Assembly: GCA_037481655.1 (NCBI GenBank)
Contig: JBBFLF010000012.1
Span: 40,245 to 95,516, forward strand
DNA length: 55,272 nucleotides
Source of the DNA: Desulfobaccales bacterium
Lineage (GTDB): Bacteria > Desulfobacterota > Desulfobaccia > Desulfobaccales > 0-14-0-80-60-11
Direction: 5' to 3'
Each line of letters starts with the position of its first letter. The first letter of the stretch is position 1. Of this stretch, positions 1 to 55,272 are shown one piece after another. The notes under the pieces are model-generated. The model did no database searches and had not been told where the DNA came from. It saw only the letters and a program-made list of their open reading frames with translations. Made by a program: the position numbers and the translations under genes.

Positions 1-107
1 GCGCCTCCCGCCCTGAGACATTGCCACCCCCACCCCACCCCTCCCCCGTCCAGGGTGAGGGTGTCATCATGCCGCCTTTTCGTGGTTGCAAGCCGTTATC
101 CTGAACA

Positions 108-165
108 GGAAAGGGGGCCAGGGGTTGCGAACCACCGGCCCCCTCTCCCGCGTCTAGCCGGCCAA
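108..165. repeat. GC-rich palindromic repeat, divergent copy at the end of gpT
   Basis: The arms AAGGGGGCC and GGCCCCCT flank a short centre, with CCAGGGG in the left part. It resembles the intergenic palindromes at 35381, 35566, 37428 and 41287 and overlaps the gpT stop codon. It may serve as a transcript end. Similarity was judged by eye. Confidence 0.4.
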
Positions 166-1044
166 TTCCGGGGCCACCAGGAGGCGGGCGCTCCCCTGCC
201 AGACGTTGGTCTTGAGGGTGGAGCCGCCGGAGAGGTAGCGGTTCTCCAGAAGTTCCCGGGCGGCGGCCTCCAGGGAAGGAGGCACCACCAGAAGATCGGG
301 CCGGATCCGCAAGGGCCGGCCGTCGGCGTTTCTGAGGCTCATCATGGCGGTCCGGGCCGCGGCGTAGTTGGTGGGGTTGAGGGTCTGACGGCTGCCGTAG
401 GCCAGCTGCCAGAGGCCATAGGCGCAGGTGTAGCGGGCGTCCACCCCGAAGCGGTAGGCCCGGCGCATGAACACGGCTTCGTCATCCTTGGCGTCCATGC
501 GGGTGATCTGCACCGGCTGGCGGAGCTGGTAGATGAAGGGCTTGATGGAGCGCCGGGTGTCCAGCAGGAACCAGGGGGTGCCGTCGCCGCCGCCGTCGTT
601 GGAGGCCGTGGTCTCCCCCACGGGGTGGTCCGGGGCGAAGAAGGGGCGGCCGTCGAAGCAGGTCTCCTCCCAGCCCCGGAGCATCAGGTCGGCGATGAGG
701 CGGTCCGGATGGCTGCGGGCCTCCTCGGCCAAGGCGGCGACGATGGGCGTGTAGAGGCCGATCTGGTCGTCTTTGAGGTCGTTGCGGTCCACCTCGATGG
801 TGGCCTCCCAGTCCTTGGTGGCGATCTGGTAGGATTTGCCGGCCAGGGAGCGCACCACCCGGTCGCCGATCCACTCCCGCACCATGGGGAAGTCCAGCAT
901 GAATTTGTAGTCCATGATCCTGGTCTTGGCCGGGACGGTCATGGCCACCTGGGGGTGCCAGACCTCGGCGGCGTTGAAGGCCTGATGGAACACGGTGGAG
1001 AAACCCACGTAGAGATCGCTGATGGCCTGCGCATCAATGATCAT
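154..1044 (-). CDS. Mu-like major head subunit (gpT family), left copy
   Basis: This is a 296-residue homologue of the Mu gpT major capsid protein. It shares long near-identical blocks with the second gpT at 50371 (for example MTVPAKTRIMDYKF, DFPMVREWIGDR and KDWEATIE), so both are the same family, at roughly 60% identity by eye. I chose the ATG at 1044 because AGGAGG lies 6 bases upstream; an upstream in-frame start at 1086 lacks this. The gene follows the I-type protease on the same strand, as in Mu, but the decoration-protein gene found between them in the right-hand copy is absent here. Downstream sequence leaves the window. It could be part of a second prophage or a remnant. The family call is firm; activity is unknown. 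Confidence 0.88.
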   Translation of the reverse strand: MIIDAQAISDLYVGFSTVFHQAFNAAEVWHPQVAMTVPAKTRIMDYKFMLDFPMVREWIGDRVVRSLAGKSYQIATKDWEATIEVDRNDLKDDQIGLYTPIVAALAEEARSHPDRLIADLMLRGWEETCFDGRPFFAPDHPVGETTASNDGGGDGTPWFLLDTRRSIKPFIYQLRQPVQITRMDAKDDEAVFMRRAYRFGVDARYTCAYGLWQLAYGSRQTLNPTNYAAARTAMMSLRNADGRPLRIRPDLLVVPPSLEAAARELLENRYLSGGSTLKTNVWQGSARLLVAPELAG

Positions 1045-1147
1045 GTCCGCCTCCTGATAGGTTGTATTTGCCCGGGAACCGGGCATCAGGTTCTTTAAGA
1101 CTCACCTTTGTCCCTGCCGGCCCGTAGCGGGCGGAAGGGACCAGGAA

Positions 1148-1165
1148 CCTCCCCGCACGGGGAGG
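1148..1165. repeat. Small inverted repeat between the I and T head genes
   Basis: CCTCCCC and GGGGAGG pair around a short loop in the spacer between the protease and capsid genes. There is no T-run, so a classical terminator is unlikely; an RNA processing hairpin is possible. Confidence 0.3.
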
Positions 1166-1197
1166 GCAACAATGAACTGGAAAAACCCCCCGGGATT

Positions 1198-2202
1198 TTA
1201 GAGGAGCGCCTCGGCCTGCAGCCGGGCCCGCTGGGCCTTGAAGGCCTCCGGGGAGATGCCCAGACTGCGGCAGATGAGGAGCTGGCGGGGAGTAAGGTCC
1301 GCCTCGCCGGGAGAGGGACGCTCCGGGGTGTCCGGCGGAAATTTGAACCGCTGGCCGATGGGCACCTGGGGCAGGGCGTTTTTGATGTAGCTGCGGAAGG
1401 CCTCCAGGTCGTGGCGGGCGAAGATCCGGGCGCTTTCCTCCTGGCAGGGCTGGATCTTGCCGGAGGCCAGGGCGGCCTCCACCTCGGCCTCGATCTCCTG
1501 TTCCCGCATCCGGGCCTGGAGGGCCTCCATCTCCAGGCGGGTGCGGCTGAGCTGTTCCAGATTGTCCTTGAGGGCCAGAAGGGTGCCACGGATGCGGGAG
1601 GGGCCGGCCTCGGGCTCCAGGCCCAGGAGGGCCGCCACCTCGCCCCAGGGGTCATTGCTGTCCGAGGGCGGGGGAGAGGCGGCCGGCCCGGTCCGGAGCC
1701 GGGCCACCAGGGGGTCCAGGCCGTTGATGGCCGGGGTGTTGGTGAGGGCCACCTGGAGGAGGGCCAGGGGCCGGCGGGTCTTTTCCTCGAGATGCAGGAC
1801 CGGGGAGAAGTAGCGGTATTCCCGGGCGGCGATGTGGTCCCGGGCGGTGTCGGTCCACTGCACCCGGGCCCAGAGGCCGTCCTCCCGGGCGTCGAGCTCC
1901 TTAATCCAGCCGGCGGCGGGGGCTTTCTGGCCGGTGAGGCTCTGGTGCTCGTAGTCCACCACCAGGTCCAGGCCCCGCGCCTCGAAGTGGGCCACCATGG
2001 CGGTGAGGGCCGCGTCGTCCACCCGCAGGGGCTCCCGGCCGTCGCCCAGGGGCACCTCGCCCTTGGGCAGGAGCCGGATCCAGCCGGGGACCTGGCCGTC
2101 CTTGGTCTCCAGCACCGTCAGCACGGTGGCCTGGCAGGCAGGCGCCGGGCCGGGGCTAACGACCCCAAGAGTCCCGCCGTCACAGGGATGCAGATGATTC
2201 AT
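1198..2202 (-). CDS. Mu-like prophage I protein (head protease/scaffold), left copy
   Basis: The 334-residue product matches the gpI family of Mu-like phages, which mature the prohead and supply the scaffold. It carries the block GLDLVVDYEHQSLTG, then APAAGWIKEL, EYRYFSPVL and LLQVALTNTPA, all mirrored in the second copy at 48969. The C-terminal half is charged and probably helical (scaffold part). I chose the ATG at 2202 because GAGGGGG lies just upstream; an in-frame GTG at 2217 is the alternative. It lies 153 bases upstream of gpT. No portal, terminase or gpF gene precedes it: the neighbour is a divergently transcribed bacterial gene. That suggests a truncated head module. Confidence 0.85.
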   Translation of the reverse strand: MNHLHPCDGGTLGVVSPGPAPACQATVLTVLETKDGQVPGWIRLLPKGEVPLGDGREPLRVDDAALTAMVAHFEARGLDLVVDYEHQSLTGQKAPAAGWIKELDAREDGLWARVQWTDTARDHIAAREYRYFSPVLHLEEKTRRPLALLQVALTNTPAINGLDPLVARLRTGPAASPPPSDSNDPWGEVAALLGLEPEAGPSRIRGTLLALKDNLEQLSRTRLEMEALQARMREQEIEAEVEAALASGKIQPCQEESARIFARHDLEAFRSYIKNALPQVPIGQRFKFPPDTPERPSPGEADLTPRQLLICRSLGISPEAFKAQRARLQAEALL

Positions 2203-2388
2203 GACGTTCCCCCTCACGTGGATTTCCGGGGCCTGATCCGGCCCCGCACTTGAGGGGGAAGCATAGCCGATCCGGGGAAAAACTCCAGCACGCCTGGGAC
2301 GGCTGACTCCGGAAGGGCGGGGAGATTCCCTTTTGACGGCGGAGGCGGTTTATGGGAGAATGCCGGCGAGGTGGGACATGAGAGGTAT

Positions 2389-4086
2389 ATGGGACAGATG
2401 AGCCGGTGTCTGGTGGCCGGACTGGCGGTTTTCCTGATCCTCCTGGGCAACGTTGCGCCTGGGGGCGCCGCGCTGCAGCAGGGGAGACCCACCATCAGTG
2501 TGCGGGAGGCCCGGTTCGGGGCCAAGGGCGACGGGGTCACCGACGACACCGCGGCCATCCAGCGGGCGGTGGACTGGCTCTATGCCCGGGAGGGCGGGAA
2601 GATCCTTTTCCCTCCGGGCACCTACATCGTCACCTCCGTGAACATCCGGGAGGGGATCACCTATGAAGGCTACGGCGCCACCATCAAGAGGCCGGAGCAC
2701 CTGACGGACAAAATCGGCCAGAAGGCGGCCCACTGGGTGCGGACCTTCACCACCCAGAAATACAAATATTGCGGCCAAAGCGACTCCCGGCCGCTGATCA
2801 TCAGGGGCCTCACCTTTGACGGCAGCAGCCAGACCCAAGGGCCATACAAAAAATACGAACTGGAACACGCGGCTCTGGTGTTCCTCACCGGCGACAAGAA
2901 ATGTCCGGGGCGTCTTACTGCTGTGGTGGAGGACTGTGTCTTCAAAAATGCTGTGGCGGACGGCCTCAGTGTCTATGTGAATGTCAAGGTGACGATGCGC
3001 AACTGCCTGGCGGAGAACTGCTTCCGGGGCGGTTTTGTCCTCACCGGCGGCCACTCCGTGGCCGAGGTCACGAACCTTACCACCCGGGGAAAGATTGATC
3101 CCACCGGCATCGATGTGGAGGTGGACGGCGCGGGGTTTGGCAACAGTTACAAGGTGGAGGTGTATCTGGAAAACCTGACGCTGGAGGACGGCGATTTTGA
3201 CGTGGGGGTCAAGGACGGCTCAGTGGTATTGGGTAAGAATATTTTCGCTGAAGCCCCTTTCAATTTAGTAGCGCCTAGGTCCAGGATACTTTTGCGGGAC
3301 TGTCGCTTCGGGATAGGGCCCGACAACCATCTGTATTTCCCCCAGGAGGTCAGCTTTGAGGGCTGCGAGTTCTTTGTTTCCTCCCGGGTGCCCGACAAAC
3401 CTTATCAGCAGCACAGCGCCGCGCCCAAGATCGTCTGGACCACCAAGTACTACAAGGGGGAGAATCAGAAGGTCACCTTCCGGGAGTGCCGTTTTGTCCT
3501 GCCCCCGGGTTACCGGAAAAATCCGGCGGCCAGATATTATGGCCTCTTGACCACCTGGGACGATGTGGATTATCACAACCGACTGGAGATGGAGGGTGGC
3601 GCCATCCAGGGGGATTTTGACGTGGGTTTAGGGATGGTACACAGGGGAGGCCGCTGGCGCCTGAAAAATCTGTCCATTGAGGCCGCGCTGCCCCTGGCCC
3701 TCACCGGCTTTGCCGATTCACTAGGGCGCTCGTTCTTTGATATCGTTGTCGAGGGTCTCAAGGTGAAAAGTTCCAGGTATATCCACCTCACCGGCTACCC
3801 GCAGGCCAACGACAACGGGCTGGAGCACCGGAATGTGGTCATACCGGCCAAGGCCAACATCATCACCTCCACCCACGGCCTGGAGGGGAACCGCTATGCG
3901 GGCAATCGCCTCATCATAGGTCCCGAGCCGCCCACCGCCGCCACCCACGGCCTGCCGGGGGATGTCTTTGAACAGGAGGGGACCGGGAAACGGTGGCGCT
4001 GTGTCCGGCCCGGTTATCTGAAAAGCCGGGATGGCACGGAGAGGCTGGTGGAGGCCCGCTGGGAGGAAATGCCGGCCTCCCGCTGA
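2389..4086 (+). CDS. Secreted right-handed beta-helix (pectate-lyase-like) protein
   Basis: The 565-residue product starts with a signal peptide (hydrophobic LVAGLAVFLILLG, then AALQQ). Next comes the typical entry of pectate-lyase-3/glycosyl-hydrolase-28-like helices, GAKGDGVTDDTAAIQRAVDW followed by GKILFPPGTY. The rest has many short repeats consistent with a parallel beta-helix. Such proteins bind or cleave polysaccharides, and its place next to the exopolysaccharide cluster fits that. No catalytic residues can be assigned with confidence and no VPLPG tail is present. The start is uncertain: ATG at 2389 has GAGAGG close upstream, while GTG at 2371 and ATG at 2398 are alternatives. It could be a lyase, a hydrolase or a binding protein. 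Confidence 0.75.
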   Translation: MGQMSRCLVAGLAVFLILLGNVAPGGAALQQGRPTISVREARFGAKGDGVTDDTAAIQRAVDWLYAREGGKILFPPGTYIVTSVNIREGITYEGYGATIKRPEHLTDKIGQKAAHWVRTFTTQKYKYCGQSDSRPLIIRGLTFDGSSQTQGPYKKYELEHAALVFLTGDKKCPGRLTAVVEDCVFKNAVADGLSVYVNVKVTMRNCLAENCFRGGFVLTGGHSVAEVTNLTTRGKIDPTGIDVEVDGAGFGNSYKVEVYLENLTLEDGDFDVGVKDGSVVLGKNIFAEAPFNLVAPRSRILLRDCRFGIGPDNHLYFPQEVSFEGCEFFVSSRVPDKPYQQHSAAPKIVWTTKYYKGENQKVTFRECRFVLPPGYRKNPAARYYGLLTTWDDVDYHNRLEMEGGAIQGDFDVGLGMVHRGGRWRLKNLSIEAALPLALTGFADSLGRSFFDIVVEGLKVKSSRYIHLTGYPQANDNGLEHRNVVIPAKANIITSTHGLEGNRYAGNRLIIGPEPPTAATHGLPGDVFEQEGTGKRWRCVRPGYLKSRDGTERLVEARWEEMPASR

Positions 4087-4101
4087 CAATCGGGGGAGTG
4101 G

Positions 4102-5238
4102 TCAGGCCCGAGGTTTCTCCGCCAGGAGGCGCTCAATCTCCTCCACGTACCTTTGAATGACGATCCTTTCGTCAAACTCTCGCTCCGCCTTCAGTCTGCC
4201 GTAGCGCCCCATCTCCCTTCGGGCCTCAGGGCCGATTTCGATCATTTTCACCATGGCGGCGGCCAGGGCATTGGCGTCCCTCACCGGCACCATGAAACCG
4301 TTTTTGCCGTCCTCGATCACCTCCCGGCACCCCACCGCGTCGGTGGTGATGACGGGTTTGCCCATTGCCATGGCCTCCAGAACCGACCGGGGCATGCCTT
4401 CCCGGTAGGAGGGGAGCACCACCACGTCGGCCTGGGCAATAAAGGGCCGCACGTCCCGCGTCTCCCGCAGCCAGCGGATCTCTCCCTGCCACTCCCAGGT
4501 CCGGACCTGCCTTTCGGGGACCACCGCCGGGTTTCCCGGGTCCAGGGCCCCCAGAACCTGGAATTCCGCATGTGGGTAGATGCTCTTCACCCGGCCGGCA
4601 GCCGCGGCGAACTCGCCGATTCCCTTGTCCCACAGCAGCCGGCCGATGAAGAGGAAAATCGGCCTGTCCTCCCTGGGGGGGGTTCCAGAGGGCTGCGGCG
4701 AATAATGTCCCAGGTCCACCCCGGACCCGGGCACCCGGCGGACCTTCGAGAATGACACCAGACGCCGGGAGAGAAAGAATTCCTGGTCATCGGGGTTCTG
4801 GAAGAAAACCGCCCGGGGGAAGAGCAAGGCCAGGCGGTAGAGGAGACATGTGAGGTGGTATAGGGGCCCCTTGTTCATCAGGGCATAACCGCCGCCGGTC
4901 ACGGTGCAAAAGGAAGGTATGCCGGCTGCCGCCGCAGCCAGGGACCCGTAAATCACCGGTTTAATGGTGTAATGAAGGACAACATCCGGCCTTCCGGAGC
5001 GATAAGAGCGGAGCAGTTCCAGAAAGAATCTGCCTTCTTCCAAGGGGTTCAGGCCGCCCCGGCGGATATGCCGGAGCGGCCGGCACACCACCCCCATCTC
5101 CCGCACCCCTTCCTCATAGCCGTCAGGGGCGGCCAGGGCCACGACCTCATTTCCCCTGGCCAGAAGGGCCTGCATCAGGCCCCGGCGAAAGTGATAAAGA
5201 TTGACATAAATGCTGGATACAAAAAAGAGGGTGGCCAT
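4102..5238 (-). CDS. GT4 family glycosyltransferase
   Basis: This 378-residue GT-B fold enzyme belongs to family GT4. The N-terminal half contains PDVVLHYTIKPVIYGSLAA, typical of capsule and O-antigen transferases. The C-terminal half contains FLFIGRLLWDKGIGEF and the nucleotide-sugar site REGMPRSVLEAMAMGKPVITT, with the usual E-x7-E acidic pair. It probably adds one hexose or N-acetyl-hexosamine during repeat-unit assembly on the cytoplasmic face. It is the last gene of the minus-strand polysaccharide cluster and starts 5 bases after the polymerase stop. Its GC content is high, unlike the AT-rich polymerase before it. Donor and acceptor cannot be told from sequence. Confidence 0.85.
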   Translation of the reverse strand: MATLFFVSSIYVNLYHFRRGLMQALLARGNEVVALAAPDGYEEGVREMGVVCRPLRHIRRGGLNPLEEGRFFLELLRSYRSGRPDVVLHYTIKPVIYGSLAAAAAGIPSFCTVTGGGYALMNKGPLYHLTCLLYRLALLFPRAVFFQNPDDQEFFLSRRLVSFSKVRRVPGSGVDLGHYSPQPSGTPPREDRPIFLFIGRLLWDKGIGEFAAAAGRVKSIYPHAEFQVLGALDPGNPAVVPERQVRTWEWQGEIRWLRETRDVRPFIAQADVVVLPSYREGMPRSVLEAMAMGKPVITTDAVGCREVIEDGKNGFMVPVRDANALAAAMVKMIEIGPEARREMGRYGRLKAEREFDERIVIQRYVEEIERLLAEKPRA

Positions 5239-5243
5239 TAGGG

Positions 5244-6542
5244 TCAGGGGATAGGGTGCGCCTGTTGAGCCGTCAGCCTCAAGGGAAGCCTGGGCTTCAA
5301 AAGTTCCGGGGCAGTATTTTCCTGCCTTCTTTTCTCCAGCCAGATCATGGCATTGAGAAAGGCCAGGAGGATCCAGAATGAGCGGAACCGTATCCCATCA
5401 TGGCCTATATTGTAGATAATCAAGGCCATTATAACCCAGCCGCCACTTTTTAGTGTTAATGAGTTCCAAAAATATCTTACAAACCAACTTATAAATAATA
5501 AAAAACCTATTATACCATAATTTCTGAAAATACCCATAAACATATTGTGAACTTCCATAACCATTTTACTTTTCCCAAATCCTCTTTGCAATTCTTCTCT
5601 TTCCTTTAAAAGACCAGCACCCTTTCCTGCAACAATTTCAATACCATTTAATGATTTCATGGGCTCGTATATTCTGTCTAAAATACCATCCCTACCATAG
5701 ATCATTTCACTTAATGACCATTGCCTCTTAGGTCGAACTTCAATTTTTTCTTGAAAAATATATGTTGAAAAAAAATAAAAATATAAAAAGCTTATTGATG
5801 TCATAAATAGAACAATTATATTTACTTTAAATAATCTAGCTCTTGCCAATAAATAGAAACCGAAACATATTAATGCAAATATCCCCGCTCTCGACAATGA
5901 AATAAGACCGAAAACAAAAGATATTATTATAAATAAAATATTAATTATATCATATAATAATACTTTTTCATGATTATTATTTAATTCAATTAATAAAATG
6001 CCATATGAACACAAAATTACTGCAAAATAAGCAAGCTGATTAGGATTATTGAAAGACAATATAACACGACCTTCGTCGCTATATCCCTTTACTAAAAAGC
6101 ACCCAAAAATGGACATTATTAAAGCAATATAAATAAAATTTAGATTTTTTCTTTTTTTTAATAAAGAAATGAATATGATTGAAAAAAAATAAAGTATAAA
6201 AAAACCATAAATGATAATTGCACTTGAAAATAAATACCATAAATCTCTTGGATATAATATATAATTTATACCATTTATTAAGCAAACCCATAGAACAAAA
6301 GGAATTAATGGTTTTATTTGCCTTAATATGTCTTCATTTATTTCATCCCGATGTGATAGCGCCCACAAAAAAATAAATAATATCGGTATATCTACTAATT
6401 GATATCCTCCAGAAGGAAAGATGTACATGGGCAATAGAAAAAACACCATGATCAAGAGAGAGCCAAGCAAATATTGCTTCTGAACCTTTATTGTGGTTTC
6501 TGAGGTTATGTATTTTCCTGAATATTGATAAAAGAGACCCAT
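5244..6542 (-). CDS. Wzy-like O-antigen/exopolysaccharide polymerase or ligase
   Basis: The 432-residue product is almost entirely membrane segments (about ten to twelve), with a larger hydrophilic loop around residues 250-320 that includes RPKRQW and YGRDGILDRIYEP. This pattern and the position in the cluster fit the Wzy/O-antigen ligase family, which joins repeat units in the periplasm. Sequence in this family is poorly conserved, so the call rests on topology and context. The start has GAGGT upstream. Most of the gene is very AT-rich, while the last 150 bases return to the GC-rich style of the region; this suggests the gene was acquired and that its 3' end was joined to resident DNA. Confidence 0.7.
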   Translation of the reverse strand: MGLFYQYSGKYITSETTIKVQKQYLLGSLLIMVFFLLPMYIFPSGGYQLVDIPILFIFLWALSHRDEINEDILRQIKPLIPFVLWVCLINGINYILYPRDLWYLFSSAIIIYGFFILYFFSIIFISLLKKRKNLNFIYIALIMSIFGCFLVKGYSDEGRVILSFNNPNQLAYFAVILCSYGILLIELNNNHEKVLLYDIINILFIIISFVFGLISLSRAGIFALICFGFYLLARARLFKVNIIVLFMTSISFLYFYFFSTYIFQEKIEVRPKRQWSLSEMIYGRDGILDRIYEPMKSLNGIEIVAGKGAGLLKEREELQRGFGKSKMVMEVHNMFMGIFRNYGIIGFLLFISWFVRYFWNSLTLKSGGWVIMALIIYNIGHDGIRFRSFWILLAFLNAMIWLEKRRQENTAPELLKPRLPLRLTAQQAHPIP

Positions 6543-6551
6543 CTGATTACC

Positions 6552-8459
6552 TCAGCTCTTTTTATGATTTTCCTGGTCAATATATATCCGTTGCCAAAGT
6601 TCAAAATTTAGCAATAACCAGAGGTGATTATTCCATACGTTCCGGCCATTGACATGCTCCTGCCAAAGCCTTTCCACCACATTCCTATTAAAAAAACCCC
6701 GCTGGAGTGTCTTGTCGTCCATTAACACTTCGAAAGCAAAAGATTTCAATTTGCCTCGAAACCAAGGGTCGGTGGGAACTGCAAACCCATGCTTAGGCTT
6801 CTTGAGGACTGACTTCGGCAGCAGACCCTTTACTGCACGCTTAATTATTTTTTTAGTACTTATTCCTTGAATTTTATAATAACCAGGTATCTGAAATGCC
6901 ATTTCAACCAAACGGTGGTCTAATAGCGGGAGTCGAGCTTCCAAACTACAGGCCATGGTGGCTTTGTCAACTTTTTCCATGTATGTGTCAGGCAGCCATG
7001 TTTTCAGATCAATGTATAGAAGTCTATTTAAATTGTCATTAGTACATATTTTATCCGATTTTTTAAAATAATGCGGATAAATCCAGACGGGGTCATAGTC
7101 ATTAAGCTCTTCCCAAAAATGTGAAGTAAAAAGTTCTGCTTGCATATCTTTTGAGAATATTTGCAGCCAAGAAGCATATCTTGCGGCTGGGTCAATAATA
7201 GGCAGTGTTTTAAATATGGTTTTGAGCCGCCGGAACCGGGGTATCTTATTAATAATACTTGGAATAACCTTGCCAATTAGCCAGTTTGGCAATTTTTGAT
7301 AGGTACTTGCAAAACGATCTGCCACATATCTACGGTAGCCTCCAAAAAGTTCGTCTCCACCATCCCCGGCCAAAACCACTTTCACATGTTCTCGGGCAAA
7401 ACAACTAAGGATAAATATGGGAAAGCCAGCCGCGTCACCGAAAGGCTCATCATAGTGGTAAATCAGTTTTGATAAAAGGTTAACCAGGTCGAGGTCGTTG
7501 ACTTTAAGTTCATAATGCTCGGTCCCCAAGTGGTTTGCTACCCTGCGTGCATCGGCTAATTCGTTATAGGCCCCGCCCACGTCAAAGCCTAAGGAAAAGG
7601 TCTTTACCGGGCCCGAGCCATGACGTTTCATCAAAGCGACGACCGCGCTGGAATCCACTCCCCCGCTTAAAAATGCACCTACCGGGACATCAGCAATCAT
7701 GCGCCGGCGCACCGAATCATCCAGCAGATTTAAGATATGTTCACTGTATTCCTGTTCGGAAAGCTGCGCCCCTACGGGTAACTGCGGATTGTCCCCCACA
7801 TCCCAGTAAGATGTGATCCTAAAATGCTCTTTAGACACTGATAAATAATGGCCGGGTAATAATTTATAAATATTTTTTAAAATAGTCTCCGGGGCAACTG
7901 CATGCCCAAAAGCAAGGAAATTGGCTAGGCCTCTCAGGTTTAGCTGACGGAGAACTTCAGATGTAGCTAGAATCGCTTTTATTTCAGAAGCAAAAATTAT
8001 TTTTTCTTTATCATGATAATAATATAAAGGTTTTTCCCCAATTCGGTCCCGAGCAAGGAAAAGAGTCCTTTCTCTATTGTCCCAGATGGCGAAAGCAAAC
8101 ATCCCGTTAAATCTGCATAAACATTTGGGGCCCCACTCCTCGAAAGAATGTAAGACAACCTCAGTATCACTTTTGCTTTTAAATTTATGGCCGCGCGACT
8201 CGAGTTCTGGACGCAAGTCCATAAAATTATAAAGTTCCCCATTATATACTATACAAGTGGTGCCATCCTCATTCCATATTGGTTGCTGACCCCCAGCAAG
8301 ATCTATGATACTTAAGCGCCGAATACCAAGAAAAATGCCGTTTTCTGACCAAAAACCTTTTTCATCCGGGCCTCGATGCTTTAGATAATCCAAGGCATCT
8401 TCTAAATTGTAATTCACCTTCTCTTCAGCAAAATTAATATATCCAAAGATGCCACACAT
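6552..8459 (-). CDS. asnB: Asparagine synthase (glutamine-hydrolysing)
   Basis: The 635-residue product is a full-length class II glutamine amidotransferase. It begins MCGIFGYINF, giving the nucleophile Cys2 after Met removal. Further on are LRHRGPDE-type residues (LKHRGPDEKG) and the ATP pyrophosphatase loop LSGGVDSSAVV near residue 265. The enzyme transfers ammonia from glutamine to an activated carboxylate. In exopolysaccharide clusters with exosortases, such genes are frequent and may amidate uronic acids rather than make asparagine; that role is inferred. GAGGG precedes the ATG. It lies 9 bases before the polymerase and is moderately AT-rich. Downstream of the decayed GT4 gene, so it may rely on read-through from further upstream. 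Confidence 0.92.
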   Translation of the reverse strand: MCGIFGYINFAEEKVNYNLEDALDYLKHRGPDEKGFWSENGIFLGIRRLSIIDLAGGQQPIWNEDGTTCIVYNGELYNFMDLRPELESRGHKFKSKSDTEVVLHSFEEWGPKCLCRFNGMFAFAIWDNRERTLFLARDRIGEKPLYYYHDKEKIIFASEIKAILATSEVLRQLNLRGLANFLAFGHAVAPETILKNIYKLLPGHYLSVSKEHFRITSYWDVGDNPQLPVGAQLSEQEYSEHILNLLDDSVRRRMIADVPVGAFLSGGVDSSAVVALMKRHGSGPVKTFSLGFDVGGAYNELADARRVANHLGTEHYELKVNDLDLVNLLSKLIYHYDEPFGDAAGFPIFILSCFAREHVKVVLAGDGGDELFGGYRRYVADRFASTYQKLPNWLIGKVIPSIINKIPRFRRLKTIFKTLPIIDPAARYASWLQIFSKDMQAELFTSHFWEELNDYDPVWIYPHYFKKSDKICTNDNLNRLLYIDLKTWLPDTYMEKVDKATMACSLEARLPLLDHRLVEMAFQIPGYYKIQGISTKKIIKRAVKGLLPKSVLKKPKHGFAVPTDPWFRGKLKSFAFEVLMDDKTLQRGFFNRNVVERLWQEHVNGRNVWNNHLWLLLNFELWQRIYIDQENHKKS

Positions 8460-8516
8460 ATATTCCCTCTTATTTTCTTGCGATCTCCTTTTAAAAAGAA
8501 AAATATATAATAATAT

Positions 8517-9045
8517 TCAATTGTTTGTTAAGCAATAAATTATCCAATCTTGACCTCGGTTAAAATGGTCATCCTTTTCAATTTTTTTACAACGCAGAGA
8601 AAGAAGATTCTTTCCTAAAAGAGACAGAATAATCCAATAAATCCATTTGCCGCCAATCATGAGAGGGTATGCGAGGACCGTATGAACAGGAGTGTGGCTG
8701 TCGACCATTCAGACAGGCACCATAGCCATAGCCGCCAAACGCATTACCAAACCGCAAAAGCGGAAGACTTAGCTGTGCACTATATCATAGGGGCCGTTTT
8801 CCTTCGAGATCCGCAAAAATTTCGGGCGAGGATCAAGGGGCGGGAATGCTGGAAACATGGCATAATGCGGCTTCCCAGGGCCTGCACTTCCTGATCGTAG
8901 AAACATTCCTCCTCTGTATGGGTCAGAATATCTACCCGGAAGCGTTCCCTTTTCAGACACCGCAGAACCTGAACCAGCCAGGTTTCGATGCCGCCCACGC
9001 CCATGGTGCCCACAACCTGAAGCTCACAGATAGGTTTTTTTTCAT
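8517..9045 (-). pseudogene. Decayed GT4 glycosyltransferase (N-terminal part only)
   Basis: Joining three reading-frame pieces recovers the start of a GT4 enzyme: VVGTMGVGGIETWLVQVLR, then NGPYDIVHS, then a piece with SHTPVHTVLAYPLMIGG. The ATG at 9045 overlaps the preceding stop as ATGA. An 8-A run right after it puts the protein out of frame; nine would restore MKKKPICELQVVGTMG. A second frame change lies near 8815-8822 at a T run. In-frame TAA (8769-8771) and TGA (8709-8711) interrupt the rest where family members have HSH and an Arg. Sequence stops matching at about 155 codons, so the C-terminal donor-binding half is missing. Multiple independent lesions argue for a true pseudogene rather than a sequencing slip. 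Confidence 0.8.
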
Positions 9046-10001
9046 TTACAATTTAGCAAAAACGTAAATAACAAATCCCTTACCATGATTCTCGCGCCCA
9101 ATTCATAACGATGATAAAAACCTTTAATATAAAACCTGATAATATTTATAATTTTATTTTTTAAGGATGATTTAATCATGTTTTCAATTAAAGCAATCTT
9201 GTTATTTATATCTATATAAACATTATATTTATAATTTTTTTTATAGCAATTAATTGCAAAAAGCCATTTATTATATCTCGAATTATAAAATTTTTCTATA
9301 TTTTTTTTATTAATACATTTTAATATTTTTTTTAGATTATTTTCCATTGGCTTATGATGCGTTGTCTGCCCTGGGTGAATTCTATATTTTATTAAGGGCT
9401 TATCAATAAAAAATGGCGGATAATTTAATATTGAAATAAAAGGAATCCATTGGTCATATGCCCATCCTGATGGAATTGGGAACGCTATAGAAATAAGTGC
9501 ATTATTTATAACTAAACAATTACCCTGAAATGACATATCTTTTAAAAAATAAAGATAATTTTTTTGAAAATCAGGGGTAGCCTTTTTGTAATGGTCCCAC
9601 ATTCGATAAAATGTTTTATCAAAATTTTCATTACAGACATAATTATCATGAAAACACAATGAAATATCAGGATTTTTTCTAAAAGCTTCCTCAACCAATT
9701 GTAACTTTTCCAGCAGCCAAACGTCGTCCTGGTCGGAGAAGGCGATGAGTTCGCCGGAGCACATGAGGGCGGCCTTTTCGAAGTTCTTGGAGAAGCCCAG
9801 GCGCTGGGGGTTTCGATAAATCCTGACCGGGAAGGGGGCTTTTTGGGCGAAGGCTTCCAGGATCTCTAGGGTGCGGTCTGTGGAGCCGTCGTCGCATACC
9901 ACCAGCTCATCCGGAAGCCGGGTCTGCCACAGGAAGCTGTCCAGCTGCTCCTGCAAAAACCGCTCCCCATTATAGGTGGTCATTGCAATCGATATTTTCA
10001 T
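9042..10001 (-). CDS. GT2 family glycosyltransferase (rhamnosyltransferase-like), mosaic
   Basis: The 319-residue product has a GT-A fold N-terminus: ISIAMTTYNGERFLQEQLDS, then VVCDDGSTDRT (nucleotide-binding DDGS) and AFSDQDDVWL (a DxD-type motif). This resembles rhamnosyltransferases of O-antigen clusters. The first 100 codons are GC-rich, whereas from about 9700 to the stop the gene is very AT-rich with Lys, Asn and Ile-rich protein. The switch falls right after the metal-binding motif, so the donor-binding half looks resident and the acceptor half acquired. The stop overlaps the ATG of the decayed GT4 gene. Substrates are unknown. Confidence 0.8.
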   Translation of the reverse strand: MKISIAMTTYNGERFLQEQLDSFLWQTRLPDELVVCDDGSTDRTLEILEAFAQKAPFPVRIYRNPQRLGFSKNFEKAALMCSGELIAFSDQDDVWLLEKLQLVEEAFRKNPDISLCFHDNYVCNENFDKTFYRMWDHYKKATPDFQKNYLYFLKDMSFQGNCLVINNALISIAFPIPSGWAYDQWIPFISILNYPPFFIDKPLIKYRIHPGQTTHHKPMENNLKKILKCINKKNIEKFYNSRYNKWLFAINCYKKNYKYNVYIDINNKIALIENMIKSSLKNKIINIIRFYIKGFYHRYELGARIMVRDLLFTFLLNCK

Positions 10002-10035
10002 TTTTCGATTTTTATTGTGTTTTATATAAAATATT

Positions 10036-10923
10036 CTAAAATACTTTTTTTATTTTTAAAGCTTTTTTTAAAGGTTTAATGACGTTTTTATTTTTTGGGT
10101 TAATCTTTAAAGCCAAATAATAAAATTTTACTGCTTTTTTGAAATAGTTACAATATATCAATGCCTCGCCAATCATTACAAAATTATTACTAATACATTC
10201 CCTGCTTTTTATAATATCACTAAAATATTTTAGAAAAAAATTTATCCTGGCAATTAATAGCGCTTTTTTGTTGTCTGTAATTGAAGCTTTAGTGTAATAA
10301 TATAAAACCAATGGGTCTCTTATATGAAAAAATTTATAGTTCTTTGACAATCTTACAAAAAATTCATAATCAATTAATCTCGGAAAATTATTATCGAAAT
10401 ATCCTATTTTCGAGAAAACCTCTCTTCTTATTATTGCTGTTGCCAGCCCTATTCCTGCCAAATAATCATTTAAGGCTTTATTATATATTATCCCATCTTC
10501 TGGCATAATATGAGGACTTGAAAAATAATATTTTTTTTTATTATGAATGCGCCACATATCTGTATATATCATTCCAACATCGAGGGATAAATTTTGAAAT
10601 ATATCTATCTGTTTTCTTAACTTATCAGGATGCCATTCATCATCGCTATCCTGGAAGGCAATGTATTCTCCTTTGGCTGCTATAACTCCGGTATTTCTGG
10701 CGGCCGCAGCTCCTTTATTAATTGAGTGTTTTATATATTTAATTTGCGTCGAATTCAAATTCATTATCAGTTTTTCAGTATTGTCAGTGGAGCCATCATC
10801 TACGATTATGATTTCAAAATTCCTATATGTCTGATGCAGCACGCTATTAACAGAGCGAAGAATGGTATGGGAACGATTATAAGTTGGAATTATTATACTA
10901 ACCAAGGGGTTCTCATTAGCCAT
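10036..10923 (-). CDS. GT2 family glycosyltransferase
   Basis: The 295-residue product begins PLVSIIIPTYNRSHTILRSVNSVLHQTY, then IIVDDGSTDNTE and AFQDSDDEWHPDKL, the classical GT2 nucleotide-binding and DxD motifs. The C-terminal third is Lys/Asn/Tyr-rich and may help membrane association. It probably transfers one sugar onto the lipid-linked repeat unit in the cytoplasm. The gene is AT-rich throughout and sits between two other GT2 genes on the same strand, 34 bases before the next. No strong ribosome binding site is visible before the ATG. Donor and acceptor are not predictable. Confidence 0.82.
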   Translation of the reverse strand: MANENPLVSIIIPTYNRSHTILRSVNSVLHQTYRNFEIIIVDDGSTDNTEKLIMNLNSTQIKYIKHSINKGAAAARNTGVIAAKGEYIAFQDSDDEWHPDKLRKQIDIFQNLSLDVGMIYTDMWRIHNKKKYYFSSPHIMPEDGIIYNKALNDYLAGIGLATAIIRREVFSKIGYFDNNFPRLIDYEFFVRLSKNYKFFHIRDPLVLYYYTKASITDNKKALLIARINFFLKYFSDIIKSRECISNNFVMIGEALIYCNYFKKAVKFYYLALKINPKNKNVIKPLKKALKIKKVF

Positions 10924-11023
10924 TGCTATCTATTTTTTCTTCTTTTTTATAAAAACCGATGGTATGAAAACTAAAACACTCGGCAGGTTTTTTTTATAAT
11001 AAACCCAGTATCCTTCAATTTAT

Positions 11024-11947
11024 CTATTTTAAATATTCTATTTTAGGATTAAAAAATATACCAGAAAAAAGACCCAAATAAATTATCTTAAATTTATAAT
11101 AATGATATTTTTTAAATTTAAACAAATTTTTTGTTAATATAATTATATTCTTCATAAAATATATAAATGATTTCATAATACCATTATGCTTTTTATAAAT
11201 ATAAAACCTATTTCTATAAGCATAGTAATATAAATTAATTCTATTTTGGTCATCTTCATATTCAAGACTAATTATCTTTTGATTTTTTCTTTTGTGAATT
11301 GCGACACTTGAACCTATTAGATATCCTGGATAACGTTCAGAAATTCTATTAGTATATTCTGTATCATCTCCCCAAATAAAGAAATCTTTAATAGGAAGGC
11401 CTACAGATTTAATAATATTTCTATGAATTAATAATGATCCAAATGTAGCTTCTCTAATTCTAACAATTCCATGTTCTAAATAAACGTTCCATTGTGGATA
11501 ACCATTACTTCCTGGTCTTAAATCAATTTGGGGCAAATTCATAGTCTGGCCGTCAATACCGAATATATTGCTGAATAAAAACCCCACCTCCGGTGGTAAA
11601 ATATTTAGTGATGATATTAAACATTCCAAAGCTCTGCTATCTACAATAACATCATCATCCATTAACCATATCCAATCAAACCCTTTTTCATAACCGATTT
11701 TAACTCCGTAATGGAATCCGCCGGCACCGCCGGTATTTTCTGGCAAACGAATGTAATCAATAATGGGATTAGATAAATAGCCCAATCCCTCCAAATAGTC
11801 TGGGGTACCATCGGTTGAAGCATTGTCGATCAGTATGATGGAATCCAAAGGCATAGTCTGGGCAAGGAGGGCATCCAAACATTCCCTTAATAGTTCCTTA
11901 CGGTTGTAAGTGACCACAACAGCAGCAATTTTAAAATTATCGATCAT
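11024..11947 (-). CDS. GT2 family glycosyltransferase (GlfT2/rhamnosyl-like)
   Basis: The 307-residue product carries IAAVVVTYNRKELLRECLDAL, LIDNASTDGT, and WIWLMDDDVIVD with a DDD metal-binding motif. The block LPENTGGAGGFHYGV is typical of the galactofuranosyl- and rhamnosyltransferase branch of GT2. I prefer the ATG at 11947; an in-frame TTG at 11977 overlaps the previous stop. The next gene upstream encodes an FAD enzyme of the amine-oxidase/UDP-galactopyranose-mutase superfamily, so a furanose sugar is possible but unproven. The 5' third has mixed composition and the 3' part is AT-rich. Confidence 0.8.
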   Translation of the reverse strand: MIDNFKIAAVVVTYNRKELLRECLDALLAQTMPLDSIILIDNASTDGTPDYLEGLGYLSNPIIDYIRLPENTGGAGGFHYGVKIGYEKGFDWIWLMDDDVIVDSRALECLISSLNILPPEVGFLFSNIFGIDGQTMNLPQIDLRPGSNGYPQWNVYLEHGIVRIREATFGSLLIHRNIIKSVGLPIKDFFIWGDDTEYTNRISERYPGYLIGSSVAIHKRKNQKIISLEYEDDQNRINLYYYAYRNRFYIYKKHNGIMKSFIYFMKNIIILTKNLFKFKKYHYYKFKIIYLGLFSGIFFNPKIEYLK

Positions 11948-11973
11948 GAGGAGATCCAAAATCAATTTTGATC

Positions 11974-13281
11974 TCAAGACCTGAGGAGAAGAGAAACTGT
12001 CTCCAATCCTTGTCTGATGGATTCTGTAATCCCCTGATTAGTCCAGCGGGCAAACCTTCCAGCCTGGTATATACTATGGGAGGCATTGAGTTCAAAGGAC
12101 TCCTCCCGCCAGGAGGAATTAGGGCGAGACCAGGTGTAGGCGATGGGAATCCAGGTGGAGTCCATCACCTCAGTTTCTTCGATAAATCCCCAGGACTGCA
12201 ATTCCTTCACGACTGCCGCCTCATAGGCCTTCACCCCGCCGGCCTCGGGTTTTTCGCCACCCCGGAAGGACCGCTCCACATAGATACTCACCCGGTTGTG
12301 CTTATCCCGGCAGGAAATCGGCAGGAAGGAGGCATCCACATTGCTGTAAAAGCCGACCCGATGAAAACCGGAGCGGCTCCGGGGGATATACAGCCAATGT
12401 TCCTTAGGACATCTCGGGCCACACATTGCGCCGATATTCACCACCAAAACCGAGGTATAAGGATCGGCCGGTACAAGGGGGTCCAGTCCGGTAATTTCCA
12501 TCATCTGGTTGAGGGGCAAGGTGGAAATTATTTTATCATAGCCGATTTTTGTGCCGTCGTCAAATTGCACCTCCTTTTCAATCACATTAATTTTAACGAC
12601 TTTCTTTCCATAATTTATGTGACATTTTGCCGCCATGCGGAACACAAGATCATTCAGCCCTTTTTCCGGATAAAGGAAAGATGCATTATACCCCACCACG
12701 GGGGTTTTCTCCTGGGCTCCTTTGATGATCAGATTCTTGTCCACTGGCGATTTATACATGTCCTGGGGGGCTATCTGATCATGCAGGCCTGCACAGTAGA
12801 GTTCATGGAAAGGGCCGAAAAAGAGGTCATACAAGGTAGTGCCGAAATTGGCCCGGAGCCAGTCAGCCAGGGTGGAAACAGGCTGATATCCCCCCTGTAG
12901 GATATCGTCCAATGCTTTACCGGCCACGTCAGGCGGCAGGGAAGAGAGATGATTCTGAATGGGATAGGGAACATAGAGATCGCGGTCAGGAAAATAAACC
13001 GCCGATAAACGCTCATAGTTTTTCAGCCGGGCAAAAGACCGGATGAATTCCAGCGTGTCCTGTTCCCTCCCCCAGATCCAGTGCCCGCCACCGATTTCGA
13101 AGCGGTAAGCTTCCCCATCCGCCGGCGGCTCATTATACCTTTGGGGATCACCAGGCCTCATGTAGTAGGAGGAACAGATGCCGCCCGGAGACGCTTCGGC
13201 CTCATAGATCGGCCAGCCGGAGACCACCCCTGCCGCCAGACCGGTGACGCCGCCCCCCAGGATGATATTTTTTCCAGACAA
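11974..13281 (-). CDS. FAD-dependent oxidoreductase (amine-oxidase / UDP-galactopyranose mutase superfamily)
   Basis: The 435-residue product starts with an N-terminal Rossmann motif, NIILGGGVTGLAAG, followed by YEAEASPGGICSS, the FAD-binding signature of protoporphyrinogen-oxidase-like enzymes. A second conserved stretch, LPLNQMMEITGL, follows the substrate domain. The start is a TTG codon with GGAG 7 bases upstream; no in-frame ATG precedes it. Such enzymes occur in O-antigen clusters, where some act on nucleotide sugars. It is longer than typical UDP-galactopyranose mutase (about 370-390) and the mutase fingerprint is not clear, so I call only the superfamily. The stop nearly touches the next glycosyltransferase, suggesting coupled translation. 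Confidence 0.72.
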   Translation of the reverse strand: MSGKNIILGGGVTGLAAGVVSGWPIYEAEASPGGICSSYYMRPGDPQRYNEPPADGEAYRFEIGGGHWIWGREQDTLEFIRSFARLKNYERLSAVYFPDRDLYVPYPIQNHLSSLPPDVAGKALDDILQGGYQPVSTLADWLRANFGTTLYDLFFGPFHELYCAGLHDQIAPQDMYKSPVDKNLIIKGAQEKTPVVGYNASFLYPEKGLNDLVFRMAAKCHINYGKKVVKINVIEKEVQFDDGTKIGYDKIISTLPLNQMMEITGLDPLVPADPYTSVLVVNIGAMCGPRCPKEHWLYIPRSRSGFHRVGFYSNVDASFLPISCRDKHNRVSIYVERSFRGGEKPEAGGVKAYEAAVVKELQSWGFIEETEVMDSTWIPIAYTWSRPNSSWREESFELNASHSIYQAGRFARWTNQGITESIRQGLETVSLLLRS

Positions 13282-13293
13282 AGTATTTCTCCG

Positions 13294-14586
13294 TCAGGAG
13301 GTGAGCGGGAGTCTTGCAAAAAAGGGATTCAAATTATACCGCGAAAGCGCAACAAACATGGCCGCAGTGACAAATATCTCGCTGACCAGAAAAGCCGTGG
13401 CCATGCCCACCTGCTGCCAGAAAGGGATCAGGACAAAAGCCAGGGAGAGGTTTATCAGACCGGCCGCAAAGAGTATGCCAGTGAACAACCTGTCCTTGCC
13501 AAAGGGAAGCATGGTCTGAATTCCCAGAACATTGCTGATAGCCACAAGAAAGGGGATCAAGGCCAAAACCCTTATCACCTGGACAGTGGGGCCGTAATTT
13601 TTCCCCAAAAGGATATTCACTATCAAAGGCGCAGCTGCCAGAAGGAAGGCCGACAGACAGAAGCCGATGGCCCCATTCACGCATAACATGACCCTGCCCC
13701 ACTTCAAGGCCTGACAGGTGGATTCGGCAGCCAGTTTGGCAAACCGGGGATAGGCAGCCTGGGACAATGGTCTTATCAGACCGAGGAGGCTCAGGACAAT
13801 TTTTTCCCCGGCGCTGTAGTAGCCCACCACCACCGGGCTGGTGAGCATGCCCAGGATGAAGGCGTTCCCCACAGTGTACAGGCTGATGGAGGCGGTGGAA
13901 AGAAAAAGAACCCAGCCTTCCCTGAGGGCCTGCCAGATCTCCTGAAAGGATGGGAGAGTCAGCTTGAGCGAGAACAAACGCAGGGACCACATGAAACCGA
14001 CAATGCCAGCGAGTATGGAACCAAGGCTGGACAAGGCGGCATACAAGAGGTAATCTTCCGGTCTTCTGATCAAGGCGAAGATGGCAATGACAACCAGTAA
14101 TCGTATACTCAAATTTATCACCGAGATGTAAACCATTCGTTCCATCCCCTGGTAAAGCCAGCCAGGGAAAAGGACATGGCCGAAAGTAGTCAGATAAATG
14201 ATCAATAAAAGGTTTTTATGTTCCTTAAGCGCCGGTACAATAAAGATGCAAACAAGTAATACAATGAAACCTGACGAACAAAGGAGAAGCTTGGCACCCC
14301 ATACACCGGCGGCAATACGTCCAAGGGCGGCGGGGTCATCCCGACAGACGGAGATTTTCCTGGTAGCCGAGAACCCAAAACCATATTCCACAAACACTGA
14401 GAAATAACCCAGAAAACTCTGCCCGAAGGCCACCAGGCCGTAGCCATACGGAGTCAATACCCGGACCACATATGGAACCGTGATGAGCGGCAACAGGTAA
14501 TTCGCAAAATGAATAATATACAAAGAGGCGGCATTCTGGGCCACTTTGTTATTTAACAATTTATTAAAATAAGGTTTGAAAATCAT
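13294..14586 (-). CDS. Wzx-like polysaccharide flippase
   Basis: The 430-residue product is a polytopic membrane protein of the MOP/polysaccharide-transport family, with about 12 predicted membrane segments. The N-terminus has LLPLITVPYVVRVLTPYGYGLVAF, a hallmark of Wzx proteins (the LGP/TPYGYG turn after segment 1). It would move undecaprenyl-linked repeat units across the inner membrane for the Wzy-like polymerase. The ATG at 14586 is preferred; an in-frame TTG at 14598 is the alternative. It follows exosortase D by about 20 bases on the same strand. Composition is intermediate, with GC content between the neighbours. Confidence 0.87.
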   Translation of the reverse strand: MIFKPYFNKLLNNKVAQNAASLYIIHFANYLLPLITVPYVVRVLTPYGYGLVAFGQSFLGYFSVFVEYGFGFSATRKISVCRDDPAALGRIAAGVWGAKLLLCSSGFIVLLVCIFIVPALKEHKNLLLIIYLTTFGHVLFPGWLYQGMERMVYISVINLSIRLLVVIAIFALIRRPEDYLLYAALSSLGSILAGIVGFMWSLRLFSLKLTLPSFQEIWQALREGWVLFLSTASISLYTVGNAFILGMLTSPVVVGYYSAGEKIVLSLLGLIRPLSQAAYPRFAKLAAESTCQALKWGRVMLCVNGAIGFCLSAFLLAAAPLIVNILLGKNYGPTVQVIRVLALIPFLVAISNVLGIQTMLPFGKDRLFTGILFAAGLINLSLAFVLIPFWQQVGMATAFLVSEIFVTAAMFVALSRYNLNPFFARLPLTS

Positions 14587-14608
14587 ATAAATGATCAACG
14601 ACTAATGC

Positions 14609-16180
14609 CTAATAAGGAATGAATTCGGCAACAATACTATGTAAATAATGCGCAAACCCCGCCAGGCGGGCCTGGGCGGTGGGGACGTCCGGGGCGGCCG
14701 GGGTGATGAGGCGGATGAGGGCCCCGTCGGTGCGCCGGCGGGTCAGGCCGTCCCAGGCCATGTAGAACTTGTTCCAGTACTCGCTGGTGAGCCAGCGGCC
14801 CCGCTGCAGATACCAGTAAAATACCACAATGCGGGTGCCCAGCTGCTCCGCCAGAAGATAGTTCACCGGCCGGCCGGGGGCCAGCTCGTAGGTGCCGCTC
14901 TCCAGGAAGCGCCAGCCCGAGGCGATGAGGCACCCCTTGGGGGAATGGACAAACCCCCCCGCCTTTTTCTGGGTCTCGTAGTAGGCGATCCACAGGTTGA
15001 CGGTGCCGTGCCCGGGGTTGACGTAATCCACGTTCAGGTGGGCGTGGGACTGGGTGAGGCGGACCATCTCGGGATCCACGGGGGTGATTTTACCCTGCCA
15101 GGGGCCGAGCTGCAAGGGGAAATGCTCAAAGCCCTGCTTCAGGGGGACCCGCACGGCCTGGGCGGCCCGCTGCACCACCGGGAAGGAGACCAGGAGCAAC
15201 GCCAGGGCCGCGGCCAGGGGCAGGAGAGCCGGCCTGTCCGGGGGCCGGGCGGGGTCGGGGGCCTCCCCAGCGGCCGCCGGCAAGGGAGGGCGGGGGCCGG
15301 CGGCTGCCGGCGAGGGCGGCACCTCAGGGCTCTTCGGTGCGGCAGGGCTCAGGTAATTGAGCAGGGCATTGAGGCCGGCCAGGGCCAGGAGGCAGAAGAG
15401 AAAGATGAGCCAGCCGGAAAAGCCGTGCCAGAAGCCGGTAAGCAGGGCCGGATACAGGGCCATGGCGGCCACCCTCAGGGCATTGGCCAGGATGGCCAGG
15501 GGCACCAGGCTGGCCAGGAGAATGACCGCCTTCCAGAGGCGGCGCTGCCAGAAGTAGCAGAAGATCAGGCCCAGGGCCAGGAGGGGCAGGATATAGCGCA
15601 GGCCGGAGCAGGCCTTGACGATCTGGAGCTGGCGCATCCCCAGGTCCAGGATATTGCCTTGCTGGAAGACCGGCACGCCCAGGAGATGGAGAAAAACAGC
15701 GGCCAGCCGGGAGGAGATAAGCTGCAGGGGGAGGGTGAGCCTGTTGGTGATGAGCTCCGGCAACGGCAGCATAAGGAGGAGAAGAAGCAGAGGGAAGGCC
15801 AGGAGGCGCAGAAGCCTGGGCCCTCCCATCAGGGTGACCAGGCCGGCCAGGGAGACCACGAAGGAGACCCGGGTGGTGTAGAGCTCGGCGGCCAGCTCGG
15901 CGGCCACGTACAGGAAGAGGCCGACGGCCAGCAGGGGGAGGCCCCACCAGGAGGGGCGGGGGGCCAGCTCCCGGATGCGGGGCCTTTTGAGATAAACGAT
16001 GTAGGCGCTCACCAAGGGAAAGAGGAGACCGTAAGAGTAGTCGTCGCTTTGTAACAAAGAGTTGATTAACCTGATAAGGACAGAACCGTAGAGGTAGCTG
16101 ACACCCAGAAATAATAAAGATGCCGCCAGCCAGGTTGAGATAATAATATTATCTCTTTTTTCAGCTTTTTGGGCTAACAT
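14609..16180 (-). CDS. xrtD: Exosortase D fused to an EpsI domain (VPLPA-CTERM type)
   Basis: The 523-residue product has an N-terminal polytopic exosortase domain and a C-terminal periplasmic EpsI domain. The catalytic residues of the family are visible: Cys191 in VKACSGLRY, Arg236 in ANALRVAAM and His252 in FWHGFSGW. The EpsI part, from about residue 330, contains HSPKGCLIASGWRF and YWYLQRGRWL. Exosortases cleave C-terminal sorting tails at the inner membrane. Exosortase D is known to pair with VPLPA-type tails, and four proteins with VPLPG tails lie at 23992-32241. The ATG at 16180 overlaps the preceding gene by 20 bases. The gene is GC-rich between AT-rich neighbours. Confidence 0.9.
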   Translation of the reverse strand: MLAQKAEKRDNIIISTWLAASLLFLGVSYLYGSVLIRLINSLLQSDDYSYGLLFPLVSAYIVYLKRPRIRELAPRPSWWGLPLLAVGLFLYVAAELAAELYTTRVSFVVSLAGLVTLMGGPRLLRLLAFPLLLLLLMLPLPELITNRLTLPLQLISSRLAAVFLHLLGVPVFQQGNILDLGMRQLQIVKACSGLRYILPLLALGLIFCYFWQRRLWKAVILLASLVPLAILANALRVAAMALYPALLTGFWHGFSGWLIFLFCLLALAGLNALLNYLSPAAPKSPEVPPSPAAAGPRPPLPAAAGEAPDPARPPDRPALLPLAAALALLLVSFPVVQRAAQAVRVPLKQGFEHFPLQLGPWQGKITPVDPEMVRLTQSHAHLNVDYVNPGHGTVNLWIAYYETQKKAGGFVHSPKGCLIASGWRFLESGTYELAPGRPVNYLLAEQLGTRIVVFYWYLQRGRWLTSEYWNKFYMAWDGLTRRRTDGALIRLITPAAPDVPTAQARLAGFAHYLHSIVAEFIPY

Positions 16181-17942
16181 TGCACAACTTGGCAATCATA
16201 TCATGACGCTTAATGACACGGGCTGGAACTCCCACAGCAGTACAATAAGGTGGAATATTATGAATAACAACGGTTCCAGCACCAATTATTGAATAAGCTC
16301 CTATTGTTTTCCCAGGTATCACCACTGCTCCAGTTCCTAAAAATGCTCCTTCTTCTACTGTTACATTTCCAGCAAGATTACACCCAGGAGATATCTGAGC
16401 AAAATCATGGATTATATTATCATGATCAATAGTCGCTCCTGTATTAATAATAACGCAAGAACCTAATTTTGTGCTGGAATTTATTATTGCCCCGGGAGCG
16501 ATAAAATTACCACAACCCATTTCTACATTTGATGATATAATAGCAGAAGGGTGAATAGCATTAACAAACAAACCTTTTATTTCTTTATCATTGATATTTT
16601 TTAATAGCTTTTCATAAATCTTACATCTTTCATAATTATTTCCTATGGCAATTATAATCTTGATATTTTTTTGGGATATCAGCTTTAGTACATCTTCTAT
16701 TGTTCCTAAGACAGGTATTCCATTTATTTTATTTCCGAGTATTTTGAAATTATCATCAAAATACCCAATAATAGGCCAACCACTGGCCTGTAGTATATCT
16801 AGACATACCTTACCATGACCAGAGGCTCCTATAATAGCCACTCTATTTTTTTGATATCCATTGTATTTATTTGTAAATCTGTAAATTGGAAAAAATTCTT
16901 TGTAATATTTTTTAATATGCGATTCCTTTATTGAAAGGATATTATATGTTTTTGTATTTGGTATTATATGCCCAGTAAAATATTCTTTTTTATTTAAGGA
17001 AAAAGAAGATTTAAAATAAAATAAGCTATCATTAATATCCACACCACCACCAAGATTTAATGAACTGAATTTATTCCGCTGAAACCATAGAGAACTTTCA
17101 TAAATCAAAAGATTATTAGGTGAAAAATGTTTGTAATCTTCATTGGAACCAGAAAGAAAATAATGACCAAAATCACGTGCAAAAAGAAAAAGGGAAGAAG
17201 CAATTATCCGATCATCCAAAAGGGCATGGACCAAAATGGCCTGGCCCTGGAACAATTTGACCAAATGGTCAAACCAGGGGCGGGAAAAGTAATAGTATTC
17301 CCGGGCCCCCACCCTCTGCATGGTATCGATATAAAGGCGGTGGAAAGTGTCCAAGTGCTCGAAGTTTTCATCCACCAGAATCTTGACGCCGTGCTTCTGG
17401 GCCTTGCGGATTTTGTTGCGGCAGCTGGGGGACATACCCTTCCAGATGGCCTCGGGGCCCTGGGTGAGGTCCATGACCACCACGGGGCTCTGGCGGAAGG
17501 CGGGGATGAAGGGGCGGCAGTAGTCAAAGTTGCCCAGCAGGGGGTGGAAGCGCACCAGCTCGCTCACCACCTGGCGCTCCCGGCAGTAATCCCGCCAGGC
17601 CCGGAAAAAGCCGGTCATGTCCATTCCCGGATGGCTGGCCAGATAACCGCCATAGCCATAGGGGTTGATGATGTCGGTCCACTCCGGATCCACGTCCCGG
17701 AACTGGGGAATATCCCGGATGAACCGCAGATGAAAGGGATAAATGACAAAGCGGTCCGGCGTCTCGTAATAGACGAAACACAGGGCCCGGCCGTCGCCAT
17801 GGAGCTCAAAGAGATAGGCCCACTCGGGGAGATAGAAGACGTCAATCTTCTCCGGGGGGAAGCGATGATAGAGCTCCCGCCATTTCTCCCGCTCGGCGGG
17901 ATGATCGTAGCTCAGGACCTCCCAGCGGGGATAACCGCTCAC
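16161..17942 (-). CDS. FemAB-like N-acyltransferase fused to NeuD/PglD-type acetyltransferase
   Basis: This 593-residue protein joins two enzymes. Residues 1-330 form a FemAB/GNAT-type domain (MSPSCRNKIRKAQKHGVKI, then HLDTFHRLYIDTMQRVG), as found in exosortase clusters. Residues 365-590 form a NeuD/PglD sugar acetyltransferase with RVAIIGASGHGKVCLDIL and a left-handed beta-helix of hexapeptide repeats (GAIINSSTKLGSCVIINTGA, IDHDNIIHDFAQISPG with a likely catalytic His). It starts at a GTG overlapping the aminotransferase stop (GTGA), with GGAGG 7 bases upstream. GC content falls sharply near 17200, inside the FemAB part, so the 3' two-thirds appear acquired. The acetyltransferase half would acylate the 4-amino sugar made by the upstream aminotransferase. 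Confidence 0.85.
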   Translation of the reverse strand: MSGYPRWEVLSYDHPAEREKWRELYHRFPPEKIDVFYLPEWAYLFELHGDGRALCFVYYETPDRFVIYPFHLRFIRDIPQFRDVDPEWTDIINPYGYGGYLASHPGMDMTGFFRAWRDYCRERQVVSELVRFHPLLGNFDYCRPFIPAFRQSPVVVMDLTQGPEAIWKGMSPSCRNKIRKAQKHGVKILVDENFEHLDTFHRLYIDTMQRVGAREYYYFSRPWFDHLVKLFQGQAILVHALLDDRIIASSLFLFARDFGHYFLSGSNEDYKHFSPNNLLIYESSLWFQRNKFSSLNLGGGVDINDSLFYFKSSFSLNKKEYFTGHIIPNTKTYNILSIKESHIKKYYKEFFPIYRFTNKYNGYQKNRVAIIGASGHGKVCLDILQASGWPIIGYFDDNFKILGNKINGIPVLGTIEDVLKLISQKNIKIIIAIGNNYERCKIYEKLLKNINDKEIKGLFVNAIHPSAIISSNVEMGCGNFIAPGAIINSSTKLGSCVIINTGATIDHDNIIHDFAQISPGCNLAGNVTVEEGAFLGTGAVVIPGKTIGAYSIIGAGTVVIHNIPPYCTAVGVPARVIKRHDMIAKLCNVSPKS

Positions 17943-19078
17943 CCCAGGACCTCCCGCATGACGGTGATGATGTGCTCCACCTCCGGATCCCCGAGGTGGC
18001 TGTAAAGGGGCAGGGCCAGGCCCTGGGCGGCGGCGGCTTCGGTCACGGGGAGCTTCCCCCGCCAGGCCGCTCCCAGCTCCCGGTAGACCTCCTGGAGATG
18101 GAGGGCCGGGTAAAAATACTTCTTGGCCTGGATGCCCCGCTGCTGCAGGGCCTCATAGACCTCCTCGCGGCTTCGGCGGGCCCGGGTGCCGTCGATGAAG
18201 AGGGTGAAGTAATTATACGACGACTGGCACCGGGAAGGAACCTCCTGGAAGCCCACCCCGGGAAGACCCTCCAACCCCTCCCGGTAGCGGCACACCAGGG
18301 CCTGGCGGCGCTGCAAAAACTCCTCCAGGAGGGCCAGGCTGTGGCGGGCCACGATGGCATTGATCTCCGGCACTCGGGCGGAGAGGCCCAGCCAGGCGAT
18401 GTCCCCGCCGTCGGGGGTCTTGCCGTAATCCCGCATCTGGCGCAGTCGGGCGGCCAGCTCCGCGTCGTGGGTGGTGATGAGCCCCCCTTCCATGGCGCTC
18501 ACCACCTTGGTGGGGCTTAAGGAAAAGACTTCGGCGGTGCCGAAGACCCCGGCAGAGCGCCAGGTCCCATCCCCCATCCGGTAGCGGGACCCCAGCCCCT
18601 GGGCCGAATCATAGACCACCGGCAGCCCATGTTTCTCGCTCAGGGCGGCAAAGGCCTCGTAGTCCGGCGGGCAGCCGAAGACGTTCACCGGCATGAGGGC
18701 GCAGGTTCGCGGGGTGATGGCCGCCTCGGCGGCTGCCGGGTCCAGGGTATAGGTGCCCTGGCTGATGTCGGCAAAGACCGGGGTGAGGCCGTTCCAGACC
18801 GCGGCGTGGGCGGTGGCGGTCCAGGTGAAGGCGGGCATGATGACCTCGCCGGTGAGGCTGAGGGCTCGGAGCACCAGCATGAGGCCGGCGGTGCAGGACT
18901 GCACCATGACCGCATGGGGGACCCCCAGCTTCTCCTCCACCGCCTCCTCAAAGCGGCGGGTGAAGGGCCCGGTGGTCACCTGGCGGCTCTCCCAGGCCTG
19001 GCGGAATTCGGCCACCACGGCCTCAAAGTCCGGCAGGGTGGGCTGGGTGATGGGGATGACAGGGGTCTTAGTGGTCAT
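17939..19078 (-). CDS. DegT/DnrJ/EryC1/StrS aminotransferase (PglE-like)
   Basis: The 379-residue product is a PLP-dependent sugar aminotransferase. Family blocks are TWTATAHAAVWNGLTPVFAD, YDSAQGLGSRY (PLP phosphate and ring contacts), and SLSPTKVVSAMEGG, where the Lys is the Schiff-base residue. It converts a 4-keto (or 3-keto) nucleotide sugar into the amino sugar using glutamate. Between a PglF-like dehydratase and a PglD-like acetyltransferase, a role in UDP-bacillosamine-type synthesis is the best inference. AAAGGAACG precedes the ATG. Its stop overlaps the next start by 4 bases. GC-rich throughout. Confidence 0.88.
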   Translation of the reverse strand: MTTKTPVIPITQPTLPDFEAVVAEFRQAWESRQVTTGPFTRRFEEAVEEKLGVPHAVMVQSCTAGLMLVLRALSLTGEVIMPAFTWTATAHAAVWNGLTPVFADISQGTYTLDPAAAEAAITPRTCALMPVNVFGCPPDYEAFAALSEKHGLPVVYDSAQGLGSRYRMGDGTWRSAGVFGTAEVFSLSPTKVVSAMEGGLITTHDAELAARLRQMRDYGKTPDGGDIAWLGLSARVPEINAIVARHSLALLEEFLQRRQALVCRYREGLEGLPGVGFQEVPSRCQSSYNYFTLFIDGTRARRSREEVYEALQQRGIQAKKYFYPALHLQEVYRELGAAWRGKLPVTEAAAAQGLALPLYSHLGDPEVEHIITVMREVLG

Positions 19079-19123
19079 CGTTCCTTTATGGCGGGAGGTG
19101 CTATGCTTTCCCGCCCTGCTTTC

Positions 19124-19143
19124 TTTTTTGCTGAGGGGAGGGA
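19124..19143. repeat. Repeat shared with the spacer upstream of the ATPase gene
   Basis: The run TTTTTGCTGAGGGGAGGG occurs here and at 22953-22970, each time 25-50 bases upstream of a minus-strand start codon in the polysaccharide cluster. It belongs to the edge of a larger GC-rich palindrome at the second site. The function is unknown. Confidence 0.45.
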
Positions 19144-19177
19144 CGGGGGCCTCGCTCCTGGGCCCTCTCCCGGCGCC

Positions 19178-19792
19178 TTAGGAGGGCGAGCCCAGGAACT
19201 CCTCGCTTCCCACCCGGCCGGGCTGGTCCACCCCCTCCCGGCTGAGGACCTTGAGGACCGTGAGGGCCAGGATCTTGAGGTCCAGCTTCAGGGACATATT
19301 ATCCACGTACCAGACGTCCAGGGCAAACTTGTCCTCCCAGGTGAGGGCGTTTCTGCCGTTCACCTGGGCCCAGCCGGTGATGCCGGGCTTCACCTCGTGG
19401 CGGCGCCACTGCTCCGGGGAATACCGGGGCAGATAGCGCATGAGGAGCGGCCGGGGGCCCACCAGGCTCATTTCGCCTTTGAGCACATTGAGGAGCTCCG
19501 GGAGCTCATCCAGTGACAAGGCCCTCAGGGCCCGGCCCAGGGGGGTCAAGCGCACCTCGTTGGGGAGCAGGTTCCCCTGGGCGTCCCGCTCCTCGGTCAT
19601 GGTGCGGAATTTGATGAGCTCAAAGGGCTCGCCCCCCAGCCCCGGCCGCACCTGGCGGAAGAAGATGGGCCGCCCCAGATCCCGCCAGACCAGCAGGGCA
19701 ATGAGGCCCAGCAGCGGCGCCAGGATCACCAGTCCCAGACCGGCGCCGGCCACATCCAGGGCCCGCTTCCACAAGGGGTGGCGCCCCGGCAT
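19178..19792 (-). CDS. Undecaprenyl-phosphate sugar phosphotransferase (PglC-like)
   Basis: The 204-residue product is a short bacterial sugar transferase of the monotopic PglC type. It has one N-terminal re-entrant segment (KRALDVAGAGLGLVILAP), then ELIKFRTMTEERD, LDELPELLNVLKGEMSLVGPRPLL and PGITGWAQVNGRN, the family signatures. It lacks the large N-terminal membrane region of WbaP/WcaJ. It would load the first sugar phosphate onto undecaprenyl phosphate. The ATG at 19792 overlaps the dehydratase stop (TGATG), so translation is probably coupled; GGAGG lies just upstream. A longer reading frame starting at 19912 runs inside the dehydratase gene and is not credible. Confidence 0.9.
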   Translation of the reverse strand: MPGRHPLWKRALDVAGAGLGLVILAPLLGLIALLVWRDLGRPIFFRQVRPGLGGEPFELIKFRTMTEERDAQGNLLPNEVRLTPLGRALRALSLDELPELLNVLKGEMSLVGPRPLLMRYLPRYSPEQWRRHEVKPGITGWAQVNGRNALTWEDKFALDVWYVDNMSLKLDLKILALTVLKVLSREGVDQPGRVGSEEFLGSPS

Positions 19793-21711
19793 CAGGGCCG
19801 CCCTCCGGACACCGGGGTATAGGTGGGCACCAGGATCCGGAAGCGGGTAAGGACTCCGGGGACATCCCGGCGGCGCACCAGGGCCTCCAGCTCGGCCAGG
19901 CCCGCCTCCCACACCCCCGGGGGATCCGGCGCCCGGGTGGCCCGGAGGATCAGGGGATGCTCCGTGGGCTGAGGGGTCTCGTCGGTATTGAAGAGCTCCT
20001 CATAGAGCTTCTCCCCCGGTCTTAAGCCGGTATACACAATCTCAATGTCCTTGCCCGGGGTTTTGCCGGCCAGAAGCACGAGTTTTTCCGCCAGCTCCCG
20101 GATCTTCACCGGCCGGCCCATGTTCAGCACGAAGACATCGCCGCCCCGGCCCATGGCCGCGGCCTGGAGCACCAGCTGCACCGCCTCGGGGATGGTCATG
20201 AAGAAGCGCTCAATCTCCGGGTGGGTCACCGTCAGGGGCCCGCCATGGAGGAGCTGCTCCTGGAACAGGGGGATGACGCTGCCGGCGCTCCCCAGGACAT
20301 TGCCGAAACGGGTGATGATGAGCCGGGTGGGATGGACGCCGTTCACCGACTGGACATAGCGCTCGGCAATGCACTTGGTGACCCCCATGACATTGGTGGG
20401 ATTCACCGCCTTGTCGGTGGAGATGAGAACAAAGCGCTCGCTGCCGGCGGCCAGGGCGGCCTGCACCAGGTTGCGGGTCCCCAGGATGTTGTTGTAGACC
20501 GCCTCCAGGGGGGCCCGCTCCATCAGGGGCACGTGCTTGTAGGCGGCGGCGTGGAAGACCACCTGGGGGTGATGCTCCCGGAAAAGCTCCGCCAGCCCCT
20601 CCCGGTCGTTGATGCTGCCCACCAGGGCCAGAAAAGAGAGATCCGGAAAATCCCGGCGCAGGGTCATCTCCATCTGGCAGAGGCTGTTTTCCGCCCGGTC
20701 CAGGAGGATGAGGCTTTTGGGACCGAAGGCCGCCACCTGGCGGCAAATCTCCGAGCCGATGGAGCCGGCGGCGCCGGTGACCAGGACCACCTTGTCCCGG
20801 ACAAGCTCCGCCACCCGCTGGGATTCAATCTCCACCGGCGGCCGGTGCAGCAGGTCCAGGAGGTCAATGTCCCGGACATCGGTGAGCCGGGCCCGGCCGG
20901 CCAGGACCTCCGGCAAGGAGGGGACCACCTTTACCCGGACGCGGGCCTCATGCGCCATCTGCATGAGCCGGGTGAGCTCCTCCTCCGGGGCCTCGGGCCA
21001 GGCCACCAGCAGTTCCTGCAACCGGTGCCGGCGGCTGAGGCTCTTAAGCTCTTTGAAGGAATGGATCACCCGGACATCATGCACCCGGCAGCCCCGGGCC
21101 TCGCCGGAGGTATCCAGGAGCGCCACCGGCAGCAGAGAGTTGGGGACCCGGAGCATCTCCCGCACCAGGGGCTCGATGACCTGCAAGGGTCCCACCACCA
21201 CGGTGGGCCGGGGCGCCGGGGAGCGCCCGGAGGAGAGGAAACGCTGGCGGACATAACGCACCCCCACCCGGGAGCCCCCCACCAGGGTGATGAGGAGCAG
21301 TCCGTTCAATATGTAAACGGACAGGGGGATGCGGCCCAGCCACTGGGAGGAGAAGTAATTGACATTGCCCAGAAAGACTTGGCTGATGACGGTGGCCTCG
21401 ATGATGTTGACCAGATCCTCGAAGCTGACAAAGCGCCACAGCCCGAAGAAGACGTCATAATAATAGAAGACAACGACCTGAATGATAACGGCCACCGGCA
21501 GAGTGCGGAGCATCACCCGGTGATATTCCTCGGGGATGAGGCCCTCAAACCGGAGGAGATAGGCCCCGAGGTAGGCGGTGCTCATGAAGCCCAGGTTGAC
21601 CAGGATGACCAGGGGCAGCCGGAAACGCAAGGCTCCCTGAACCATCCGGTTGATCAGGGGGGAGTGCAGGGTGCGTTCCGCCAGCCAGCCTGAGGTTACC
21701 TTGCCCACCAT
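19792..21711 (-). CDS. UDP-sugar 4,6-dehydratase, CapD/FlaA1/PglF family
   Basis: The 639-residue product has four N-terminal membrane helices (residues about 30-150), a first CoA-binding-like Rossmann domain, and the catalytic SDR domain from about residue 310. The SDR domain shows VVLVTGAAGSIGSEICRQ (NAD site), FHAAAYKHVPLME, and LISTDKAVNPTNVMGVTK; the Tyr of the usual YxxxK is replaced by Met, as in this large-form subgroup. It removes water from UDP-N-acetylglucosamine to give the 4-keto sugar. It heads a tightly coupled series with a PglC-like transferase and an aminotransferase. Confidence 0.9.
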   Translation of the reverse strand: MVGKVTSGWLAERTLHSPLINRMVQGALRFRLPLVILVNLGFMSTAYLGAYLLRFEGLIPEEYHRVMLRTLPVAVIIQVVVFYYYDVFFGLWRFVSFEDLVNIIEATVISQVFLGNVNYFSSQWLGRIPLSVYILNGLLLITLVGGSRVGVRYVRQRFLSSGRSPAPRPTVVVGPLQVIEPLVREMLRVPNSLLPVALLDTSGEARGCRVHDVRVIHSFKELKSLSRRHRLQELLVAWPEAPEEELTRLMQMAHEARVRVKVVPSLPEVLAGRARLTDVRDIDLLDLLHRPPVEIESQRVAELVRDKVVLVTGAAGSIGSEICRQVAAFGPKSLILLDRAENSLCQMEMTLRRDFPDLSFLALVGSINDREGLAELFREHHPQVVFHAAAYKHVPLMERAPLEAVYNNILGTRNLVQAALAAGSERFVLISTDKAVNPTNVMGVTKCIAERYVQSVNGVHPTRLIITRFGNVLGSAGSVIPLFQEQLLHGGPLTVTHPEIERFFMTIPEAVQLVLQAAAMGRGGDVFVLNMGRPVKIRELAEKLVLLAGKTPGKDIEIVYTGLRPGEKLYEELFNTDETPQPTEHPLILRATRAPDPPGVWEAGLAELEALVRRRDVPGVLTRFRILVPTYTPVSGGRP

Positions 21712-21818
21712 GAAAGTGATCCTGGTCTGCCTGAGGGAAATCCTTCGTGCAAGTTGTCCATCCTAACCTCTCCCAGGAAGGCCTCCCCCTGAAAACTGGA
21801 AGATCCCTCCCCCGAGGG

Positions 21819-22928
21819 TCATTCCCCCTCCCGTTTGCGGCGCCAGGGGAGCCACCGGCGGCGTCGGGGGGGCGGGGCGGCGGCCTCAGAGGTCTCCGCC
21901 GGCGGCGGAGGGGAGGCCTCCGGGGTTTCCGGGCCGGGGGGCTCCGCTGACCGCAGCCTGCCGGTGAGGAGCGGCACCAGGTCGTGGCTCAGGTCCAGCA
22001 CCAGGCCCTCCAGGCGGCTTAAGCGGGCAGTGAGCTCCGCCATGCGGGCGGCCAGGTGGCCGTTTCCGGCCGCCACCTCCGGCGGGGCCGCCTCCGGTTC
22101 GGGCTCCTCCGCCCCGGTCCCCTCCAGGGGCGGGTGGGCCGCGGCCACCTGCTCCACCAGGTCCGCATCCACCTGGCGGCGGCCCTCGGCAAACCCGGCC
22201 ACCAGGAGGAGATCGCAGAGGGTGTTGAGGCGCCGGGGCACCCCGCCGGTGAGCTCATGGAGGCGCCTCACCGCCGCCTCGGTGAAGAGGTCCTCCGGTC
22301 CGCCGGCCACCCTGAGGCGATGGCGGATGTAGGCGGCGGTCTCCCCCGCGTCCAGGGGCTCCAGGTGATAATGCACCGTCACCCGCTGGGCCAGTTGCCG
22401 GAGTTCCGGCCGGGAGAGGAGCCGCCTGAGCCCCGGCTGGCCCACCAGGATGATCTGCAACAGCGGCTCCTTCCCCTGGGTGAGGTTGGAAAGGAGCCGC
22501 ACCTCCTCCAGGGCGCCGGCCCCCAGGTTCTGGGCCTCGTCCACGATGAGCACCGCGGGCTCGCCCTGGGCCAGGGCCTGGCTGAGAAAGCGGTTCAGGG
22601 CCCCCAGTCGGGCGGCCCGCCCGGCAAACTGGCCCCGGAGCCCGAACTCGAGGAGCACCAGGTCCAAAAGCTCCTCGCCGCTCAAGGTGGCGGTCTGATA
22701 GAGGACCGCCAGGCGCTGGCGCCGGGGGAGATGGGCCAGGAGGTCCCGGATGAGGGTGGTCTTGCCGGTGCCGATCTCGCCGCTTAAGACCACCACGCCG
22801 GTGCGCCGGCTCAAGCCATACTCCAGGTAGGCCCGGGCCAGCCGGTGCTGGGGGCTTAAGTAGAGAAACTCCGGGTCGGGCACCAGACTGAAGGGACGCT
22901 CCCGGAACCCGTAAAAGGCTTCGTACAT
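21819..22928 (-). CDS. ExeA-like AAA ATPase of exosortase/PEP-CTERM loci
   Basis: The 369-residue product starts MYEAFYGFRERPFSLVPDP, the signature start of the secretion-ATPase family linked to exosortase clusters. It then has Walker A GEIGTGKTT, Walker B AVLIVDEAQNL and the sensor region LLSNLTQGKEPLLQIILVGQP. The C-terminal 90 residues are Pro/Glu-rich and low complexity. Related proteins are thought to drive or regulate polysaccharide export; the exact role is unproven. The start at 22928 is chosen because the family begins there; an upstream in-frame start at 22994 adds unrelated residues. It is the first gene of the minus-strand polysaccharide cluster. Confidence 0.87.
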   Translation of the reverse strand: MYEAFYGFRERPFSLVPDPEFLYLSPQHRLARAYLEYGLSRRTGVVVLSGEIGTGKTTLIRDLLAHLPRRQRLAVLYQTATLSGEELLDLVLLEFGLRGQFAGRAARLGALNRFLSQALAQGEPAVLIVDEAQNLGAGALEEVRLLSNLTQGKEPLLQIILVGQPGLRRLLSRPELRQLAQRVTVHYHLEPLDAGETAAYIRHRLRVAGGPEDLFTEAAVRRLHELTGGVPRRLNTLCDLLLVAGFAEGRRQVDADLVEQVAAAHPPLEGTGAEEPEPEAAPPEVAAGNGHLAARMAELTARLSRLEGLVLDLSHDLVPLLTGRLRSAEPPGPETPEASPPPPAETSEAAAPPPRRRRWLPWRRKREGE

Positions 22929-22952
22929 GCCAGACCTGCGGCCTAAGCCGCC

Positions 22953-23091
22953 TTTTTGCTGAGGGGAGGGCCGGGGGACCGGTGGGCCCCCCACCCTCCC
23001 CTCAGACTCCCCTCCCCGCCCCCAATATGGGGTGGGGGGTGAGGGTCTGAGAGGGAGTTGTGATCGCGCTCCCTGGCCCCTTCTCCCAAAT
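22953..23091. repeat. Compound GC-rich palindromes upstream of the ATPase gene
   Basis: Two inverted repeats lie side by side. CTGAGGGGAGGG (22959) pairs with CCCTCCCCTCAG (ending 23006), then CCCCGCCCCC pairs with GGGGTGGGGGG. The segment 23043-23091, read on the minus strand, gives GGGAGAAGGGGCCAGGGAG, close to the palindrome family at 35381. The cluster may form a strong RNA structure in the leader of the polysaccharide transcript. Confidence 0.5.
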
Positions 23092-23146
23092 GTATATCCT
23101 ATGGCATGGTCCCGGGAAAGGCCACCTTTTTATCCCGGGGAGCCGC

Positions 23147-23827
23147 TCAGCCAGGGGGACCCTGCCTGGCGGCGGCGGCCCGGGGGGCCGGCGGGGTGCG
23201 CCAGCGGGGCGGCCCCACCCGCACCGTGGGGGGCGGGATCTTCCACGCCGGCGCCGGCAGCCGCCAGCGCTCCGGGGGCTCCGGCGGCGGCGGGGCTTCC
23301 GGCTGCCAGCCGGGGCCCTGCCAGTCCTTGAGCACCGCGGCCACATACTGCCGGGTCTCGGGGTAGGGGGGCACGCCGCCGTGCTTTTCCACCGCCTCGG
23401 GGCCGGCGTTGTAGGCCGCCAGGGCCAGGACCGGGTCGCCGCCGAAGCGGCGCAGGCAATACTTGAGATAACGGACGCCGCCGTCCAGGTTGGCCGCCGG
23501 GTCGAAGGGGTCGGCCACCCCCAGCAGGCGGGCGGTCTCGGGCATGAGCTGCATGAGCCCCAGAGCGCCCTTGGGGGAGACGGCCCGGGGATTGCCGCCG
23601 GACTCCCGGCGCAACACCGCCCGGACCAGCCTCTCCTCCACGCCGTGGCGGCGGGCGGCCTGGGTCAGGAGGCGCTCCAGCTCCGGGGGGGCGGGGCAGA
23701 CGGCGGGAGCCGGCGCGGGTTCGGCGGGCGGGGCCGCCGGTGCCCCTGCGGCCAGCCCGCACCAGAGCGCCAGGACGGCCACGGCAGTCACCACACCTGG
23801 CCGGTGATGAAGCAGTGCGTCGGGCAT
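23147..23827 (-). CDS. Soluble lytic murein transglycosylase (SLT domain)
   Basis: The 226-residue product has a signal peptide ([20 protein letters not shown]) and a compact SLT domain: [20 protein letters not shown] with the catalytic Glu, then [13 protein letters not shown] and [14 protein letters not shown], all hallmark motifs. The C-terminal 60 residues are Pro/Arg-rich. It cuts peptidoglycan glycan strands in the periplasm. Between the polysaccharide cluster and the sorted proteins, it may open the wall for export machinery, which is inferred. I chose the ATG at 23827 because it gives a standard signal peptide; an upstream in-frame start at 23932 exists. Confidence 0.85.
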
Positions 23828-23991
23828 GGCGGCGGATCCGGAATTTCCCGGGGTATCAATGCGAGACTGCCACGCAAGGCGGTGACGGCTGAGGCCCCTC
23901 CCCACCTTCCCAGACGTTACCACATACCGCATGTCCTCTCAATAACACCTGGACGTCGTCTCTTTTAGCAAAGCTCGTGCCGCGGGCCGGG

Positions 23992-24735
23992 TCAGGGGCC
24001 TGCCGGCGGCTCCTTCCGGCGGCGCCGGGCCAGGAGGCCCAGGGCCGCGAGGCCGCTTCCCAGAAGGAGGGCGGTGCCGGGCAGGGGCACGGGGCTCACC
24101 GCCGCCAGCTTGCCCACCACAAAGCTTTCGCTGCCAGTGTTGTTGATGGCCTGGACGTGGAGGCCCACCACCAGATCGCCGGAGTTGAAGGTCTGGTCCG
24201 TCAGCCAGCCGTCGAGGGCTTCCACCACGGAGTTGATATCCTTTCCGGAAGCCAAGGTGAAAACAATGCTCAGGCTTTCGTTGGGGTTGACGCCGTTATC
24301 GCTGACAGGCGGAGTGGATTTGGCGGCAAAGACGACGGAGGCCTCTACGTCCAAGCCTGGAAGAGAGGACGGATTGACTTTTTTGGTGGTGAAAGAAACG
24401 TCACCATCGTAAATGAAGCCCGTGAAAGAAGTGCCGTTGATCCCCAGGACGCCGTCGTAGAAGTAGATGCCGGTGATGGACATAGGGACAGCGCCATCCA
24501 GGTAGAAGGTGAAGGTGACGGTGGTGGAGCCTTCGATGCCGGTGACGTCCATCCGGAGCTGGGTTTCGCCGGCGGAGGCGTTGGCTCCGCTTTTGTCATT
24601 TGTGGTGATGGCGTCGAAGGTGTAGGTATAGGTAATGGCCCGGGCGGGGGCGGCGGCGAACAGGAGCAGCAGGGCCAGGGCCATAGCGGCCGGCAGCGGT
24701 CTCAGTAAGGTTTGCAGGGGTTTGGGGGCGCGCAT
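23992..24735 (-). CDS. VPLPG-CTERM sorted protein
   Basis: The 247-residue product has a signal peptide (MALALLLLFAAAPARA), a beta-rich body with many Thr, Ser and Asn, and a C-terminal sorting tail: VPLPGTALLLGSGLAALGLL followed by RRRRK. This three-part tail (motif, hydrophobic helix, basic cluster) is the recognition signal for exosortase, here presumably exosortase D at 14609. The body has no recognised domain; its pattern is like secreted matrix or adhesin modules. AGGGA lies 10 bases before the ATG. A sigma-54-like element lies 174 bases upstream at 24909. Confidence 0.85.
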   Translation of the reverse strand: MRAPKPLQTLLRPLPAAMALALLLLFAAAPARAITYTYTFDAITTNDKSGANASAGETQLRMDVTGIEGSTTVTFTFYLDGAVPMSITGIYFYDGVLGINGTSFTGFIYDGDVSFTTKKVNPSSLPGLDVEASVVFAAKSTPPVSDNGVNPNESLSIVFTLASGKDINSVVEALDGWLTDQTFNSGDLVVGLHVQAINNTGSESFVVGKLAAVSPVPLPGTALLLGSGLAALGLLARRRRKEPPAGP

Positions 24736-24908
24736 GGTGACTTATCCCTGAAAAGGGCCGGGCCGCAGCCGGGGGGCGGTAGCCGCCGGGAGCGTCTGGG
24801 TATCAGTTAAGAGATCGGCACAATCCGGAAATACTGAAGGGGATGGCAGGCCGGAAGCGAGGCGGCCCTCCACCCTCCCCCAGGTGGCGGCCGGTGACGG
24901 CAGTGTGT

Positions 24909-24924
24909 TTCAAGCGGTCAGCCA
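24909..24924 (-). promoter_or_regulatory. Sigma-54-like promoter of the 23992 gene
   Basis: On the minus strand the sequence TGGCTGACCGCTTGAA has GG and TTG at sigma-54 spacing (consensus TGGCACGN4TTGCA), with A in place of the C of the -12 GC. It lies 174 bases before the start of a VPLPG-tailed protein, a distance like those of the two other candidates. No GTTC-N8-GAAC site was found upstream of it. Confidence 0.4.
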
Positions 24925-24933
24925 GGCACTGAA

Positions 24934-24965
24934 GGGGCAGGCCGGCGGTCCAACCGGCCTGCCCC
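24934..24965 (-). terminator. Perfect 12-bp hairpin after the 24986 gene
   Basis: GGGGCAGGCCGG pairs perfectly with CCGGCCTGCCCC around an 8-base loop, 21 bases past the stop of the minus-strand gene. No T-run follows on that strand, so it could be a Rho-type or processing hairpin. It insulates the sigma-54-like element at 24909. Confidence 0.5.
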
Positions 24966-24985
24966 CGGGATTCCCCGTTTTTGCG

Positions 24986-25558
24986 TTAACGCCGGCGCTG
25001 CTGGCGGCGCCAGACCAAGGCCAGCCCCAGGAGGCCGCTCCCCAGCAGCAGGGCGGAGCCGGGGAGGGGGACGGGGGGTGGAGCAGCTGTTTCCACAATA
25101 AAGGCGTCGCCAGAAAATATAAAATCAACTAAATCACCAGAAGATACCGTTATGAGATAGTTTGTTTCACCGCCTTCAATATCATATTGGTAAATATAAC
25201 TGCCATTATAATAAAACGCTATATAAAATTGAGGAGAATTTCCTAATGATAGATCTTTATCCCCTGATTTATCTCCTGCATACCATATACCATTTTCATT
25301 TGTAAAATGTATATATGAAAATTTTTGTGTGGTATCCATTATTTTCAAATAAGAATTAAGGTCGTTAATATTCGTAAAAATGTATAAAATAAAATCAAAT
25401 GAATTGTCAGCTGGCTTGCCCATTCTCAAATAATTAACATTCGTTGCCTCATCCGCATCAAATTGCCATAAATAATATATTGTATCAGCTTTTACAGGGT
25501 TTATCGTGGTAACTATGGAAATAAAAATTAAAATTAATAAATAACACATCTTTTTCAT
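24986..25558 (-). CDS. VPLPG-CTERM sorted protein with AT-rich body
   Basis: The 190-residue product has a signal peptide (MKKMCYLLILIFISIVTT), a Tyr/Asn/Asp-rich body and the tail VPLPGSALLLGSGLLGLALVW plus RRQQRRR. The body matches no family I know. The coding sequence for the signal and body is very AT-rich, but the last about 100 bases encoding the tail are GC-rich and close to the tail of the other sorted proteins. This suggests a foreign body fused to a resident sorting tail. AAGGAG precedes the ATG at 25558. Upstream lie a sigma-54-like element and a three-site palindrome array. Confidence 0.85.
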   Translation of the reverse strand: MKKMCYLLILIFISIVTTINPVKADTIYYLWQFDADEATNVNYLRMGKPADNSFDFILYIFTNINDLNSYLKIMDTTQKFSYIHFTNENGIWYAGDKSGDKDLSLGNSPQFYIAFYYNGSYIYQYDIEGGETNYLITVSSGDLVDFIFSGDAFIVETAAPPPVPLPGSALLLGSGLLGLALVWRRQQRRR

Positions 25559-25756
25559 GATTTGCTCCTTTGAATGCTTCACAAATTTTTTTTGTAATCT
25601 TCGGCTTTAGGATATCTCCAATACATCAAAAATACATCAAAGCGTACCCTTGTTATGGCAAACTATGTCAAATTTCCCTTTTCGTCAAGTTAAAAATTAT
25701 TCCTGGGAAATATTTTTTCCAAACGGTGGATTTTCCTTGAGATTTTTCAACCAATT

Positions 25757-25772
25757 TTCAAAATCCGTGCCG
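25757..25772 (-). promoter_or_regulatory. Sigma-54-like promoter of the 24986 gene
   Basis: The minus-strand sequence CGGCACGGATTTTGAA matches GGCACG of the -24 box and TTG of the -12 box with correct spacing; the -12 C is replaced by A. It lies about 200 bases before the gene and about 115 bases after the last GTTC-N8-GAAC site. Confidence 0.5.
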
Positions 25773-25887
25773 GGGGCGGCGGCCGGAGGGCAGAAGCCGA
25801 AATTTTATAATTGCCTGTCATTCCGCCATCTTAACTGCTGCCGGGCCGCGGCCGCGGCGGGCCTTGCGCCCCGGGGGCAGCGCTCAT

Positions 25888-25990
25888 GTTCAAAAGGGTG
25901 AACGCTTTAGGGGAATCCGGGCGTATCCCTTTGAAATTTTGTAGAAATTATTTGTTCTAAAATGTGAACATAAGATTCAAAAACTTGAAC
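25888..25990 (-). promoter_or_regulatory. Three-site GTTC-N8-GAAC array upstream of the 24986 gene
   Basis: Palindromes lie at 25888-25903, 25954-25969 and 25975-25990, starts 66 and 21 bases apart. The two sites nearer the gene have both half-sites intact (GTTC and GAAC); the outermost has GAAT as its second half in the direction of the gene. The arrangement mirrors the array at 28618. It fits upstream activator sites of a sigma-54 enhancer-binding protein. The rest of the spacer to 26042 shows nothing else. Confidence 0.7.
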
Positions 25991-26042
25991 AAAAGTCAGG
26001 TCCTGGGCGCCGGGCCGCGGCCGAATGCCCGGGCCGGGAGCC

Positions 26043-28457
26043 TCAGGAGCGGCCCTCCAGCTCCTGGAGGAGCTTCTCCGCCTCGGGGCGCTGGGGGAAC
26101 TCCCCGGGCGCGGCCAGGGCCTGGCGCAGGGCTTCCCGGGCCGGCTCCTTCTCCCCCAGTTTCGCCAGGCAGACGCCCCGGTGGAACTGCAGCACCGGGT
26201 GGCGGGGGGAGAGGGCCACGGCCCGCTCCAGATACGGCCGGGCCTGGGCATAGTCGCCCCGGCGGCAGAGCACCCAGCCCAGGGTATCCAGCACCCGGGG
26301 GTCGCCGGGGTTGTCCTCCAGCACCTCCCGGGCCAGCTTTTCCGCCCGGGTGAGGGTGTCGGCCTCGGGGCGGGCCTCGGCCAGGACGTAGGCCAGGTTG
26401 TTTTTCACCACCGCGGCCAGGCCCGGATGGAGCTCCCGGGCGAGGAGGCCCTCATAGAGGGGCAGGGCGGCGGTGAGGTCCCCCAGGCGCTCGTAGGCCT
26501 GGGCCAGGGCCAGGGGGCGGAAGACGGGGGCCTGGGGGTCGGCGACGGCCTGCAGGAGGCGGTCCCGGGCGGCGGCGTGGCTCAGGAGGCCCTCATAGGC
26601 CCGGGCCAGCAAGCCGATGGGCTGGGGGTCCCGGGGGTTGAGGGTGAGGGCCCGCTCCAGAGCCTGGGCCGCGGCCTCGTACTGCTTCTGGGAGAGGAGG
26701 ATTTCCCCCAGGATCTGGTGGAGCTCGTCGTTGTCGGGGTCGGCGGCCAGGGCGGCCCGCACCCGCTCCACGGCCTTGGGGGCCTGGCCCTGCTCGGTCA
26801 GCAAGGCGGCCAACAGCCGCAAGGCGGGGTAGGCCCGGGGGTTTTCCTTGAGGGCCCGCTCCAGATGGGGGAGGGCGGCCTGGGCCTGGCCCTGCTGGCG
26901 CAGGAAGAGGGCGAGCTTCAGGTAGCCCTGGGGGTTGTGGGGCTCCAGGGCGATCATCTTGCGGAAGGCGGCCTGGGCCTCGGCGGCCTGGCCTTTGGCG
27001 GCGTAGGCGTCCCCCAGGTAGGCCAGGGCGGTGAGGTCGTGCTCCCGGGCCCGGAGGTGTTCCTTGAGGAGGCTGATGAGGCCGTCGTAGTCCTGCTTTT
27101 CCAGGTAGGAGCCGTAGAGGAAGGCCTTGGCCTCGCCGTAGTCGGGCTTGAGGGCCAGGGCCTTTTTGGCGGCCTCCCGGGCCAGGGTGTCCTCCTTCTG
27201 GAGCTGGTGGGCCCGGGCCAGAAGCAGCCAGTGCTCCGGGTTCTGGGGCTGGTCCTGGGTGAGGAGGCGGAAGTTGCCCACTGCGGTGAGGCCGTCGTTG
27301 GTCTGCAGGGCCAGGAGGCCCCCCACCTTGAGGGCGTTTACGTCCCGGGGGTTGGCCTTGAGGACTTCTTTCACCAGGGTCTGGGCCTCCTCCGGGCGGC
27401 CCTGGGTGAGGAGGAGGGCGGCCAGCTCGCCTTTGGCCTTGAGGCCCTCGGGGCCGGTGGGGTCGGCGGCGGCCACCTCCTGAAGGAGGCGCTCCGCCTG
27501 GCCGAGGCGGCGCTGCCGGAGCTGAAAGTGGGCCAGGGCCTGCTTGGCGGCCAGATTCTTCGGGCGGGCGGCGGCAAAGTCAGTGAGGAGCTTCTCGCCC
27601 TCGGCGGGCCGGCCCCGGTCGGCCAGGAAGTGGGCCAGGGCGGCCACGTGGCCGAGGTTGTCGGGCTCCAGGTCCTTTTTGGCCCTAAGGGCCGCCTCGG
27701 CCTGGTCCCACTCCTGGCGGCTCAGGTGGAAGCGGCTGAGCTCCTCCAGGACCTGGGCGTTCTGGGGGGCGAGCTCCCGGGCCCGGTTCAGCAGGCGGCG
27801 GGCGGTCTCGGGGTCTTTGAGCTCGTTGGCCAGGCGGGCCCGGGTGAAATAGAGGGGCAGGGCCCGGGGGTTGGCGCTCAGGCCCTCATCCAGCAGCCGG
27901 GCGGCCTCCTGGGGGCGCTTCTCCTGGGTGAGGATGGCGGAGGCCAAAAGCCAGGCCTCCAACTTGTCGGGCTTCTGGCGGCGCAGGTCGGCCAGCAGCT
28001 TAAGGGCCTCCTCGGGCTGGCGGCGGGCCACGGCCACCCCGGCCTGGAGCATGCGGGCCTCGGGGTTGTCGGGCTCCCGGTCCAGCACCATTTTGGCCCG
28101 GGCCTCGGCGTCCTCCAGGCGGCGGCCGGCCAGAAGGAGGTTCCCCAGGAGGAGCTGGGCCTCGGTGAGGCCGGGGTCCAGCTCCACCGCCCGGGTGACG
28201 GCGGCGAAGGCCTCCCGGGGGTTGTTGAGCTGCATTTCGGTCTTGGCCAGCCACAGGTGGGCCGGGGCGTGCTTGGGGTCGATCTGCAGGGCGTTTTTGA
28301 AATGGAGGCGGGCGGCGATGAAGTCCTTGTTCTCGTAGGCCGCCTGGCCCCGGGAGAGGAACTGGTCCCGCTTCTGCTCCAGGGTGGTGCAGGCGGAGAG
28401 GGTGCAAAGGAGGAGGGCCAGAAAGGCCCGGGTAAGCCAGGGAAGATGCGCGCGCAT
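26043..28457 (-). CDS. prsT: TPR lipoprotein of the exosortase system (PrsT family)
   Basis: The 804-residue product is a lipoprotein (LLLCTLSAC lipobox, Cys23) followed by about 20 tetratricopeptide repeats, seen as recurring A..L..A...P motifs such as GAYLGDA-like helix pairs and NPRDPQPIGLLARAYE. Length and build fit the PEP-CTERM-system TPR lipoprotein PrsT (about 900 residues), thought to assist polysaccharide secretion at the outer membrane or periplasm. The ATG at 28457 gives the lipobox; an in-frame start at 28484 is possible. It sits between two sorted-protein genes. The large open frame on the opposite strand is a composition artefact. Confidence 0.85.
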   Translation of the reverse strand: MRAHLPWLTRAFLALLLCTLSACTTLEQKRDQFLSRGQAAYENKDFIAARLHFKNALQIDPKHAPAHLWLAKTEMQLNNPREAFAAVTRAVELDPGLTEAQLLLGNLLLAGRRLEDAEARAKMVLDREPDNPEARMLQAGVAVARRQPEEALKLLADLRRQKPDKLEAWLLASAILTQEKRPQEAARLLDEGLSANPRALPLYFTRARLANELKDPETARRLLNRARELAPQNAQVLEELSRFHLSRQEWDQAEAALRAKKDLEPDNLGHVAALAHFLADRGRPAEGEKLLTDFAAARPKNLAAKQALAHFQLRQRRLGQAERLLQEVAAADPTGPEGLKAKGELAALLLTQGRPEEAQTLVKEVLKANPRDVNALKVGGLLALQTNDGLTAVGNFRLLTQDQPQNPEHWLLLARAHQLQKEDTLAREAAKKALALKPDYGEAKAFLYGSYLEKQDYDGLISLLKEHLRAREHDLTALAYLGDAYAAKGQAAEAQAAFRKMIALEPHNPQGYLKLALFLRQQGQAQAALPHLERALKENPRAYPALRLLAALLTEQGQAPKAVERVRAALAADPDNDELHQILGEILLSQKQYEAAAQALERALTLNPRDPQPIGLLARAYEGLLSHAAARDRLLQAVADPQAPVFRPLALAQAYERLGDLTAALPLYEGLLARELHPGLAAVVKNNLAYVLAEARPEADTLTRAEKLAREVLEDNPGDPRVLDTLGWVLCRRGDYAQARPYLERAVALSPRHPVLQFHRGVCLAKLGEKEPAREALRQALAAPGEFPQRPEAEKLLQELEGRS

Positions 28458-28617
28458 GGTGAAAGCCTCGCTGCCCGGGGGCAAAAGGGCCCGCCGGGGA
28501 GTGCCGCCGTGAGGAGGCGGGGGTGCCCTCTGGCACCTGGGCGCATTATGGCACAGAAGGGGGCGGCGTGGGAAGGGGGATGGAGACGGCTCCGGAGGGC
28601 CCCCCGGGCAAAAAAAT

Positions 28618-28720
28618 GTTCAAAAAACGGGATGGAAGGTTCGGAAAAATGAACATTAAGTTTTGCAGGGATCTTCACAAGTTAGCGGGCCGGGGGCGGC
28701 AAGTGTTCAGGAAGCGGAAC
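28618..28720 (+). promoter_or_regulatory. Three-site GTTC-N8-GAAC array upstream of the 28979 gene
   Basis: Sites lie at 28618-28633 (second half degenerate, GGAT), 28639-28654 and 28705-28720, starts 21 and 66 bases apart. Read toward the plus-strand gene, the order of spacings and the degenerate outermost half-site are the same as in the array at 25888 read toward its own gene. It lies about 73 bases before a sigma-54-like promoter. It also lies upstream of prsT, which it might serve as well. Confidence 0.7.
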
Positions 28721-28792
28721 ATGAGGGGGGTGAGGGCTGGGCGGGAAGAGTGAATTTTGGCAAGAATTTCATGTGGTTGCGTAGGGGCGGGG

Positions 28793-28808
28793 CGGCCTGG
28801 TTCTTGCA
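28793..28808 (+). promoter_or_regulatory. Sigma-54-like promoter of the 28979 gene
   Basis: CGGCCTGGTTCTTGCA matches GGC, the G of the -24 box and TTGCA of the -12 box with exact sigma-54 spacing. It lies 170 bases before the start codon and 73 bases past the last palindrome site, a usual enhancer distance. Confidence 0.6.
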
Positions 28809-28978
28809 TGAGGTGGGAGGGAGCCCCAGGCGAGAAAAAAATGCACTAAGGGCAAAAAATCAGGGATTCCCCGATGGACAGGGGGCCCTGGTGATGGCAT
28901 GGTAAAGGCCGCGATAGTTGTGAACCAAAAGGGCTGTGCCGCACGGCACGGGAGTTTAGTCCGGAAAGGCTGAGAGCC

Positions 28979-30910
28979 ATGGCACGGGGTCAGAGGGGCA
29001 AGGCAGTGGTTTTGGGGGTCCTGGCGGCGCTGCTGGTGGCACTGGCGGCGGGGAGCGCCGGGGCGGATAGTTATAAATGGACTGGCAAGGCTGGGGGGAC
29101 TAACTCAGGAATATGGGACCATATTAATAATTGGGACCCAAAAGTTATTCCAAACTCTTATTCCGCCCAGGCCATCATTATTTTACAAGATACCAGTAAA
29201 TATCCTATTTCGCTGAGCACCACGATTTTTCTAGGAGGGAGTATTGGTGACACGTATGGTGATAATGCCCTCTACATCGGGCCGAATGCCGGGGACGCTA
29301 GTGGAGTAGCCCTGACCATCTCCGGCACGTTGGGGATGCAGGGGAATATCAGCAATGCCAAGACTATCGTTATTTCCGGAACGCTCCAAAACGACTCGGG
29401 GAAAAGCGGGACACCTCAGCCTACCATAACAAATTACTCCATCAGTTCGCCCAGCGGGTCTACTGGCACCATCAGCCTGCAGGGGGGCACCATCGGGACG
29501 CTCTCTGGCGGGGGCTGGATCTTCAACCAGGCGGTCTCGGGCTATGGCACCATCTCGGCGCCGGTGACCAACAATTCCACCATCACCGCCAGCGGCGGCA
29601 CTTTGACATTAAGAGACTATACTTTCAGTGGCGGCACAATCAACCCTGGCAGCGCTTCCATTTCCCTGAGAAATGCCACCCTGAAAGACACTACTCTTGG
29701 ATCTGGGACTGTCAATACATATACTGGCACCACCAACACCTTCACCGGCACCGTCGGCTCCAGCGCCACACTGGGGATTGTCAGCGGCAGCACCTTGAAT
29801 GTCAACGGCACCCTGAACCAGAGCAACACCCTCACCAATTCCGGGACCCTGGGCCTCTCGGGGACCCTCAAGCAGACCGGGAACATCACCAATAATGGGA
29901 CGTTCAATATCCTGGGCACCCTGAACCAGGGAGGGACAAACACCAGCAGTTACAGCATCGGGGGCACCGGCAGCCTCAGCCTGCAGGGGGGCACCATCGG
30001 GACGGTCAACGGCGGGAGCTGGACCTTCAACCAGGCGGTCTCAGGCTGGGGCACCATCTCGGCGCCGGTGGTGAACAACGCCACGGTGACCCTGAGCAGC
30101 AATTCGGCCATCAGCAACACCTTCACCAATAACAAGACTGTCAATCTCTCCGGAACTCCAACGATTTCCGGGGCTTTCACCAACAACAGCGGCGGCACCC
30201 TGAACGTCACCGGCGGGACCACCACCATTTCCGGAAACTTCACCAACCAGGGGACGGTGAGCGCCAACTCCGGGACCACGGTGACGGTGACGGGGACAAA
30301 TAGTAAAAAGGGAAGTTTCACCAGCAGCGGCGGGACCCAGTCTTTTGGGAATTTAAAGGTTGAGCAATACGGCTATCTGGTGGGAGGAACCGGCACCTTC
30401 ACCGTCAGCGGGAATTTTCTGAATTACAGCACGCAGAACAACCAACTAACTGGCTGGAATACGACGCAAGCCACCCTGGCCTTCACCTCCGGGTCGCATG
30501 AGATGTATTTGGCGGGGGTGGATAAAGGACAGGTGACTTACGGCTCCACTGCCCCGTATTCCACGTACGCCGACAACTTTGCCTGGGGGACCCTGAGCAT
30601 TGCGCCGGGCGGCAGCCTGGTCCTGAAGGACAGTTTCCCCGATGATGGGAATACCGCAGCCCTGTATGTAGGGGTGATCAGCGGCCTGGTTTTTGACAAA
30701 GATACTGGGCTGATCACCAATATCAGCGGGGATTTCAATATTTATTATGATCCATACAAAAATGACTTCGGCTTCAAGACCTTTAAACTTGCTTCCGGGA
30801 CGGGCAAAGTTATGTCCGCGGTGGTGCCGCTGCCGGGGAGCGTCTGGCTGCTGGGGAGCGGGTTGGTGGGCCTGCTCCTGGTCTGCCGGCGCCGGCGGCG
30901 GCGCATCTGA
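28979..30910 (+). CDS. Large repetitive VPLPG-CTERM sorted protein (adhesin-like)
   Basis: The 643-residue product has a signal peptide (VVLGVLAALLVALAAGSAGA), a long Thr/Ser/Gly/Asn-rich body and the tail VPLPGSVWLLGSGLVGLLLV plus RRRRRR. The body has repeated beta-strand motifs (NTFTGTV, SGTLNVNG, NNSGGTLNV) like autotransporter or beta-helix adhesins. One unit of about 34 residues (SLQGGTIGT..., FNQAVSG.GTISAPV) occurs twice, 168 residues apart. It is likely an exosortase substrate that becomes part of the extracellular matrix. GGAAAGG lies 9 bases before the ATG. A terminator follows. Confidence 0.85.
   Translation: MARGQRGKAVVLGVLAALLVALAAGSAGADSYKWTGKAGGTNSGIWDHINNWDPKVIPNSYSAQAIIILQDTSKYPISLSTTIFLGGSIGDTYGDNALYIGPNAGDASGVALTISGTLGMQGNISNAKTIVISGTLQNDSGKSGTPQPTITNYSISSPSGSTGTISLQGGTIGTLSGGGWIFNQAVSGYGTISAPVTNNSTITASGGTLTLRDYTFSGGTINPGSASISLRNATLKDTTLGSGTVNTYTGTTNTFTGTVGSSATLGIVSGSTLNVNGTLNQSNTLTNSGTLGLSGTLKQTGNITNNGTFNILGTLNQGGTNTSSYSIGGTGSLSLQGGTIGTVNGGSWTFNQAVSGWGTISAPVVNNATVTLSSNSAISNTFTNNKTVNLSGTPTISGAFTNNSGGTLNVTGGTTTISGNFTNQGTVSANSGTTVTVTGTNSKKGSFTSSGGTQSFGNLKVEQYGYLVGGTGTFTVSGNFLNYSTQNNQLTGWNTTQATLAFTSGSHEMYLAGVDKGQVTYGSTAPYSTYADNFAWGTLSIAPGGSLVLKDSFPDDGNTAALYVGVISGLVFDKDTGLITNISGDFNIYYDPYKNDFGFKTFKLASGTGKVMSAVVPLPGSVWLLGSGLVGLLLVCRRRRRRI
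29473..30079 (+). repeat. In-frame direct repeat in the 28979 gene
   Basis: About 103 bases at 29473-29575 recur at 29977-30079, exactly 504 bases (168 codons) apart. The encoded segments differ at a few positions, such as GYGT versus GWGT. This points to a recent internal duplication of a beta-helix unit. Confidence 0.7.
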
Positions 30911-30939
30911 GGGCCTGAGGCCTTTCCGGATAGCCCTCG

Positions 30940-30972
30940 GGGCCCCCTTTGCGGGGGCCCTCTTTTTTTTTC
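30940..30972 (+). terminator. Rho-independent terminator after the 28979 gene
   Basis: GGGCCCCC pairs with GGGGGCCC around a 5-base loop, followed by a T-rich run (TCTTTTTTTTTCC). It lies 29 bases past the stop. Confidence 0.9.
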
Positions 30973-31401
30973 CTGGCCGCCCTGGCAGGCCGCCCGCCGG
31001 GAGGCGGAAAGCCCCGGGAGCAGTCGGAGCCGCAGCCCCAGGGGGGCAGGGGCCAGCTCCTGGGGAGCCTGGCAGGCCCCCGCAGCACCCCGGCCCGGCC
31101 CGAAAACTCCTGGCCCGGAGCGCCCCACGCTGCCCGCCTTCAGACCCGAGAGCAAAAGAACCGACCCCCTGCCCTCCTTCACCACCCTCCCCGGCTGCCG
31201 AGCCGGCCTTCAGCCTGCAGCCGCCCGCCAGGTGCCCCTGCCGGATGCCTTCGTCCTTCCTTGGCCGGCACTTGCCCGGGTAGCGGGTCAGATGACCCCG
31301 GAGGCGCCGGCGGCGGTCCGGAAGGTCCGCCAAAATGTTGGCGGCCGGGCGGGGGTGCCCCCTTTCCCCCTCGAAAAAAATTAAAATCATGGAAAAATAA
31401 C
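30973..31401. other. Noncoding GC-rich spacer
   Basis: Between the terminator and the next promoter I see no gene with a convincing start, domain or codon pattern. Open frames here run on several strands at once, as expected from high GC. The last 30 bases become A-rich. Nothing further recognised. Confidence 0.5.
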
Positions 31402-31430
31402 TTGACAGCGAATTTTGATTATGCTGAATT
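31402..31430 (+). promoter_or_regulatory. Possible sigma-70 promoter of the 31573 gene
   Basis: TTGACA at 31402 is a perfect -35 box; TGAATT 17 bases later is a weak -10 box. It lies in an AT-rich patch 143 bases before the start. No palindrome array or sigma-54 element is seen here, unlike the two other sorted-protein genes. Confidence 0.35.
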
Positions 31431-31572
31431 GGGCCTCAGGTTTTCCCTGATGCCTCAGTAATTAACCTGACTATCTTCCCGGTTTGACGGGCGGATGGCA
31501 GGTGGCAGAGGCCTCAGGGCGCCGGGGGCGGCGTCTTCCGGCTGCAGGAGCAGGAGACCCAGGAGGGGAGCC

Positions 31573-32241
31573 ATGAGAGTCGCAAGAGTGTTGCTGCTGG
31601 CCAGCGCTTTGCTGCTGGGGGGGTGGTCGGAGAGTTACGGGGACACCGTTTGGCAATATACTCATTTCACAAAATTGGATGAATATGCTGTTTATACAAA
31701 TGTTAATATTTTATCATATTCGGGCACATTAGAAGTTGGAAATTACACTTATGGAATTATTTTTTATAACAATTATAATAATTATGAACCATATTTAGCA
31801 ATACCTGAAAATATTAATGTTAATGTTAATACATATAATGCTTATAATTATATGGATTATAATATAAACGGTATTAATTACAAATTATATTTATCTGAAA
31901 GCACGGAGTTTGAAGCAATTAAGACGCCAAATGCTTATAATATATATCCTGATAATTATTATGCTTTTGGATTGACATGGAATTATTATTCTGATGGTAT
32001 AACACCATTTAATATATCTATTCCTTTTGTTTTAATTGGAAGTATAAGTGGTGAATTTGAAGGTAGTGATAAGGATAATTACGTTGTATTATTTATACAG
32101 AAAGATGGTGCGGAACCCTTTTTCCCAGCAGGTATGCAAGTAGGGGATCCACCGGCGGTGCCGCTGCCGGGGACGGCCCTCCTTCTGGGGAGCGGGCTGG
32201 CGGGGCTGGCGCTGATAAGCCGGCGGCTGAGGCGGCGCTGA
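31573..32241 (+). CDS. VPLPG-CTERM sorted protein, Tyr/Asn-rich, AT-rich body
   Basis: The 222-residue product has a signal peptide (VLLLASALLLGGWSES), a body extremely rich in Tyr, Asn and Ile, and the tail VPLPGTALLLGSGLAGLALI plus RRLRRR. The ends are GC-rich (signal 31573-31640 and tail from about 32135), while the body is strongly AT-rich, with sharp changes at both boundaries. This is a cassette pattern: a foreign body between resident secretion and sorting signals. AGGAGG with GGAG lies before the ATG at 31573. The body matches no known family. A strong terminator follows 160 bases later. Confidence 0.82.
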   Translation: MRVARVLLLASALLLGGWSESYGDTVWQYTHFTKLDEYAVYTNVNILSYSGTLEVGNYTYGIIFYNNYNNYEPYLAIPENINVNVNTYNAYNYMDYNINGINYKLYLSESTEFEAIKTPNAYNIYPDNYYAFGLTWNYYSDGITPFNISIPFVLIGSISGEFEGSDKDNYVVLFIQKDGAEPFFPAGMQVGDPPAVPLPGTALLLGSGLAGLALISRRLRRR

Positions 32242-32399
32242 TTCCAGCGGGGGACAGCAGGCACAGCAAAGACAGCCGGCCAGGGAGATTTCTACCCAGA
32301 ACGTCCGGCCTGAGTGACAGGCAGGAAGCGACTGCGGGGGGAGGCGGTAGCAGGTCAGGCAGAGGGGGGGAAGGGGCCAGGACACGAGCCTGGCCCACA

Positions 32400-32428
32400 G
32401 CCCGGGGACAGTCCCCGGGCTTTTTTTT
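32400..32428 (+). terminator. Rho-independent terminator between the 31573 gene and pheT
   Basis: GCCCGGGGAC pairs perfectly with GTCCCCGGGC around one base, followed by eight T. It ends transcripts from the sorted-protein gene, or could act as an attenuator in a pheT leader. Confidence 0.9.
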
Positions 32429-32500
32429 GCGGCCGTTCCCGGGGTCGGGGACGGGCCAAGGCCCTTGAGTTTTTTGCCCGGGGGGAGTACATTGGGGGGC

Positions 32501-34888
32501 ATGCGGCTCTCATTGTCGTGGCTCACGGAACTGGTGGAGGTGACGGTCTCCCCCGAGGAGCTGGCCGAACGCCTGACCATGGCGGGCCTGGAGGTGGAGG
32601 CCCTGGAGACCCTGGCCCCGGAGTTCACCGGGGTGGTGGTGGGGCAGGTGCGGCGGGTGGAGCCCCACCCCCAGGCGGACCGGCTGGTGGTGGCGGAGGT
32701 GACGGACGGCCGCCGGGACTACCGGGTGGTGTGCGGCGCCCCCAATGTGGCGGCGGGGGGGGTATATCCCTTTGCGCCGCCGGGGGCGGTGCTAAGCGGC
32801 GGCCGGGAACTGAAGGCGGCCACCATCCGGGGGGTGCTCTCCGAGGGGATGCTTCTGGCGGAGGATGAACTGGGGCTGTCGGAGGACCACTCCGTCATCA
32901 TGGAGCTGAACCCGGACCTGCCCCTGGGGCAGGACCTGGCCGAGGCCCTGGGGCTGAGGGATGTGGTGCTGGAAGTGGCCGTGACCCCCAACCGGCCGGA
33001 TTGCCTGAGCGTCCTGGGGTTGGCCCGGGAGGTGGCGGCGCTGCTCCGGCGGCCGCTCAGGCTCCCGCCCACGGAGGTGGCGGAGGCGGAGACGCCCATC
33101 GAGGCGGTGGCCAAGGTCACCATCCTGGATCCGGTGTACTGCCCCCGGTATGCCGCCCGGCTGGTGGAGGGGCTGAAGGTGGGCCCCTCACCTTTCTGGC
33201 TGAGACGGCGGCTCATGGTCTCGGGGATCAGGGCCATCAACAATCTGGTGGACGTCACCAACTATGTGCTTCTGGAGCAGGGGCAGCCGCTGCATGCCTT
33301 TGATTTCGACCGCCTGCATGGGGGCGAGATTGTGGTGCGCCGGCCCCGGGCGGGGGAGAAGAGCTTTGTCACTCTGGACGGCCAGGAGCGGGAGCTGACG
33401 CCGGAGACCCTGCTCATCTGCGACGGGAAGGAGCCGGTGGCCCTGGCGGGGGTGATGGGGGGGCTGGAATCCGAGGTGAGGCCGGAGACGAGGCGGGTGC
33501 TGATTGAGAGCGCCTATTTCCTGCCGGCGGCCATCCGGCGGACCAGCAAGCGGCTGGGGCTGAGCACCGAGGCCTCCTACCGCTTTGAGCGGGGAGTGGA
33601 TCCGGAGGGGGTGATCCGGGCTCTGGAGCGGGCGGCCCGGCTCATGGCGGAGCTGGGGGACGGCCGGGTGCTGAAGGGGCGCCTGGATGAGTATCCCACG
33701 CCCATCGTCCGGCCCCGGGTGGCGCTGAGGCTGTCCCGCACCAACCAGGTCCTGGGGACGGACTTCAGCCGGCGGGAGGTGGAGGAGGTGCTCACGGCCC
33801 TGCACCTGCCGGTGGTGGCCCTGGATGAGGAGCATCTGGTGGTGCAGGTGCCATCGCACCGGGGTGACCTGGAGCGGGAGATCGACCTCATTGAGGAGGT
33901 GGCGCGGCTGAAGGGCTATGAGGCGATCCCGGTGACCCTGCCGGGAGGCAGTGCGGCGGTCCCGGCGGCGCCGCCGGAGGTGCGGGTCCGTGAGGAGGTG
34001 CGGCGGCTGTTGGTAGGCATGGGTTTCTTGGAGGCGGTGACCTACTCCTTCCAGTCGGAGCGGCTGTATGGCCTGCTGGCGTCCGGCGAACCGCCGCTAA
34101 GGCTGGCCAATCCCTTAAGCGAGGAGCAGGCGGTGATGCGGGTTTCGCTCTTGCCGGGGCTCTTGGAGGCGGCCCAGCGGAATCTCAGCCGGCAGGCCGA
34201 GGGGGTGAGGCTCTTTGAGATTGCTCCCGGTTTTGAGCCGCAGCCTGGGGAGGAGTTGCCGCAAGAGCGTCTCTATGTGGCCGGGGTGCTGGCGGGGGCC
34301 CGGGAAGAGGAGAGCTGGCACGGGCAGGGCGGCACGGTGGACTTTTTCGACGCCAAGGGGGTGGTGGAGAACCTCCTTGGGGGGCTGGGGATCACGGAGG
34401 CGGAGTTCACCCCCCAGAATCTGCCGCCGTATCTGAGCTACGGGGCCCGGGTCCGGGCAGGCAAAGATGAGCTGGGGTTTTTAGGGGAGCCGGCTCCGGA
34501 GATTCTGGAGGCCCTGGACCTGGAGGCGCCGGTGCTGGTGTTCCAGCTGGAGGTGGCGGCCCTGGCCCGGGCGGCGCAGCCCTTCCCCCTTTATACCCCC
34601 CTGCCCCGCTACCCGGCGGTGCATCGGGATGTGGCCCTGGTGCTGGACGCTTCGGTGCCCGCGGCGGTGGTCACCGAGGCCCTGTATCGCCAAGGGGCGC
34701 CGTGGCTGGTGGAGGCCCGCCTCTTTGACGTGTATACCGGGGAGCAGATTCCGCCGGGCAAGCGCAGTCTGGCCTTTCACCTGGTCTACCGGGATCCGAA
34801 CCGCACCCTCACCGATGAGGCGGTGGACCGGCACCATCAGAAGCTGGTGGCGGCGCTGGTCCGGGAACTGGGGGCGGAACTGCGGTAA
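32501..34888 (+). CDS. pheT: Phenylalanine-tRNA ligase beta subunit
   Basis: The 795-residue product has the full domain order. There is a tRNA-binding EMAP-like domain (VVVGQVRRVEPHPQADRL), the B3/B4 editing domain (INNLVDVTNYVLLEQGQPLHAFD), B5 (VRPRVALRLSRTNQVLG), the catalytic-like core (VAGVLAGAREEESWHG) and the C-terminal anticodon-binding fold (YPAVHRDVALVLD, GKRSLAFHLVYRDPNRTLTDE). It pairs with PheS to charge tRNA-Phe. The usual pheS neighbour is absent: upstream lies a terminator and a sorted-protein gene. The ATG at 32501 matches the family start (MRLSLSWL). Confidence 0.95.
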   Translation: MRLSLSWLTELVEVTVSPEELAERLTMAGLEVEALETLAPEFTGVVVGQVRRVEPHPQADRLVVAEVTDGRRDYRVVCGAPNVAAGGVYPFAPPGAVLSGGRELKAATIRGVLSEGMLLAEDELGLSEDHSVIMELNPDLPLGQDLAEALGLRDVVLEVAVTPNRPDCLSVLGLAREVAALLRRPLRLPPTEVAEAETPIEAVAKVTILDPVYCPRYAARLVEGLKVGPSPFWLRRRLMVSGIRAINNLVDVTNYVLLEQGQPLHAFDFDRLHGGEIVVRRPRAGEKSFVTLDGQERELTPETLLICDGKEPVALAGVMGGLESEVRPETRRVLIESAYFLPAAIRRTSKRLGLSTEASYRFERGVDPEGVIRALERAARLMAELGDGRVLKGRLDEYPTPIVRPRVALRLSRTNQVLGTDFSRREVEEVLTALHLPVVALDEEHLVVQVPSHRGDLEREIDLIEEVARLKGYEAIPVTLPGGSAAVPAAPPEVRVREEVRRLLVGMGFLEAVTYSFQSERLYGLLASGEPPLRLANPLSEEQAVMRVSLLPGLLEAAQRNLSRQAEGVRLFEIAPGFEPQPGEELPQERLYVAGVLAGAREEESWHGQGGTVDFFDAKGVVENLLGGLGITEAEFTPQNLPPYLSYGARVRAGKDELGFLGEPAPEILEALDLEAPVLVFQLEVAALARAAQPFPLYTPLPRYPAVHRDVALVLDASVPAAVVTEALYRQGAPWLVEARLFDVYTGEQIPPGKRSLAFHLVYRDPNRTLTDEAVDRHHQKLVAALVRELGAELR

Positions 34889-34920
34889 GAGCCGGGGCAC
34901 AGGGCGGAGCGGAGGGCGCG

Positions 34921-35274
34921 GTGGATGAGGGCATCCCTCCCAAGCAGTATTACACCATCGGGGAGGTGAGCCGCCTCACCGGGGTAAAGCCCCATGTGCT
35001 GCGCTACTGGGAGACCCGGGGGAAGATTCTGAGGCCCAGCCGGCGGCGTTCCCGGCACCGGCTGTATCGCCCGGCGGACATTCAGCTCATCCTGGAGATC
35101 AAGCGTCTCCGGGAGGAGGAGCGGCTCCCCTTGGCGGCCCTGCGGCGTCAGGTGGAGGCGCGGAGAAGTCCAGGCCCGGCCCCGGGCTCCCGGGCCTGGG
35201 CCACGCAGGTGGCGGCGCTGCTGAGAGAGTTGATGGCCGAGCTGGAGGCCCTGCGGGAGCTTCTGGAGGAGTGA
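34921..35274 (+). CDS. MerR-family transcriptional regulator
   Basis: The 117-residue product has an N-terminal winged HTH: YYTIGEVSRLTGVKPHVLRYWETRG, then RLYRPADIQLILEIKRL. A short C-terminal helix follows; no metal-binding Cys is present, so it is not a metal sensor of the classical kind. Such small MerR proteins commonly follow pheT (often with ihfA between). The start is GTG with GGAGGG upstream, 32 bases after pheT, so the two are probably cotranscribed. Target genes are unknown. Confidence 0.88.
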   Translation: MDEGIPPKQYYTIGEVSRLTGVKPHVLRYWETRGKILRPSRRRSRHRLYRPADIQLILEIKRLREEERLPLAALRRQVEARRSPGPAPGSRAWATQVAALLRELMAELEALRELLEE

Positions 35275-35380
35275 GCCCCGGAAAACTTTGTAACGGCCGG
35301 TCTGTATCGGGTTTGTCTTGTTTGGGGGGCGAACCGCCCTTGTTCTCCCCTGCCCTTCCGATTACCGCTGCTGATACCTT

Positions 35381-35447
35381 CTGGGAGAGGGGGCCAGGGA
35401 GCGCGGCCCCCTGCCCCCTCTCCCAGACCCACTCCCCCAACCCCTTA
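35381..35447. repeat. Dispersed GC-rich palindrome, copy A
   Basis: CTGGGAGAGGGGG (35381) pairs with CCCCCTCTCCCAG (35414-35426); the centre contains CCAGGGAGCGCGG and a C-rich tail ACCCACTCCCCCAACCCC follows. It lies between two convergent genes. The 35275-35632 spacer holds this copy and copy B and no gene. Confidence 0.8.
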
Positions 35448-35565
35448 CCTGAGGCTATGGCCTCGATTTGCCGAACCTGAAGGGGACTGGAGAGGAGGCC
35501 TTTGAGCGCCCGGAACTCCCCTTAATAATCACTTTCGCCACAGCCTCCAATACATTTGCCCGTAA

Positions 35566-35631
35566 CTGTGGGGAGAGGGTCCAGGGAGCGCGGACCCCTG
35601 CCCTCTCCCAGACCCACCCCCCCAACCCCTG
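35566..35631. repeat. Dispersed GC-rich palindrome, copy B
   Basis: GGGGAGAGGGTCCAGGGAG pairs with the CCCTGCCCTCTCCC half; the same C-rich tail follows. It ends one base before the stop codon of the minus-strand yifB gene and could end its transcript. Confidence 0.75.
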
Positions 35632-35632
35632 T

Positions 35633-37156
35633 TCAGAACCGACGATCCAGGGAGCGATACTGGATGGCCTCGGCGATGTGGGCCGGGGCGATGGCCGTTT
35701 CACCCTCCACATCGGCGATGGTGCGGGCGATCTTGAGGATGCGGGTGTAGGCCCGGGCAGAGAGGGCCAGGCGCTCCATGGCCCGCTCCAGGAGGCGGCG
35801 GGAGTCGTCACCCAGGGTGCAGTGCTCCTTGAGGAGGCGGGGGGTCATATAGGCATTGCAGAAGATGCGGGTGCGGGCAAAACGGCGGGCCTGGCGCTCC
35901 CGGGCGGCCAGGACCCGCTCCCGCAGCTCCCGGGAACCGCCGCCCTCAGAGGGAGCGTCCAGCTCCCGGAAGGGCACGGCGGGGACCTGCACCTGGAGAT
36001 CCAGACGGTCCAGGAGGGGGCCGGAGATGCGGGCCCGGTAGGTATTGATCTGGGAGGGGGTGCAGGTGCAGGGGCGGCGGGGATCGCCATAAAAACCGCA
36101 GGGGCAGGGATTCATGGCGGCCACCAGCATGAACCGGGCCGGATAGGTGAGGGTGGTGGCAGCCCGGGAGATGGTGACGCAGCCGTCCTCCAAGGGCTGG
36201 CGCAGGACCTCGAGGGTGGCCCGTTTGAATTCCGGCAGCTCGTCCAGGAAAAGGACGCCGTGATGGGCCAGGGAGACCTCGCCGGGGCGAGGGGTGGTGC
36301 CGCCGCCGATGAGGCCGGCATCGGAGATGGTGTGGTGGGGGGCCCGGAAAGGGCGGCGGGTGAGGAGGGGCCGGCCCGGGGGCAAGAGGCCCATGATGCT
36401 GTAGATTTTGGAGGTCTCCAGGGCCTCCTCGAAGGAGAGGGGGGGCAAGATGGAGGGAAGGCGCTGGGCCAGCATGGTCTTGCCCGCACCGGGAGGCCCC
36501 ACCATGAGGACGTTGTGGCCGCCGGCCGCGGCCAGAAGCAGGGCGCGCTTCACTGGCTCCTGGCCCCGGACCTCCCGGAAGTCCAGTTCCTCCCCGGGGT
36601 CCCCGGCCAGGAGGCTGGGGGTGGAGGGAGGCACCGGGGAGACCTCCTCCCGGCCGGCCAGGAATTCCACGGTCTGGGCGAGGGTGGCCAGGGGGTAGGC
36701 TTCCAGCCCCTGGACCACGGCGGCTTCCGGGGCGTTGTCCCGGGGGAGGATGAGGCTTAGGCCTGCGGCCCGGGTGGCCAGGGCCATGGAAAGGACCCCC
36801 CGGGTGGGTTTGAGGCTGCCGTCCAAGGAGAGCTCCCCGAAGAGGAGGAAGCGCTCCAGACGTTCCGGGGGAATGAGGCCTTGGGCGGCCAGCAGGGCCA
36901 CGGCCACCGGGAGGTCAAAACCGGTGCCCTCCTTGCGGACATCCGCGGGGGCGAGGTTGATGGTGATGCGGTTGGTGGGAAACTGGTAACCGGAGTTTTT
37001 GAGGGCAGCCCGCACCCGGTCCCGGGATTCCTTGACCGCGGCCTCGGGCAGGCCGACGACGCTGAAGGCGGGAAGACCGGGGGCCAGATCCACCTCCACG
37101 GAGACCAAGTAGGCGTCCACGCCCTTCAGGGCACCGCTGATGGCCTTGGCCAGCAT
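35633..37156 (-). CDS. comM: YifB/ComM family Mg-chelatase-like AAA ATPase
   Basis: The 507-residue product has the N-terminal ChlI-like domain ([34 protein letters not shown]), then AAA motifs: Walker [14 protein letters not shown], Walker [11 protein letters not shown], and a C-terminal Mg-chelatase subunit domain ([16 protein letters not shown]). ComM homologues are helicases that extend branch migration during natural transformation. The genome context here gives no further hint. It stands alone on the minus strand between repeat copies B and C; no clear ribosome binding site precedes the ATG. Confidence 0.93.
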
Positions 37157-37427
37157 GGCATATGAATAGTGAAGAGGTTTATTTATCCAGCAGGGAGGCA
37201 GGGAAACGGGACCAGGCCCATATCACTGACCCTGCCGATGCTTTCTCGCTCAATCCTTAGGCTGCGCCGACGTCGGGGGCACCGACTGCCAAATGTCTTG
37301 GAAATTTCTCCTCCCACTCTTACCAGATCAGGGAAAAAAGGGGAAGGGGTCAGGAATCCCGCCAAAAAATTCAGGCGTTGCCGGAAAATGAAAGCGGGAC
37401 CGATGGCGATGCGGGTGTCAATTTTTT
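37157..37427. other. Spacer between comM and uppP
   Basis: I see no gene. It leads into repeat copy C. A moderately A-rich patch near 37320-37380 might hold the comM promoter, but no clear boxes are visible. Confidence 0.4.
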
Positions 37428-37490
37428 GCAGAGGGGGCCCAGGGAGCGCGGCCCTTTTCCTCTCTCCCAGGCCCTCTTCCCCCAATCCTA
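37428..37490. repeat. Dispersed GC-rich palindrome, copy C
   Basis: The core GGGCCCAGGGAGCGCGGCCC and the tail TCTCTCCCAGGCCCTCTTCC match the family. It ends 5 bases before the uppP stop codon position, so it lies directly downstream of that minus-strand gene. Confidence 0.7.
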
Positions 37491-37495
37491 TGGGG

Positions 37496-38302
37496 TCAGC
37501 CGACGCGAAGGAGGGTGAGGGCCAGGACCACGGCGGCCAGGAGCAGCCGGTAGAGGGCGAAGGGGAGGAAGGTGTGGCGCCTGAGGAACCGCAAAAGAAA
37601 GCGGATGGCGGCGTAACTGGAGAGGAGGGCGGCGAGAAACCCCAGCAGGCCGGCAGTGACGGAGAGGTTTTCCGGGGGGGCGCTGAAGAGTTTGCGCAGG
37701 TGAAAGAGGCCGGCGCCGGCGATGATGGGGGTGGCCAGGAGGAAGGAGAAACGGGCGGCGGCCTCCCGGGTGAAGCCCAGAAAGAGGGCGCAGGTCATGG
37801 TGATGCCGCTGCGGGAGACCCCGGGCATGATGGCCAGGGCCTGGGAGAGGCCGATCAGGAGGGCATCCCCCAGGTGCAGATTGGTGAGGGGACGGTCATG
37901 GCGGGCCAGGCGTTCCGCCAGGATGAGGAGGAGGCCGACGCTCCCCAGGAGCAGGGCAATGCGCCAGGGGAGGCGGAAGACGGTTTCGGCCTGATGCTCC
38001 AGAAAGACGCCGGCCAAAGCCCCGGGAACGGAGGCTGCCAGGATGCAGATAAACAGGCGCCGGTCCAGGCGGGTGTAAGGGGAAGGGCGCCACACCGCCT
38101 GTGCCATGGCCAGCCACTCCCGGCGGAAGTAGGTGAGGAGGGCGGCCACGGTGCCCAGATGGAGGAGGATATCGAAGGTGAGGCCGGCGCCGGGGGCCTG
38201 AAAATAATGCTCCAGCAGAGCCAGATGGCCGGAAGAGGAGATGGGGAGAAACTCCGTGATCCCCTGAACGACACCGAGGAAGATGGCGTAAAGCGGGTGC
38301 AT
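37496..38302 (-). CDS. uppP: Undecaprenyl-diphosphatase UppP
   Basis: The 268-residue product is a membrane protein of the BacA/UppP family. The two family motifs are visible: GITEFLPISSSGHL near the N-terminus (with the catalytic Glu and Ser) and PGVSRSGITM in the middle. It removes a phosphate from undecaprenyl diphosphate in the membrane and so returns the carrier for peptidoglycan and the polysaccharide made by the cluster at 4102-22928. The ATG at 38302 matches the family start (HPLYAIFLGVVQG). Repeat copy C directly follows. Confidence 0.95.
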   Translation of the reverse strand: MHPLYAIFLGVVQGITEFLPISSSGHLALLEHYFQAPGAGLTFDILLHLGTVAALLTYFRREWLAMAQAVWRPSPYTRLDRRLFICILAASVPGALAGVFLEHQAETVFRLPWRIALLLGSVGLLLILAERLARHDRPLTNLHLGDALLIGLSQALAIMPGVSRSGITMTCALFLGFTREAAARFSFLLATPIIAGAGLFHLRKLFSAPPENLSVTAGLLGFLAALLSSYAAIRFLLRFLRRHTFLPFALYRLLLAAVVLALTLLRVG

Positions 38303-38419
38303 GGGATGTCCGGGTGCATGAATGGCGGCCACAGCTCGGAAAGAGAGAGCCTGCCGTTCCGGATTGACATATCACGAAGGGGTCAGGGAGGCAACCGGAA
38401 AGGCCGCGGGCGGTTTCGA

Positions 38420-39301
38420 TCAGGAGGGACGCCGCACCTGGGCGGAGACCGTGGCGGGAGTGACCTTGAGGAGCTTGAGGCGCGGGGGGAGTTCCACCTT
38501 GACGGCGAGACGGTGAAGGCCAGGTTTGAGGCCGGTGGTATCCACTACAGCCTGGAGGTCGGCGGCCTTGAGATCCTTCACCTCCCGGTAGGGGCCTTCC
38601 AGGGTGACGGTCACCTGGGAGGGGGCCAGACGGGCGGGCAGGGGCTGGGCCGACAGTGGCAGGCCGGTGAAGGTGCGAGTGAGGGTTTTCTCGACCACCG
38701 TGACCTCCGCCAGCAGGGGAATGGGGTTGGTGAGAGTGAGGTGGAGGTTTTTCACGTCCAGGTCGGTGACCAGGGTGGCGGGGGCGGTGAGGGTGGAGAC
38801 ATCGATGGGCAGGGTGGAGAGGACTTTGAGATCCTGGAGTTCCTCCACCGGGCCTTTGACGGAGACAAAAGAGGGGCGCATTTTCACGGCCTTGACCTCA
38901 TAGCCTTCCGGGGGGGTGCCCACGAGAGCAGGCTGGAGGGGCAGGGTGCGGACCGCAGTCTCCACGAGGGTGAGAGACAGGGGGTTGGGGTGGACCCGGA
39001 GGATGGTCACTCCCCGGGGGAGGGTGAAGGAGGCGGGGCCGAAGGGGATGCTCAGCCGTCCGGGTTTGGCGCCGGCCAAATCCACGGAGTGAACCAGGCG
39101 ACTCTGGGTGAGGGCCCTGATCAGGCTGCGGGGGCCGGCCAGACGCAGCTGCAGGCCGGAGGGCACTTCGCTGGTGATCATGAGCTGGGGATCCAGGTTG
39201 ACGATCTCCAAGGGCACGCTCAGGGTGGTCTCGATGCGCTCCTCCCCCCCCACGGCGAACCACAGGGCCACCGCCAACAGGAGGGAGAGAAGCTTGAGCA
39301 T
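38420..39301 (-). CDS. YbbR-domain protein (CdaR-like)
   Basis: The 293-residue product has one N-terminal membrane anchor (LLSLLLAVALWFAVGG) and several YbbR repeats (for example LPIDVSTLTAPATLV and VTLEGPYREVKDL). In Gram-positives CdaR is the partner that regulates the diadenylate cyclase CdaA, and here its gene lies directly after cdaA. The ATG at 39301 is preferred; an in-frame TTG at 39337 overlaps cdaA by 35 bases. Location next to cdaA argues for a c-di-AMP signalling pair at the inner membrane. The role in this organism is inferred. Confidence 0.82.
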   Translation of the reverse strand: MLKLLSLLLAVALWFAVGGEERIETTLSVPLEIVNLDPQLMITSEVPSGLQLRLAGPRSLIRALTQSRLVHSVDLAGAKPGRLSIPFGPASFTLPRGVTILRVHPNPLSLTLVETAVRTLPLQPALVGTPPEGYEVKAVKMRPSFVSVKGPVEELQDLKVLSTLPIDVSTLTAPATLVTDLDVKNLHLTLTNPIPLLAEVTVVEKTLTRTFTGLPLSAQPLPARLAPSQVTVTLEGPYREVKDLKAADLQAVVDTTGLKPGLHRLAVKVELPPRLKLLKVTPATVSAQVRRPS

Positions 39302-39302
39302 T

Positions 39303-40103
39303 TTATGACGTCCGAAGGAGGCCAGCCAACCGCTCAAGGAGTGATCTCCTCTGGTCGTTGGGTTCCAGGAGGTTTTGCAATTCCTGGCGCAGTTGCAGAC
39401 GGGAGAGGTTCTGGGTGAGTTTGCCGTTGCGGGCCAAAGAGACGGTGCCGTTGGTTTCGGAGATCACCAGGGCCACGGCGTCGGAGTTCTCGGTAATGCC
39501 CACGGCGGCTCGGTGACGGGTTCCCAGGGTGGGGTCCAGGTCCGGGGCCTTGGAGAGGGGAAGCAGGCAGCCGGCGGCCAGGATGCGGTCCCCCTGGATG
39601 ATGACGGCACCGTCATGGGTGGGGTTGTGAGGCCAAAACAAGCTCACCAGAAGTTCCCAGGTGATGAGGGCATCCAGGCGCACGGAGCCTTCCAGATAAT
39701 CGGAGAGGCCCACTTGGCGCTCGAAGACGATGAGACCGCCGATGCGATGGTTGGCCAGGGTGTCCACGGCCTCGCAGATCTCCTCGGAGACCCCGGGGCC
39801 GGGACCGCTGGAGGGGGCCAGGGCTTTGCGACCCATGCGGCTTAAGACCCGGCGAATGTCGGCCTGAAAGAGAATGATGATGATGAGGAAGAAGCTCTTG
39901 ACCACCCCGTCCAGAAGCCACTCGAGGGTAAAGAGCTCCAGGCGCCGGGCGGTGAGATAGCCGAGAAAGATGAGAAAAAGCCCGGCCAGGACCCAGATGG
40001 CCTGGGTGCCTCGCAGGATGAGGAGGACCTGGTAGATGAGGACGGCCACCAGGAGGATATCCAGGCCATCCTGCCAGCGGAGATTGGTGAAAAACGGGGG
40101 CAT
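39303..40103 (-). CDS. cdaA: Diadenylate cyclase CdaA
   Basis: The 266-residue product has three N-terminal membrane helices and a DisA_N cyclase domain. Both catalytic motifs are seen: HDGAVII (the DGA motif) and LGTRHRAAVGI (the RHR motif). It makes c-di-AMP from two ATP. The gene order ftsH-folP-cdaA-ybbR on one strand resembles that in many bacteria. Interestingly, glmM, the usual next gene, is missing; uppP follows instead. The stop at 39303 lies one base from the next start. Confidence 0.92.
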   Translation of the reverse strand: MPPFFTNLRWQDGLDILLVAVLIYQVLLILRGTQAIWVLAGLFLIFLGYLTARRLELFTLEWLLDGVVKSFFLIIIILFQADIRRVLSRMGRKALAPSSGPGPGVSEEICEAVDTLANHRIGGLIVFERQVGLSDYLEGSVRLDALITWELLVSLFWPHNPTHDGAVIIQGDRILAAGCLLPLSKAPDLDPTLGTRHRAAVGITENSDAVALVISETNGTVSLARNGKLTQNLSRLQLRQELQNLLEPNDQRRSLLERLAGLLRTS

Positions 40104-40271
40104 CAGGCCGGTATGCCGGGAAGCCCGGGAAATTGGCGCCTACCCGCAAGCAGAGGGGAATTTTCGCCTGGGCTTCCCTGGGATAGAGGGGTCAGCAGTT
40201 CCGGAGGGCGGGGCTTCCTTGGAGACATACTCCTCCCCCATCAGTCCGTTCCAGGAATTTGTGTAAGGGTT

Positions 40272-40325
40272 TGTGAGAGAAATGTCCAGGGAGCAGCGCT
40301 CCCCTGCCCCCCGTCCACTCCCTCA
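40272..40325. repeat. Dispersed GC-rich palindrome, divergent copy D
   Basis: The core CCAGGGAGCAGCGCTCCCC forms a short hairpin; the flanks are weaker than in other copies. It lies in the cdaA-folP spacer (40104-40391), which otherwise shows nothing. Confidence 0.45.
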
Positions 40326-40391
40326 CGTCCTGATTTCTTAGGGTTTAATTTTAATGGATTTCCCTGAGGTTGTCGACTCCCAGGAGGAAGC

Positions 40392-41225
40392 TCAGGCGGC
40401 CCGGATGGCCTGAAAAAGGGTAAAGAACTGGACGGCGGCGGCGACGTTGTGGACCCGGAGGATTTTGGCGCCTTTCAGGACGGCCGCGGCCAGGGCCGCC
40501 AGGGTGCCGTAATCCCGCTCGTCGGGGGGGAGGCCGCCCAGGTAGTGGCCGATGAAGGCTTTGCGGGAGGGACCCACCAGGAGGGGGCAGCCCAGGTCCA
40601 GGAAGGTATCGAGGTGGTTGAGGATTTGAAGGTTGTGGGCAAAGGTTTTGCCGAAGCCGATGCCGGGGTCCAGGACGATGGCCTGAGGGGCGATGCCCTG
40701 GCTCAGGGCGAAGTCCCGGCGCTCTGCCAGAAAGGCTTTGATCTCCCCCAAAAGATCATCGTAGCGGGGATCGGTCTGCATGTCCCGGGGGGTGCCCTTC
40801 ATGTGCATGAGGATGACGGGCGCGCCGGTGGCGGCGGCCAGGGGGGCCAGATCGGGGTCGAAGCGGAGGGCGCTGATGTCGTTGATGATGTCGGCCCCGG
40901 CCCCAAGGGCCCGGCGGGCCACCTCGGCCTTGTAGGTGTCAATGGAGAGGGGCACGTCCATCTCCGCCCGAATGGCTTCGATCACCGGCAGGACCCGGCG
41001 CAATTCCTCTTCCAGAGGCACAGGCTCGGAGAAGGGCCGGGTGGATTCGCCGCCCACATCCAGGATGTCGGCGCCCGCGGCCACCAGGTGCCGGGCGTGG
41101 GCGAGGGCGGCTTCCAGAGAGAAATGTCGGCCGCCGTCGGCGAAGGAGTCCGGGGTGACATTGACGATGCCCATGATCAAGGGGCGGTCCAGGGCCAGGA
41201 GTTGTGACCAGAAAGGCGGGGTCAT
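40392..41225 (-). CDS. folP: Dihydropteroate synthase
   Basis: The 277-residue product has the pterin-binding TIM-barrel motifs: MGIVNVTPDSFADGG, DVGGESTRPFSEP and IVLDPGIGFGKT, then GPSRKAFIG. It joins p-aminobenzoate to the pterin pyrophosphate in folate synthesis and is the sulfonamide target. It lies between ftsH and cdaA on the minus strand, a common arrangement. No strong ribosome binding site precedes the ATG. Confidence 0.95.
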   Translation of the reverse strand: MTPPFWSQLLALDRPLIMGIVNVTPDSFADGGRHFSLEAALAHARHLVAAGADILDVGGESTRPFSEPVPLEEELRRVLPVIEAIRAEMDVPLSIDTYKAEVARRALGAGADIINDISALRFDPDLAPLAAATGAPVILMHMKGTPRDMQTDPRYDDLLGEIKAFLAERRDFALSQGIAPQAIVLDPGIGFGKTFAHNLQILNHLDTFLDLGCPLLVGPSRKAFIGHYLGGLPPDERDYGTLAALAAAVLKGAKILRVHNVAAAVQFFTLFQAIRAA

Positions 41226-41286
41226 GGTTAGGGTGTTCCAATGTTAAAAGTTGTTGTCATCATTAGGAAAAAGGCGAGGTAGATTA

Positions 41287-41353
41287 CTGGGAGAGGGGGC
41301 CAGGGGTCAGCGGCCCCCTGCCCCCTCTCCCAGGCCCTCTCCCCCAACCCCTT
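41287..41353. repeat. Dispersed GC-rich palindrome, copy E
   Basis: CTGGGAGAGGGGGCC pairs with GGCCCCCTGCCCCCTCTCCC; the tail CAGGCCCTCTCCCCCAACCC follows. It is nearly identical to copy A (35381). It lies in the folP-ftsH spacer. Confidence 0.8.
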
Positions 41354-41456
41354 ATGGAGTTTGCGAGGAGCGCGGATATACCTATGTTGGCCCTGCCGAT
41401 AAAACCACTCACCAGTCCCCCTTGATGCCAAATGCTCAGGCGGTGAAGTACCAGAA

Positions 41457-43328
41457 TCAGGCCTGCTGCAGGCCCAGGGAGAGGGGCGGAGGTTGCTCTT
41501 CCTCGGGGAGTGGGTGGGCCTGCTCCGCGGCGCTGAGGATGCGGTCGATGTCGGCGCTGTCCAGGGTCTCCTTTTCCAGGAGGGCCTGGGCCAGGGCCTG
41601 GAGGCCGGCCCGATGGCTGGCCAGGAGGCTTTTGGCCCGGTCGTAGGCGCCCAGGACCAGCTTTTTGATGGCGGCGTCGATGGTGCGGGCGGTCTCCTCG
41701 CTGAAATCCTTGGGCTGGGCGATTTCCCGGCCCAGGAAGACATGCTCCTCCCGCTTGCCGAAGGTGATGGGCCCCAGCTCCTCGCTCATGCCCCAATTGC
41801 AGACCATCTTGCGGGCCAGCTCGGTGGCGCGCTCCAGGTCATTGCCGGCGCCGGTGGTGAAGCGGTTAAAGACCAGCTCTTCGGCGGCGCGGCCGCCCAA
41901 CAGGACGGCAAGGGTGGCCTGCAGATAGTCTTTGGAATAGGTGTGCCGCTCGTCCAGGGGGAGCTGCTGGGTGACGCCCAGGGCCCGGCCCCGGGGGATG
42001 ATGGTGACCTTGTGAATGGGGTCGGTGCCGGGGAGAAGCCGGGCCACCAGGGTGTGGCCGGCTTCGTGGTAGGCGGTGTTGGTGCGCTCCTCCTCGCTTA
42101 AAATGAGGCTTTTGCGCTCCGAGCCCATGAGGACCTTGTCCTTGGCGCGCTCAAAGTCCTGCATGGAGACGGACTCCCGGTTGACCCGGGCGGCCAGGAG
42201 GGCGGCCTCGTTGACCAGGTTTTCCAGGTCGGCGCCGGAAAAGCCGGGGGTGCTGCGGGCCAGGATGGAGAGGTCCACGGAGGGGTCCAGGGGGACCCGG
42301 CGGGTGTGGACCCTGAGGATGGCCTCCCGGCCCTTGACGTCGGGGATGGGGACCACCACCTGGCGGTCGAAGCGGCCGGGGCGCAGGAGGGCGGGATCCA
42401 GGACGTCGGGGCGGTTGGTGGCGGCGATGAGGATGACGCCCTCGTTGGACTCGAAGCCATCCATCTCCACCAGGAGCTGGTTCAAGGTCTGCTCCCGCTC
42501 ATCGTGGCCGCCGCCCAGGCCGGCGCCGCGGTGGCGGCCGACGGCGTCGATCTCATCGATGAAGATGATGCAGGGGGCGTTTTTCTTGGCCTGGAGGAAG
42601 AGGTCCCGCACCCGGGCAGCGCCCACGCCCACGAACATCTCCACAAAATCGGAGCCGCTGATGCTGAAGAAGGGCACCCCGGCCTCACCGGCGATGGCCC
42701 GGGCGAGCAGGGTCTTGCCGCTGCCGGGGGAGCCCACAAGCAGGACACCTTTGGGGATGCGGCCGCCCAGGCGGGTGAACTTTTTGGGGTCCTTGAGGAA
42801 TTCAATGATTTCCGCCACTTCCTCTTTGGCTTCCTCAATGCCGGCCACGTCCTTGAAGGTGACCTTGACGGAGTTTTCCGTCATCAGGCGGGCCCGGCTC
42901 TTGCCGAAGGACATGGCCTTGCCGCCGCCGGCCTGCATCTGGCGCATGAAAAAGATCCAGATACCCACCAGCAGGAGCATGGGGAGCCAGGAGACCAGGA
43001 GGGTGGTGTACCAGGGGGTGTCCTCCTTGGGCCGCACGCTGATCTCCACTTTCTTGTCCTGGAGGAGGCGGATGAGGTTGGGGTCGTTGGGGGAATAGGT
43101 TTTAAAGGGCTTGCCGTCCGCCTGCTCGCCGGTGATCTCCTCGCCCTGGAGCAGGACCTTGGTGACCTTGCCGTTTTTCACCAGCTCGAGGAACTGGGTA
43201 TAGCTGATGGAGGTCTTGGCGCGGGTCTGCTCGGTGGTGTTGAAATAATTGAAGAGGAAGATCATCACCAGGCTGATGAGCAGCCAGAGGGCGATGTTCT
43301 TGTATAAGGGGCTTAAACGATTATTCAT
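41457..43328 (-). CDS. ftsH: ATP-dependent zinc metalloprotease FtsH
   Basis: The 623-residue product has two N-terminal membrane helices around a periplasmic part, then the AAA domain: Walker [13 protein letters not shown], Walker [12 protein letters not shown] and second region of homology [17 protein letters not shown]. The zinc site HEAGH follows in [14 protein letters not shown]. It degrades membrane and soluble regulatory proteins, such as LpxC in many Gram-negatives. A promoter-like pair lies 45-72 bases upstream. Confidence 0.96.
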
Positions 43329-43372
43329 GCTGACCCTGGGGCTTTGGGGGGTGATCGTCTGTATTCACTAGA

Positions 43373-43400
43373 AATATACGTTTATTTTGGCAAAAAGCAA
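43373..43400 (-). promoter_or_regulatory. Probable promoter of ftsH
   Basis: On the minus strand TTGCTT and TATATT lie 16 bases apart, close to the sigma-70 consensus, and 45 bases before the ftsH start. Confidence 0.5.
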
Positions 43401-43438
43401 AGTGATTCTTGGGGTTGCCGGGTGGAGGGGCAAAAGGT

Positions 43439-44176
43439 TCAGGAAAGGTCAAGGGTTTCGCCTGGGGAAGGATCATCCGCCGAGAGACGGGAGAGAAGAG
43501 CTGCCAGGTTGGCTGCCGCCTGCTGATGGTAAGGGTTGATCTTCAAGGCTTCCTGGAAACAGCGGGCGGCCTGGTGAGGGGAATCCCGGGCCTGGAGGCA
43601 CTCTCCCAGGAGGTTGAGGACCCGGGCGCTTTTTTTGCGGCGCGGGAGCGGCAGCTGGTGCAGAAGGTCCAGGGCCTGATGGGGGAAGCCGGCGGCCAGG
43701 CAGCGCTGAGCCTCCTGGATGAGCCTTTCCCCGGGGCCGGGGAAGTGGCGGCCTTTGAGGATGGCGGTCAGCTGGCGCTGGAGGGCAGGGAGGCGGAAGG
43801 GTTTGAGGAGATAGCCGTCCACTTCGCTTTCCACCGCAGCAGCGACAATCTCTTCGGCCACTTCGCCGGTGATGAGGAGGAAGGGGGTGTGCTCATAGCG
43901 GGGGTGGCCCCGGAGGCGCTTTAAGAGTTCCAGGCCGGTCATGCGGGGCATGTTGATGTCGCAGACCACCACGTCATAGAGGCGCTCCTGGAGGAGCTCC
44001 CAGGCCTCCAGGCCATCGGCGGCCTGGCGGATGGGGGAGGCCACGCCCAGCTGTTGGAGCATCTGGGTCAGCAGACGGCGGATGGCGGGGATATCGTCCA
44101 CCACCAGGACCTGGAGGGGGGCGAAAAGGTCCCGGGGGGGCCCATCCGGCGGAGTCGAAGCGCAGACCTGGGTCAT
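43439..44176 (-). CDS. Response regulator receiver domain with TPR-like tail
   Basis: The 245-residue product has an N-terminal CheY-like receiver: VLVVDDIPAIRRLL, with the phospho-acceptor Asp in VVVCDINMPRMTG, then LITGEVAEEIV and YLLKPF (the conserved Lys). The C-terminal 100 residues hold two TPR-like helical pairs (LIQEAQRCLAAGFPHQALDL and CFQEALKINPYHQQAA), so the output is protein contact rather than DNA binding. No sensor kinase is next to it. It lies after a small HTH gene, with a terminator between. Confidence 0.85.
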   Translation of the reverse strand: MTQVCASTPPDGPPRDLFAPLQVLVVDDIPAIRRLLTQMLQQLGVASPIRQAADGLEAWELLQERLYDVVVCDINMPRMTGLELLKRLRGHPRYEHTPFLLITGEVAEEIVAAAVESEVDGYLLKPFRLPALQRQLTAILKGRHFPGPGERLIQEAQRCLAAGFPHQALDLLHQLPLPRRKKSARVLNLLGECLQARDSPHQAARCFQEALKINPYHQQAAANLAALLSRLSADDPSPGETLDLS

Positions 44177-44234
44177 GGCAAGATCACCTCAGGCACTTTG
44201 CTGATGGTATCGGCAAGGAACTGGTGAAGTTTAA

Positions 44235-44257
44235 TAAAAAAGCGGGCCAGGGGCCCG
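44235..44257 (-). terminator. Rho-independent terminator after the 44283 gene
   Basis: On the minus strand GCGGGCC pairs with GGCCCGC around 2-3 bases and is followed by six T. It lies 26 bases past the stop of the HTH gene. Confidence 0.85.
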
Positions 44258-44282
44258 CCGGAGTTTTGGAAGGCGCCAGGAA

Positions 44283-44465
44283 TCAGCCGGGAAGAGGCAA
44301 AAGGGCCAGGAGGTTTTCCCGGGCGATGCGCCAGGGGCCGGAGCCGAAGCGGGTGCCGGGCAGGCGGCCATCCTTGATCATGCGATAAACGGTGCGGCGG
44401 GAGAGGCAGAGGATATCCGCCACTTCATCGGGCCGAAAAAACCGCTTTTTCCAGATAAGGTCCAT
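44283..44465 (-). CDS. Small excisionase-like HTH protein
   Basis: The 60-residue product is one helix-turn-helix of the excisionase/MerR-like HTH_17 family: FFRPDEVADILCLSRRTVYRMIKDGRLPGTRFG. Such proteins bind DNA as excisionases or as regulators. It faces away from a similar protein at 44904 with about 440 bases between, in which two direct repeats lie. GGAGG precedes the ATG. Either it marks the edge of the prophage or it belongs to the resident genome. Confidence 0.72.
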   Translation of the reverse strand: MDLIWKKRFFRPDEVADILCLSRRTVYRMIKDGRLPGTRFGSGPWRIARENLLALLPLPG

Positions 44466-44639
44466 GGAAGTCCTCCGGTAGCGGGAGACGGGTGACTGTC
44501 TCCCGTGCTTTTTTCCTGAGAAATAGCAAGGGATATGCCGCCTGGGGAGGCGGGGCAGGCGGCGCGCCGGCGGCAGATGGACCCTTGTAACTTAGGGAAA
44601 AAGTTCCTCCCAAGGGAATCCTTCTAGGTTTTTTCCTTA

Positions 44640-44674
44640 TTTTTGCCTCAGTTATATCCTGGTTTTTGCCTCAG
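44640..44674 (+). repeat. Tandem direct repeats between the two HTH genes
   Basis: TTTTTGCCTCAG occurs at 44640-44651 and 44663-44674, period 23 bases (about two helical turns). They lie in the 44466-44903 spacer between divergent HTH genes, a natural place for operators. The rest of the spacer, apart from an A/T-rich patch near 44600-44690, shows no gene. Confidence 0.6.
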
Positions 44675-44903
44675 GAAATATATGATGATGGCATGGTGAA
44701 CAAAGTCAGGTCCCGGCCCCCATGGGCACCCTGAGCCTCCCGATACCTCCTCCTTTAATTATCTCACTAAAATCCTTGTATTTTTTGCTGCACATGCAAA
44801 AGGGGACCCTGCAGCTCCAGGGAGTTTTGTGACATCCGGGGACAGGTGTCTTGCGGCCGGACACGGTTCTTGAAAGAGAAGGGGCCAAAACCGGCAAGGA
44901 GCG

Positions 44904-45095
44904 ATGGAGATGAACAGAGAGAAGTTGCTGCGCCCCAGGGAAGTGGCGATGCGGCTGGGGATCTCCAAGTCGTCGGTGTACCGCTGGTTTTGGGAAGGCA
45001 AGCTCAAGGGGGTGAAGCTGAGAGGGGGACCGGTGCGGATTCTGGAGAGTTCGGTGCGGCGGCAATTGGCGGGGCCAGAAGTCCGCCTGGCGTAG
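44904..45095 (+). CDS. Small excisionase-like HTH protein
   Basis: The 63-residue product has an HTH_17 domain: LLRPREVAMRLGISKSSVYRWFWEGKLKGVKLRGGPVRI. The same fold as the protein at 44283, but only about a third identical. AGGAG precedes two closely spaced ATG codons (44904 and 44910), so the exact start is open. It is the first plus-strand gene of the phage head module and may control its expression or be an excisionase. Confidence 0.7.
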   Translation: MEMNREKLLRPREVAMRLGISKSSVYRWFWEGKLKGVKLRGGPVRILESSVRRQLAGPEVRLA

Positions 45096-45155
45096 GCAGC
45101 TCAGGCAGGAGAAGCGACCCGGGGGGAGTCCAGGGCGGGACAGGTGCGGGGGGCC

Positions 45156-45638
45156 ATGGCGGGCAACAGGAAATCGGGGCGACAGGGGAAGCGGGAGCTC
45201 TATTACGCGGAGGTGCAGTCCCTCTATCTGGCCGGGAAGGAGTTGCGGGAGATCGAGGAGATCTATCCCGTGTCCCGCCAAACGCTGCTGAGGTGGCAGA
45301 AGGAGGGGCAATGGGAGGAGAAGCGGCGGCAGGCGCTGGTCTCCCCCCGCTGGCTGGGGCAGGCCCTCAAGGGAATTCTGCGGGAGAAGACCAGCCGGCT
45401 GTTGGCCAAGGGGGATCTGACCCCGCCGGAGCTGGAGGAGCTGAGCCGGCTCATCACCTTGATTGAGCGGCTGTGCAGCAACACCTGGGATATCCGCTCG
45501 GCGGCGCTGGAGGTGATGGACCGCTTCGGTGAGTTCCTGAGGGAATGGGTGAAGGACAAGGAGGAGATCCGGCGGTTTTCCACCTGGATGCAGGAGTTTT
45601 TCCGCAAGCTGGAGGAAGAAGAGGACCAGACAGGGTAG
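45156..45638 (+). CDS. Phage terminase small subunit-like protein (Mu gp27/DUF1804 type)
   Basis: The 160-residue product has an N-terminal HTH (VQSLYLAGKELREIEEIYPVSRQTLLRW) and a helical C-terminal half (RFGEFLREWVKDKEEIRRF). This resembles the DNA-binding small terminase subunit of Mu-like phages. It is directly upstream of a terminase large subunit. The ATG at 45156 is preferred over an in-frame GTG at 45144. The family call is moderate. Confidence 0.65.
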   Translation: MAGNRKSGRQGKRELYYAEVQSLYLAGKELREIEEIYPVSRQTLLRWQKEGQWEEKRRQALVSPRWLGQALKGILREKTSRLLAKGDLTPPELEELSRLITLIERLCSNTWDIRSAALEVMDRFGEFLREWVKDKEEIRRFSTWMQEFFRKLEEEEDQTG

Positions 45639-45674
45639 CAAGGCGGGTGGAGTGCCTGGGCGGCGACGAAGGGA

Positions 45675-45707
45675 TGAGGGCAGGGGAAGGGGGTGCCCCT
45701 GCCCCTC
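45675..45707 (+). repeat. Stem-loop between the terminase genes
   Basis: GGGCAGGGG pairs with CCCCTGCCC around a 9-base loop in the terminase small-large spacer. No T-run follows, so it may be an RNA processing or stability hairpin. Confidence 0.35.
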
Positions 45708-45763
45708 ACCCGGGGTCGGGCAAGGGGAGTCCCCCTTAATGGGAGTCAGAAACGGAGCGGCGC

Positions 45764-47293
45764 ATGACTCTGAGGAAGAAGCTGAGCAAACGGGAGTTCC
45801 GACAGAAGGCGGATGACATCCTGATGCGCCTCACCATGGAGGTGACCCCGTTTTGGGGGGACAACCGGGAAAAAAGGGAGGAGCGCCTCCGGCGGGCGGC
45901 GGCGGACCCGCTGTATTTTTGCCGCACCTACCTGCCGCACTATTTCTCGGTGGCCCCGGCACCCTTCCATTACGAACTGGTGCGCCTCTTGGAGGAGCCC
46001 CGGGAGGTGGTGCGGCCCATCGTGGTGGCAGCCCCCCGGGAATTCGCCAAATCCACGGTGTGCAGCTTCGGCTACGTGCTGCACCAGATCTGCTTCCGGC
46101 GGCGCAAGTTCATCATCATCGGCAGCGACACGGAGGATCTGGCCAGCGACCTCACCGGCTACCTGTATGTGGAGATGCTCTACAACGAGCGGCTGCGCCA
46201 GGATTTCGGGGAGCTGGTGAAGCCCAACAAGACGGTGGATGACTTTGTGACCCTCAATGACATCCGGGTGAAGGCCCGGGGTCGGGGCCAGCGCCTCAGG
46301 GGCCTGAAGCACAAGCAGCACCGGCCGGACCTGGTGATCCTGGATGACCTGGAAAACGACCTCAATGTGCGCAACCCGGAGATCGTGCAGCAGATCCTGG
46401 ACTGGGTGCAGAGCGCGGTCTATCCGGCCATTGAGGCCCACGGCACCCTGCTCATCATCGGCACCATCCTCAAGCAAAAGAGCGCCTTGCACATCATGCT
46501 CACCAGCGAGGCGGAGCCCTACTGCAATTTTGAGCGGCGCATTTACCGGGCGCTGAACGAAGACGGCAGCTCCCTGTGGGAGGCGAGACACCCGGCGGCG
46601 CGGCTGAGATTGCAGAAGCAGATCATGGGCACCGCGGCCTTCAACCGGGAGAAGATGAATGAGCCGGAGCCGGAGGGGGGGATGTTCCGGGAGGAGTGGA
46701 TCCACTACTACCATCCGGGGAGCCTGAAGGACCGGGAGCTGGTGGTGGTGGGGTTTTTCGACCCCTCCCTGGAGAGCGGCAGCAGCGCGGACTACAAGGC
46801 GGTGGTGACGGTGGGGTATGCCCCGGCGGAGCAGGTGTTTTATGTGCTGGACGCCTTCATCCAGAAGACGACTCTGGAGCAGACGCTCAGGGCCATCTTC
46901 AACCGGCACCGGGAGCGGCCCTATCAGGTCTTCGGGGTGGAGGACAACCTGTTTCAGCGGCTGCTTCTCAAGGAATTCGACACCTTGGGGAGGGAGCTGG
47001 GGCTGGTGCTGCCGGTGAAGGGGGTGACCCACCGGCTGGCCAAGGAGACCCGGGTGGCGGCGCTGTCGCCCTTGCTGGAGCGGGGCAAGATCCGCTTTAT
47101 CCGGGGGCACTCGGACCAGGAGCTCCTGATTGAGCAATTGCTCTATTTCCCTTCCAAGACGCTGCACGACGACGGGCCGGATGCCCTGGAAGGGGCGGTG
47201 AGGCTGGCGCAGCAGTTCCAGGGGTTGGGGGCGGCCACGGTGCCCTATGTGCGGGTGCGGAGCCGCATGTTCAGTAGCCGAGGAGCTTTTTAA
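45764..47293 (+). CDS. Phage terminase large subunit
   Basis: The 509-residue product has both halves of a packaging motor. The ATPase has a deviant Walker A APREFAKST and Walker B DLVILDDLEND; the nuclease has Asp residues in VVGFFDPSLES, GVEDNLFQ and DDGPDALEGAVR. It cuts concatemers and pumps DNA into the prohead. Arrangement small terminase - large terminase - gp29-like portal fits a Mu-like head module. The start codon at 45764 has only a weak ribosome binding site. Confidence 0.88.
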   Translation: MTLRKKLSKREFRQKADDILMRLTMEVTPFWGDNREKREERLRRAAADPLYFCRTYLPHYFSVAPAPFHYELVRLLEEPREVVRPIVVAAPREFAKSTVCSFGYVLHQICFRRRKFIIIGSDTEDLASDLTGYLYVEMLYNERLRQDFGELVKPNKTVDDFVTLNDIRVKARGRGQRLRGLKHKQHRPDLVILDDLENDLNVRNPEIVQQILDWVQSAVYPAIEAHGTLLIIGTILKQKSALHIMLTSEAEPYCNFERRIYRALNEDGSSLWEARHPAARLRLQKQIMGTAAFNREKMNEPEPEGGMFREEWIHYYHPGSLKDRELVVVGFFDPSLESGSSADYKAVVTVGYAPAEQVFYVLDAFIQKTTLEQTLRAIFNRHRERPYQVFGVEDNLFQRLLLKEFDTLGRELGLVLPVKGVTHRLAKETRVAALSPLLERGKIRFIRGHSDQELLIEQLLYFPSKTLHDDGPDALEGAVRLAQQFQGLGAATVPYVRVRSRMFSSRGAF

Positions 47294-47352
47294 AGGAGGC
47301 GGATTTGGGGGCGGGGTGGAGTGCCGCCCCGAGGGGGAGAAAAGGACGGCCC

Positions 47353-48612
47353 ATGAGGATCAAGGACTTTTTCGGCAGGTGGTGGAAACCGGAGAAGGAG
47401 CCGGTGGAGCGGGAACTGGGGGCGGTGAGCCTGGCGGACCGCTGGAGCACTTATCCCAGCGCAGGCCTCACCCCAGGCAAGCTGGCGGCCATCTTCCAGG
47501 AGGCGGACCAAGGGGCGGTGACCCTGCAGATGGAGCTTTTTCAGGAGATGGAGGAGAAAGACGCCCATCTGGCGGCGCTCCTGCAGACCCGGAAGCTGGC
47601 GGTGCTGAGTCTGGATTACGAGGTGCTGCCCTACGCCAAGACGCCGGAGGACGAACATATCGCCCGGGTGGTGGGGGAGCTGGTGTACGGCATTCCCCGG
47701 CTGGAGGAGGCTTTCCTGGATCTGCTGGATGCCATCGGCAAGGGGTTTGCGGTGGTGGAGGTGCAGTGGGAACGCATCGGCAGGCAGGCCCGGGTGGCGG
47801 AACTGCGGTGGATTCCGCAGAAGCGGATCACCTTTGTCAATGATCTCATTCCCCGGCTGCTGACGGACAAGGAGCCCTGGAAAGGGGAGGAGATTCCGCC
47901 CTGGCGCATCATCTACCACCGCTACAAGGCCCGAAGCGGCTATGACACCCGGGCGGGGGTGCTCCGGGTGGTGGGCTACATGTACCTCCTCAAGAACTTT
48001 GCCCTGAAGGATTGGGCGGCTTTCAACGAGGTCTTCGGGATGCCTTTGCGCCTGGGGAAGTATGATCCGGCGGCCACGCCGGCGGACCGGGAAAGCCTCA
48101 TCCAGGCCATCCGCTCTTTGGGGACGGATGCGGCGGGCATCATCAGCAAGAACACGGAGATTGAGTTTGTGGAGGCCACCAGCCGTCTGAGCGGCAGCCA
48201 CAACCCCTACCAGGTGCTGGCGGAGTTCTGCAACCGGGAGATGTCCAAGGCGATTTTGGGGCAGACCCTGACCACGGACACCGCCGGGGCCACGGGGACC
48301 TACGCCGCGGCCAAGGTGCACGCCCAGGTGCGGCGGGACCTGGTGGAGGCGGACGCCCAGGCGTTGGCCCAGACGCTGCGGGAGCAGCTGCTGCGGCCCT
48401 TAGTGGGCTTCCACTTCGGCTGGGAGAAGCCAGTGCCGTATTTCCGCTTCCGCTACGAGGAGGAGGAGGACTTGAAGACGCTTTCCGAGGTGTACCGCAA
48501 TCTGGCGGCTCTGGGGATGCCGCTCAGCGTGGAGCATGTGGCGGAACGCTTCGCCCTGCCGGTGCCGGCTGCGGGGGAGAAACTGATTGACGGAAAGGAG
48601 GTGAAAGGATGA
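47353..48612 (+). CDS. Mu gp29-like portal protein (DUF935)
   Basis: The 419-residue product matches the Mu gp29 portal family: AALLQTRKLAVLSLDYEVLP, GFAVVEVQWE, ITFVNDLIPRLL, and AFNEVFGMPLRLGKYD, then SKNTEIEFVEA. The portal is the 12-fold ring for DNA entry at one head vertex. AAAGGA precedes the ATG at 47353; a longer frame from 47305 is not favoured. Its stop overlaps the next start (ATGA). The expected next gene in Mu, gpF/gp30 (minor head protein), is absent. Confidence 0.9.
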   Translation: MRIKDFFGRWWKPEKEPVERELGAVSLADRWSTYPSAGLTPGKLAAIFQEADQGAVTLQMELFQEMEEKDAHLAALLQTRKLAVLSLDYEVLPYAKTPEDEHIARVVGELVYGIPRLEEAFLDLLDAIGKGFAVVEVQWERIGRQARVAELRWIPQKRITFVNDLIPRLLTDKEPWKGEEIPPWRIIYHRYKARSGYDTRAGVLRVVGYMYLLKNFALKDWAAFNEVFGMPLRLGKYDPAATPADRESLIQAIRSLGTDAAGIISKNTEIEFVEATSRLSGSHNPYQVLAEFCNREMSKAILGQTLTTDTAGATGTYAAAKVHAQVRRDLVEADAQALAQTLREQLLRPLVGFHFGWEKPVPYFRFRYEEEEDLKTLSEVYRNLAALGMPLSVEHVAERFALPVPAAGEKLIDGKEVKG

Positions 48613-48956
48613 AGCGTTGGGGCCAACGGTGGGGGGTGGCGCTGGCCGCCACCCTGCTGGTGGGGGGGTGCTGTGCCCATCCCGGGGTCTTCGGGCAGCT
48701 GGAGCAGTCCTTAAAGACGGTGCAGGCCTGCTATGAGCCGCTGGTGCAGAGCTTGACGGAGGAGCCGGTGAACGAGAAGGTGCGGGCGGCCATCGTGGCG
48801 GCGGACACCACCCTGCTGCTTCTGGCGCAGTTGCAGGAGCAGTGGTGTCCGGCCCTCACCGCGGTGGAGCAGGCCAAGCTGTCGGCGGAAGCAGTGCAGA
48901 AGCTGGCCGAGGAAGCCGGGGTGGCAACGGAGTCGAATTCGCACAGCGGGCAGTAA
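48609..48956 (+). CDS. Phage-encoded small lipoprotein, unknown
   Basis: The 115-residue product has a lipobox (AATLLVGGC, Cys about residue 21) after a short signal, then two helical segments with leucine and alanine heptad character (LEQSLKTVQACYEPLV; ALTAVEQAKLSAEAVQKL) and several Cys. The start overlaps the portal stop by 4 bases, so translation is coupled. I recognise no family. It sits where Mu-like phages have a minor head gene; a lipoprotein there is unexpected. A superinfection or lysis role is possible but not shown. Confidence 0.7.
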   Translation: MKRWGQRWGVALAATLLVGGCCAHPGVFGQLEQSLKTVQACYEPLVQSLTEEPVNEKVRAAIVAADTTLLLLAQLQEQWCPALTAVEQAKLSAEAVQKLAEEAGVATESNSHSGQ

Positions 48957-48968
48957 ACGAGGAGCGGC

Positions 48969-49940
48969 ATGGAGAGGGAACTGATCTTGACATTGGGAGG
49001 CGAGGAGCTGCCGGAGTGGATCCGGGTGCTCCCCGTGGGCCGGGTGGAGCTGGCGGATGAGCGGCCGCCCTTCGAGGTGGACCAGGAGTCGCTGGCGGCC
49101 ATGGTGGCGGCCTTTGAGGCCCGGGGGGTGGACCTGGTGGTGGATTACGAGCACCAGTCCCTGACCGGAGAGCGGGCGCCGGCGGCGGGATGGATCAAGG
49201 AGCTCAAGGCGGAAGCCGACGGGCTGTGGGCCCGGGTGGAGTGGACCCCGCAGGCGCAGGAGTATCTGCGGAACCGGGAATACCGCTACTTTTCGCCGGT
49301 GCTGAAGCTGGACCCGGAGAGCCGCAGGCCGGTGGCCCTCCTGCAGGTGGCCCTGACCAATGTGCCGGCCATGAAGAGCCTGGAGCCTTTGGTGGCCCGC
49401 TACGGTTGGGAGGCGGCCAAATCCGAGCTGGCGGCCCGGCTGGAATTGGGCGCCGAGGCCAAGGAAGAGGAGCTCTGGCTGCGGGCCCGGCAGGTGTGGG
49501 GCGAGATTCTGGCGCTCACCGGTTTGGGGCCGGAGGCGACGGTGACGGAGCTGAAGGCGGAGATTGAGGCCCTGAAAACGGCCCGGGGCCGGGTGGCCGC
49601 GTTGGAGGCGGAAGTGACGGCCCTGAAAGAGCAGGTGAAAGAAGCGGCGGTGGCCTGGGAAGTGGAAGAGGCGCTCAGGGCCGGGAAGATCACCCCGGCT
49701 CAGGAGACCTGGGCGCTGGACTACTGCCGCCGGGATCTGGAGGGCTTTCGGGCCTTTGTGGCGGCGGCGCCCAAGGTGGTGCCGTTGGGGGAGAAGTTTT
49801 CCCTGAGCCGGGAAGAGAAGCCCCTCACCGGCCGGCTGCAGCCGCAGGAGCTGGCGGTATGCCGGGCGCTCAACCTTGCGCCGGAAGAGTTTCTGAAGGC
49901 CAAAGAGGCCTCAACAGCGAAAAAAACCACGGGGAGGTAA
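48969..49940 (+). CDS. Mu-like prophage I protein (head protease/scaffold), right copy
   Basis: The 323-residue product is a second I-family protein. The block GVDLVVDYEHQSLTGERAPAAGWIKEL and the following EYRYFSPVLKL and LLQVALTNVPAMK match the left copy at 1198 closely. The second half is a charged coiled coil (VTELKAEIEALKTARGRVAALEAEV), the scaffold part. It would process the prohead, in which gpT is the coat. GAGGAG precedes the ATG. Confidence 0.87.
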   Translation: MERELILTLGGEELPEWIRVLPVGRVELADERPPFEVDQESLAAMVAAFEARGVDLVVDYEHQSLTGERAPAAGWIKELKAEADGLWARVEWTPQAQEYLRNREYRYFSPVLKLDPESRRPVALLQVALTNVPAMKSLEPLVARYGWEAAKSELAARLELGAEAKEEELWLRARQVWGEILALTGLGPEATVTELKAEIEALKTARGRVAALEAEVTALKEQVKEAAVAWEVEEALRAGKITPAQETWALDYCRRDLEGFRAFVAAAPKVVPLGEKFSLSREEKPLTGRLQPQELAVCRALNLAPEEFLKAKEASTAKKTTGR

Positions 49941-49946
49941 CAGGGA

Positions 49947-50354
49947 ATGGCGGCTTTGACTCAGGACCGGGCGACGCCCTACCGGGAAGGCATCGAGATC
50001 GACTTTCCGGTGGCGGCGAATGCCAAAATCTTTGCGGGCTCGTTGGTGTGCGCCAATGCCTCGGGATATGCGGTCCCGGCCTCGGACACCGCCGGGCTGA
50101 AGTTCCTGGGGGTGGCCCTGGAGCGGGCGGACAACACCGGCGGGGCCAACGGCGCCAAAGTGGTGCGCTTGAGAAGGACCGGGGTGTTCGAGTTCAACGC
50201 GGCCAGCATCACCCAAGCCATGGTGGGGGACCCCATGTACGTCAAGGACGACAACACCTTTGACGATGCCGCCGGGTGCACCAACGACATCAAGGTGGGG
50301 GTGCTGGTGAAGTACGTGAGCGACACCAAGGGCTGGATCGACATCAGCAGATAA
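49947..50354 (+). CDS. Capsid decoration-type protein (DUF2190-like)
   Basis: The 135-residue product has the pattern of the DUF2190 family of capsid cement proteins: IDFPVAANAKIFAGSLVCANASGYAVPA, FLGVALERADNTGG and VGVLVKYV. It sits between the protease and major capsid genes, where Mu-like heads often encode a stabilising protein. The left head pair lacks it. GGAGG precedes the ATG. Confidence 0.72.
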   Translation: MAALTQDRATPYREGIEIDFPVAANAKIFAGSLVCANASGYAVPASDTAGLKFLGVALERADNTGGANGAKVVRLRRTGVFEFNAASITQAMVGDPMYVKDDNTFDDAAGCTNDIKVGVLVKYVSDTKGWIDISR

Positions 50355-50370
50355 GGAGGGGAGGCAGACC

Positions 50371-51267
50371 ATGATCATCAATGCGGAGAACCTGGCCAGC
50401 GTCTATACCGGGCTGACGGCGGTGTTCAACAATGCCTTTCAGACCACGGAGACCTGGTATGAACGGGTGGCCATGACGGTGCCGGCCAAGACCCGGATCA
50501 TGGACTACAAATTCCTGCTGGATTTCCCCATGGTGCGGGAGTGGATCGGGGACCGGCAGGTGAACGCCATGGAGCCCAAGGCCTTTCAGGTGGAGAGCAA
50601 GGACTGGGAGGCCACCATCGAGATTGACCGCAACGACATCGAGGACCAGCAGATCGGGATTTACAACCCGGTGGTGGCGGCTCTGGCCCAGGAGGCCCGG
50701 CGGCACCCGGAACGTCTGATTGCGGCCTTGCTGAAAAACGGCACCACCTCGCCCTGCTATGACGGCAAAAACTTCTTTGCCACGGACCATCCGGTGGGGG
50801 CGGGGACGGCCTCCAACTACGCCGCGGGCACGGAGGCGGCCTGGTTTCTGCTGGACACCTCCCGGGCGGTGAAGCCCTTCATCTTCCAGGTCCGGCGGGA
50901 GGTGCAGCTGGTGCGCATGGACCGGGCCGATGACGAACACGCCTTCATGCGGAAAAAATACCGCTACGGCGTGGATTACCGGGGGGCGGCGGCCTACGGC
51001 CTCTGGCAGCTGGCCTACTGCTCCAAACAGGAGCTTAATGCCGCCAACTACGCGGCGGCCCGGTCGGCCATGATGTCGCTCACCAATGCGGAAGGGATGC
51101 CCCTGGGGGTGCGGCCCAATCTCTTGGTGGTGCCGCCCAACCTGGAGGCCCGGGCCCGGGAGATCCTCCACGCCCAGTTCATTGTGGGGGATCCGGCCAG
51201 CGGGGGGTCCAAATCCAACATCTGGTATGGCACTGCGGACCTTTTGGTGGTGCCGGAACTGCTGTAA
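50371..51267 (+). CDS. Mu-like major head subunit (gpT family), right copy
   Basis: The 298-residue product is the gpT-type coat protein, closely similar to the left copy at 154 (same MTVPAKTRIMDYKF, DFPMVREWIGDR and DWEATIE blocks). GGAGG precedes the ATG. It follows the decoration protein. The C-terminal part (SLTNAEGMPLGVRPNLLVVPPNLE) is conserved with the left copy too. Confidence 0.9.
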   Translation: MIINAENLASVYTGLTAVFNNAFQTTETWYERVAMTVPAKTRIMDYKFLLDFPMVREWIGDRQVNAMEPKAFQVESKDWEATIEIDRNDIEDQQIGIYNPVVAALAQEARRHPERLIAALLKNGTTSPCYDGKNFFATDHPVGAGTASNYAAGTEAAWFLLDTSRAVKPFIFQVRREVQLVRMDRADDEHAFMRKKYRYGVDYRGAAAYGLWQLAYCSKQELNAANYAAARSAMMSLTNAEGMPLGVRPNLLVVPPNLEARAREILHAQFIVGDPASGGSKSNIWYGTADLLVVPELL

Positions 51268-51317
51268 GGAAGACACGGTCCGGGGGTCTGAAAAGGCCCC
51301 CGGCTGGAGGAGCAGAG

Positions 51318-51659
51318 ATGGGCTGGTTTGGCGGCTATGTGTTGCAGACGGGCAATTTTGTGCCCGGTAACTACGAGATGGTGACGGTGAGCACCACCAC
51401 CGCCTATTTTTCCAAGTCGAAGATCACCCCCACCACTGGGGCTTTTGCTGGGATGTCGGCGCAGGCGGCGTTGGTGTCGCTGGAGGGGGGGGACATCCGG
51501 TTCCGGATCGACGGCACCGGCCCACCCACCACCACTCACGGGCACCTGATGACCAACGGCGACAGCCTGGTCATTACCGGCACCCAGGCCCTCAATCAGT
51601 TCCGGGCCATCCGGGCGGGGGACACGGACGGCACGCTCAGAGTCACCTACTTTTATTAA
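51318..51659 (+). CDS. Phage structural-type protein, unknown
   Basis: The 113-residue product is beta-rich (GNYEMVTVSTTTAYF, AQAALVSLEGGDIRFRIDG, HLMTNGDSLVITGTQALNQF). This composition resembles small head or tail accessory proteins of phages, but I recognise no specific family. GGAGGAG precedes the ATG. It is between the capsid gene and small membrane protein genes. Confidence 0.55.
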   Translation: MGWFGGYVLQTGNFVPGNYEMVTVSTTTAYFSKSKITPTTGAFAGMSAQAALVSLEGGDIRFRIDGTGPPTTTHGHLMTNGDSLVITGTQALNQFRAIRAGDTDGTLRVTYFY

Positions 51660-51727
51660 CCGGAGAACCTGGGGCCCTGGCCGGCAGCCAGGGTCCCCAG
51701 GGAAGCGGGGGTTCAGGGGGGATGGCG

Positions 51728-51889
51728 ATGCTGGCAGGCAAGAAGACCTATCTGACGGCGGCGGCCATGGCGGCGGCGGCCTTCTTGAGGGGGATGGGCT
51801 GGCTAGACCAGCAGCAATATGAACTGGTGCTGGGGTTGCTGGGCTCCCTGGGGTTGGCCACGCTGAGGGCCGGAGTCTCCAAACTGTAG
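51728..51889 (+). CDS. Small phage membrane protein, possibly holin-like
   Basis: The 53-residue product has two hydrophobic stretches (TAAAMAAAAFL and YELVLGLLGSLGLATL). The same pattern is common in tiny proteins of Mu-like phages that lie near lysis genes, although their function is not established. AGGGGGG lies 6 bases before the ATG at 51728; the ATG at 51722 overlaps that site. It is too short for the usual gene finders. Confidence 0.6.
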   Translation: MLAGKKTYLTAAAMAAAAFLRGMGWLDQQQYELVLGLLGSLGLATLRAGVSKL

Positions 51890-51893
51890 GGCC

Positions 51894-52157
51894 ATGGCAT
51901 ATCAGGATCTGGCGGAACACAGCGAAGCGTTGGTGGCCTTACTTGCCACCTTTGGCGGCCTCTGCGGCCTCCTGTTCTGGCGGATGTTTGTCCGGGTGGA
52001 AAAGAAGCTGGATGACATGCTGCGGCTGTGCTGCGAGTGCCAGCGGGAGCAGGCGGAACGCTTTGTCTACCGGGATGAGTTCCATCGGGAGCGGGAGTCG
52101 CTGTGGACGGCGCTGAACAGCCACGGGCACAGTCACGACGGCCGGGTGGCGCGCTAA
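51894..52157 (+). CDS. Small phage membrane protein with coiled-coil tail
   Basis: The 87-residue product has one transmembrane helix (VALLATFGGLCGLLFWRMFV) and a charged tail with Cys (DDMLRLCCECQREQAERFVYRDEF). The next upstream stop is 5 bases before the ATG, so coupling is likely. I recognise no family. With its neighbours it may form part of a lysis cassette. Confidence 0.6.
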   Translation: MAYQDLAEHSEALVALLATFGGLCGLLFWRMFVRVEKKLDDMLRLCCECQREQAERFVYRDEFHRERESLWTALNSHGHSHDGRVAR

Positions 52158-52202
52158 GGCGGGCAGGATGCCACCTCTGCGTGTCAGGGGGGAGGTTAAG
52201 AG

Positions 52203-52454
52203 ATGACCACAAGCTGGTGGCACCTGCTGCTGAAGCTGGCGGCGGCCTTCCTGGAATTCTGGCGGTTCCGGCGGCAAGAGGAGGCCCGGGAACGGTGCCG
52301 GCGCCGGGTGGAGCAGTTGGATCGGGAGCGCCGCATCGAGGAGGAGGTGGCCCATGTCCGCACCCAAGTGGAGGATGAGTTGGTGGCCAAAGGTGGCGGG
52401 GCTGATGCTTATCGGGATGCTTTCCGTCGGGTGCGGGAGCTCCAGCGTAGTTAG
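52203..52454 (+). CDS. Candidate inner-membrane spanin (Rz-like)
   Basis: The 83-residue product has a short N-terminal hydrophobic anchor (WWHLLLKLAAAFLEFWRF) and a long Arg/Glu-rich coiled-coil region (RRRVEQLDRERRIEEEVAH). Rz-type inner spanins have this build. GGAGG lies 7 bases before the ATG. The gene overlaps the next one by 101 bases in another frame, typical for Rz/Rz1 pairs. No endolysin is found in the window, so the call rests on pattern and overlap. Confidence 0.5.
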   Translation: MTTSWWHLLLKLAAAFLEFWRFRRQEEARERCRRRVEQLDRERRIEEEVAHVRTQVEDELVAKGGGADAYRDAFRRVRELQRS

Positions 52455-52605
52455 GGAGAGAATGCCTTTGCCTCCTTTTCCGGCCTTCCCGGAATTGAGC
52501 CCGGCCTTTTATGAGCAGGCCCCCCGGGAGGATCTGGAGCGCCTGCTCAAGCGGGAGTGGGAGCTGACGGTCTGGAAGCGCCAGGTGGAGAGCAGGATCG
52601 AATAA
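52354..52605 (+). CDS. Candidate outer-membrane spanin (Rz1-like lipoprotein)
   Basis: The 83-residue product has a signal with lipobox (LIGMLSVGC, Cys27) followed by a Pro-rich segment (RMPLPPFPAFPELSP), as in Rz1 lipoproteins. It starts inside the candidate inner spanin gene, in another frame. AGGAGG lies 6 bases before the ATG, which supports real translation. The C-terminal region is helical and charged. Confidence 0.55.
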   Translation: MSAPKWRMSWWPKVAGLMLIGMLSVGCGSSSVVRERMPLPPFPAFPELSPAFYEQAPREDLERLLKREWELTVWKRQVESRIE

Positions 52606-52672
52606 GGCACCGAGCCTCGGGGCGTTAATGCCAGGTACAGAGCTCGGGGCCAGGAAGGAAAGGGGTGGCGTT

Positions 52673-53092
52673 ATGGCTTATTGCAGTGTCGAAGACCTGC
52701 TCAACATGATCTCCCGGGAGGAGCTGGCGGCGCTCACCGCCGAGGCGGGAGAGGAACCGGACAGCACGGTGATCGGAGCGGCCATCGCCAAGGCGGAGGA
52801 TGAGATCAACACCTATGTGGCGGGCCGGTATGAGGTGCCGTTGGCGCCGGTGCCTGCCCAGATTCTGGGGGTGGCGGTGGATCTCACTCTCTACCACCTC
52901 TACTCCCGGCGCAGCGTCATGCCGACAGTGCGGCGCCAGCGCTATGAGGCGGCACTCATGTTTCTTAGGCTGGTGGCCGCAGGACAGGTGCACCTGGAGG
53001 AGGCGGTGGGCCAGGGCGAGAAGGCCGGTCAACCGGCGGAGATGACCGGCGGCGTGCGGCTCTTCAGCCGGAGCAGTCTCGGAGACTGGTGA
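52673..53092 (+). CDS. Mu gp36-like head-tail protein (DUF1320)
   Basis: The 139-residue product has the DUF1320 pattern: AYCSVEDLLNMISREELAAL, AAIAKAEDEINTYVAGRYEVPL and VDLTLYHLYSRR. Mu gp36 is in the head-tail joining region. The ATG at 52673 matches the family start; AGGGG is upstream. It follows the candidate spanin pair by 67 bases. Confidence 0.82.
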   Translation: MAYCSVEDLLNMISREELAALTAEAGEEPDSTVIGAAIAKAEDEINTYVAGRYEVPLAPVPAQILGVAVDLTLYHLYSRRSVMPTVRRQRYEAALMFLRLVAAGQVHLEEAVGQGEKAGQPAEMTGGVRLFSRSSLGDW

Positions 53093-53101
53093 GGAGGCGC
53101 C

Positions 53102-53551
53102 ATGTCCGGCTACTCCTGGAGCGAGATTGAGGATGCGGTCGTCGCCGCCTTAAGCCCGGTTTTGGGGGAGCGGGTGAAGACCCTGCGGCCCTACCAGGGG
53201 GACTGGCGGGAGGACCTGAAGCAGGAGACCTGGCGACTGCCGGCGGTGCTGGTGCGCCTGGGGGGAACCCGGGCGGCGGCCGTGGGCCCGGGTGCCTATG
53301 AAGTGAGCCTGGAGCTGACGGTGCTGGTCCTTAACCGGGATCTCAGGCCGCCGGAGGGCCGTCGGGGCCAGGAAGGCACCTATGCCCTGGGCGCTCTCAT
53401 CCGCCAGGCCCTCTGGCACCAGGACCTGGGGCGGGAGCTTCTGCCCCTGGCGCTGGCGGAGGAGCGAACGCTTTTGGGTCCCCCGGAATATGAGGTGCAC
53501 TCCCTCACCTTCAGGACCGGCTGGCTGGAAACGCCGGGGACCGAAGGATGA
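53102..53551 (+). CDS. Mu gp37-like protein (DUF1834)
   Basis: The 149-residue product begins YSWSEIEDAVVAALSPVLG and contains VSLELTVLVLNRDLR, fitting the DUF1834/gp37 family of Mu-like phages, next to gp36 as in Mu. It probably has a role in the connector or tail terminator. GAGGAGG precedes the ATG. Confidence 0.75.
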   Translation: MSGYSWSEIEDAVVAALSPVLGERVKTLRPYQGDWREDLKQETWRLPAVLVRLGGTRAAAVGPGAYEVSLELTVLVLNRDLRPPEGRRGQEGTYALGALIRQALWHQDLGRELLPLALAEERTLLGPPEYEVHSLTFRTGWLETPGTEG

Positions 53552-53603
53552 CGGGAGGCCGCATGCGCAGCAGAGCAGGCAGTGAGGTCACGGGGAGGAG
53601 ATG

Positions 53604-54902
53604 ATGACCCGGTCGATACGGAACTTTCTGGCCACCCACAATCTGGTGGCGGTGTCGGCCCGCTATCAGGAGCCGGCCCTCAATGTGGAGCAGGAGCTGG
53701 ACACCACTTTGCTGGCGGATCTCAGCACCACCCTCACCTACCGGGCCCTGAAGGCCACCAACCGGGAGGAGATGACGGGGAAAGAAGAGCCGGACCGGAT
53801 CTATGACCTGGGAGGTACGGTTTCCGGAGTGCTCAGTTTTTCCCATGCCCAGCCGCAGCACTTTGCCCTGGTGCTGGGCTACGCCCTGGGGGAGGTGACC
53901 ACCAGTCCCCTGGGAGAGGGCTTCCGGCACCGGATCCGGCCGCTGGCGGGGGAGGTGGATGTCAGCCGCTCCAATCCTTCCTTTACCGCGGCCATGCGCT
54001 TCGGGCGCCAGGTGATGAAGCGGCGGTTTGCCTCCTGTTTCATCGACCAGGTGCGGGTGGAGCTGGCCAAGGAGGGCTGGGCCAAGCTCTCCGGAGTGGT
54101 GAAGGGCACCGGCAAGGTGACGGACAACACGCGCCTGGAGACCCTGAGCGCGCCCTTTAATGCCGGCAGCCTGACCCTGAGCCAGGGTGTGGAGGGCGCC
54201 ACGCCGGAGGAGCGCCTGGCCAATGTGCAGGCAGTGCAGGTGCTCAATCCGGTTACCCAGGCGTGGGAGGAGGTGCACTATTCCGCGGTCTCCGGGGCGG
54301 TGCCGGCCACAGTGACCATCACCCCGCCGGGGGGGAGCAGCGGGGTCACCTCCTACCGGGTCTATTACCTCCCCCGGGAGAGCAGCTGGATGGCCTTCCC
54401 GGCCCGGGTGGAGGAGCCACCCCTCAAGGTGAGCCAGGTGGCGGTGTACTTAGGGGGGCGCTGGACCGGCACGGAGTTTGTGGGGGGGCATCTGCTCAGC
54501 GCGGAGCTGAAGCGCCTGGTGTGGCAGTTCAGCAATCACCTCTCCCTGGAGCGCACGCCGGGCGGGGGGACGGACTTTGCCAACCGGGCCTTTCGCACCG
54601 GGCGGGAGCAGAAGCTCACCCTGGACCGGGATTTCCGGGATTTTCTCCTCCACCAGCACCTGAAAGACGGGGACTGCCTGGGGTTTTACCTCAAGGCCCA
54701 GGGGCCGGAGTGGGCTCCAGGGTACCGCTACCAGGTGGAGCTCATCTTCCCCAAGGTGGCGGTGGTGGCGGCGCCGGTGAAGACGGCCCAACGGCGCCTG
54801 GCGGAGGAAGTGGAACTGGCGGTTCTGGAGGATGAGACTCACGGCTCGGTCATTGCCTATGTGCAGAACCGGGTGAGCGGCTATGCCGCCGTCCGGCCAT
54901 GA
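53604..54902 (+). CDS. Phage tail-type structural protein, unknown family
   Basis: The 432-residue product has a beta-rich composition (SGVLSFSHAQPQHFALVLGYALGEV, VTITPPGGSSGVTSYRVYYL). Its place after gp36 and gp37 is where Mu has gp38 and the contractile sheath; no sheath signature is visible. It could be a tail tube or major tail protein, possibly from a non-contractile tail. GGGGAGGAG precedes two adjacent ATG codons; 53604 has better spacing. Confidence 0.55.
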   Translation: MTRSIRNFLATHNLVAVSARYQEPALNVEQELDTTLLADLSTTLTYRALKATNREEMTGKEEPDRIYDLGGTVSGVLSFSHAQPQHFALVLGYALGEVTTSPLGEGFRHRIRPLAGEVDVSRSNPSFTAAMRFGRQVMKRRFASCFIDQVRVELAKEGWAKLSGVVKGTGKVTDNTRLETLSAPFNAGSLTLSQGVEGATPEERLANVQAVQVLNPVTQAWEEVHYSAVSGAVPATVTITPPGGSSGVTSYRVYYLPRESSWMAFPARVEEPPLKVSQVAVYLGGRWTGTEFVGGHLLSAELKRLVWQFSNHLSLERTPGGGTDFANRAFRTGREQKLTLDRDFRDFLLHQHLKDGDCLGFYLKAQGPEWAPGYRYQVELIFPKVAVVAAPVKTAQRRLAEEVELAVLEDETHGSVIAYVQNRVSGYAAVRP

Positions 54903-54911
54903 GGAGCAGCC

Positions 54912-55272
54912 ATGCCCAGGGTATTGGGAGCCAAATCGCAGACCTTGGCCATTGAGGATCCGGTGTCCGGCTCGGTGATCACCCTTTTCTACCGCCTCCC
55001 CACCTCAGAGGAGCGGGTGGCGTACCAGTTGGCCGCCTACCGCCTGGAGGGGGGCGAGCGGCAGTTCCGCCTGGGGGAGACGCGGCTGGAGTTCGGCCTG
55101 AAAATCCTCACCGGCTTTCAGCCCGGGGATTTCCTGGTGGAGGGGGAGGGGGGCCGAGTGCCACTGAGTCCGGAGCGCCATCCTGACTGGAAGGAGCGTC
55201 TGGCGGCGGCGGCCCCGGACCTCATCTCCTATCTGGGGCAGCAGGTCTTTGAGGGGTTGCGGGTGGCGGCCC
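54912..55272 (+). CDS. Phage tail-region protein, truncated by the window edge
   Basis: An open frame starts at an ATG with GAGGAG upstream and runs off the end (120 codons visible). The visible part begins MPRVLGAKSQTLAIEDPVSG and contains LFYRLPTSEERVAYQLAAYRL, as in proteins that follow the major tail gene (tail assembly chaperone position). I recognise no family. Confidence 0.6.
   Translation, partial: MPRVLGAKSQTLAIEDPVSGSVITLFYRLPTSEERVAYQLAAYRLEGGERQFRLGETRLEFGLKILTGFQPGDFLVEGEGGRVPLSPERHPDWKERLAAAAPDLISYLGQQVFEGLRVAA

Follow-up and report, generated by a model that had tools for sequence, protein, structure and literature searches.

Two palindrome arrays upstream of VPLPG-CTERM genes in a Desulfobaccales genome as probable binding sites of a sigma-54 enhancer-binding activator

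Two genes for secreted, VPLPG-tailed proteins of a Desulfobaccales bacterium are each preceded by three copies of the palindrome GTTC-N8-GAAC in the same geometry, which raises the question of what reads these sites and whether it is the regulator already known from PEP-CTERM systems. We analysed the 55,272-nucleotide stretch that contains them (the window) within its 2.87 Mb genome (G000), together with the other two members of the genus examined, G001 and G002. G002 is a sister species, represented by a metagenome-assembled genome (record CALEAV01). The locus contains the following features.

14609 to 16195, minus strand: exosortase XrtD, the cognate sorting enzyme of VPLPA-type tails (TIGR04152, 410.4 vs 400 bits)
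23992 to 24735, minus strand: second VPLPG-CTERM gene, downstream of gene A and possibly in the same operon
24986 to 25558, minus strand: gene A, a 190-residue secreted protein with a VPLPG-CTERM sorting tail
25888 to 25903, minus strand: array A, promoter-proximal site GTTCACCCTTTTGAAC; perfect in G002
25954 to 25969, minus strand: array A, middle site GTTCACATTTTAGAAC; degenerate in G002 (ATTCACTTGTTGGCAC), spacing unchanged
25975 to 25990, minus strand: array A, outermost site GTTCAAGTTTTTGAAT, read toward gene A; G002 counterpart GTCAAGAATTTTGAAC, position kept
26043 to 28457, minus strand: PrsT-like TPR lipoprotein, between the two arrays (TIGR02917, 352.9 bits vs a cut-off of 312.2)
28618 to 28633, plus strand: array B, outermost site GTTCAAAAAACGGGAT; identical in G002
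28639 to 28654, plus strand: array B, middle site GTTCGGAAAAATGAAC; identical in G002
28705 to 28720, plus strand: array B, promoter-proximal site GTTCAGGAAGCGGAAC; GTTCAAAAAACGGAAC in G002
28979 to 30910, plus strand: gene B, a 643-residue repetitive secreted protein with the C-terminal end VPLPGSVWLLGSGLVGLLLVCRRRRRRI and a VPLPG-CTERM tail
30939 to 30970, plus strand: strong intrinsic-terminator-like hairpin 3' of gene B

A PEP-CTERM-type ATPase is also encoded in the window, and XrtD coexists in G000 with five VPLPG-type tails, two of which score over the TIGR03370 cut-off and the rest below it. One further VPLPG gene lies beside pheT (31495 to 32241) and carries no array; it is syntenic in G001 (L161, near 5112-5212), at a contig end. 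The absence of PrsT and XrtD from G001 had been considered as a phyletic clue, which is weakened because this gene sits where the G001 contig ends, so that the assembly may just not include the locus. Mu-like prophage head genes (gpT, portal, I protein, gp36) are found at both window ends (154-1086, minus strand; 47305-53092, plus strand), with the polysaccharide and sorting locus between the two groups. Upstream of gene B, a hairpin block (ATCAGGGATTCC..GAT) that follows an A run (28859-28875) is conserved in G002 and resembles a terminator on the minus strand. No RNA family matched anywhere in the window, spacers included.

All six palindromes were re-located at the coordinates given in the original prediction, and its account of their arrangement proved accurate. 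Read toward its VPLPG-CTERM gene, on the minus strand for array A and on the plus strand for array B, each array runs from the outer site over 21 bp to the middle site and over a further 66 bp to the inner site, and in both the second half-site is spoiled solely in the outermost copy. The sites share a fuller consensus of 18 bp, TGTTCA-N6-TGAACA. The start codons lie well beyond the inner sites, at about 330 bp for gene A and about 260 bp for gene B. Paired palindromes at a helical spacing well upstream, a trait of upstream activating sequences that we tested for, are present, with the 21 bp spacing in all arrays.

The arrays are real and non-random. Exact single GTTC-N8-GAAC sites number 31 in the genome, with no excess over background, and those outside the arrays lie nearly all within coding frames. 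Pairs are another matter: exact pairs at 66 bp occur solely at arrays A and B (the next best has two mismatches), as do pairs at 21 bp with at most two mismatches, and 20,000 sequences simulated from a dinucleotide model of each spacer never gave two exact sites. When TGTTCA-N6-TGAACA was allowed up to two mismatches, eight matches were obtained in the window against 0.64 expected, five of them within the arrays. Outside the sites, the two arrays agree at 17 of 55 bases (p ~0.12), no better than shuffles, so that a recent copying of the spacer fails to explain the common geometry. The original prediction had called this repetition unlikely by chance, which these counts and the conservation described below bear out. 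Its suggestion that such arrays would mark sorted-protein genes throughout the genome held in part: paired arrays occur solely at VPLPG genes, but single sites have no such link and the fifth VPLPG gene, on another contig (C17), has no site at all.

The three-site pattern was looked for in 148 relatives and recovered in G002 alone, apart from two chance-like matches with three mismatches. There synteny is kept (SLT gene, two VPLPG genes, array A, PrsT-like gene, array B, gene B), and each of the four arrays of the two species has spacings of exactly 21 and 66 bp. The core of array B keeps 24 of 24 bases in G002, against 38 of 55 outside the sites (Fisher p 0.0009); for array A the figures are 19 of 24 and 32 of 55 (p 0.06), its lengths and inner site being retained and its middle and outer sites decayed. 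Gene B of G002 itself (L056, ~5911-5990) is interrupted by a stop some 30 codons in, which looks like a frameshift or an error in the assembly. Relatives from other genera have no array near their PrsT- and XrtD-bearing loci, and a search of genomic and viral collections for homologues of the PrsT-like protein returned just G002 itself and remote TPR proteins.

Sigma-54-like elements were scored with a simple consensus weighting of our own (TGGCACG-N4-TTGCW), for which the sole reference was shuffles of the sequence in question. Two candidates lie downstream of the arrays.

25757 to 25772, minus strand: sigma-54-like element CGGCACGGATTTTGAA, 115 bp downstream of array A
28793 to 28808, plus strand: weak sigma-54-like candidate CGGCCTGGTTCTTGCA, 72 bp downstream of array B

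The array A element has its counterpart in G002, TGGCACGGATGTTGAT, 114 bp downstream of the array. Taken alone it scores P 0.13 in G000 and P 0.015 in G002; its position is conserved, and in both species it has the form of a TGGCACGGAT-N-TTGA-like element (TGGCACG-N4-TTGA), imperfect at -12, where GA replaces the usual GC. At array B the candidate scores P 0.12 in G000 and 0.79 in G002, where its -12 half is lost, and no convincing -24/-12 promoter was found downstream of this array in either species.

A second locus also links the motif to sigma-54. The best intergenic match to TGTTCA-N6-TGAACA found elsewhere in the genome is at position 12573 of contig C1, with a partner 75 bp away, upstream of a conserved gene:

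2863 to 4371 of L082 (G000, contig C1), minus strand: 502-residue multi-membrane protein, with the palindrome pair upstream

The protein has no family match; it may be part of a surface-protein or polysaccharide pathway. Its gene has two palindromes upstream in all three genus members, 75, 76 and 75 bp apart in G000, G001 and G002, respectively. Nothing in these spacers could be aligned by blastn, yet the palindrome pair is kept, and such pairs were reproduced in none of 3000 shuffles in any of the three genomes. Downstream of the pair, the best sigma-54 element is TGGCCCAGCCTTTGCA in G000 (P 0.0025 against shuffles) and TGGTGCGGCCCTTGCA in G001 (P 0.005); none is recognisable in G002. The pair thus stands above sigma-54 promoters in two species, a link between motif and sigma-54 that does not depend on the window.

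We consider it probable, from the sequence patterns above, that the arrays are three-site upstream activating sequences for a sigma-54 enhancer-binding activator that also controls the C1 gene. The original prediction had read them as upstream sites for one such activator, and the geometry, the distance to the genes, the conservation in G002 and the C1 locus all fit this reading. On this model the activator is dimeric. Its dimers would bind at the 21-bp pair, where a separation of two helical turns puts both sites on the same face of the DNA; a third site, located 66 bp closer to the gene, would help to hold the oligomer and to loop it to RNA polymerase-RpoN. The polymerase would sit at a -24/-12 promoter some 70-120 bp further on, where the sorted-protein gene would be switched on; the same activator would act on the conserved multi-membrane protein gene on C1. 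We infer protein binding, the identity of the protein as an enhancer-binding protein, activation and RpoN dependence. Counted against this explanation are the weak array B promoter, the GA at -12 of array A, the unrecognisable C1 promoter of G002, the lack of a regulator gene nearby, the C17 gene with a good sigma-54-like element and no palindromes, the absence of the motif from most VPLPG genes in the family, and the absence from the ortholog in one relative (G017) of the sites present in another of the same family (G004).

The strongest rival, which we regard as possible but doubtful, is that the protein recognising the arrays comes from a different regulator family (a one-component repressor or activator, say) and exerts cooperative or looping control over sigma-70 promoters through the three sites. 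A palindrome alone names no family, sigma-70-like matches are present in the region, and array B offers no firm sigma-54 promoter. What weighs the other way is distance: the sites lie 250-330 bp from the start codons, far for sigma-70 control, and the 260-330 bp measured at genes B and A are a better fit to sigma-54 looping. Sigma-54 elements also follow the palindrome pair, both at C1 (two species) and in G004.

If a sigma-54 activator is responsible, its gene should be sought among those of G000, which encodes RpoN (449.5 bits, over the cut-off) and about 18 enhancer-binding proteins, none of them in the window or on its contig. About 13 are common to G000, G001 and G002. The C1 sites are found in all three species, and the regulator is therefore expected among these, unless it is of another kind; it is probably one of these roughly 13 unassigned proteins. 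One enhancer-binding protein gene (L036, on contig C18) had been picked as a candidate because it is present in G000 and G002 and absent from G001. It was rejected on two grounds: the palindrome shared by its operon, which is of the metal-resistance (ZraP-like) kind, is TCGACATTTTCGTCGA, and G001 conserves the C1 sites although it does not have this gene. Operons of this kind, with a ZraP-like protein, a kinase and an enhancer-binding protein (L125 1560-5183, L126 909-4517), carry the conserved TCGACATTTTCGTCGA upstream in two species.

The original prediction had pointed to PrsK/PrsR with RpoN, the known regulator type of PEP-CTERM systems, and this part is not supported: there is no PrsR over the cut-off, the TTTACA box is absent, and no such regulator lies on the contig. 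No protein in the three genus genomes passed the PrsR cut-off (TIGR02915), the best G000 match reaching 442.7 vs 502.6 bits. That match is NtrX-like and scores higher as NtrX, NtrC and AtoC, and the remaining G000 matches score higher as AtoC or NtrC. PrsK (TIGR02916) was found in none of 22 family genomes at E 1e-60, in a search that scored at most 32 candidates per genome and in which no positive control registered. The A, B and C1 spacers are free of both TTTACA and TGTAAA. The sites might still belong to a divergent PrsR, as the PrsT-like protein, the PEP-CTERM ATPase and a layout of motif plus sigma-54 promoter resembling the published one would suggest; against the absences just listed, we think this very improbable.

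We give next to no credence to the idea that the TPR gene belongs to a mobile segment bounded by the mirrored arrays, each acting as a cluster of transposase sites (Mu/Tn7-like): the inverted arrays do flank a single 2.4 kb gene, with Mu-like prophage genes at both window ends, but each site is two-fold symmetric, unlike transposase end sites, no transposase lies inside, the arrangement is fixed in G002, and the palindrome also precedes an unrelated gene in three species. That short palindromes clustered here by chance is just as remote, for although single sites are at background level genome-wide, exact pairs occur in these spacers alone, are kept in a second species and were never reproduced in 20,000 shuffles.

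How far the sigma-54 activator reading extends can be judged from other sorted-protein genes. The fifth VPLPG gene of G000 (C17, L043, upstream of 967) has a good sigma-54-like element, AGGCATGGCCATTGCA (P 0.005), and no GTTC palindromes upstream. In G004, one VPLPA gene is preceded by a nearly perfect sigma-54 promoter, TGGCACCTAAATTGCA, with TGTTCAAAGAGCTAAACA about 230 bp upstream of it and a second, degenerate site exactly 21 bp on; the G017 ortholog has neither palindrome. One VPVPA gene of a further genome (G007) has TGTTCATATTTTTGAACA upstream, with an assembly gap in between. A relaxed form, TGTTYA-N6-TRAACA, is in excess at these loci, which is only suggestive as the form was noticed post hoc, once they had been inspected. 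Most VPLPG genes in the family are without the motif, and it is accordingly a rule of this genus at most. Three VPLPA-CTERM genes in G017 and G004 (L130, L146, L155) are preceded by c-di-GMP-I-GGC riboswitches (RF03167, 64-69 bits), and some sorted proteins in a neighbouring genus are thus tied to c-di-GMP instead.

The literature that we found links the sigma-54 control of surface proteins sorted by exosortases to PrsR-type response regulators and one kind of box. A different box without a PrsR over the cut-off would, if true, mean that the link between sigma-54 and sorted proteins has been rebuilt with another activator. We would put at about even the proposition that this genus controls its VPLPG proteins, together with the C1 protein, by a non-PrsR sigma-54 activator with its own box and a fixed 21/66 array, and that enhancer-binding regulators of more than one kind have been taken up by exosortase systems. 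The analysis narrows the regulators to a small set that can be tested and points to a candidate for a new partner, the gene of the C1 membrane protein; the fixed 21/66 geometry also offers a compact, natural setting in which to examine how spacing is used by enhancer-binding proteins. TyrR-type boxes, TGTAAA-N6-TTTACA, are read by the Fis-type helix-turn-helix of an enhancer-binding-like protein. The sites described here share their TGT-N12-ACA layout and differ in the inner half-site bases, a likeness that serves as a lead only.

The closest published system is the PEP-CTERM cis-regulatory region of Haft et al. 2006 (PMC1569441), attributed to PrsR/PrsK, in which an activator motif (motif 1, 17 nt, ending in TTTACA) precedes a sigma-54 motif (motif 2) by about 63 bp (range 32-92). 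Both systems have sorted-protein genes with long upstream regions, an activator motif, sometimes repeated, above a sigma-54-like element, and a PrsT-like TPR protein. Here, in contrast, the box is the 18 bp TGTTCA-N6-TGAACA rather than a 17 bp motif ending in TTTACA, three sites are set at 21 and 66 bp with 115 bp to the gene A element, and no PrsR over the cut-off and no PrsK was found. In Aquincola tertiaricarbonis, pepA is an RpoN-dependent PEP-CTERM gene beside prsT with a mapped promoter (PMC9850573); the present locus is alike in having sorted-protein genes near a prsT-like gene, with probable sigma-54 control and an upstream enhancer-like sequence, whereas its promoter and RpoN dependence are predicted and its regulator differs. 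DVUA0057 of Desulfovibrio vulgaris is a sigma-54 response regulator that binds upstream of PEP-CTERM genes (PMC3333781, PMC4641369), a likeness to the arrangement proposed here. Sigma-54 control of PEP-CTERM genes was thus already known, and what is likely to be new here is the box and its 21/66 array.
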